Below, piece by piece: positions 1-23,632 of a DNA stretch of 23,632 nt. Location of the stretch: the IMG/VR virus record IMGVR_UViG_3300048592_000400, positions 1 through 23,632 of that record; one strand, 5' to 3'. Numbering within the stretch: the first letter of the stretch is position 1; each line of letters starts with the position of its first letter. A program made the translations under genes and the position numbers. The notes beneath the pieces were generated by a model. It did not search any database and was not told the origin of the DNA. It saw nothing but the letters and a program-made list of their open reading frames with translations. This DNA comes from a virus.

Positions 1-589
1 CCTGGGCCTTCGCAACCTCGCCAGTTTCGATGAGGGACTTGATGAGGTCCTTCTGCGACGCGGTGAGCTGGACGCCCGAGCGCTGCAGCGCCGTCGCACC
101 CTTCACCGGATCGTTGAGCGCCTTGCCGACCAGCAGCGCAGCGGACTGCAGGTCCATGTTGAGCGCCGTAGCGAGATCGAGCGCCGCCTCGGTGGCGTCC
201 GTGAACTGATCGCCGCGCACGTTCGTGAACGTGAGCAGCACGGCCTGCATGGCAACCACGGCGTCATCGCCGAAGGCGGTGACACGCTGCAGCTGGCCGG
301 CGACCGACTGCAGCTGCTTCGAGGTGAACCCCGAGACGCCGCCCGTCGACTTGAGCGCCTGTTCGAGCTTCGCCGTCGACTCCTCGGCCTCGATCGTCGC
401 CTGGATGATCTTGCTGAACCCGACGCCGGCCACGAGGCCCGTGACGACGCCCTGCAGCGTGCGGAACCCGGACTTCATCTTCCGGGTGAGCTTGTCCATC
501 TCGCGCGTCGCCTGGTCCGCGCCCTGCTTGAATCCGCCCATGCGGAGCAGGAGGTCGACGGTGAGGCTGCCCAGACTGCGAGTGGCCAT
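1..589 (-). CDS. Tail tape measure protein, N-terminal part (runs off window)
   Basis: The first 196 residues are visible and the frame stays open to the window edge. Tape measure proteins set siphophage tail length and occupy the tail lumen. The visible part is helical and Ala/Gln/Lys-rich. It begins MATRSLGSLTVDLLLRMGGF, has a charged helical stretch at about residues 20-45, a hydrophobic Gly/Val segment at about 47-62, and then a region matching the start of lambda gpH-like tape measures (about 63-196, including VKGATALQRSGVQL). The ATG at 589-587 overlaps the TAA of the upstream frameshift-extension ORF by one base (TAATG). Position right after the tail chaperone pair is the standard place for this gene in siphophages. 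The family call rests on the N-terminus and position only; total length is unknown. Confidence 0.85.
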   Translation of the reverse strand, partial: MATRSLGSLTVDLLLRMGGFKQGADQATREMDKLTRKMKSGFRTLQGVVTGLVAGVGFSKIIQATIEAEESTAKLEQALKSTGGVSGFTSKQLQSVAGQLQRVTAFGDDAVVAMQAVLLTFTNVRGDQFTDATEAALDLATALNMDLQSAALLVGKALNDPVKGATALQRSGVQLTASQKDLIKSLIETGEVAKAQ

Positions 590-891
590 TACTTCTTACC
601 TGAGAGGATTTTCATGACGTCGTCGATCGAACCCGGCTCCTGGCTGTCCTGTGTGTGCGGCATGAAGTCGACCTGCCGCGCGTGCCCGCCGAGCGCGTTA
701 TTGATCGCCGCGGCGATGAGCGCGAAGCCCCACTCGAGGCGTGTGCCCATGTGGAGCGACCCGCGTCGCGCCAGATAGGCTGACCACTGCTGAGCCTCGA
801 CGAAGGACATGCGCTCCTTGGCCTCCTCGATCGTCCTGCCGCCGACTCCGTTCAGCACGAGCTCGTGCCAGAACTCATCGGCGGCTGTCAG
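589..891 (-). CDS. T-like frameshift extension of the tail assembly chaperone
   Basis: This open frame is best read as the C-terminal part of a frameshifted chaperone, like lambda gpG-T, and not as an independent gene. Leaving the upstream gene at the A AAA AAC site in the -1 frame gives LTAADEFWHELVLNGVGG and onward for 100 residues, ending SIDDVMKILSGKK. The segment MSFVEAQQWSAYLARRG followed by a helical Ala-rich tail (IAAAINNALGG) resembles the T-like part of tail chaperones (DUF4035-type). The fused product would be about 221 residues. An internal GTG at 858-856 could start an 89-residue product, but it leaves 30 in-frame bases of plausible coding sequence upstream unexplained. It sits between the chaperone and the tape measure as expected. 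Confidence 0.8.
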   Translation of the reverse strand: MTAADEFWHELVLNGVGGRTIEEAKERMSFVEAQQWSAYLARRGSLHMGTRLEWGFALIAAAINNALGGHARQVDFMPHTQDSQEPGSIDDVMKILSGKK

Positions 892-1253
892 TTTTTTGAG
901 GAGGCCTCGCCGCCGTTGACGGCATTGATTGCACCGGTCAGGACCTCGGCCAGGGACGGATCGAGCGCCTCAGCCTCGGCGTACGACAGTCGCTCGGTGC
1001 CATCCTCGCCGAGCAGCACGGCCTCGCTGATCACCAGCGCACGCTGGCTGATCCCGGGGCCGCCGCCGGTGACCGCGGCGCGGGCCGCGGCCTGGATGCG
1101 ATCGATCACGCCGCAGGAGACCTTGCGGATGAACACCGTGAAGGTATCCGTGACCTCGGTGCCGTCTTCGGTCACGTGAGTCCAGGACACTTCCCGTTTC
1201 TCGGGCACGGACGGGACGAACCCGCCCTTCTCCCTCAGCGTTTTCAGATCCAT
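888..1253 (-). CDS. Tail assembly chaperone (lambda gpG-like)
   Basis: A 121-residue protein starting MDLKTLREKGGFVP. The profile fits phage tail assembly chaperones: small, acidic C-terminal half, located between tail tube and tape measure, and ending at a slippery heptamer that links it to a T-like frame. A beta-rich middle (EDGTEVTDTFTVFIRK) is followed by helices with EALDPSLAEVLTGAINA and the last residues SSKN before TGA. The chaperone would bind the tape measure and recruit tail tube subunits during assembly. Sequence identity to named families cannot be tested here; the call rests on position, size and the frameshift. The gap to the tail tube gene upstream is 12 bp. Confidence 0.8.
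   Translation of the reverse strand: MDLKTLREKGGFVPSVPEKREVSWTHVTEDGTEVTDTFTVFIRKVSCGVIDRIQAAARAAVTGGGPGISQRALVISEAVLLGEDGTERLSYAEAEALDPSLAEVLTGAINAVNGGEASSKN
891..897 (-). promoter_or_regulatory. Programmed -1 ribosomal frameshift slippery site A AAA AAC
   Basis: Read on the minus strand the sequence is CTC AAAAAAC TGA, with the zero frame TCA AAA AAC TGA. This is a canonical X XXY YYZ heptamer placed directly before the zero-frame stop. A -1 slip continues into the T-like frame at CTG (891-889). Lambda and many other siphophages use a -1 slip at the same place to set the ratio of the two tail chaperones. Confidence 0.85.
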
Positions 1254-1265
1254 GCCGGCCTCGGA

Positions 1266-1730
1266 TCAGACCTTCGGGTGCAGAATCGGGAAGTCCGACA
1301 CCTGGACCGAGATATTGCTGCTGACGACGCTGTTCAGCGCGAAGTCAAACGGTAGGTCGCTGATGTAGGCCTCGAATTCGATCCAGGAGCGGCTGGTCGG
1401 CAGGTTGAACTGGCCGCCCGACGCGCCCGACGGCGGCAGGGTGCCATCCGACCAGCCGAGCGCCCACTGCAGCTTCGTGCCGGCGCGATAGAGTTCGTGC
1501 ATGCGCACGTGGCTCGCGTCGCTGGTGTCGAAGTTGATCGTGAACGACGCGGCACCGGGCGTCGCCATGCCGGGCTCGTAGGTGCGGGCGTCCGAGTCGA
1601 GACAGGTCGTCTCGATCTGGTCGCGCGCCGCGGTCAAGCCCGTCATGCCGGTGATGCAGCCGACCGTCGTGATGACATCGCCGTCCGGGTCGATGAAATA
1701 GAGCTTGGTGCCCTGGGTTTTCATGGCCAT
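1266..1730 (-). CDS. Major tail tube protein
   Basis: A 154-residue protein that begins MAMKTQGTKLYFIDPDGDV and contains GCITGMTGLTAARDQIETTC followed by LDSDARTYEPGMATPGAASF. This pattern, with an early Gly/Thr loop, an I-E-T-T-cysteine strand, a Y-E-x-G-M-x-x-P-G loop and then an F-T-I-N-F-D strand, is typical of lambda gpV/SPP1-type tail tube proteins that stack as hexamers around the DNA channel. Two ATG codons (1730 and 1724) are possible starts; an AGAGGT Shine-Dalgarno-like sequence lies just upstream. Position between tail completion genes and the chaperone supports the role. Confidence 0.85.
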   Translation of the reverse strand: MAMKTQGTKLYFIDPDGDVITTVGCITGMTGLTAARDQIETTCLDSDARTYEPGMATPGAASFTINFDTSDASHVRMHELYRAGTKLQWALGWSDGTLPPSGASGGQFNLPTSRSWIEFEAYISDLPFDFALNSVVSSNISVQVSDFPILHPKV

Positions 1731-1776
1731 CGAAAATACCTCTCGTCAGCAGTGGTCTGTGGTCGAAAAAGGTTGG

Positions 1777-2145
1777 TCAGCGATCGACGATCCAGTCGAC
1801 CGTGAAGGACTTGCGGTAGGCGCGTGTTTCCTGGTCGCGGCCCTCGCCATCCCATGAGACGACGTGCGCCAGGGCCTCGAGCACGGCGACGAGGACGTCG
1901 CTCACCTCGCGGGCCTCGGCCGCCGTCGCCCCGTACACGTCCAGGTGTGTCGTGATCGCATCGGCGTCCGGCGCCGCGCCGAGATAGTTCTCGGGCTCGC
2001 CGCTGCCGATCGCCCACACTGCGTACGGCAACACGGCCTTCTGCGGCGCCTCGCCGAACGGGTACAGGCGCAGGCCGGTCGCGTCCTCGAGCAGTCCGGA
2101 GACGCTCGAGTCGCCGGCGCAGGCTTCAAACAGGGGTGGGTTCAT
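1777..2145 (-). CDS. Tail completion protein, DUF3168 / gp17-like
   Basis: A 122-residue protein with MNPPLFEACAGDSSVSGLLE at the N-terminus, LPYAVWAIGSGEPENYLG and DAITTHLDVYGATAAEAREV in the middle and a beta strand TVDWIVDR at the end. That is the layout of DUF3168 (SPP1 gp17-like) tail completion proteins: a helix, a P-Y-x-V strand, a hydrophobic V-D-V-Y/W strand and a helix with V-x-x-x-L-x-x-A-L. In known phages it caps the tail at the head-tail junction. The start overlaps the end of the HK97-gp10-like gene by 20 bases. The 46-bp gap that follows holds no gene and only the ribosome binding site of the tube gene. Confidence 0.75.
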   Translation of the reverse strand: MNPPLFEACAGDSSVSGLLEDATGLRLYPFGEAPQKAVLPYAVWAIGSGEPENYLGAAPDADAITTHLDVYGATAAEAREVSDVLVAVLEALAHVVSWDGEGRDQETRAYRKSFTVDWIVDR

Positions 2146-2719
2146 TGGGTGTCAGCTTCTCGATCTCGCGCTCGAGGTACTCGGCGAGCAGCCCCTCGAT
2201 GAGCTGCGCGTTCTCCTGCAGCGCCGGCACCAGGAACTCCTGGGCGCTCGTGCGCTGGGTGCCGAGCTCGAGGAACCGCCAGTACCAGGTGTCACCGCCC
2301 GGGTTGTTCTTGCTCCCGGCGGTCTTGTACGTCCGGCCCACCCGCTGCTCGCGTCGGTTCTGGCGGGTGTTGGCGTACTGCTTCGCCCCGCCCATCACGC
2401 CGAGCCGCATGACGACGCCGCCGATGCGCTTGCCCTGGCGGCTTGAATTCTGGATCGCGACGTTGCGCCAGATCTTCTCGCCGCTCGCCGGGTCATCGAA
2501 TCCGCGAGCCGACGCCCGTGCGGCGTTCAACGCCACACGCATCGCAAGCCGCGAGGCACGCACCGCGCCCTTTCTCTGCAGCTTGTCCGGCAGCGCGCTC
2601 AGGCGATTGATGACGTCGCCCTTCGCCGTGATGCTGACATCGATGTCGAACGGGCTGGAGCCGGGCCGGCTGAGCGAGCGGCCCCTCGCGCGCAGCAGTT
2701 GCGTCGCAAAGTTAGCCAT
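2126..2719 (-). CDS. HK97 gp10-like tail completion / minor tail protein
   Basis: A 197-residue basic protein. An N-terminal segment (FDIDVSITAKGDVINRLSAL) leads into helices rich in Arg/Ala (RASRLAMRVALNAARASARG), then a strand-rich middle and the closing motif WYWRFLELGTQRTSAQEFLV with a following PALQENAQL. The F-L-E-L-G-T ... A-x-x-F-L-x-P-A-L signature is characteristic of HK97-gp10/lambda Z-like proteins that finish the tail end joining the head. It overlaps the upstream head closure gene by 8 bases, implying coupled translation, and sits in the usual order connector, closure, gp10-like, gp17-like, tube. Confidence 0.85.
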   Translation of the reverse strand: MANFATQLLRARGRSLSRPGSSPFDIDVSITAKGDVINRLSALPDKLQRKGAVRASRLAMRVALNAARASARGFDDPASGEKIWRNVAIQNSSRQGKRIGGVVMRLGVMGGAKQYANTRQNRREQRVGRTYKTAGSKNNPGGDTWYWRFLELGTQRTSAQEFLVPALQENAQLIEGLLAEYLEREIEKLTPNEPTPV

Positions 2720-3050
2720 CGTTCACGCCTTCGCTGCACGGGATCGTCAGGTACACCCGCCCCGAGCCCTTGTCGGCCAGGAACCCCTGCGGGTTATAGA
2801 TCCGCTCGCCGTGCTTGATGCGCATGTCGGCGGTCAGCCCGTCCATGTGCCGGATCGTGATGCGGGTCGTCACGGCCGACTGCAGCGCCTGGCCGGCGAG
2901 GAACTCGCGCACGCTCAGGTCCTCGATCGCGGCCGGCACGCCGTCGGCGAACACCGTCCACGCCGGCACCATCGCGCCGGTCGTCGTGTCCTGAACGTCC
3001 GAGCGCTGCTCGATCGTGACCCGGTGTCGCAGTCTGCCGGCCTCGATCAC
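2712..3050 (-). CDS. Head closure / head-tail joining protein (Phage_H_T_join)
   Basis: A 112-residue protein starting at a GTG that overlaps the previous stop as GTGA (3050-3047). Its N-terminus IEAGRLRHRVTIEQRSDVQD and the strand AWTVFADGVPAAIEDLS followed by REFLAGQALQSAVTTRITIR are the hallmarks of the SPP1 gp16/HK97 gp7-like head closure family: R-H-R-V-x-I-Q/E, W-x-x-x-A/D-V-x-A-x-I, and R-x-x-I-R. It would plug the portal-adaptor complex and provide the surface for tail docking. The GTG was preferred over an upstream in-frame ATG (3086) because it gives the four-base overlap used throughout this operon and starts at the conserved region. Confidence 0.85.
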   Translation of the reverse strand: MIEAGRLRHRVTIEQRSDVQDTTTGAMVPAWTVFADGVPAAIEDLSVREFLAGQALQSAVTTRITIRHMDGLTADMRIKHGERIYNPQGFLADKGSGRVYLTIPCSEGVNDG

Positions 3051-3685
3051 GGAAACACCTCCGCCAGTGGCGCGAGCCGAAAGCACCGCAGCGCCGTCGT
3101 CGGCGTGCAGTTGATGACCTCGATGCCGCGCTCCGCCAGGGCGGGGGCGAGCTCGCCGAACCGCTTCAGGAACGTCGCGAACGGGTTGCGCGTGTTGAGC
3201 GGGCCCGGATGGTTGCCGAACCAGTGGCGCTTGCCGCCGGTGTCCTGCATGTCGTACCCGAGCAGCACGATCCGCGTCGCGCCGAAGTGCACAGCCAGGT
3301 GCAGTGCCTGGTAGCCGGAATTGCTGCCGGTCACCAGGTGCGTCGGACGGTCATCGAACGGCCGGCGGTCGGACGGTTGCAGCGTGTGCACCTCCGGATA
3401 GCCCGCATCGGGCCGGATCGAGACCTTGAGCCCCGGGAACTTGAGAGCCCGGTCCGCGTAGCACTTCCACCACTTCGCGTCCGCCGCGTACAGCGCATCG
3501 GCCCACGGCGCGAAGGCCGGCACCGTCTGGCCGTTCACGTCGTTGTCGATGCCCTGGTTGCTGACCGCGATCACCCGGCAGCGGCCGCGCACCTGCTCGC
3601 ACTGCTCCCGGGTCAGGCTCGGGCCGCTCGCCAGGATGGAAACAGTCTGGGAGGGCCACAGCTGCGGCACGCTCCACTCACCCAA
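3047..3685 (-). CDS. Putative sialyltransferase-like / DUF115-like protein inside the connector block
   Basis: A 212-residue protein of unusual type for this position. It has an N-terminal SILASGPSL (17-24), a strand VIAVSNQGI (38-46), AWADALYAADAKWW-like segment around 60-73, VTGSNSGYQALHLAV (118-132), RIVLLGYDMQD (138-148) and HWFGNHPG (154-161). A G-x-G/S-P-S-L loop near the N-terminus, S-G-x-x-A-x-x-L-A before G-x-x-x-I-x-L-x-G-Y/I-D, and a later His resemble the DUF115 and GT42 (CstII-like) sialyltransferase fold. Substrate and activity cannot be read from the sequence. Start is TTG at 3685 (8-base overlap) or GTG at 3670. It could be a conserved accessory gene of this phage group or a cargo (moron) gene. 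Confidence 0.55.
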   Translation of the reverse strand: MGEWSVPQLWPSQTVSILASGPSLTREQCEQVRGRCRVIAVSNQGIDNDVNGQTVPAFAPWADALYAADAKWWKCYADRALKFPGLKVSIRPDAGYPEVHTLQPSDRRPFDDRPTHLVTGSNSGYQALHLAVHFGATRIVLLGYDMQDTGGKRHWFGNHPGPLNTRNPFATFLKRFGELAPALAERGIEVINCTPTTALRCFRLAPLAEVFP

Positions 3686-4034
3686 GCGCCGGGTCCCTCA
3701 GCGGGTAGAGCAGCGCCGTCACGACGGGCGGCAGGAACCCCTGTGCCCACTGCGCACCCTGGCCGCCGTCGCTGCCGCGATGCGCGAAGAACTCCTCGAC
3801 AAGCAGCAGCGTCGCCTGCTGGACCTCGGCCGGCACGATCGAGTAGCCGCTCGAGTCCGGCTCCGGGTCCACCCAGCCGCTGCTGTCGAGAAAGAAATCC
3901 GCGCCGTCGCCCAGGTAGTTCAGCACCGCAGCCGAGGCGCCGCGCACGAGCTGCGTGATCTTCACGTCCTGGTCCGTGCCGATGACCTCGCACTGGTCCT
4001 TGGCCTGCTCGAGCGTGACGAGTGACGGAGTCAT
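3678..4034 (-). CDS. Head-tail connector (HK97 gp6-like adaptor)
   Basis: A 118-residue helical protein starting MTPSLVTLEQAKDQCEVIGT, followed by VKITQLVRGASAAVLNYLG, IVPAEVQQATLLLVEEFFAH and the end VVTALLYPLRDPALG. The pattern of V-T-L-E-x-A-K, D-x-x-I-x-x-L-x-x-x-A-x-x-x-V-x-x-Y, V-x-x-A-x-L-L-x-x-x-x-x-Y/F, and a final V-x-x-L-L-x-x-x-R-x-P/x is that of Phage_connect_1/gp6-like adaptors that form a ring under the portal. The ATG at 4034 overlaps the stop of the collagen-like gene (ATGA). An upstream in-frame start at 4082 lies within the previous gene and would add an unrelated basic leader, so it is rejected. Confidence 0.85.
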   Translation of the reverse strand: MTPSLVTLEQAKDQCEVIGTDQDVKITQLVRGASAAVLNYLGDGADFFLDSSGWVDPEPDSSGYSIVPAEVQQATLLLVEEFFAHRGSDGGQGAQWAQGFLPPVVTALLYPLRDPALG

Positions 4035-4861
4035 TTTTCGACGTCCCGGCCGTCCCGACCTTTCTTCACCGCCAGGCGCCACTCAGCCGACGTGCCGGGC
4101 TTTGTCGTTGGTGCGTCCACCTGCGCAATCCACCAGGAGCCACCGAAGGTGACGCCGTCGCCGCGCTCATAGGCCTCGCCCTCGCGGAAAATGCCCTTGT
4201 CGAGCGGCCCGGGATAGCGGACCTCAGTGACGGTCTTCGCGCCATCGGTGTAGGTGAACACGGTGCGCATTGTCCGATCGCTCGGGTACTCGACCTCCGC
4301 GCTCGCGATGCCTCGCACGATTACGATCCAGCCGGCCCCCTCGAGGCCCGCGGCCTCGGCGATCGGCGTCGTCTTGCGGGTCGAGCGCAGCAGCCCGCCG
4401 GCGTGGGCCGCGAAGGTCCCGCGCGGGTACGACTTGGCCGGGTCCAGGTCGGGCTGAATGCTGATCTCGAGCGCATCCTTTCCGTCGAGGCCTCGCTCGC
4501 CAGGTGGGCCCTGCTCACCCTTTTCGCCTTTCTCCCCACGCTCGCCGGGGTCGCCCTTCAGGTGGGCAAAGAAGGACTTGGAGGATGGGGTGTCGAGTAT
4601 CGCCTGCGCCACATCCCGTGGATTGGTCGGAGGGCAGTCCTGACCGGCCTCACCCTTCTCGCCCCGCTCGCCCGGCGGCCCCTGCTCGCCCTTCTCGCCG
4701 CGCTCCGGGATCCGTGCCGCGACGCGCTCGACCTGGAGCGCGAGCGTCTTGCTGAATCGATCGAAGGTCTCGTTCCAGCGTTCCTCGATCCTCGCGAGCT
4801 CCCGCTGGATCACGGCGCGCACGGCGACTGCGGCTCGCTCTGCGAAGTTCTCATCGGTCAC
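4031..4861 (-). CDS. Collagen-like virion protein
   Basis: A 276-residue protein with a helical N-terminus (about 1-50), two collagen-type tracts and a globular C-terminus. Tract one (residues 55-75) has seven Gly-X-Y triplets, tract two (103-129) nine, rich in GEK, GER, GEQ and GPP. The tracts flank a short helical segment (PRDVAQAILD). The C-terminal part holds two similar segments, one near 138-160 (DPAKSYPRGTFAAHAGGLL) and one near 226-247 (REGEAYERGDGVTFGGSWWI). The latter resembles the Y-x-x-G-D-x-V-x-x-x-G-x-x-W/Y core of small carbohydrate-binding modules. Phage collagen-like proteins form trimeric fibres. Start is GTG at 4861 after GAGGTGAT. A fibre or spike role is inferred. Confidence 0.65.
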   Translation of the reverse strand: MTDENFAERAAVAVRAVIQRELARIEERWNETFDRFSKTLALQVERVAARIPERGEKGEQGPPGERGEKGEAGQDCPPTNPRDVAQAILDTPSSKSFFAHLKGDPGERGEKGEKGEQGPPGERGLDGKDALEISIQPDLDPAKSYPRGTFAAHAGGLLRSTRKTTPIAEAAGLEGAGWIVIVRGIASAEVEYPSDRTMRTVFTYTDGAKTVTEVRYPGPLDKGIFREGEAYERGDGVTFGGSWWIAQVDAPTTKPGTSAEWRLAVKKGRDGRDVEK

Positions 4862-5084
4862 GGTTCATCACCTCTATGACGATCGGCATGATTTCCAGCA
4901 GGTCGCGATCGTCGCGAAGGAGCAGGTCGATCGGCAGATACGGAATGACGCCGCCGAGGATCACCGCGGGCGGCACCGGAGGCTCGACCGGCGGCGTGCT
5001 GGTCGGCCACAGCCCGAGGTAGGCGATCGATATGGCGCCGAACCCGACGCCGAGCGTGGCGATCGCGCGCGGGTTCAGGCTCAC
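4851..5084 (-). CDS. Small membrane-associated protein of unknown function
   Basis: A 77-residue protein, GTG start overlapping the previous stop (GTGA). One hydrophobic segment (about residues 8-26, ATLGVGFGAISIAYLGLW) precedes a Pro-rich linker (PTSTPPVEPPVPP), a second hydrophobic patch VILGGVIPYLPIDLLL and a charged tail ending VIEVMNRDR. I do not recognise a family. It is translationally linked to the TGSG-repeat virion protein upstream and the collagen-like protein downstream, so a virion assembly or membrane-contact role is possible; a holin is less likely because it has only one clear membrane span and lies amid structural genes. Confidence 0.6.
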   Translation of the reverse strand: MSLNPRAIATLGVGFGAISIAYLGLWPTSTPPVEPPVPPAVILGGVIPYLPIDLLLRDDRDLLEIMPIVIEVMNRDR

Positions 5085-5920
5085 TGGCGTTCGACGGTGA
5101 CGGTCCCGGCGCCCTCGGTCACGGCCAGCGTCCAGTCATCGGTGGAGATCTCGGTCGCCGACTGCAGCAGCGGCTTCGTGGGATCGAGTCCTAGGCGCTG
5201 GAAGATCTCGAGCAGCTGTGTGGCCTGCTCGGTCGTGAGGCCGCCGGCGGAGCCGCCGTTCAGCAGCGCCCCCATCGTCCCGGCGGAATTGTTGGCGGCA
5301 GCGATCGCGCCCCATACCGCGGAGCCGACGTTCCCGGTCGTGAGGCCCGTGCCCGTCACGACCAGGTCGGCATCGAGCTCGCCGACGCCGGTCAGTACGG
5401 AAGCATCCAGCCCGCCCTCGCCCAGGATCGCGGCGAGCATCGCGCCGAATCCCTCGAGGTCGGCATCGGTCACGCCACCCGAGCCGGTCAGGTTCGCGAC
5501 GGCTGCGAGGAACGCCTGCAAGCTCGCGGCCGTGATCGCGCCCGAGCCGGTCAGTGCAGCGACCAGCTGCACGATCAGGCCGCCGACGGCCGTCAGCTCG
5601 CCGCTGCCGGTCAGTGCCGCTTCTGCGAGCTTGACCGCCCAGCGGTCTGCGTTCGAGACCGTACCGCTGCCGGTGACGGTGTTGCGCGCCGCGAGTGCGC
5701 CGGCCTGCTGCGGCATGATCCACGCGCTCGGGTGCCGGTTGCCCGACGGAACGCTGACGAGCTCACTGGTAATGCCCTCGCCTGCGGTCAGGTTCCGGTT
5801 CGCGGCGGTGCGGTGGTAGTTCTGCACCGTGACCGACGGATAGGCGTTATTGGACGCCGTCGCCCCGAAGATCTGAAACGCGCCCAGGGTGTCGCGAAAG
5901 TTATTCGCGAGCAGGCCCAT
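5081..5920 (-). CDS. Virion protein with TGSG repeats
   Basis: A 279-residue Ala/Gly/Thr-rich protein. A conserved-looking N-terminus (MGLLANNFRDTLGAFQIFGA) is followed by a repeat region in which the turn TGSG recurs at residues 83, 104, 124 and 145, then TGVG at 177 and TGTG at 189, spaced about 20 residues in the first four and separated by short helices (for example ITAASLQAFLAAVANL). The C-terminus (LGLDPTKPLLQS ... GTVTVERQ) looks like endings found on phage structural proteins. The ATG overlaps the previous stop as TGATG. Position among capsid and connector genes suggests a head-surface or fibre component, but no function can be assigned from motifs. Confidence 0.65.
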   Translation of the reverse strand: MGLLANNFRDTLGAFQIFGATASNNAYPSVTVQNYHRTAANRNLTAGEGITSELVSVPSGNRHPSAWIMPQQAGALAARNTVTGSGTVSNADRWAVKLAEAALTGSGELTAVGGLIVQLVAALTGSGAITAASLQAFLAAVANLTGSGGVTDADLEGFGAMLAAILGEGGLDASVLTGVGELDADLVVTGTGLTTGNVGSAVWGAIAAANNSAGTMGALLNGGSAGGLTTEQATQLLEIFQRLGLDPTKPLLQSATEISTDDWTLAVTEGAGTVTVERQ

Positions 5921-6819
5921 CAGCTGCCGCCGTACCCGTAGTCAAAGTCCACATTGACCGTGCCGGCCGAGGTCGTCGCACCGGTCTGGAACAGAAGGAA
6001 CTGGATGTTCGCGCCGTCGGGGATCTTGCGCATTGAAGGCAGCGAGTTGACGAAATCGACCTTGTTGTAGAGGCCGGTCGCCGGGACAGGGATCGTCCAC
6101 AGCGGCTTGCACAGGCCGAGGAGAGCGGACCCCGAAGCGTGCGCCGTACCCGCCCACACGACCGAAACGATGTCGCTGACGCCGGTATCGCCCGCCGCAA
6201 GCGGGAGGAACGGGTTGTACTTGTTCGCCGCCGCGCCCGTGTTGAGCAGCGAGCCGATGGTCAGCGAAGCCGTCGAAGTGAACGTCGTCGTCGCGCCTGC
6301 TGCGCCGCCTGTGTCGAGGTAGTTGACGATGCACGTCGGAGCGTTCGCGCCGAGGGCAGCATTCGCCGCCATGAACATTCGCAGCCCCTGTCCGTTGGGG
6401 TAGCGATCGCCCTTACCGCCGCCAGAGCCAAGGGCGGTCATCGTAACGACCTTGGTGCCGGTGGTCGTGAAGTCCGCGCCCGAGATCGGGACGTACCCGA
6501 CGAGGTCGATGGCCATGACGTACCACGGCGCACCGGCTGCGGCAACGCACGCAGCGCCTGCCGACAGGAAGTGCTTCGTGGCTGGCGAGACATCTCCGCC
6601 CGTGTAGATCGTTCCGTCAGCCCAAGTGTCGTCGGTGGGGACGTACGTCAGGCTCGTACCTGCGAACCCGCTCAGTGCGGGGTAGCCCGCATGCTTGGCC
6701 ATCAGGGTCCAAGCACCAGCGATTCCGGCTGCCCCGAGGGTTTTGGTCGTGACGACCGTGTCGCCCTTGCCGTTGACGGTCAGCTGGGTGATCAGGTCGT
6801 CCTGGCTGGTGAATCCCAT
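5920..6819 (-). CDS. Putative virion protein, paralogue of the gene upstream
   Basis: A 299-residue protein rich in Ala, Gly and Thr, beginning MGFTSQDDLITQLTVNGKGD. It resembles the preceding gene product over most of its length. Shared features are the MGF start, a central beta-rich domain, and the string LAAGDTGVSDIVSVVWAG followed by a hydrophobic strand (LLGLCKPLWTIPV), a DGANIQFLLF-type end and small-residue composition. No membrane segments, catalytic motifs or signal peptide are seen. As it lies in the head gene cluster between portal and connector it is most likely a virion component. A GAGG element precedes the ATG. Confidence 0.65.
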   Translation of the reverse strand: MGFTSQDDLITQLTVNGKGDTVVTTKTLGAAGIAGAWTLMAKHAGYPALSGFAGTSLTYVPTDDTWADGTIYTGGDVSPATKHFLSAGAACVAAAGAPWYVMAIDLVGYVPISGADFTTTGTKVVTMTALGSGGGKGDRYPNGQGLRMFMAANAALGANAPTCIVNYLDTGGAAGATTTFTSTASLTIGSLLNTGAAANKYNPFLPLAAGDTGVSDIVSVVWAGTAHASGSALLGLCKPLWTIPVPATGLYNKVDFVNSLPSMRKIPDGANIQFLLFQTGATTSAGTVNVDFDYGYGGS

Positions 6820-6826
6820 GAGTGCC

Positions 6827-7723
6827 TCAATTCCAGAAAGTTTCGACGATCCCCGCGAGGATCGAAGTGGCCAGCGACCCGGCGTACCCGGCGGCGAGTA
6901 GTCCGAGGACCGCGCCGTCCTTGATCTGCGGCGCTCCAGCGGCGTGGATGACCGACTGGAACTCCGCGCACGAACCGTAGCTCTCGAGGTTACCCGAGGT
7001 CGTCCGGCGGCATTCCTGCGCGACGAAGTGCATGAGCAGCGGCTTGACGATGACGAGCGCCATCAGTCCGCCGCCCGCCGCCGTGAACGTCACGGACTCG
7101 ATCGAGCGCACGCCCGAGTCACCGGCCTGCAGATATACGAACGGGCTGTAGGACGCGCCCGCGCCGCTTGCGCTGACGATCTGGCCGCCGCCGGCAACCG
7201 CGAAGGTGAATGTGTTCTGCGACACTCGCCCAGGCACGCCGTCCTGGTTGGTGTACGTCATTGTGAACTGTCCGACCGCCGACGCCGCGGACTGTGCGAC
7301 CGCGATCACCTGACCGGCCCCGTAGCGCGGCAGCACGATCGTGTTGTCGAGGTCCTGCTGCTCGCCGATCGCGTCCGTGTCGATGAACGGGTAATAGAGC
7401 AGATAGTCGCAGAGCGCGAGCCGCTGGCGCCCGTTGGCGGTCGACGTCGCCGAGTTCGCGGCCGTCATCACCCGCAGGTTGTTCAGGTGCTGCGTCGCCG
7501 GCGCGACCGATGGCACGTACAGTCCGCGCGTCGGGTCCACCACCGCGGCCTCAAGGGGCGTCGAGGCGTAGAAGTTCGCCGGCGGCGAGCCCGCGAAGTA
7601 GGTGTAATCGACCCACGCGGCCGCGGTCGTTGCGGCGCTGGCCACGGCCTTGCGAAATTGTGTGGTCCACACCTGCCCGGCTTCATCGGCCGCCGCGTAC
7701 TCGCTGATCGAGCCGAATCCCAT
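6827..7723 (-). CDS. Putative virion protein (first of a tandem paralogous pair)
   Basis: A 298-residue protein beginning MGFGSISEYAAADEAGQVWT. The ATG at 7723 shares its last base with the upstream TAA (TAATG), which chooses this start over a longer frame reaching 7852. The middle has SATSTANGRQRLALCDYLLY and YPFIDTDAIGEQQDL, followed by beta-rich sequence and LQAGDSGVRSIESVTFTAAG with LMALVIVKPLLMHF. This last block matches LAAGDTGVSDIVSVV and LLGLCKPLWTIPV in the next gene. It ends in a hydrophobic, small-residue helix (AGSLATSILAGIVETFW). I recognise no named family; capsid decoration or another head-associated role is inferred from context. Confidence 0.65.
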   Translation of the reverse strand: MGFGSISEYAAADEAGQVWTTQFRKAVASAATTAAAWVDYTYFAGSPPANFYASTPLEAAVVDPTRGLYVPSVAPATQHLNNLRVMTAANSATSTANGRQRLALCDYLLYYPFIDTDAIGEQQDLDNTIVLPRYGAGQVIAVAQSAASAVGQFTMTYTNQDGVPGRVSQNTFTFAVAGGGQIVSASGAGASYSPFVYLQAGDSGVRSIESVTFTAAGGGLMALVIVKPLLMHFVAQECRRTTSGNLESYGSCAEFQSVIHAAGAPQIKDGAVLGLLAAGYAGSLATSILAGIVETFWN

Positions 7724-7992
7724 TACACACACCGCCCCGTGAGTGCTGCGGCGATCTTCCAGTAGCCGACCTTCGTGCGGTCCTTCCAGTTCAGGCCACC
7801 CTCGCCCGCAACGATGGCCTTGCGCGGGGCGATGATGCCCGCGTCCTTGCACTCGATGCAGGGGCGATCGATCACCGGCTCACCGCCGGCCACCGGCGTC
7901 ACCTTCACGGCCCGCAGGCACTCCGAGCAGTAGTACAGGGGCGGACCCAGCTTGTCCCACAGGGCCCGCTCGAGGTCGCTGCGCTGATCCAT
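7723..7992 (-). CDS. Small CxxC zinc-finger-like protein
   Basis: An 89-residue protein starting MDQRSDLERALWDKL. Two CxxC pairs at residues 22/25 (YCSEC) and 45/48 (PCIEC) make a likely zinc ribbon or treble clef. The tail GLNWKDRTKVGYWKIAAAL is basic and aromatic. The ATG overlaps the upstream stop as TGATG and its own TAA overlaps the next ATG, so three genes are chained. Nothing else identifies its role; it may be a minor virion or assembly factor. A longer frame to 8367 exists but is antisense-like to the coding pattern of the neighbouring gene and was rejected. Confidence 0.6.
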   Translation of the reverse strand: MDQRSDLERALWDKLGPPLYYCSECLRAVKVTPVAGGEPVIDRPCIECKDAGIIAPRKAIVAGEGGLNWKDRTKVGYWKIAAALTGRCV

Positions 7993-8426
7993 CAGGATTC
8001 GGTAACCGTGAGCGCGCCGGCTGCGAACTGCGGCGTGATGCCCGACGACACGGCCAGCGGGGAATTCAGTTCGCCGTAGTGCCAGACGGCCGTGGCCCCT
8101 GACACCGCGACGCCGGTCGACACATCCGTCAGCGTCGCGCCCGAGGCACCGCACTGCGGGAACGAGATCGTCGCGGCATTCGCCGTAGCACCACCCGAGG
8201 CGGCATCCCAGCCCGTTGAGCGGGCAACCGACTGGCGCGCGTAGTTGGTGTACGCCGTTTCGTTCTCGGCCTGGGAATTCGTCGCCGCCGTGAGGCCGGC
8301 CGTGTGCAGCCCGACGAACACGTTGGCGAGCGGTGAAGCGGCGGCATTGTCTGCCACGTTCGCCCACGCCGTCGCCCGGTACATCAGGTTGACGATGGAG
8401 TTGCAGGTCGCGGTGCTCTTTGGCAT
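7992..8426 (-). CDS. Putative virion structural protein
   Basis: A 144-residue protein beginning MPKSTATCNSIVNLMYRATA and including NVADNAAASPLANVFVGLHT. It continues into Thr/Ala-rich beta sequence with AVWHYGELNSPLAVSSGITP and ends GALTVTES. This N-terminus followed by an F-V-G/S-L-H-T strand and a Y-A-R-Q-S-V-A-R segment resembles a group of small phage structural proteins often labelled tail-fibre-like; I recall the type but cannot confirm the assignment. AGGAATC lies upstream of the ATG. Its place directly after the portal and V-repeat genes supports a capsid-associated role. Confidence 0.6.
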   Translation of the reverse strand: MPKSTATCNSIVNLMYRATAWANVADNAAASPLANVFVGLHTAGLTAATNSQAENETAYTNYARQSVARSTGWDAASGGATANAATISFPQCGASGATLTDVSTGVAVSGATAVWHYGELNSPLAVSSGITPQFAAGALTVTES

Positions 8427-8441
8427 CAGATTGATTCCTGG

Positions 8442-8837
8442 TCAGCCTCTCGGCGAAATGACGAATGAGACGATCAGTCCCTGACGATCGCGCTCGGTGA
8501 CCCGCACGTCATAACTGCGAGCCTCGGCGGCTGCAACGTAAACCGGCGAGTCTATGTTGACGATCGGCGCCGGCACGTTGACATCGACGCGCGGCGCGGC
8601 CTGCGTCGGCAGCTGCACGTTGACCTGCGGCTCGAGGTTGACCACCGAGGCCGGGACGTTTACCTCGACGGTGGGCGCCGGCTGCTGAGGCACCTGCACG
8701 TTGATCTGTGGCGCCGCCTGCTCGGGCACGTTGACCGTGACCTGAGTCTCGGGCCGCCCCTTGATGGCGCTGGCGACGTCGCCGACGCTCGATGCGAGGT
8801 CCTGGATCTCGGTCGCGATCAGGGCCGCTTCGTTCAT
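8442..8837 (-). CDS. V-x-V-x-V-P repeat protein next to portal
   Basis: A 131-residue protein whose ATG overlaps the portal stop (ATGA). A short helix (NEAALIATEIQDLASSVGDV) is followed by repeats of the form V-x-V-N-V-P: QVTVNVPEQAAP, QINVQVPQQPAP, TVEVNVPASVVN, QVNVQLPTQAAP, RVDVNVPAPIVN. The last part (YDVRVTERDRQGLIVSFVIS) looks like a regular beta strand domain. Alternating Val with Pro/Gln linkers suggests an extended or beta-solenoid-like fibrous segment. Function is unknown; the gene is in the portal operon and may encode a small head or tail-tip fibre. Confidence 0.65.
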   Translation of the reverse strand: MNEAALIATEIQDLASSVGDVASAIKGRPETQVTVNVPEQAAPQINVQVPQQPAPTVEVNVPASVVNLEPQVNVQLPTQAAPRVDVNVPAPIVNIDSPVYVAAAEARSYDVRVTERDRQGLIVSFVISPRG

Positions 8838-10303
8838 GCCGGGAACGGCTCAGCAACCATCCGCAGGAACGTGTCCTCGTCGAACCCGGCACGGACAGAC
8901 GCAGCGCTCTCAAGCGCAGCCACGCGCGCGTTCAGGGGCGCCAGCTTCGACTCAAAGGCGCGCTCCTGGTCCTCTGCTTCGTCGTCTTCGGGCTCGGGAT
9001 CTTCCGGCTCCGGGGCGGGCGCCGCCGTGGTCGTCGCGGCCTTACCGAACGGATCCTCGCTCGCGTCACGCTTGGCGAGCGCAGCCAGGGAGTAGTTCTG
9101 CTGCTGCATCAGCGGGCTCTCGCCACCCGAGACCGGCGGCAGGTCAAGCCGCTGGCGGGCCTCGTTCGGCGAGAAGATGGCGCGGTTCACGCCCTCGCCC
9201 AGGGTCTTCACCATCGTCGCACTGTCCATGCGCAGCAACTGGTCGAGGTCGAGCTCGACACCCATCAGCCGACCGTCCTTCGGCGAGGCGAGGCCGAGCC
9301 CCTCGTCGAGGCACAGCTCCATCTGCTCGATGAGGCTCTGCAGGCAGTCGCTGTAGTAGATCTGGTTCAGGATCTCGGCGTTCTGGTACGTCGGCATCGA
9401 GCCCACGCCGACCTTGAACGGCGGTACGTGGAACGTCGAGCAGACGATCTCGGCGGTCATCTTGAGCTGTTCGACGATCTGCGCGTCGACCGGGTTGACC
9501 GACAGCGCCTCGTACTTGAGCGCATCGCCCAGGACGGCGACCTTGCCGATGTTGTCCCCGCCGTAGTTCGTCTCCCACTGTGTCTTGAGGCGCTCCGCCG
9601 TCTCCTTGCTGATTGCGCCAGGGGCCGTGAGAATGCCGCTCGGGCGGCTCATGTTCTCGAAGAACTTCGAGGAATTGTTCTGAATCGCCAGACCCTGCTG
9701 GGCCGCGAGCCCGCAGGCGAAGATCGGCGACAGGCCGACCAGCGGGTGAAAGAGACAGTTCATCCGGTCGTGGATGATTTCGCTTGCCGGGACGACGACC
9801 TGCTGCTCGACGCCCGACAGGTTGTCGCTGTCGATGCGGTAGAAGACCTCGCCCGTCTCGGTCACCAGCGGCCAGGCGCGATTCGGGTCGAGCAGGTACA
9901 TCGCGGTGACCAGGCCGCGGCCGTCGCGCACCTTGAGCGCGTAGGCATTGCCCCAGGTCAGCTTCGAGAGCACCCACCATTCCTTGAACTGGATGTGGTT
10001 CTGGTAGTGGTTGGGTTTGCGCAGCACCGGCGAGAACGATGGGCTCTCGGTCTCCTGCCAGATGTTCCCCGTGGAACGCTCGACGAGCTTGATGCGCAGC
10101 TTGCCGATGTCGTTCGAGATCAGTGTGATGCAGGCATAGACCGCGTGGAACGCGAGCACCGACTCGGTCGTAATCGGCGAGGCCTGCTGGAACGAGCCCG
10201 GGCGGCTGTCGTAGAGCGTGAACCAGGAGCCGCGGTCGAACGGCGGAGACAGGTACGTCGCAGCCTTCGCGAGCACCTTCGCCAGCCGTTGGGTCAGCTT
10301 CAC
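8834..10303 (-). CDS. Portal protein (HK97 family)
   Basis: A 489-residue portal, close to the usual length for the HK97/Phage_portal family. Diagnostic stretches are AFHAVYACITLISNDIGKL, FKEWWVLSKLTWGNAYALKV, AMYLLDPNRAWPL, IIHDRMNCLFHPLVGLSPI, NNSSKFFENMSRPSGIL and VPPFKVGVGSMPTYQNAEIL. The protein forms the dodecameric vertex ring through which DNA is packaged and onto which the connector docks. The C-terminus (about residues 425-480) is a Pro/Glu/Asp-rich linker followed by a short predicted coiled coil (KLAPLNARVAALESAA). Start is GTG at 10303, four bases after the previous TAA. It lies after protease and capsid genes, which is not the usual HK97 order. Confidence 0.93.
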   Translation of the reverse strand: MKLTQRLAKVLAKAATYLSPPFDRGSWFTLYDSRPGSFQQASPITTESVLAFHAVYACITLISNDIGKLRIKLVERSTGNIWQETESPSFSPVLRKPNHYQNHIQFKEWWVLSKLTWGNAYALKVRDGRGLVTAMYLLDPNRAWPLVTETGEVFYRIDSDNLSGVEQQVVVPASEIIHDRMNCLFHPLVGLSPIFACGLAAQQGLAIQNNSSKFFENMSRPSGILTAPGAISKETAERLKTQWETNYGGDNIGKVAVLGDALKYEALSVNPVDAQIVEQLKMTAEIVCSTFHVPPFKVGVGSMPTYQNAEILNQIYYSDCLQSLIEQMELCLDEGLGLASPKDGRLMGVELDLDQLLRMDSATMVKTLGEGVNRAIFSPNEARQRLDLPPVSGGESPLMQQQNYSLAALAKRDASEDPFGKAATTTAAPAPEPEDPEPEDDEAEDQERAFESKLAPLNARVAALESAASVRAGFDEDTFLRMVAEPFPA

Positions 10304-10307
10304 AGGG

Positions 10308-10541
10308 TTATTCCCCGGCCTTCATGTCGCGCCGCCGATAGTTGCGGCGGGGCTGCGGGGCGGGCGCCTCGACGATCTCGGGCTCGGGCTGGATCGCCTC
10401 CGCCTGGTACTCCTCGGGGCCGTACTCGACGTAGCCGATCGCCTGGAACAGCCGCAGGTGCTTGCCGGCGAGCTCGATCGGCTCGCCCGCCTTGTAGCGG
10501 CGGCCACCAATTGAAAATGCCCGGGTCGTGCGAAGTCCCAT
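10308..10541 (-). CDS. Small basic/acidic protein between capsid and portal
   Basis: A 77-residue protein starting MGLRTTRAFSIGGRRYKAGE after a clear AGGAGG ribosome site (spacing 4). The N-terminal half, with GRRYKAGEPIELAGKHLRLF and a following QAIGYVEY, looks like a small beta domain of the F-x-I-G-G-x-x-Y-x-x-G-x-x-I type seen in small head-tail or capsid accessory proteins. The C-terminal half is an acidic Pro/Glu stretch and ends with a basic patch RRNYRRRD. It is the first gene after a terminator that follows the capsid gene. Function unknown. Confidence 0.65.
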   Translation of the reverse strand: MGLRTTRAFSIGGRRYKAGEPIELAGKHLRLFQAIGYVEYGPEEYQAEAIQPEPEIVEAPAPQPRRNYRRRDMKAGE

Positions 10542-10550
10542 GAGTCCTCC

Positions 10551-10582
10551 TGAAAAGCGGGCCGGGAGTTACCCCGGCCCGC
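10551..10582 (-). terminator. Intrinsic terminator after the major capsid gene
   Basis: Inverted repeat GCGGGCCGGG / CCCGGCCCGC (10557-10566 and 10573-10582) with a 6-base loop, perfect over 10 bp. In the minus-strand direction it is followed by TTTTC (10556-10552), so it can act on transcripts leaving the capsid gene 15 bp upstream. The U tract is short, so partial read-through is likely; it would give more capsid mRNA than portal mRNA. Confidence 0.75.
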
Positions 10583-10597
10583 CTCAATGCCCGTGGA

Positions 10598-12001
10598 TTA
10601 CGGGCTGCCGGCCGTGCCGTAGTGCGCGTTGTTGACGTACGCGACTGCGGTCGAGCGACGCTTGGCGAAGTTGATCGGGACCAACACCCGCAGCGCCACC
10701 ATGCCAGCCTGGAACATGGAGACCATGCTCGCGGACTGCGCCGTCGGCGTGTCACCTTCACCGGTGGGCGCCGTGTCCATCTCTATCGTCGCATCACGCG
10801 ACAGCGCCACCTCGACCCCCATCGCGCCGATGCGATAAATGTCGCTCGGCTTCAAGAGGATGAAGTGCTGCGCGCCGACGTTGTCGCCGGTCACGACCGG
10901 GTCGCCGAGCAGCGTGCCGCCGGTGGCGGTGATGCCCGGGAACTCGGACTGGCCGAGGGCGTTCGTCAGCAGCTGGATGCTCTTCGCCAGCGACGGATTC
11001 ATCAGGAACGTGAGGCCCGTCGCGTTCTTCGCGCTGATGAAGCCCGCGTAGAGCGTCTTCACGTCGGCGCGGAGTGCGTCACCATCGATGCCGGACGAGT
11101 TCGAGGCGCTGACACCGTTCAGGATGCCCGCCGGCGACACGCCCGACACGGCCGCGGCAATGCCCGCGAACGTGGTGTCGATGCGCTGCACGGCAGCGTT
11201 CACGAGCGCGTCACGGATCAGCATTTCCGCCGACGGGCTCGAATCCCGGAACAGCTCGATCGAGGCCGCAGCCAGGGCAGCCACCTTCAGCGGGGTCAGG
11301 CTGACCGAGCTGAAGTCACCCTTCGTCACCGGGATCGGGCGGTTCTCACCCACCCAGTATCCCGTCGCCGCGCCGTCCTGTCCCTTGATCGCGACGTTCG
11401 CCGGCACCTCGCGCAGGCCGAGGCGGTTGTACACCGTCATGCCGTACAGGTACTCGATGAAGTCGCCCGTGTAGCGGTTGTCCGCCGAGACGAGCTCCGC
11501 GCCCGGCTCGCCGCTGCCCGACCCGTGACCGGCGACACCGGCGCGGATGACCTCGACCAGCTGCGGGTTGCTGCGGCCCCAGCGCTGCTGGGCGATGTCG
11601 GCCGCGGTGCGAACCTCGCCGCCGAGGCTCTCGTTCTCGAGCTGCGCGAGCGTACGGGCGATCACCTTGCGGGTGAAATTCTGGCCTTTGAACTTCTCAT
11701 CGGCCTCGCGGTTGACGACGATCGCCGGGGCGGTGCCGCGGGAGTCACCAGCGGCCTTCGCCGTCGGCTCCTGGCTCACGGGCTTGGCGCGGGCGCCGGT
11801 CAGCTGCTCGAGGCGACGCAGGCGCACCAGGTCGGCGTCGAGCGCCTTCATCTCGGTCTCGATGCCGTCGAAGTCCTCGGTCTCGGCCTCGTCCATCGAT
11901 CGACCTTCGTCGATCGACTTGCGGGCGATCTCCTCCATCCGGGCGACCTTGGCCGCGCGGGTGTTCTCCAGATCCTTGATCTGGTCTGCAATGGTCTTCA
12001 T
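10598..12001 (-). CDS. Major capsid protein (HK97 fold)
   Basis: A 467-residue major capsid protein. Residues 1-70 form a charged heptad-type helix (IKDLENTRAAKVARMEEIAR ... EMKALDADLVRLRRLEQLTG), the delta-domain scaffold removed by the prohead protease in HK97-type phages. The mature shell part follows, with YLYGMTVYNRLGLREVP, GAATGYWVGENRPIPVTKGD, SVSLTPLKVAALAAASIELF, GLTFLMNPSLAKSIQLL and LLGDPVVTGDN, in typical Phage_capsid order and ending VALRVLVPINFAKRR. Cleavage probably falls between about 70 and 110. The ATG lies one base from the protease stop. The longer delta domain makes it larger than HK97 gp5. Confidence 0.95.
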   Translation of the reverse strand: MKTIADQIKDLENTRAAKVARMEEIARKSIDEGRSMDEAETEDFDGIETEMKALDADLVRLRRLEQLTGARAKPVSQEPTAKAAGDSRGTAPAIVVNREADEKFKGQNFTRKVIARTLAQLENESLGGEVRTAADIAQQRWGRSNPQLVEVIRAGVAGHGSGSGEPGAELVSADNRYTGDFIEYLYGMTVYNRLGLREVPANVAIKGQDGAATGYWVGENRPIPVTKGDFSSVSLTPLKVAALAAASIELFRDSSPSAEMLIRDALVNAAVQRIDTTFAGIAAAVSGVSPAGILNGVSASNSSGIDGDALRADVKTLYAGFISAKNATGLTFLMNPSLAKSIQLLTNALGQSEFPGITATGGTLLGDPVVTGDNVGAQHFILLKPSDIYRIGAMGVEVALSRDATIEMDTAPTGEGDTPTAQSASMVSMFQAGMVALRVLVPINFAKRRSTAVAYVNNAHYGTAGSP

Positions 12002-12002
12002 T

Positions 12003-12584
12003 TCACTTACCTCGGGGAATCAGGGGGATGCCACCGCGCTTGACGGTGGTGGGGTCGCCCGAAACGCCGGGCACGAGAAGGACCCCGCCGCGCGCCTGGC
12101 CAGTCGCGGCCCGCGCAGCAGAGTCGTACATCTTGATCGTCTGGATGGTGGCGTCGGCGTTGGCCGGAATCGTCACGGCGCTCAACTCGAGCCACTCCCA
12201 TTCGAGGAACTTCCAGCCATCCCACGGGCGCTCGGCGTCGAGCGGCTCGTGCTTCAGCGAGCGGAAGCCGATCGAGAAGCCCTTCACGAGCTTCGCCTTG
12301 ATCTGCTTCCAGGCGGTTTCGACGTAGTCGAGGCCGCTGTCCTTGGCGATCCGCGCCTTGACGGTGATGCGCTTGCCGGTGACCGAGGCTTCAAACACCT
12401 CGCCGATCGGCGAGTCGTGGCGATGCTGGTGCAGCAGCGGCAGCGGCAGGGCGAACTTGGCACCGGACGGCACCACGACGTCGCTCATGCGATCGGCGGT
12501 GATGCTCGAGGCGACGCCGGTGACGATGCGCTCCTCGGCGTCATCGATCGCCTTCACTTCGAACTGGCTGTATGCGCGATCCAT
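12003..12584 (-). CDS. HK97-type prohead protease (peptidase family S78)
   Basis: A 193-residue serine protease of the herpes assemblin-like fold that cleaves the capsid scaffold. The N-terminus reads FEVKAIDDAEERIVTGVASS, the catalytic His lies in LLHQHRHDSPIGEV (His52 the best candidate), and the Ser in LVKGFSIGFRSL (Ser104). The family closing strand WLELSAVTIPANADATI is also present. The C-terminus is short and basic. It is directly upstream of the capsid gene with one base between stop and start, as for coupled protease-capsid pairs. Nothing is truncated. Confidence 0.93.
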   Translation of the reverse strand: MDRAYSQFEVKAIDDAEERIVTGVASSITADRMSDVVVPSGAKFALPLPLLHQHRHDSPIGEVFEASVTGKRITVKARIAKDSGLDYVETAWKQIKAKLVKGFSIGFRSLKHEPLDAERPWDGWKFLEWEWLELSAVTIPANADATIQTIKMYDSAARAATGQARGGVLLVPGVSGDPTTVKRGGIPLIPRGK

Positions 12585-12593
12585 CGGGTTACC

Positions 12594-14381
12594 TCAGAGG
12601 AACAGCATTTCGAACTTCGGGCCGTGCGGGCTCTTGAACTTCTCCGCACAGCGGATCGCCATCGCGAGCGACACGATCCCGTCGATTCGACCGCGCGACT
12701 TGCGCTTGTCGAACTTCTTCTCCTCGGCCGGGCCGGAGGTGATCACGGCATTCGCCGAGCACATGGTCAGCACCGGGTTGCGGTGCACCTGCAGCGTCTT
12801 GTTGGTGACGACGGTGCTCAGTGCTTCAACCGTCGGCGTCATGTCGCGGAACCCCTGGCCGTGGTTCACCAGCAGCAGGCCGGTGGCCTTGCGCAGTTCC
12901 TCCTCGGCGGTATCGAGGCTCACCACCGTGTAGTCGAACCCGGCGTCGTCGAGATCTCGCTGCAGATCCGAAATCCGGTAGCGGTCGAACGCCACCGCCT
13001 CGAGACCGTAGTGCTCGCGGAAGTCGATCAGCCGGCGAGCGACGTACTCGTATTCGACCGTGGCGCCCGGCGTGGCCTCGAGGTGCCCCTGGTCGCGCCA
13101 GACGGTGTACGGCACACGGTCGCGCTCCTCGCGCTGGCGGAGCCCCTCTTCCGGCGCCCAGAACCAGACGAAGGCATCGAACCCGGTGCCGTCCGGGCGC
13201 GCGAACACGAGCGCGAGCGACGTGAGATCGTTCCGGGCCGACAGGTCGAGCCCAGCCCAGCAGCGCGAGCCGCGGTACTGGGCGAGGTCGGGCTCGCCTT
13301 CGCAGGAGCGCCAGGCGTCGCCGTCGATCCAGGGCGTGGCCGCGTCCACCCACTCGCAGAAGTTGAGCCTGCGCACCTTCGAGGCGTACGCCGGCATCCC
13401 CTCGGCCTTCTTGACCTGCTCGCGCAGGTACTTCTCCGTGACCGAGACGCCGTAGTTCGGGTTTGCCTTCTCCCAGACCCGCTCGTCGCGCCAGTCGTCG
13501 CCGCGATCGAGGCCGCAAACGTAGGCGAACCAGGCGTCGTCGTCGACCCGCCCGTCGAGCACCCGCTGCGAGTACTCGTGATGCTGGAAGCAGATCGAGG
13601 TCCGGTCATACCCGGAGTTTGTGATCTCGAGCTTCAGCGGCTGCCGGCGGAACTTGAAGCCCGCCTCGAGCATGTCGACGACCGTGCCGTCGGGATGCTC
13701 GTGCAGCTCGTCGCACAGCGCGCAGTGCGGGCGCGGGCCGGACTGCTTGTCGTCGGAACTGATCGTCCGGAAGAACGAGTCGCTCTTCGGGAAGAACATA
13801 TTCCAGGGGTTGAGGCCCCCGTACTTGATCAGCGCCCGCGTGAGCGTCGGCGACTGATCGCGCATCGCCACCGCGTCGCGGAACAGGATCATCGCCTGGT
13901 CCTTGGTCGACGCTGCCGCGTACACCTCGGCGCGGGCCTCCTTGTCGGCGGTCAGGCAGTACAGCCCGATGCCGCCGGCGAGGGGTGATTTTCCATTGCC
14001 TTTCCCGATCTCAACGTACCCGGTGCGGAACCTGCGGAACCCGTCGGCGCCCAGCCAGCCGAACACGGAACCGACCAGGAACGCCTGCCACAACCGCAGC
14101 TCGAACGGCTTGCCCTCGAACTGGCCGCCGTTCAGCCGCAGCACGCTGCGGAAGTAGCCGTAGATGTGGTCCGCCCGCTCGAGCGACCACTTGAGCCCGC
14201 GCTTCGGGCCGCTCGACAGGTCCGCGACGTGTCGCTCGCAGGCCTTGCGCACCCAGGGCCCAGCGACGATGTCCCCTGCAGCGACCGCTTCCGCGTAGAC
14301 GGTGGCCGGATCGGCGCCGTGCTGGCTCGCCGGGTCAGTTGAGGTAGGCGGCGCCCGGGTCCGTTTCTTCGTTCGGGTCAA
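12594..14381 (-). CDS. Terminase large subunit
   Basis: A 595-residue packaging motor/nuclease. The ATPase part has EIGKGNGKS (124-132, a deviant Walker A), a Walker B in HCALCDELHEHPDG (about 219-232) and a motif III-like KLEITNSGYDR (250-260). The nuclease part has AGLDLSARNDLTSL (Asp379), AFDRYRISDL (Asp466) and GRIDGIVSLAMAI (Asp567), fitting the three acidic residues of the RNase-H-like fold. The start is TTG at 14381: an in-frame TGA lies 9 bases upstream and AAGGTGAG sits at proper distance. It overlaps the small subunit gene by 47 bases. Confidence 0.95.
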   Translation of the reverse strand: MTRTKKRTRAPPTSTDPASQHGADPATVYAEAVAAGDIVAGPWVRKACERHVADLSSGPKRGLKWSLERADHIYGYFRSVLRLNGGQFEGKPFELRLWQAFLVGSVFGWLGADGFRRFRTGYVEIGKGNGKSPLAGGIGLYCLTADKEARAEVYAAASTKDQAMILFRDAVAMRDQSPTLTRALIKYGGLNPWNMFFPKSDSFFRTISSDDKQSGPRPHCALCDELHEHPDGTVVDMLEAGFKFRRQPLKLEITNSGYDRTSICFQHHEYSQRVLDGRVDDDAWFAYVCGLDRGDDWRDERVWEKANPNYGVSVTEKYLREQVKKAEGMPAYASKVRRLNFCEWVDAATPWIDGDAWRSCEGEPDLAQYRGSRCWAGLDLSARNDLTSLALVFARPDGTGFDAFVWFWAPEEGLRQREERDRVPYTVWRDQGHLEATPGATVEYEYVARRLIDFREHYGLEAVAFDRYRISDLQRDLDDAGFDYTVVSLDTAEEELRKATGLLLVNHGQGFRDMTPTVEALSTVVTNKTLQVHRNPVLTMCSANAVITSGPAEEKKFDKRKSRGRIDGIVSLAMAIRCAEKFKSPHGPKFEMLFL

Positions 14382-14802
14382 TCGTGCTCACCTTGGCGCG
14401 GGCGGCCGGCGTGAAGCCGAGCTCGCACACGGCCGCGCGGTAGCGGCGCCAGGCGTCGGACTGGATGGCAACCTCGGGCCGCGCCTTGATCACGAGGTCA
14501 CCGTTCTGGTTCGTCGTCTCGTACGTCAGGCCGTTGTCCATGACCGCGGTGCGGGCGGCTGCCCAGGTGGAGTACGCCTCGGCCGCGAGCTCGAGGATTC
14601 CGCGATCGACCGTCGTGAGCACCTGCGCCTTGGTCGCATCGGCCACCAGGCGGCGCCATTCGAGCCGACCGATTTCGTCGAGGCCACCCGGCATCGCCGG
14701 CACACCGGCCTCGAGCTTTGGCTCGCGCTTGTTGTACGCGCGCTTACCCGGGTTGCCTTTTGCCTTGCGGATTGATGTTGGAGTGCGAGGCGGACCAGAC
14801 AT
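14335..14802 (-). CDS. Terminase small subunit (P27 family)
   Basis: About 155 residues from the ATG at 14802. The start reads MSGPPRTPTSIRKAKGNPGK, then RAYNKREPKLEAGVPAMPGG, LDEIGRLEWRRLVADATKAQ and VLTTVDRGILELAAEAYSTW; the end has RRYRAAVCELGFTPAARAKV. A G-N-P-G-K-R N-terminus, P-x-P-x-x-L-x-x-x-G-x-x-E-W and L-T-x-x-D-x-x-x-L-x-x-x-A-x-x-Y/W, and G-L/F-T-P-x-x-R are P27 terminase signatures. It recognises DNA and loads the large subunit. An in-frame GTG at 14847 would add 15 residues; the ATG matches the typical N-terminus better, but no strong ribosome site decides. Confidence 0.92.
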   Translation of the reverse strand: MSGPPRTPTSIRKAKGNPGKRAYNKREPKLEAGVPAMPGGLDEIGRLEWRRLVADATKAQVLTTVDRGILELAAEAYSTWAAARTAVMDNGLTYETTNQNGDLVIKARPEVAIQSDAWRRYRAAVCELGFTPAARAKVSTIDPNEETDPGAAYLN

Positions 14803-14864
14803 GCTGAGATCGTCAACCTGTATTTCAGAATCAACTTGCGGACGCACGCGCGCATTGGTAGGCG

Positions 14865-14907
14865 CGGTCTACAGACCGACCGATTTCATTTCGGAACCAC
14901 CCCCCCC
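14865..14907. other. Candidate cos / packaging region between HNH and terminase genes
   Basis: The gap of about 70-115 bases between the packaging HNH gene and the small terminase subunit holds a run of eight C (14900-14907, G8 on the coding strand) and a perfect 6-2-6 inverted repeat CGGTCT AC AGACCG (14865-14878). In HK97-like phages with an HNH next to P27 terminase, cos lies in this gap. The sequence supports a specific protein site; that it is cos is inferred. Confidence 0.35.
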
Positions 14908-14917
14908 GTGCCCGGGC

Positions 14918-15271
14918 TCATCGGTGCCAGTGGTGGTGCGGGTCGAGCGGCGTGCCATCGACGTTGCAGCCGATGATCCGACCGTGCTCTTCAATCTGCT
15001 TCGTGGAGTCGTGGCAGCGCTTGCAAAGCGCCTGCCAATTGCCCGTCTCCCAGAACAGGCGCTGATCGCCCTTGTGGGGGATGACGTGGTCGACCACGGT
15101 GGCCTTCCTGAGGCGTCCACCCTCGCTGCACTTGGCACACAAAGGGTGGCGGCGCAGGAAGGTCTCTCGGGCCTTCCGCCACCGACGGTCATAGCCGCGC
15201 TTGGCTGCTGTCCTGCGATCGTCGCCGGCTACCTCAGAGGTATTGCGGCTCGCCATCGCCCTCGTCGTCAT
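14918..15271 (-). CDS. HNH endonuclease of the packaging module
   Basis: A 117-residue HNH nuclease (or 112 from the ATG at 15256, preceded by GAGGGC). Core motifs are HPLCAKCSEGGRL (first CxxC), ATVVDHVIPHKGDQ (catalytic DH), LFWETGNWQALCKRCHDSTK (N and second CxxC) and the tail DGTPLDPHHHW. Proteins of this type (HK97 gp74-like) directly precede P27 terminase genes and are needed with terminase for cos cleavage. The ATG at 15271 sits within the reading of the upstream small gene. It is therefore considered part of the DNA packaging machine, unlike the homing-type HNH genes further upstream. Confidence 0.9.
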   Translation of the reverse strand: MTTRAMASRNTSEVAGDDRRTAAKRGYDRRWRKARETFLRRHPLCAKCSEGGRLRKATVVDHVIPHKGDQRLFWETGNWQALCKRCHDSTKQIEEHGRIIGCNVDGTPLDPHHHWHR

Positions 15272-15464
15272 TGCCCGCCAGTGCCTCCACCAGCGCCATG
15301 TTCGCTGCCACCAGCTGGGGCAGCAGTTCCGCCAGCCGCTCCATCGCTTCCGCCTGCCGGGTCAGGCTGGCTACGAGGGGCTGGCATACGCTGCACGAGC
15401 ATGGCAAGGCGTCGTTGTTCCCGCTGCTCGAGCCAGCGCACGAGCTTTCGTCTGCGCTCAACAC
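15234..15464 (-). CDS. Small helical protein of unknown function
   Basis: A 76-residue frame from GTG at 15464 (TTG at 15461 is also possible). A Cys/Ser-rich start includes CSCSVCQPLVASLTRQ, followed by an amphipathic helix EAMERLAELLPQLVAANMAL and an acidic tail EALAGNDDEGDGEPQYL. The third codon positions are G/C almost throughout, as in other genes here, which favours this frame over the overlapping 69-residue frame (15477-15268). No ribosome site is evident. Function unknown; its helix would suit a small lysis or assembly factor but there is no specific evidence. Confidence 0.5.
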   Translation of the reverse strand: MLSADESSCAGSSSGNNDALPCSCSVCQPLVASLTRQAEAMERLAELLPQLVAANMALVEALAGNDDEGDGEPQYL

Positions 15465-15480
15465 AGCCGCAGGCCATTGG

Positions 15481-16077
15481 TCACGCAGCTGCGCACTTGG
15501 CCACGATCACAGCATCAGCCGGCAGCTTCTGCCCACGCTTGTTGAGCTGCACCGCAGACGCATCGACGACGTGCCAGTCGGCGCGCTTCTTGTCCAGCTT
15601 CAGCTCACCGCAAGGCGTACCGAGCGCTACCGTACCGACCTTGAGGCCAAGGCCCCAGCGCGTCATCACCTTGGCCACGGTCTCGACAGTAACGATCGTG
15701 GGCGGATTCGGCGGCGGGAACGCGATGACCTTGGTGGCGATGCCGGACGGGCCGGACTCCTGGTTACCAGCGGCCACCGTCGTGCGCGTGTAGGCGCGGA
15801 AGCAGTGCGTGCCAGGCGCGAACCCGCTGATCGTGGTCGTGGTCGCAGGGGCCGGGACGGTCACCTGGCCAGCCACCGTGCCGAACGCGGTGCCGGCGCA
15901 GCTGCCGTACTCGACGCGCGTGCTGGCGATCTGGTTGAGCGCGAGGGCGCTGCCGTCGGTGAACTGCGTCGGGTGCGTCCAGGAGACCGTGACGTTCGCG
16001 GCCAGCAGCGGGCCCGAGAACGACAGCAGCAACAGCACGCCGAGGAACAGGCGGAACTCAGGGCTTAGGCTTCGCAT
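15481..16077 (-). CDS. Secreted fibronectin-III-like protein
   Basis: A 198-residue protein with a signal peptide (basic start MRSLSPEFR, hydrophobic LFLGVLLLLSFSGPLLA, cleavage probably after Ala26). The mature part begins NVTVSWTHPTQFTDGSAL and has STRVEYGSCAG, ATTTTISGFAPGTHCFRAYT and ATKVIAFPPPNPP, the pattern of one fibronectin type III domain with a likely Cys pair. A basic C-terminal domain follows (about 125-198). It is the first gene after the late terminator and lies where lambdoid phages keep lysis genes. An exported Fn3 protein is not a lysin; adhesion, envelope alteration or a virion part are possible. Confidence 0.65.
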   Translation of the reverse strand: MRSLSPEFRLFLGVLLLLSFSGPLLAANVTVSWTHPTQFTDGSALALNQIASTRVEYGSCAGTAFGTVAGQVTVPAPATTTTISGFAPGTHCFRAYTRTTVAAGNQESGPSGIATKVIAFPPPNPPTIVTVETVAKVMTRWGLGLKVGTVALGTPCGELKLDKKRADWHVVDASAVQLNKRGQKLPADAVIVAKCAAA

Positions 16078-16163
16078 GGCGACCTCGCAATAGATCCGGT
16101 CCCGAGCGCAGGCTCAGGTTCCAGGAGACATTTGTGGCGTGTGCCTGGTGGGACCGGGTGTAC

Positions 16164-16187
16164 AAAAAACGCCGCCCGAAGGCGGCG
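16164..16187 (-). terminator. Intrinsic terminator after the late regulator gene
   Basis: Perfect 7-bp stem CGCCGCC / GGCGGCG with a CGAA tetraloop in forward reading (16170-16187), TTCG on the transcribed strand, followed in the minus direction by TTTTTT (16169-16164). This is a strong rho-independent terminator between the late regulator (stop 16228) and the late genes (first start 16077). It resembles the lambda Q-tR' arrangement. The rest of the 150-base gap (16078-16227) shows only a short GACGT TG ACGTC inverted repeat at 16190-16201 and no convincing promoter. Confidence 0.88.
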
Positions 16188-16227
16188 AAGACGTTGACGT
16201 CGGGAGAGTGACGACAACAGGGGGAGT

Positions 16228-16734
16228 TCACGCGGCAGGCTCACAGGGTGAGCCTAGCTTCACGGATTCAACCATCTGCGACCGGGCTTGATATAGAACT
16301 TTCGTGTCTAGAGTCAGGCAGGTACGGATGCAGGCCTTGGCCGTGTCGCGCCGGTGGTAGTACTCGGCGAGGCTCAGGCCGAGGCGCTGGGCGATGGTCT
16401 GCTGCTTGCTGGGTCGCTTCAGTCGCTCCCAGGTGGTCTGGTCGTAACAGCGGCCGATGTAGTGATGCCAGATCAGGTCACGCTGGCCGGCGGGCATGGT
16501 CTTCAGCACGACGGCGACGACGAGACCTGTGCCGAGGAACACCTCGGGCCAGCTGCGGCCGTGCTCGGTATTTGAGGCGGCCGCGTCGGCGAGCTCGCGC
16601 ACTCGGCCCAGCGTGCAGGACATCGGGCCGATGTAGCGGCCGGCGCGATCCGGAGCCCGCTTGAAGTTCGCGACCCACTGCCACGCCCAGGCCGAGCAGG
16701 CGATATCGACGTCGTCCTCGTGCCAGCGGGCCAT
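16228..16734 (-). CDS. Sigma-region-4-like protein, probable late gene regulator
   Basis: A 168-residue protein. The core reads VVLKTMPAGQRDLIWHHYIG (76-95), KQQTIAQRLGLSLAEYYHRR (110-129) and TAKACIRTCL (131-140): the L-x-x-L/M-P-x-x-x-R-x-x-I-x-x-x-Y followed by Q-x-x-I-A-x-x-L-G-x-S-x-x-x-Y layout of sigma-70 region 4 and of ArpU/RinA/Q-like phage late regulators. It lies last in the early leftward operon and just before a strong terminator that precedes the late genes. Antitermination or late promoter activation are both possible; the sequence does not decide. ATG overlaps the upstream stop (TGATG). Confidence 0.6.
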   Translation of the reverse strand: MARWHEDDVDIACSAWAWQWVANFKRAPDRAGRYIGPMSCTLGRVRELADAAASNTEHGRSWPEVFLGTGLVVAVVLKTMPAGQRDLIWHHYIGRCYDQTTWERLKRPSKQQTIAQRLGLSLAEYYHRRDTAKACIRTCLTLDTKVLYQARSQMVESVKLGSPCEPAA

Positions 16735-16946
16735 CAGCGATCCCTCCGCAGGAATCGCTTGGGAGGCCGGCTGCCCAGGTAATCGCGCGCGGTCTGCGGG
16801 CTCACGCCCCAGCGACCCGCCAAGTCCTTCAGCCCTTCCCCGCAGATCCGCACCCGGAACGGCAGCGATTCCAGGATGCTGCGGATCGTGAGCATCTCGC
16901 CTATGTGTTCAGCCTTGATGGCGGGCGGGCGGCCGTACCACTTCAC
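16734..16946 (-). CDS. Small helix-turn-helix protein
   Basis: A 70-residue basic protein starting GTG at 16946 (GTGA overlap with the HNH gene). The middle, LTIRSILESLPFRVRICGEG, leads to LKDLAGRWGVSPQTARDYLG (39-58), which reads as a helix-turn-helix with a turn at WGVSP, and a basic tail PPKRFLRRDR. DNA binding is inferred. It is linked by overlap to the late regulator next to it, so the two may work together. No named family is recognised. Confidence 0.6.
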   Translation of the reverse strand: MKWYGRPPAIKAEHIGEMLTIRSILESLPFRVRICGEGLKDLAGRWGVSPQTARDYLGSRPPKRFLRRDR

Positions 16947-17449
16947 GGCGCTGCACTCAGGTAATCATTGATCGCAGCTTGCGCGCGTCTCCGTACTCCC
17001 CTATCGCGATCGCACTGTCTGCACCTACGACCACCGTCGGATCGGGTCAGGACGTTATCCGGAGTGAGCGGGTGTCCGTGTCGGCAATGTGAATTTCTGG
17101 ATCGCCAATGGTCAACGCCTACGAACCTGGGCGGGATAGTCGCCCGGCCCTTGGCCTGGCAGTCCATCCTGTTCTGCTTCGGGGTGCCGAGCCAGAGGTG
17201 GGCTGGATTAACGCACGACGGATTATCGCAGGAGTGGCACACGACCATTCCCGGAGGAACATCGCGGCCGGTGGACAGTCTCCAGGAGAATCGGTGCGCA
17301 CCGTCGCGGGCTTTTCCATCCCAGAAGTGACCATATCCGGCCTTTCTCTTGGACGCGAGCCATAACCAACACTCGTCGTCAGAGCGCCGGGCGACGTACT
17401 TCCAAAACCGCTGCTCCGGTGATCCCCTTGCTCTTCGGTTAATGCTCAC
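16943..17449 (-). CDS. HNH endonuclease (HNH_3 type)
   Basis: A 168-residue nuclease of the type common as free-standing phage homing endonucleases. The N-terminal strand ECWLWLASKRKAGYGHFWDG and RDGAHRFSW (catalytic region, His52) are followed by VVCHSCDNPSCVNPAHLWLG and TPKQNRMD (70-97), the C-x-x-x-x-C-x-N-P-x-H-L family signature. The C-terminus has CRHGHPLTPDNVL and RRCRQCDRDRG, a probable second zinc-binding site (122-146). GTG start overlapping the VRR-NUC stop (GTGA). No intron or split gene is seen nearby, so a homing target is not identified. Confidence 0.88.
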   Translation of the reverse strand: MSINRRARGSPEQRFWKYVARRSDDECWLWLASKRKAGYGHFWDGKARDGAHRFSWRLSTGRDVPPGMVVCHSCDNPSCVNPAHLWLGTPKQNRMDCQAKGRATIPPRFVGVDHWRSRNSHCRHGHPLTPDNVLTRSDGGRRCRQCDRDRGVRRRAQAAINDYLSAAP

Positions 17450-17841
17450 AGCTTCGCTCTCACGACTACGTGCATATCGCTCTTCTGGAGATATCGCAGA
17501 ATGTCGGCAGCCGCTTCAGCCCAATGCCAATAGGTTTGAACGTAGTGGCCGAATGACCGGAGCTTTGCGTGCTGCTCGAGCTGGCGCTCCGTCGGCTTGT
17601 TCTTGCCAACCTTCAATTCCCACCAGCCGCAGACGTAGGGGCCTGCTGAGACGTACAAGAGCAGATCAGGCAATCCGTCTTGCACTCCCATCGCCTTGAA
17701 TCGGCCGGCTTCGGCGCGCGTGCGATATCCGCCGGCGGGGTAATGAGCGAGCACGTCAGAGAGCAGCCACGGACCCACGTTCACGAGCGCGGCCCAGCGC
17801 ATCAGCGCGATCTGCTCCTGGTCCTCGAGGTGGCGTCGCAT
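17446..17841 (-). CDS. VRR-NUC domain nuclease
   Basis: A 131-residue nuclease. The core runs EAGRFKAMGVQDGLPDLLLY (44-63), with Gly-x-x-x-G-x-P-D carrying Asp59, then VCGWWELKVGKNKPTERQLE (Glu75, Lys77, Gln87) and HAKLRSFGHYVQTYWHWAEA. This PD ... E-x-K ... Q order defines VRR-NUC, a stand-alone phage PD-(D/E)XK subgroup with structure-selective or replication-repair roles. The ATG shares a base with the TGA of a 42-residue membrane protein (TGATG), choosing this start. Longer frames to 18099 are shadow sequence of the upstream gene. The active site looks intact. Confidence 0.85.
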   Translation of the reverse strand: MRRHLEDQEQIALMRWAALVNVGPWLLSDVLAHYPAGGYRTRAEAGRFKAMGVQDGLPDLLLYVSAGPYVCGWWELKVGKNKPTERQLEQHAKLRSFGHYVQTYWHWAEAAADILRYLQKSDMHVVVRAKL

Positions 17842-17969
17842 CAGGCGAAGATCCGCCAGATCATCCAGGCGAGGGCGCCGATCGACGCCGTGATCCACAG
17901 CGAGTTGATGATGCCGGTGACGAACCGGCGGCCATTGTCGAAGTCGTCGTGCTGGTCGGGGTCTTGCAT
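17841..17969 (-). CDS. Small single-span membrane protein (42 aa)
   Basis: A 42-residue frame, MQDPDQHDDFDNGRRFVTGI followed by INSLWITASIGALAWMIWRI and FA. An acidic start and basic GRR precede one membrane span (about residues 16-40), giving an N-in topology by the positive-inside rule. Both ends overlap neighbours by one base (TGATG at 17971-17967 and 17843-17839), which supports real translation despite the size. Short membrane proteins of this form are common in phage early operons (host takeover, exclusion), but the role is unknown. Confidence 0.6.
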   Translation of the reverse strand: MQDPDQHDDFDNGRRFVTGIINSLWITASIGALAWMIWRIFA

Positions 17970-18334
17970 CACGGCTCCCTGTGGACGGCGTACCAGGTGC
18001 TCTGGGGTCGGCGATTGATCGTGCAGTCCCTGGGCGGGCCACGGCGGACGTGCACGGGCTGAAGCTCTGGCAAACGGCGACTGACGGCATAGCGGTCAAG
18101 CCCGGCCAGGTGCGCGAGCTCCACTGCGGTCTTGCCCGGGTGAGCCCGTACGGCCTCCAGGACGGCGCGCTGCTGCTTGCCGAGCTCGCCCGAGCGTCGG
18201 ATGCCCTCCGCGGCCTGGTGGCTCGTCTGCGGGTCTCTGCGGCGCGCTCGCGGCGTATCGGCGAGCAATCCCCTGGTGCCGCGCTTGCGTTCGGCCTGGG
18301 CGTCGCTGAGCCAATCCACCTGCAGCTGGCTCAT
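17969..18334 (-). CDS. Winged helix-turn-helix protein
   Basis: A 121-residue protein starting at the ATG that overlaps the previous stop (ATGA, 18334-18331). Its N-terminal third is basic and probably flexible (QAERKRGTRGLLADTPRARR). Residues 51-92, with LGKQQRAVLEAVRAHPGKTA and VELAHLAGLDRYAVSRRLPE, form a MarR-like winged helix: Q-x-x-V-L-x-A-V-R ... T-A-x-E-L-A-x-x-x-G-L-D-R-x-A-V-x-R-R-L. The wing is probably at 93-117 (VHVRRGPPRDCTINRRPQST). A DNA-binding regulator or replication/packaging accessory is likely; similar small winged-helix proteins occur in phage middle regions. Confidence 0.7.
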   Translation of the reverse strand: MSQLQVDWLSDAQAERKRGTRGLLADTPRARRRDPQTSHQAAEGIRRSGELGKQQRAVLEAVRAHPGKTAVELAHLAGLDRYAVSRRLPELQPVHVRRGPPRDCTINRRPQSTWYAVHREP

Positions 18335-18588
18335 GGGGCGAGCCTGGCTCGTCGCGCGCGGTGGGCGTTGAACTCGAAATACGACTGCGCTGGCAAGCCG
18401 GGTGGCGCGGGGTGACGGATCTTTGCGGGTGCGGTAATCGTCACTCGATGGGGCAGCAGCGTGAGCGTCGCCTCGTTGGCTCTGTCGACAGCGGCCTCGA
18501 ATTGAACGGCAGAGACCTGGATCAGCTCGCCGTCGAGCCACACGTTGCCGCGGCCGTGACTGGTCATTTCAATTCGCAGTTCGCTCAT
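18331..18588 (-). CDS. Hypothetical protein (85 aa)
   Basis: An 85-residue protein beginning MSELRIEMTSHGRGNVWLDG. The first half looks like a beta hairpin domain (RIEMTSHGRGNVWLDGELIQ) followed by a helix VQFEAAVDRANEATLTLLP. The second half, rich in Pro and Arg (HRARRARLAP end), is likely disordered. It is chained by four-base overlaps to both neighbours. No function is recognised. A longer frame to 18891 is a shadow of the neighbouring genes. Confidence 0.55.
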   Translation of the reverse strand: MSELRIEMTSHGRGNVWLDGELIQVSAVQFEAAVDRANEATLTLLPHRVTITAPAKIRHPAPPGLPAQSYFEFNAHRARRARLAP

Positions 18589-18830
18589 GCCCGCTCCTGT
18601 GCCGAACACTCGGCGAACCAGCCCTCGAGCCAGGTCGGATGCAGCCAGGCCGGGAAGCGCCGCGACCACTCGCGCCAGCGGGCCGTCAGGGCGCGCTGCT
18701 CGGTCTGGGACGGCAGGTATCTCGGGTTGATCACCATGCCCTCGCGGTTCGTCGGCATGGCGGCGTGCGCCTTCCGGACGTCGTCTGACCAGCGATCGAA
18801 CGGCGCCCGGTAAGGGTTCTGGCGGTTCAC
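18585..18830 (-). CDS. Hypothetical protein (81 aa)
   Basis: An 81-residue protein. GTG at 18830 overlaps the upstream TGA as GTGA, giving the start VNRQNPYRAPFDRWSDDVRK. It is Arg/Trp-rich: YLPSQTEQRALTARWREWSR and FPAWLHPTWLEGWFAECSAQ follow. The spacing of aromatic residues is suggestive of a compact helical protein. I recognise no family. Its size, overlaps and composition are like other small early phage genes. Confidence 0.55.
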   Translation of the reverse strand: MNRQNPYRAPFDRWSDDVRKAHAAMPTNREGMVINPRYLPSQTEQRALTARWREWSRRFPAWLHPTWLEGWFAECSAQERA

Positions 18831-19144
18831 GGATTGGCCTCCGCGTGTTTGGCTGCCACCAGGCGCGCTCCCCTCGCCGAGAGAAACCCACCGATCAGGC
18901 TCGGCGTCGGCTTGCGACCATTCACCAGCGGGTGCCGGCGCCACAACAGGAAGATCTTGGCCTCGGGGTCCTCCGCGATCGACCTCGCCGACCAGGTGAT
19001 CGTGTAGCGGCCGCAGAAGGACTCCTTGACCCACGCGAGGATCTTGCTGGGGTCCTGCGGATCCGGGATGTCACGCCACGCAGCGCTCACACGCAGATCG
19101 GGCTGCACGAGGTCCTGGCTGAAGAGGTCGGGGCTCGTGCTCAT
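18827..19144 (-). CDS. Hypothetical protein (105 aa)
   Basis: A 105-residue protein starting MSTSPDLFSQDLVQPDLRVS. The middle, AAWRDIPDPQDPSKILAWVK and ESFCGRYTITWSARSIAEDP, and the end LVAAKHAEANP show mixed alpha/beta content without recognisable motif. The ATG overlaps the HNH gene stop (ATGA). It is one of a set of three unknown small genes between the HNH gene and the winged-helix gene; they may be phage-specific host takeover factors. Confidence 0.55.
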   Translation of the reverse strand: MSTSPDLFSQDLVQPDLRVSAAWRDIPDPQDPSKILAWVKESFCGRYTITWSARSIAEDPEAKIFLLWRRHPLVNGRKPTPSLIGGFLSARGARLVAAKHAEANP

Positions 19145-19701
19145 TCGACAGCGTCCGGATCAGACTGACGCATGCAGTACGAGAGGATGTCTGACTTTCG
19201 GACCTGTGCTCGTCCATCGCCGATGTGCTCAGCAACCTTCCAGGCAGCAGCGTCGTCGGAATTGTTGCGTAGCCCGTTCACCGCATCGGCGAGGCCCTTT
19301 ACCCACTCTCCGCCTGATGGTCCAAGCAGACCGTGCCAGCCTTTTCCCTTGAAGCCGCTTGGAAGCGGCACATCTGAGTCGGCTGGCACCGCCACCAGAG
19401 ATGAAATGGCGAGCGCGTACCCAGTGACGCGGTCAAGACCAATTGCAGTGAGGCCAGCTAGAACGCCGTTCAGCTCGTCTCGGCGGTCGTGCCAATGAAG
19501 GTGACATGCGTCACACAGGCAGATGAGTTGGCTGTCGTCGTAGTCCCAAGGATCTTTCCCTTTGATGTATTCGAGGTGGTGCGCGTGCAGCGGACTCGTG
19601 GCGTCGGAGCAGTACGCGCACGCGAAATTCGCCGACTGGAATACATCGAGTCGCCGCTTCTGCCAGCGGGGATCTTTCAGCTTTTCGAAATAGCTGCTCA
19701 T
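19141..19701 (-). CDS. HNH endonuclease-like protein
   Basis: A 186-residue protein with an N-terminal HNH/zinc domain: PRWQKRRLDVFQSANFACAY (CxxC start at 28/31), SPLHAHHLEYIKGKDPWDY (His cluster 39-42) and LICLCDACHLHWHDRRDEL (CxxC at 63/66). The second half (about 80-186) is different: LAGLTAIGLDRVTGYALAIS and later ADAVNGLRNNSDDAAAWKVA are helical and not typical of HNH domains. The protein may be a nuclease with an extra DNA- or partner-binding domain. ATG overlaps the previous stop (ATGA). Confidence 0.75.
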   Translation of the reverse strand: MSSYFEKLKDPRWQKRRLDVFQSANFACAYCSDATSPLHAHHLEYIKGKDPWDYDDSQLICLCDACHLHWHDRRDELNGVLAGLTAIGLDRVTGYALAISSLVAVPADSDVPLPSGFKGKGWHGLLGPSGGEWVKGLADAVNGLRNNSDDAAAWKVAEHIGDGRAQVRKSDILSYCMRQSDPDAVE

Positions 19702-20066
19702 TCCGGAAACACGAACGAGGTGTCGAAGCTCTCTGCGTCCAGGCTGAGCCGCAGCTGGGCGAGCTCGCGAGACTGCCGCTCCTGCCAGGTCTCCGACTCG
19801 CGGTCGTCGGTGGCGATCATGAGCAGGTCAAGGACATGGCTGACGGCCTCGCCGTCGAGTTCGAGCACGAACGCCTGATCGTCGGGATCGAAGTGCACCT
19901 GCCCCTTCGGGATGAACCCGTGCGCCTCGAGCTGCAGCAGTTTCTGCACGTCTCGGATGCGCGCAGGTGGGATGGTCAATCGGATACTCGCGCTCGCCAC
20001 GGTCGCCCCCATGATTCGCAGGTTCTCGATTTCATGATCCACGCTCAGCGCTCCGTGGCCGTTCAC
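19698..20066 (-). CDS. Hypothetical protein (122 aa)
   Basis: A 122-residue protein with a GTG start overlapping the previous stop (GTGA). It contains ASASIRLTIPPARIRDVQKL, LQLEAHGFIPKGQVHFDPDD and QAFVLELDGEAVSHVLDLLM, with an acidic Ser/Glu-rich C-terminus ending SFDTSFVFPE. A beta-alpha-beta domain is plausible but no family is recognised. It lies between the PD-(D/E)XK-like and HNH genes, so it may belong to the nuclease block. Confidence 0.55.
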   Translation of the reverse strand: MNGHGALSVDHEIENLRIMGATVASASIRLTIPPARIRDVQKLLQLEAHGFIPKGQVHFDPDDQAFVLELDGEAVSHVLDLLMIATDDRESETWQERQSRELAQLRLSLDAESFDTSFVFPE

Positions 20067-20434
20067 TCGAATGACTCACTGACCAAGCCGACGATGACCA
20101 GGTCACCGGGCGTCTGCAGGTCGAAGGCCGGGTTCGGGTTTCGCAGTGCGATCACGCGGATCCAATCCCGCGATCGCAGCTTCACGACCGACTTCCTGCG
20201 CGGCCGCTCTCGATCGACTTCGATGGCGACCTCCTGACCACAGCAGCTGGCAACCACGTCGACTCGCCCTCCCCTTCCGTCGCCGCGCGTCGGTACACGC
20301 ACCTCGCGCTGCACTTCCCATCCGTCGTCGGCGAGCACCTCGGCGATGCACCGCTGGGCCGCTCCTGCATCGTCTGGAACGCTCAGCCCGCTCAATCGCC
20401 CCATGACTCTCCGGACTGCTTCTTCTCTCTCCAC
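20063..20434 (-). CDS. PD-(D/E)XK nuclease-like protein
   Basis: A 123-residue protein. The fold is suggested by a helix (AAQRCIAEVLADDGWEV), a strand pair REVRVPTRGDGRGGRVDVVA with Asp59, CGQEVAIEVDRERPRRKSVV with Glu72 and Asp74, then KLRSRDWIRVIALR. The order D-x12-E-x-D with nearby Lys81/Lys85 matches a PD-(D/E)XK core in which the usual Lys after E-x is replaced by Asp, so activity is uncertain. GTG start with AGGAG at a six-base spacing is clear (20434). It is the first gene after a 213-base non-coding gap. Confidence 0.6.
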   Translation of the reverse strand: MEREEAVRRVMGRLSGLSVPDDAGAAQRCIAEVLADDGWEVQREVRVPTRGDGRGGRVDVVASCCGQEVAIEVDRERPRRKSVVKLRSRDWIRVIALRNPNPAFDLQTPGDLVIVGLVSESFE

Positions 20435-20506
20435 TCCGGTCTCCTGTCGCCGTAGATCGGACGGAATTCGCCCTTACCCGTTGCGCCTGAGCGCGCGAGG
20501 TAGGGA

Positions 20507-20540
20507 CGAAACCGTCACCTGCCACCGTGAGTCGGTTTCG
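20507..20540. repeat. Inverted repeat in the 213-base gap 20435-20647
   Basis: CGAAACCG TCAC (20507-20518) pairs with GTGA and CGGTTTCG (20527-20530, 20533-20540), a 12-bp stem with a 2-base bulge and an 8-base loop. The gap also has a GGCCC/GGGCC hairpin near 20606-20623 without a U tract in either direction. No convincing gene is present. The repeat could be an operator, a transcript structure or a pause site; it is not a canonical terminator. Confidence 0.4.
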
Positions 20541-20647
20541 CCGGACGGGAGCTGTTTTTGGTGCCCTCCCGCTACCGGAGCAACGCCCGGCACCCGCCAG
20601 ATTTTTAGGCCCGTAGCGAGGGGCCGAGACTTACGGTCGAGCAGCGC

Positions 20648-21103
20648 TCAGCCGTGCCTCCCTGAGGCGCCCTCGCCCGGAGAAAAAGGCAAAATCTTGT
20701 TCGCCTTCTGCAAATTGCAGGGCCGACATAGCACCTGAAGGTTTGACAATTCACTGCTGCCGCCGGCATTCACGGGGATGACGTGATCGATGTGCAGATG
20801 ATCGATTCCCGGCTCTGCACCGCAGCTTTTGCACTTGAGCCCATCGCGGGCGAAGACGGCATTTTTCTGCCGCTGAGATAAGTGCCTGCGGCGCGATCGT
20901 TGTTGCCGCTCTTCCGTGTTCTTCTGCTCGGCGTGCAGCAACGCCACAAATGAAAGCTCGTCAGCGACCCACTTGGCCAACACGTCGCGCACGAGCACCG
21001 ATTTGTCGACTCCCAGAGCCTTGCTCTTGGCCGTCAGGACCACGTCGATTTCAATCGTGACCTTCGTCCGCAGATCGATATTCGTCAGATTCTTGCCTGT
21101 CAT
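20648..21103 (-). CDS. Ribbon-helix-helix plus HNH endonuclease
   Basis: A 151-residue two-domain protein. Residues 14-52 (KVTIEIDVVLTAKSKALGVD and KSVLVRDVLAKWVADEL) look like a ribbon-helix-helix module that would bind DNA. Residues 80-135 form an HNH/treble-clef nuclease, with LKCKSCGAEPGI (CxxC at 91/94), DHLHIDHVIPVNAGGSS (His107), NLQVLCRPCNLQKANK (CxxC at 126/129 and Asn130). The ATG at 21103 overlaps the stop of the upstream gene (ATGA). That upstream gene encodes a related ribbon-helix-helix module without the nuclease. Specificity by the N-terminal module is inferred. Confidence 0.75.
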   Translation of the reverse strand: MTGKNLTNIDLRTKVTIEIDVVLTAKSKALGVDKSVLVRDVLAKWVADELSFVALLHAEQKNTEERQQRSRRRHLSQRQKNAVFARDGLKCKSCGAEPGIDHLHIDHVIPVNAGGSSELSNLQVLCRPCNLQKANKILPFSPGEGASGRHG

Positions 21104-21351
21104 GGCCGGCCACCCTGCCGCCGGACTCCGTCGTCTTCCGTCACGAGTCCAGGCAACTCCGGCTGCAATCCGTTGGCGTGCATGCGGCGTGTAGCTACCT
21201 TGTAGGCATGTGCTTTTCGTTTCGCCCATTCCTGCAGGATCTCGCGCGCCACGGCGGCCTTGTCGGTGCCGAACGCGACAGCCTCGGCGTCGAGCCAGAT
21301 GTCGATCGACTCTGTGATGCCGAGGCGGAAGTCTTTCAGCGGGAGAGACAA
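21100..21351 (-). CDS. Ribbon-helix-helix-like protein, related to the next gene
   Basis: An 83-residue protein with TTG start directly after the TAG of the AP2/HNH gene. Residues 11-43 (GITESIDIWLDAEAVAFGTD followed by KAAVAREILQEWA) match the ribbon-helix-helix part of the following gene at I-x-I, A-x-A-x-A-F/L-G-T/V-D-K, R-E/D-I/V-L-x-x-W. The C-terminus is a basic tail (KVATRRMHANG) and a Gly-rich end. A DNA-binding regulator or a partner of the HNH protein is likely. The start is the earliest possible in this frame; no ribosome site is evident. Confidence 0.6.
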   Translation of the reverse strand: MSLPLKDFRLGITESIDIWLDAEAVAFGTDKAAVAREILQEWAKRKAHAYKVATRRMHANGLQPELPGLVTEDDGVRRQGGRP

Positions 21352-21846
21352 CTATTTCACCCTCGCAAATTCACAGAACAACTCGGCGGAGGCAGCGCAG
21401 TAGGCCGCATGTGCCTCGGCTGCGGAGCGATAGGTTCCGAGGTAACGGCGCCGTCCGCCGGCCTTGATCGCTGCTCGCCACGGTTTGGAAGATCGCGGAT
21501 CGTGGAGATACGCGCCCTTCATCCCGGTACTCGAGCCAGAACGCACCGTCTGGTTGGCATTGTTCTGAGTCGGTGTGCAGAACCTCAGGTTCGCGCGACG
21601 GTTGTCCAATCCGTTGCGATTGACGTGATCGACGATCCAGCCCGGCGGCGCGCCAATGATCAGCCGGTGCAACTGCCACCGAACGGTGGCAATTTCCTTA
21701 ACGGCGTAGCAACCCCAACGGCGACGTACAACAGTCCACCGGCCGTTCCCGAGCCGCGGCAGGTCGGCAGCGTCCACCAAAATTTCTGCGCCAGCCGAAT
21801 TGAGAAGGCAGACAGAGCCGAAATATTCTTCTGGCGGCAGGCTCAT
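21352..21846 (-). CDS. HNH endonuclease with AP2 DNA-binding domain
   Basis: A 164-residue protein of a class found as homing endonucleases in phages. The HNH part has VRWQLHRLIIGAPPGWIVDH (55-74), VNRNGLDNRRANLRFCT and PTQNNANQ. The AP2-like part follows (about 105-160): GMKGAYLHDPRSSKPWRAAI, GGRRRYLGTYRSAAEAHAAY. The ATG at 21846 overlaps the Cro-like stop (ATGA) and was preferred over a longer frame to 21966, which overlaps the Cro gene for its whole extra part. It is the second gene of the leftward early operon, so it is presumably expressed early in lytic growth. Confidence 0.88.
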   Translation of the reverse strand: MSLPPEEYFGSVCLLNSAGAEILVDAADLPRLGNGRWTVVRRRWGCYAVKEIATVRWQLHRLIIGAPPGWIVDHVNRNGLDNRRANLRFCTPTQNNANQTVRSGSSTGMKGAYLHDPRSSKPWRAAIKAGGRRRYLGTYRSAAEAHAAYCAASAELFCEFARVK

Positions 21847-22055
21847 GCGACCTCGGAGGGCGGGTAGATGTCGGGGCGCAATTCGTGACGACAAACAGCC
21901 CCACCGGTGGCGGTCTCGATCGGGATGACCTTGGTCGCCGAGATCGGTCGTACGCCGTTCAGCCACTGCCAGACGAGCCCGGGCGTGATGCCGAGGCGTC
22001 TGGCGAATTCGGATTGGCTGACCTGGTGTGTTTCGAGGTAGGTCTGGAGGTTCAC
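21843..22055 (-). CDS. Cro/YdaS-like DNA-binding repressor
   Basis: A 70-residue regulator. GTG at 22055 gives the start NLQTYLETHQVSQSEFARRL and the recognition helix GITPGLVWQWLNGVRPISA (22-40). The rest, VIPIETATGGAVCRHELRPD, is the usual tail of YdaS/Cro-like proteins. It would shut off repressor synthesis and early transcription on the operators upstream. The longer frame from TTG at 22091 reads through the promoter and is rejected. The predicted transcription start is at about 22056, one base before GTG, so the message would be leaderless. No YdaT-type toxin partner follows. Confidence 0.88.
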   Translation of the reverse strand: MNLQTYLETHQVSQSEFARRLGITPGLVWQWLNGVRPISATKVIPIETATGGAVCRHELRPDIYPPSEVA

Positions 22056-22062
22056 GGCCGAA

Positions 22063-22091
22063 ATACTAGCGGCGCTAGTACGTACCGTCAA
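22063..22091 (-). promoter_or_regulatory. Early leftward promoter (PR-like) for cro
   Basis: On the minus strand TTGACG (22091-22086), 17-base spacer, TAGTAT (22068-22063). The -35 overlaps operator O2 and the -10 overlaps O1. Seven bases separate the -10 from the GTG at 22055, so the transcript begins at or just before the start codon. Confidence 0.75.
22065..22079. promoter_or_regulatory. Operator O1 (perfect palindrome)
   Basis: ACTAGCGGCGCTAGT, a 7-1-7 palindrome with exact half-sites. It overlaps the -10 box of the cro promoter, so binding would block it. The same exact 15-mer occurs at 23466-23480. Confidence 0.8.
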
Positions 22092-22104
22092 TAGCGGCGC
22101 TCGT
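22090..22104. promoter_or_regulatory. Operator O2
   Basis: AATAGCGGCGCTCGT, one mismatch in each half-site. Centre is 25 bases from O1. It touches the -35 of the leftward promoter and ends at the -35 of the repressor promoter, the position from which repressor could both repress and activate. Confidence 0.7.
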
Positions 22105-22132
22105 TGGCCTGTTACTAGCGCTGCTACACAAT
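22104..22132 (+). promoter_or_regulatory. Repressor promoter (PRM-like)
   Basis: TTGGCC (22104-22109), 17-base spacer, CACAAT (22127-22132). Both boxes match consensus at four of six positions, so it is a weak promoter as expected for maintenance promoters. Six bases separate the -10 from the ATG at 22139, predicting a leaderless repressor mRNA. Confidence 0.55.
22114..22128. promoter_or_regulatory. Operator O3 (weaker copy)
   Basis: ACTAGCGCTGCTACA: left half-site exact, right half-site matching at four of seven positions. Centre is 24 bases from O2. It overlaps the -10 of the repressor promoter, so occupancy would shut repressor synthesis, as with Cro at lambda OR3. Confidence 0.6.
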
Positions 22133-22138
22133 CTCAGC

Positions 22139-22702
22139 ATGCCCAGACCAGCACAGAAATCGACGCTTGCTGACTGGCAAAAGGAGGATGCCGCGCGTCT
22201 GCTCAAGCTCTTCAGGAGCCAGCCGAAAGAGACGCGACTCAGCCAGGAGGCCTTTGCGAGCCGAAACGACATCGGAACACAGGGCAACTTGTGGCAATAC
22301 CTGCACGGCTATCGAGCACTCAACGCGGAGGTCGCGGTCAAGTTCGCCGCGGGCCTGGGCTGTCCAGTCGTAGCGTTCAGCCCGCGCCTCGCGAAGAAGC
22401 TGGGCGAGATGGCCTCTGCAGGAAGCGTCGCGCCTGCGAAGGTCGAGAACCGGGTCGCAGAATCGGTAACTCTCTATGGCACGACCGCGTCCGCCGAAGG
22501 CATGTTGCTCGGACGGGAGTGGGACAAGCTGACGGACCCACTGCAGAAGCGGTTGTATCGCGAGTTGATCGAGGTGGCTGTCGCGGCCCAGGAGCGGGCG
22601 AAGAGCGCGACGGCAAAGGACCAGAAATCATCGCGGAAAAAGCGATCGCGCACACCGCGCACGACTCGCGAGAAGAATTTGATTGGTGACCACAAGGAGT
22701 GA
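22139..22702 (+). CDS. C1-type lysogeny repressor lacking a peptidase domain
   Basis: A 187-residue protein. The N-terminal DNA-binding domain (about 10-90) has ADWQKEDAARLLKLFRSQPK, RLSQEAFASRNDIGTQGNLW, and QYLHGYRALNAEVAVKFAAG, the pattern of C1-type phage repressors. Instead of the S24/LexA-like Ala-Gly cleavage and Ser/Lys catalytic domain, it carries a helical segment (GREWDKLTDPLQKRLYRELI) and a basic tail. An SOS autocleavage route to induction is therefore not apparent. The recognition helix region (GNLWQYLHGYR) resembles that of the Cro-like protein (GLVWQWLNGVR). The gene has no ribosome site and is probably leaderless; a 4-bp gap separates it from the outer-membrane gene. Confidence 0.8.
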   Translation: MPRPAQKSTLADWQKEDAARLLKLFRSQPKETRLSQEAFASRNDIGTQGNLWQYLHGYRALNAEVAVKFAAGLGCPVVAFSPRLAKKLGEMASAGSVAPAKVENRVAESVTLYGTTASAEGMLLGREWDKLTDPLQKRLYRELIEVAVAAQERAKSATAKDQKSSRKKRSRTPRTTREKNLIGDHKE

Positions 22703-22706
22703 CGAG

Positions 22707-23378
22707 ATGCGAAGATTCATTGTTGCCGCCCTGGCCGTTGCAGGTGCCATCGGCACTGCGAACGCGGGCGAAGAAGCTGGGTTCTATGTGGGATTCGACG
22801 CAGGACAATCGAGCGTCGATCTCGATCAGCGAGGCCTCGACAACTCGCTCATCGGTCTGTTCAATGATCTGGGCTTCGCGGTGCTCGACGGATCGTCGGA
22901 GACGAGCGAAGACTCGTTCACGTATGGGTTGATCCTCGGCTACCAGGTGCTGCCATGGCTCGCGCTCGAGGCAACCTACATGGACCTCGGCGAGGCCGAG
23001 TACAAGGCGCGCGGCACGATCAGAGATGGCGTCGCGGTCGCGAGCAGCCGATTCGACTTCAACGGCTCCGCGAAGGGGCCGGCGGTATCCGTGATCGGCA
23101 TGTATCCCTTCGCGAGCGGCTGGAGTGTGCTCGGTCGAGCCGGCATGGTGTTCACGGACATCGACTACGACATCAACGTGTCGGTCGAGGATCAGTCGTC
23201 GTCGCAGAGCATTTCGCGCTCGAACGAGAACTTCCTGTGGGGCGCTGGCGTGAGCTTCACCGCCCTACCCTGGACGGTTCGCCTCGAGTATCAGCAGATC
23301 AGCGACCTCGGTGACAAAGACGTCGCCGGTGAGGCCGATGGCAGTCGTGTGACGCTGGCCACGATTTTCCGCTTCTGA
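22707..23378 (+). CDS. Outer-membrane beta-barrel protein (lysogenic conversion candidate)
   Basis: A 223-residue protein with a signal peptide (MRRFIVAALAVAGAIGTANA, cleavage after Ala20) and a mature part of alternating strands: GFYVGFDAGQSSVDL, FTYGLILGYQVLPWLALEAT, YMDLGEAEYKARG, GWSVLGRAGMVFTDIDYDIN, NENFLWGAGVSFTALPWTVR, ending VTLATIFRF with the terminal Phe needed for barrel insertion. It matches the OmpA/opacity-like 8-stranded barrel group. AAGGAG precedes the ATG at a seven-to-eight-base spacing. It lies 4 bp after the repressor and ends at a terminator, so it should be expressed in lysogens. Possible roles include receptor masking, as for Lom-like proteins, or serum/adhesion phenotypes. 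Confidence 0.85.
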   Translation: MRRFIVAALAVAGAIGTANAGEEAGFYVGFDAGQSSVDLDQRGLDNSLIGLFNDLGFAVLDGSSETSEDSFTYGLILGYQVLPWLALEATYMDLGEAEYKARGTIRDGVAVASSRFDFNGSAKGPAVSVIGMYPFASGWSVLGRAGMVFTDIDYDINVSVEDQSSSQSISRSNENFLWGAGVSFTALPWTVRLEYQQISDLGDKDVAGEADGSRVTLATIFRF

Positions 23379-23399
23379 CCGCAGCCTGTTGACGCCCAG

Positions 23400-23431
23400 A
23401 CCGGCCGCCTTTGTGCGGCCGGTTCCATTTG
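23400..23431 (+). terminator. Terminator-like hairpin after the outer-membrane gene
   Basis: ACCGGCCGC / GCGGCCGGT (23400-23408, 23415-23423), a perfect 9-bp stem with a CTTTGT loop, followed by TCCATTTG. The U tract is weak, so efficiency is uncertain, but it would separate lysogenic transcription from the early unit at 23491. Confidence 0.6.
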
Positions 23432-23440
23432 TGGCATGAA

Positions 23441-23455
23441 ACTAGCGGCGCTATT
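23441..23455. promoter_or_regulatory. Operator O4
   Basis: ACTAGCGGCGCTATT: left half-site exact, right half-site with one mismatch. It runs into the TTGACA -35 box (23454-23459) and its centre is 25 bases from O5. Confidence 0.72.
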
Positions 23456-23482
23456 GACAGCATTAACTAGCGGCGCTAGTGT
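23454..23482 (+). promoter_or_regulatory. Early rightward promoter (PL-like)
   Basis: TTGACA (23454-23459, consensus), 17-base spacer, TAGTGT (23477-23482). The layout with O4 at the -35 and O5 at the -10 repeats the leftward promoter. Eight bases separate the -10 from the ATG at 23491. Confidence 0.78.
23466..23480. promoter_or_regulatory. Operator O5 (perfect palindrome)
   Basis: ACTAGCGGCGCTAGT, identical to O1 and in the same relation to the -10 box of its promoter. This lets the repressor made at 22139 shut both early units. Confidence 0.8.
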
Positions 23483-23490
23483 TGCGCCCC

Positions 23491-23632
23491 ATGACGACCT
23501 CACTCACCACCGCCCAAGTCGCCGCCGCCACCGACCCGCGCATGGGTCAGGCGCTGAACGCACTGTCGCGCCTGCGCGGCCGTGCCGATGCGCTGGAGGA
23601 AGCGATCGCCGCGCGGGATCCGCGGGCCCGGC
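23491..23632 (+). CDS. First gene of the rightward early operon (partial)
   Basis: An open frame from ATG to the window end, 47 residues: MTTSLTTAQVAAATDPRMGQ, ALNALSRLRGRADALEEAIA and ARDPRAR. The helix ALNALSRLRGRADALEEAIA suggests a coiled-coil or small DNA-associated protein. It follows the operator-controlled promoter by eight bases and would be leaderless. Product is not recognised; this position in comparable phages holds early exclusion, recombination or replication genes. Confidence 0.6.
   Translation, partial: MTTSLTTAQVAAATDPRMGQALNALSRLRGRADALEEAIAARDPRAR

Follow-up and report, generated by a model that had tools for sequence, protein, structure and literature searches.

Why does a gene that resembles sialyltransferases lie between two head-tail connector genes of a phage, joined to both? 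We addressed this question in a virus record of 23,632 bases (the window, meaning the whole stretch of DNA analysed). Its late genes lie on the minus strand, in the order large terminase, protease, major capsid protein (MCP), portal, collagen-like protein, head-tail adaptor (Ad1), the gene in question (here called GT42L), head-closure protein (Hc1), neck, tail terminator, and major tail protein (MTP). The reading we favour, with a probability of about 0.57, is that GT42L is an accessory glycosyltransferase of a modular glycan cassette lodged among head-tail genes, and that the cassette probably glycosylates the virion. The gene and its family are already in databases; the cassette view and the link to virion glycosylation are new here. 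We recognised no description of such a cassette with GT42L in the licence-limited literature searched, which is weak evidence of absence.

The gene and its neighbours

GT42L occupies positions 3047-3685 on the minus strand and encodes 212 amino acids from a TTG start. The TTG is favoured as the start because a putative ribosome-binding site read from the sequence, GAGGGA (3694-3699, minus strand), lies 8 nt ahead of it. On the upstream side, the Ad1 stop codon TGA (3680-3678) and the GT42L start (3685-3683) form an 8-nt overlap. On the downstream side, the GT42L stop (3049-3047) and the GTG start of Hc1 (3050-3048) share the 4 nt GTGA. The first-pass annotation had reported overlaps of 8 and 4 bases with the two connector genes and had suggested a tight integration with them; both overlaps are exact, and the start-stop junctions on both sides support the integration.

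The neighbours, all on the minus strand, have family matches. Ad1 (gp6-like, 3678-4034) matches phrog_40 (E 1.3e-17) and PF05135 (9.6e-5); a longer open reading frame (ORF) begins at 4082, and the ATG at 4034 gives the length found in a sibling contig (L183, ORF 13722-14078). Hc1 (2712-3050) matches phrog_25 (E 3.3e-28) and PF05521, Phage_HCP (1.2e-25). They are followed by a neck/tail-completion protein like HK97 gp10 (2126-2719; phrog_5, E 8e-11) and the tail terminator (1777-2145; phrog_78, E 4.7e-14; PF11367, 1.8e-12). Upstream of Ad1, the collagen-like protein with Gly-X-Y repeats (4031-4861; phrog_1289, E 8.5e-42) has a C-terminal domain that is also found in the C-terminal extension of certain portal proteins, and is possibly a head fibre or a glycan acceptor.

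Two other stretches of the window's minus strand carry additional genes. In L183 the portal and collagen-like genes overlap by 4 nt; relative to this sibling, about 4 kb of extra genes (4851-8837) separate them in the window, and four of the five ORFs scanned there had no PHROG match. A second stretch of about 5 kb (16943-21966) holds at least four HNH-endonuclease-like ORFs (16943-17449, 19141-19701, 20648-21229, and 21352-21966), with a resolvase/nuclease-like ORF amid them (17446-18099).

Compared with two siblings at about 93% nucleotide identity, GT42L had dN/dS values of 0.063 and 0.050, as low as those of Ad1 against the same siblings (0.060 and 0.072), which indicates purifying selection on GT42L. 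These low values, together with a family match at E 4e-41, show that the ORF does not arise by chance.

Family membership and predicted fold

The family in question is phrog_4603, which GT42L matches over residues 18-210 (profile positions 1-172 of 178, E 4.3e-41). It is annotated as alpha-2,3-sialyltransferase, and its members include orf7 of Pseudomonas phage D3, P1 pmgO, and P7 hdmB. Among 50,697 phage records searched with tblastn, 76 had a GT42L match, including these three genes and Caulobacter and Klebsiella jumbo phages. P1 pmgP (L030, 3507-4133), annotated only as morphogenetic, is a second copy of the GT42L family and overlaps pmgO by about 100 nt; a profile grown for pmgP converged on the same 187 ORFs as that of GT42L and thus does not define a separate family.

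At E<=1, the only Pfam matches of GT42L were PF01973 (MptE-like) and PF09292, and the score of the former (E 1.2e-5, 25.6 bits) is below the curated cut-off of 34.6. There was no match to the Pfam GT42 family, to a connector PHROG or to a connector Pfam family at E<=1, and none in NCBIfam. We therefore rejected filing the gene as GT42, for want of a match to that Pfam family, or as PF01973 (MptE-like/DUF115), because of the score under the cut-off. A sialyltransferase activity is likewise no more than putative, since GT42L lacks that Pfam GT42 match and none of 16 records searched has a CMP-nonulosonate synthetase family.

Four motifs had led the first-pass annotation to call the product enzyme-like and not connector-like, and all are found in GT42L: GPSL (21-24), VTGSNSGYQAL (118-128), LLGYDM (141-146), and HWFGNH (154-159). 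In an alignment of 107 relatives, G21 never varies, and 106 of them have G143 and likewise D145; the positions conserved in at least 90% are S23, D69, G120, G124, A131, G135, L141, G143, D145, H154, and N192. Two conserved histidines, H154 (101 of 107) and H159 (89 of 107), are candidates for the catalytic residue, the role of H188 in CstII.

AlphaFold2 with the 107-sequence alignment gave a confident model (pLDDT 96.5, pTM 0.93); an alignment-free prediction (pLDDT 35.9) was left unused. Foldseek returned no PDB hit for the model at E<=0.001, and the fold matches given here come from a second-look structural alignment with VIA-align. The best was Maf (5mu5; Z 15.9 over 182 residues, 3.2 A), and CstII (1ro8) reached Z 12.8 with 185 residues aligned at 3.9 A. 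Lower Z scores went to the HPPK of M. jannaschii (10.6), to SteA (10.4), to several thiamine pyrophosphokinases (about 9.7), and to GT29 sialyltransferases (about 9.4). In a search of PDB sequences with the family profile, CstII came first with a weak E of 0.009, and the GPSL and SG...GxD motifs, putative CMP-binding elements, were aligned.

The HPPK and thiamine pyrophosphokinase scores, along with the PF01973 match under its cut-off, would fit a pyrophosphokinase-like or other transferase on the MptE/TPK side of the fold. We consider this quite improbable: Maf and CstII score higher and with wider coverage, the sequence profile reaches CstII first, and the partner genes described below are glycan enzymes. 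On the predicted structure, GT42L is most likely a glycosyltransferase with the Maf/CstII/DUF115 fold. The GT42/DUF115-type fold suggested at first reading is thus recovered by structure prediction, and its view of an enzyme-like protein agrees with the fold, the conserved residues, and the lack of a connector family match.

Slots, optional presence, and partner genes

Synteny was labelled with profiles grown from genes of the window, D3, S20 (whose S20_48 is an Ad1-type adaptor), P1, Eowyn, and CcrSC. Before counting, each set of loci with 60-mers in common was reduced to a single representative (173 of 227 in the GT42L slot survey; 25 of 105 in the survey that holds the D3-type set).

GT42L has a head, neck or tail gene on its own strand no more than 3 kb away in 108 of 114 distinct loci selected by GT42L. 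It occupies several slots: MCP to Ad1 in 29 loci, Ad1 to Hc1 in 27, collagen-like gene to Ad1 in 11, tail terminator to MTP in five, and Hc1 to neck (gp10) in two; in the remaining loci it is cut by a contig end or positioned elsewhere. One contig (L203) carries two copies in different slots, and a start-stop overlap is found at the GT42L end in 94 of 156 copies. Its presence is also optional. When blocks were chosen by MCP or Hc1 regardless of GT42L, six of 25 distinct complete blocks had the gene and 19 did not, and in 11 of these 19 Ad1 and Hc1 overlap by exactly 4 nt, as an empty site.

These results bear on the proposal that GT42L serves the connector itself, as a structural or assembly factor whose fold has been repurposed. 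The gene overlaps on either side would suit it, and the record of Klebsiella phage Eowyn (LR881104.1) annotates its homologue as a structural protein. However, the gene is optional and slot-variable, has no connector family match, and carries enzyme-like conserved residues, and the P1 homologue is nonessential: one study gives a plating efficiency of 1.1 after pmgO knockdown and lists the gene as nonessential in a deletion survey (PMC10695390). In the study of the P1 virion proteome, pmgO goes unmentioned throughout the main text, and 24 of 29 knockouts are reported without a plaquing defect (PMC9024508). We rejected GT42L as a connector component and regard such a role as very improbable; the repurposed connector fold offered by the first-pass annotation does not stand, as Ad1 and Hc1 abut without GT42L in related blocks, the gene uses several slots, and pmgO can be lost. 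Pairwise-distance correlations of GT42L with head genes were low (0.03-0.20), and since those among the head genes themselves were low too (0.11-0.35), they give no sign of independent transfer.

Across the GT42L loci surveyed, glycosyltransferase and methyltransferase genes are embedded in structural genes, a multi-gene cassette that lay beyond the view of the first-pass annotation. At least one further HMM-defined glycan family is present in 79 of the 114 distinct loci, and none in 35. The partners comprise a KpsC-like family (PDB KpsC, E 4e-4), a GT9 family (heptosyltransferase II, E 4e-4; I, E 0.002), a GT-D family (PF08759, E 3e-25), GT2, an FkbM methyltransferase, a GT8-like family, the phrog_1962 glycosyltransferase, and small methyltransferases. 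Pfam searches of 95 otherwise unassigned slot ORFs added Methyltransf_24 (15), GT2 (5), Glyco_trans_1_2 (2), GT29 (2), hexapeptide transferases (2), a sulfotransferase, and a pyruvyl transferase; the same 95 also include non-glycan genes (HNH, capsid or decoration proteins). The counts of GT-D (GT_a) and methyltransferases are approximate, as the two profiles overlap through fused ORFs. ORFs of about 400 aa that match both and appear to be fusions occur in L106 (8716-9936), L056 (1481-2647), and L103 (8380-9579).

The co-occurrence holds in blocks chosen regardless of GT42L. By HMMs, 11 of 37 distinct complete blocks had GT42L and a partner, two had GT42L alone (L299 and L300, complete but with no recognised partner), and 24 had neither. 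Partners without GT42L were found in none of these 24 by HMMs and in one (L210) by reading the ORFs. Fisher values for the link were 5.6e-6 (25 blocks) and 9e-8 combined, or 6e-6 with two of the GT42L-free blocks taken as partnered; they ignore relatedness and are not used as probabilities. We put no probability on the co-occurrence because related loci are not independent.

L210 carries three glycosyltransferase-like ORFs, named by eye, between Ad1 and Hc1 (5925-8434), and two of the three have weak GT2 and Stealth_CR2 matches. With no GT42L there, the Ad1-Hc1 slot evidently takes unrelated cassettes too. The Ad1-Hc1 insert of L333, also read by eye, had no evident glycosyltransferase.

The window itself holds GT42L alone, and the partners of its lineage were seen beyond its end in a sibling contig. 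L034 shares 98.3% identity with the window along 5.2 kb that include GT42L and run up to the window's end; the two GT42L genes differ at one, synonymous, position. Past that point, L034 has a tape-measure-like ORF (11097-13211) and a further ORF (13211-13852), both named by eye, then two KpsC-like ORFs (14158-14964 and 14987-15781), a GT9 gene (15648-16382; PF01075, 8.6e-5), and the start of a methyltransferase. Thus, the window's phage group does have GT42L partners, although not adjoining GT42L. Likewise, in L183, which represents the window's siblings in the counts, the partner counted lies beyond the MTP gene and not in the slot.

In D3, GT42L precedes Ad1, and Hc1 is followed by orf12 (D3_12) and a methyltransferase. 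A set of 70 loci chosen by a D3-type Hc1 had GT42L in 66, D3_12 in 66, and the methyltransferase in 65. After near-copies were collapsed to eight representatives, five had all three genes, and L295, L297 (both complete), and L298 (incomplete) had none. The three are contiguous in Eowyn and L018. This pattern, with its two complete negatives, is only suggestive of one functional unit split around the connector genes. D3_12 had no PDB sequence match at E<=1 and a weak link to the GT9 family (86%).

A cassette of this kind could instead glycosylate phage DNA at hypermodified bases. Some phage glycosyltransferases do act on DNA, according to PMC12619734, and phrog_2675, named DNA methyltransferase, matches eight of the 95 unassigned slot ORFs. 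Nevertheless, the GT42L genes sit with structural and not nucleotide-metabolism genes, and PF00303 (thymidylate synthase/hydroxymethylase) was found in one of 16 records searched, several of which are fragments. We judge this explanation unlikely.

Probable role and comparison with known systems

For the virion-glycosylation reading, we propose the following course. GT42L would be made late, its translation coupled to that of the connector genes. It would take a sugar from a host nucleotide sugar, perhaps CMP-Kdo or another CMP-nonulosonate, and together with its partners build or cap a small glycan on a phage structural protein. Like the modification of flagellin by Maf, this would happen in the cytoplasm, while the particle is being assembled or earlier, and the enzyme would not stay in the particle. 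Such a decoration may shield or tune the virion while being dispensable in laboratory plating. A virion protein is inferred as the acceptor from the analogy with mycobacteriophage cassettes and from Maf as the nearest fold. The modification of a virion or surface glycan proposed at first reading is therefore kept as the likely role, by analogy, on the cassette partners and the fold. Ser/Thr-rich tails of MCP or MTP proved negative as an acceptor signature: the Ser/Thr fraction of MCP C-termini was 0.137 in GT42L-positive loci (n=91) vs. 0.180 in negative ones (n=35), and that of MTP C-termini 0.211 (n=62) vs. 0.210 (n=14), richer in neither case.

The main alternative is that the cassette acts on the host surface, modifying LPS or a different glycan there in lysogens or in the late phase of infection, with receptor masking, superinfection exclusion or keeping progeny off debris as its purpose. 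The partners are similar to KpsC and to heptosyltransferases I and II, whose donors are those of LPS or capsule, many GT42L members are in bacterial genome contigs, 39 of 41 genome-contig relatives (all but L141 and L145) have Gram-negative-type taxon labels, and P1 and D3 are temperate. On the other hand, GT42L lies inside the head-tail block and not in a separately promoted moron, and the cassette shares families with one reported to modify capsid and tail tube. In addition, none of 327 slot ORFs had the two or more hydrophobic segments of a multi-pass membrane protein by strict settings, and one by loose settings (15 and 56, respectively, among 3,822 other ORFs). This argues against O-antigen-type systems with flippase- and polymerase-like proteins. 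LPS core transferases, such as GT9 heptosyltransferases, are soluble or peripheral and would escape the argument, so the LPS core stays a possible acceptor. Taken together, we find modification of the host surface possible but doubtful.

Returning to glycosylation of the virion, the donor could be host CMP-Kdo or a similar sugar, given that a CMP-nonulosonate synthetase family was absent from all 16 records searched, that the taxon labels are mostly of Gram-negative type, and that one Maf enzyme accepts Kdo. More tentatively still, and as an idea with the odds against it, phages of Gram-negative bacteria might coat their particles with an LPS-like glycan made from host LPS-core donors (CMP-Kdo via the KpsC-like enzyme and GT42L, ADP-heptose via GT9), encoded by exchangeable cassettes at head-tail start-stop junctions, as mimicry or shielding of the virion.

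A few mycobacteriophages have documented virion glycosylation. The layout described here suggests that phages and prophages of Gram-negative bacteria commonly carry a modular counterpart built from different enzymes, among them relatives of D3 and P1 that are easily grown. The label alpha-2,3-sialyltransferase among head genes, which has the look of a misannotation, becomes a testable system. It would bear on antibody recognition in phage therapy, on particle stability, and on adsorption, and may be a source of soluble glycosyltransferases of possibly unusual specificity.

Among the phages of phrog_4603, D3 likewise has orf7 in the connector block beside Ad1, but before it, whereas GT42L of the window lies between Ad1 and Hc1. 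In P1, pmgO lies among pmg genes, and no head-neck gene was recognised in the stretch read.

Among enzymes, Maf 5mu5 shares the fold of one domain with GT42L (Z 15.9 over 182 residues), but it is a protein of 632 residues with extra domains and 13% identity, whereas GT42L is a bare 212-aa domain. According to PMC11339370, Maf enzymes O-glycosylate flagellin, a self-assembling structural protein, and the Kdo-accepting Maf comes from the same source. CstII resembles GT42L in fold (Z 12.8) and in the aligned GPSL loop and S-G...G-x-D motifs; it differs in its 16% identity, a profile E of 0.009, and the lack of a Pfam GT42 match in GT42L.

A system of comparable organisation is that of the cluster O mycobacteriophages Corndog and Firecracker, with an O-methyltransferase and several glycosyltransferases among structural genes. 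In Corndog, as described in PMC4351075, an O-methyltransferase and three glycosyltransferase genes lie in the portal-protease interval; infected cells yielded their products, twice-banded virions did not, and a modification of the capsid was proposed there. Subsequent papers citing Freeman 2023 (PMC11600133, PMC12619734, and PMC11256854) report capsid and tail tube as the targets of enzymes of this type or as carriers of glycans. The Firecracker cassette differs in lying between portal and protease and in its mycobacterial hosts, and the 10 Firecracker proteins tested matched neither GT42L nor GT9, with a KpsC-like score that is negligible at 3 bits. A weak match of the Ccr513 family to gp34 (hhalign 53%) was excluded from the shared families. 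Two gene families are nonetheless common to the Firecracker cassette and the GT42L loci: gp35 has its match in the cassette GT2 family (hhalign 95.7%, E 1e-8), and gp33 in a methyltransferase ORF directly next to a GT42L copy of L105 (37% over 123 aa).

Follow-up and report, generated by a model that had tools for sequence, protein, structure and literature searches.

The best-studied switch of this kind is the immunity region of phage lambda (OL-rexB-rexA-cI-OR-cro), in which two operator clusters lie about 2.4 kb apart and CI both activates PRM from an operator centred at −42 and loops between the clusters through its S24-type C-terminal domain, a domain that is missing from some other lambda-type switches. 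A smaller version has been characterised in CP-933P of E. coli O157:H7, in which a leaderless CI-like repressor reported to be octameric, PaaR2, and a Cro-like protein, YdaS, share overlapping OR sites (PMC8630535). PL of CP-933P has −35 and −10 boxes identical to those of PR, with OL sites of its own, and PaaR2 and YdaS each repress PR, PRM and PL (PMC8630535). In the immB regions of N15 and phiKO2, three OR sites lie between repressor and cro and two OL sites lie upstream of repA on a linear plasmid prophage, while in that of PY54 the cI and cro mRNAs are leaderless by RACE and a single operator, OR3, is present (PMC4488713).

The locus considered here lies in a stretch of viral DNA of 23,632 nucleotides, analysed as a whole and referred to below as the window. 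We put at about 0.93 the probability that five related sites near its right end are the three OR and two OL operators of a mirrored lambda-type immunity region, a reading made from the sequence. The switch is of a known type, with CP-933P PaaR2/YdaS and N15/phiKO2 as tested precedents. Compared with lambda, the gene order appears in mirror image, with a CI-type repressor and a Cro on its opposite side, tandem operators 24–25 bp apart on PR and PRM, a second operator cluster on PL ahead of recombination genes, and a cargo gene between repressor and OL, whereas the operator word is another one, two OL sites were found, the repressor lacks S24, cro is predicted to be leaderless, and the clusters stand closer together. 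With CP-933P it shares a small CI-like repressor, here predicted to be leaderless (His-tagged PaaR2 is 15 kDa), a YdaS protein in the role of Cro and a matched PL module, but CP-933P has 18-bp operators with half-site GTTTAGTAA, four OR palindromes and a toxin-antitoxin cargo in place of the window's OmpA-like gene (PMC8630535). The 3+2 count of sites is that of N15/phiKO2, from which the sequences and the setting of OL differ, and PY54 offers the parallel for leaderless transcripts but not for the number of operators (PMC4488713).

Operators, promoters and start codons

The operator word is the 7+1+7 palindrome ACTAGCGGCGCTAGT. The first-pass annotation had placed exact copies of it at 22065 and 23466 and imperfect ones at 23441, 22090 and, weaker, 22114, and a mismatch search recovered all five as claimed (Table 1). 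Beyond these, no site with three or fewer mismatches to ACTAGCGGCGCTAGT was found in the 23.6 kb window; at this threshold there were 9 strand matches against 0.54 expected, a number reached in 0 of 100 shuffles. A motif-free test points the same way, since of three perfect 7+1+7 palindromes (by position) in the window two are ACTAGCGGCGCTAGT repeated, and a repeated perfect palindrome of this form arose in 0 of 200 shuffles. Aligned in their promoter directions, the left and right 40-bp modules are identical at 32 of 40 bases (best of 20 shuffles, 25). The layout proposed for both modules, with O2 abutting TTGAC(G/A), O1 over the −10, a 17-bp spacer and 25-bp spacing, also held, the start-to-start spacings being 25 for O1–O2, 24 for O2–O3 and 25 for the right pair, and the distance between modules agrees with that claimed, at a computed value of about 1.34 kb. 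The outer end of O2 reads ATT rather than AGT, likely because the −35 begins there (GCTATTGAC); nearly all relatives retain it. A literature search with the operator core TAGCGGCGCTA returned unrelated papers only.

Table 1. Regulatory sites and genes of the putative immunity region (window coordinates).
Feature	Coordinates	Strand	Remarks
Cro-like regulator, YdaS family, 70 aa	21843..22055	(-)	GTG 7 nt after -10; predicted leaderless
Predicted promoter PR	22063..22091	(-)	TTGACG (22091-22086), 17 bp, TAGTAT (22068-22063); relatives share layout
OR1, perfect 7+1+7 palindrome	22065..22079	(.)	over -10 of PR (cro promoter); 15/15 bases kept in L005
OR2, 2 mismatches	22090..22104	(.)	fused to PR -35; other side adjoins PRM -35-like TTG
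Predicted promoter PRM	22104..22132	(+)	TTGGCC, 17 bp, CACAAT; weak match 8/12; repressor ATG 6 nt on
OR3, 3 mismatches	22114..22128	(.)	over predicted PRM -10; 15/15 bases kept in L005
CI-like repressor, 187 aa	22139..22702	(+)	lambda CI DNA-binding domain, helical C-terminal part; predicted leaderless
OmpA-like outer-membrane beta-barrel	22707..23378	(+)	Pfam OmpA_membrane 3.4e-24; position of lambda rexAB
OL2, 1 mismatch	23441..23455	(.)	fused to PL -35; 15/15 bases kept in L005
Predicted promoter PL	23454..23482	(+)	TTGACA, 17 bp, TAGTGT; aligned with PR modules
OL1, exact OR1 copy	23466..23480	(.)	over PL -10; 14/15 bases kept in L005
Rightward early unit, first gene (cut by window end)	23491..23632	(+)	ATG 8 nt after -10

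PL escaped an automatic promoter scan because its −10 carries only 3 of the 6 consensus bases, a consensus that may not be that of the host. The centre of OR2 is 42 nt from the start codon of cro and equally 42 nt from that of the repressor gene; the site lies beside the TTG of the weak PRM −35 and is centred at −42 from the predicted PRM start, which is the activation geometry of lambda, and we infer that the repressor would activate PRM from OR2. These distances were measured in the window and in five relatives whose operator is the same or nearly so (L005, L016, L042, L049 and, taking the second of two ATGs as the repressor start, L044): the O2 centre is 41–43 nt from the repressor start and, where measured, 42 nt from the cro start, with 16–17 nt from O1 to the cro start and 16–18 nt from O3 to the repressor start. 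Because start codons follow the −10 by 6–8 nt, cro and repressor are predicted to be leaderless, and in the window the predicted transcription starts fall on the start codons of cro, cI and the right-hand gene. The first-pass annotation mentioned neither this coincidence nor the 42-nt placement of OR2. The right-hand gene is likewise predicted to be leaderless in the window, L005, L016 and L013. The right promoter of L042, L036 and L049 is not of this form and is followed by a leader with a hairpin-like repeat; there (L042:4848-4880, the L036 right module and L049:5431-5470) the predicted transcript begins with a short inverted repeat, for instance CGCTCCATCG...CGATGGAGC.

Regulators and flanking genes

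The left triplet of sites lies between a leftward YdaS/Cro-type gene and the rightward repressor gene. The product of the former matches Pfam YdaS_toxin (1.2e-18), the PHROG 35 repressor family (3.2e-22) and the Cro structures 8co2, 8c7k and 3bd1. In the repressor, residues 6–100 match lambda repressor in the PDB (1.9e-7), the predicted fold resembles the lambda CI DNA-binding domain (1rio/1lmb), and many phages have proteins annotated as CI that align over part of the length at 33–43% identity; a curated Pfam search of the same protein gave no HTH match. The remainder is modelled as partly helical at modest confidence (pLDDT ~70), with a disordered tail. An S24 peptidase domain was looked for and found absent in the repressors of the window, L016 and L013, and is present in those of L042, L036, L049, L060 and L063, so that one operator word is common to phages with S24 repressors (L036, L042) and without (window). 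The window thus combines a CI-family DNA-binding domain with a divergent Cro-type gene, intergenic operators over the predicted PR and PRM, and a second cluster on the promoter of the other early unit. The S24 domain that gives a RecA-inducible CI self-cleavage and oligomerisation has no counterpart in its repressor. The set of a YdaS partner, a short repressor without S24 and a sequence-matched PL module with OL sites is that of the PaaR2/YdaS type.

The contents of the rightward unit, which the window cuts in its first gene, were read in L005, whose repressor is 93% identical to that of the window: there the unit continues to RecT (9.6e-40) and also holds an integrase-like ORF, by eye a tyrosine integrase. 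The terminase gene shares its strand with cro and is found farther in the leftward direction. A repressor/Cro switch together with a right unit carrying RecT and an integrase-like ORF identifies the phage as temperate and its plan as that of lambda, mirrored.

The OmpA-like gene begins 4 nt after the repressor stop codon, and its product had no match among 50,697 phage records; expression in the lysogen is expected, and it is possibly a lysogenic conversion or superinfection-exclusion gene. Two further observations concern the leftward side. An HNH endonuclease gene (PHROG 99; 21352-21846, minus strand) immediately follows cro and is missing at that place in L005, the offset between the two sequences shifting there by 495 bases, which suggests a recent homing-type insertion or loss. 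At 4031-4861, also on the minus strand, an ORF with collagen-like repeats (GERGEKGEAGQ, GEKGEQGPPGERG) probably encodes a tail or fibre protein.

Recurrence among relatives

A comparison of L005 with the window shows the five operators to be identical at 74 of 75 bases, against 4/10 and 6/10 in the 10-base spacers inside the modules, where the kept bases include the GAC of the −35, and 6/10 in the leader that separates OR3 from the repressor gene. As read from this comparison, conservation is a clean footprint on operators and −35 boxes. Related phages were searched for a conserved 15-mer pair, as proposed with the original claim, and the pair recurs (L005, L016, L013, L042 and others). Divergent paired modules surround the repressor in L005/L006 and, as found by operator-pair searches, in L016, L013, L042, L036+L008 and the L044 contig, with OR3 counterparts at 24–25 bp in L044, L049 and L042. 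Across the whole contigs of seven such phages (up to 41 kb), every site with at most two mismatches falls in the two modules. The many dispersed copies of Mycobacteriophage L5-type stoperators are found neither there nor in the window, and a stoperator reading was rejected because the copies are confined to the two modules.

Since operator-pair searches use the operator itself, protein-only searches were added. Repressor homology defined 36 loci (the window and 35 relatives) with no operator word assumed, and in each the DNA before the repressor was compared with its divergent counterpart behind, a score of at least 26/33 counting as a second module. Such a module was present in 23 of the 36, with scores of 26–30 of 33, the maximum among 144 scores on shuffled DNA being 25; ten of 15 loci found by Cro homology also passed. 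The remaining 13 repressor-found loci had no second module by this test, although one of them, L058 (on L013's contig), has it by eye. Near-duplicates among the loci (L045/L046; L064/L065; L088-L090; the cluster L063, L066, L068-L071, L075) reduce the independent lineages to roughly a dozen. Operator words vary by lineage (AATACCGGCGGTATT in L063 and its relatives, TAGCTGTGCTATTAT in L056, TTTAGCCTTAGGCTA in L088), and despite this the O2/−35/O1/−10 layout is retained in most of them. The layout had been described as unusual; its recurrence across lineages makes it ordinary for the group, a conclusion to which the tested precedents (PMC8630535, PMC4488713) also lead.

Several observations lie beside this result. 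A sister group of repressors (L063, L066, L068-L071, L075-L077) has the helix TQGAVSHFMN or similar, an operator near AATACCGGCGGTATT and the two-module layout. A recognition-helix code, pairing WQY with TAGC half-sites and SHF with TACC half-sites, was dropped because L042 (GHY with TAGC) contradicts it. Searching viral contigs for the exact 15-mer produced 32 matches, mostly single and probably due to chance, and those in L018, L039 and L040 were dismissed as chance or as lying within genes. The sole genome match is Rhodocyclus purpureus DSM 168, where one full module lies behind a terminator-like repeat (L043:5064-5103); no second module was found at that locus, and no evident CI gene within 8 kb.

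Regulatory mechanism and its alternatives

Sites, spacing, overlap with promoters, conservation, gene identities and recurrence in relatives argue for the OR/OL-like arrangement originally claimed, and the matched modules, in the window and in relatives, for control of both early units by one repressor. In the lysogen, repressor dimers on OR1/OR2 and OL1/OL2 would silence PR, which serves cro and the leftward genes, and also PL, which serves the rightward recombination and integration genes; the repressor at OR2 would probably support its own weak promoter, PRM, which OR3 would limit. The same sites are probably also bound by the YdaS-like protein, with the preference reversed in the manner of Cro, and each of the three first genes probably has a leaderless mRNA. 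It is from sequence that we infer regulator binding, affinity order, promoter activity and leaderless translation.

An extension of this scheme, rather than an exclusive alternative to it, is lambda-like long-range looping between the modules, which we regard as tentative, its chances being somewhat under even. The matched modules at 1.34 kb are in keeping with it, as are the reported octamerisation of PaaR2, by analogy with which other repressors of its kind may oligomerise (PMC8630535), and the predicted helical nature of the C-terminal part of the window repressor. Against it, this repressor lacks the S24-type domain, module spacing among relatives ranges from ~0.5 to 3 kb and is hence not conserved, and a second module would be required anyway for control of the second unit. 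Without S24, neither SOS cleavage nor looping in the style of lambda can be taken for granted, and any cooperativity between neighbours 25 bp apart must come from the helical tail or be absent. A related conjecture, that lysogens with S24-less repressors would be immune to SOS-inducible relatives using the same operator, would not themselves be SOS-inducible and would express all early genes from leaderless mRNA, appears rather unlikely in this full form.

A reading in which the YdaS-like protein is the main user of the operators, the 187-aa protein is another regulator (e.g. an antirepressor) and there is no CI/Cro competition is highly improbable. YdaS-type Cro proteins do bind such regions (PMC8630535), and the 187-aa protein has no curated Pfam HTH match, but both sequence and predicted fold relate it to the lambda CI DNA-binding domain as a homologue, and among its relatives are full CI proteins, S24 included, that share the operator word (L036, L042). 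Still less credible is a toxin-antitoxin pair formed by YdaS and its neighbour with the sites as autoregulatory operators, a reading suggested by the family name YdaS_toxin; it was rejected because the CP-933P study makes the case for YdaS as an analogue of Cro rather than a toxin (PMC8630535), a further early promoter ~1.4 kb away is covered by the sites as well, and the neighbouring protein is homologous to CI. Chance repeats or DNA hairpins of no regulatory role, to which the many viral 15-mer matches with no partner nearby might point, have the slightest chance of all and are already refuted by the comparative data, given the shuffle results, operator conservation and recurrence in protein-defined relatives.

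The OR/OL reading fixes a regulatory map and predicts the operator for a group of uncultured temperate phages, in which the S24-less repressors raise a testable question about prophage induction. A second product is a set of about a dozen lineages for comparison, each giving its repressor, Cro and operator together, which can help to show how the specificity of CI and Cro shifts and to predict cross-immunity from sequence.
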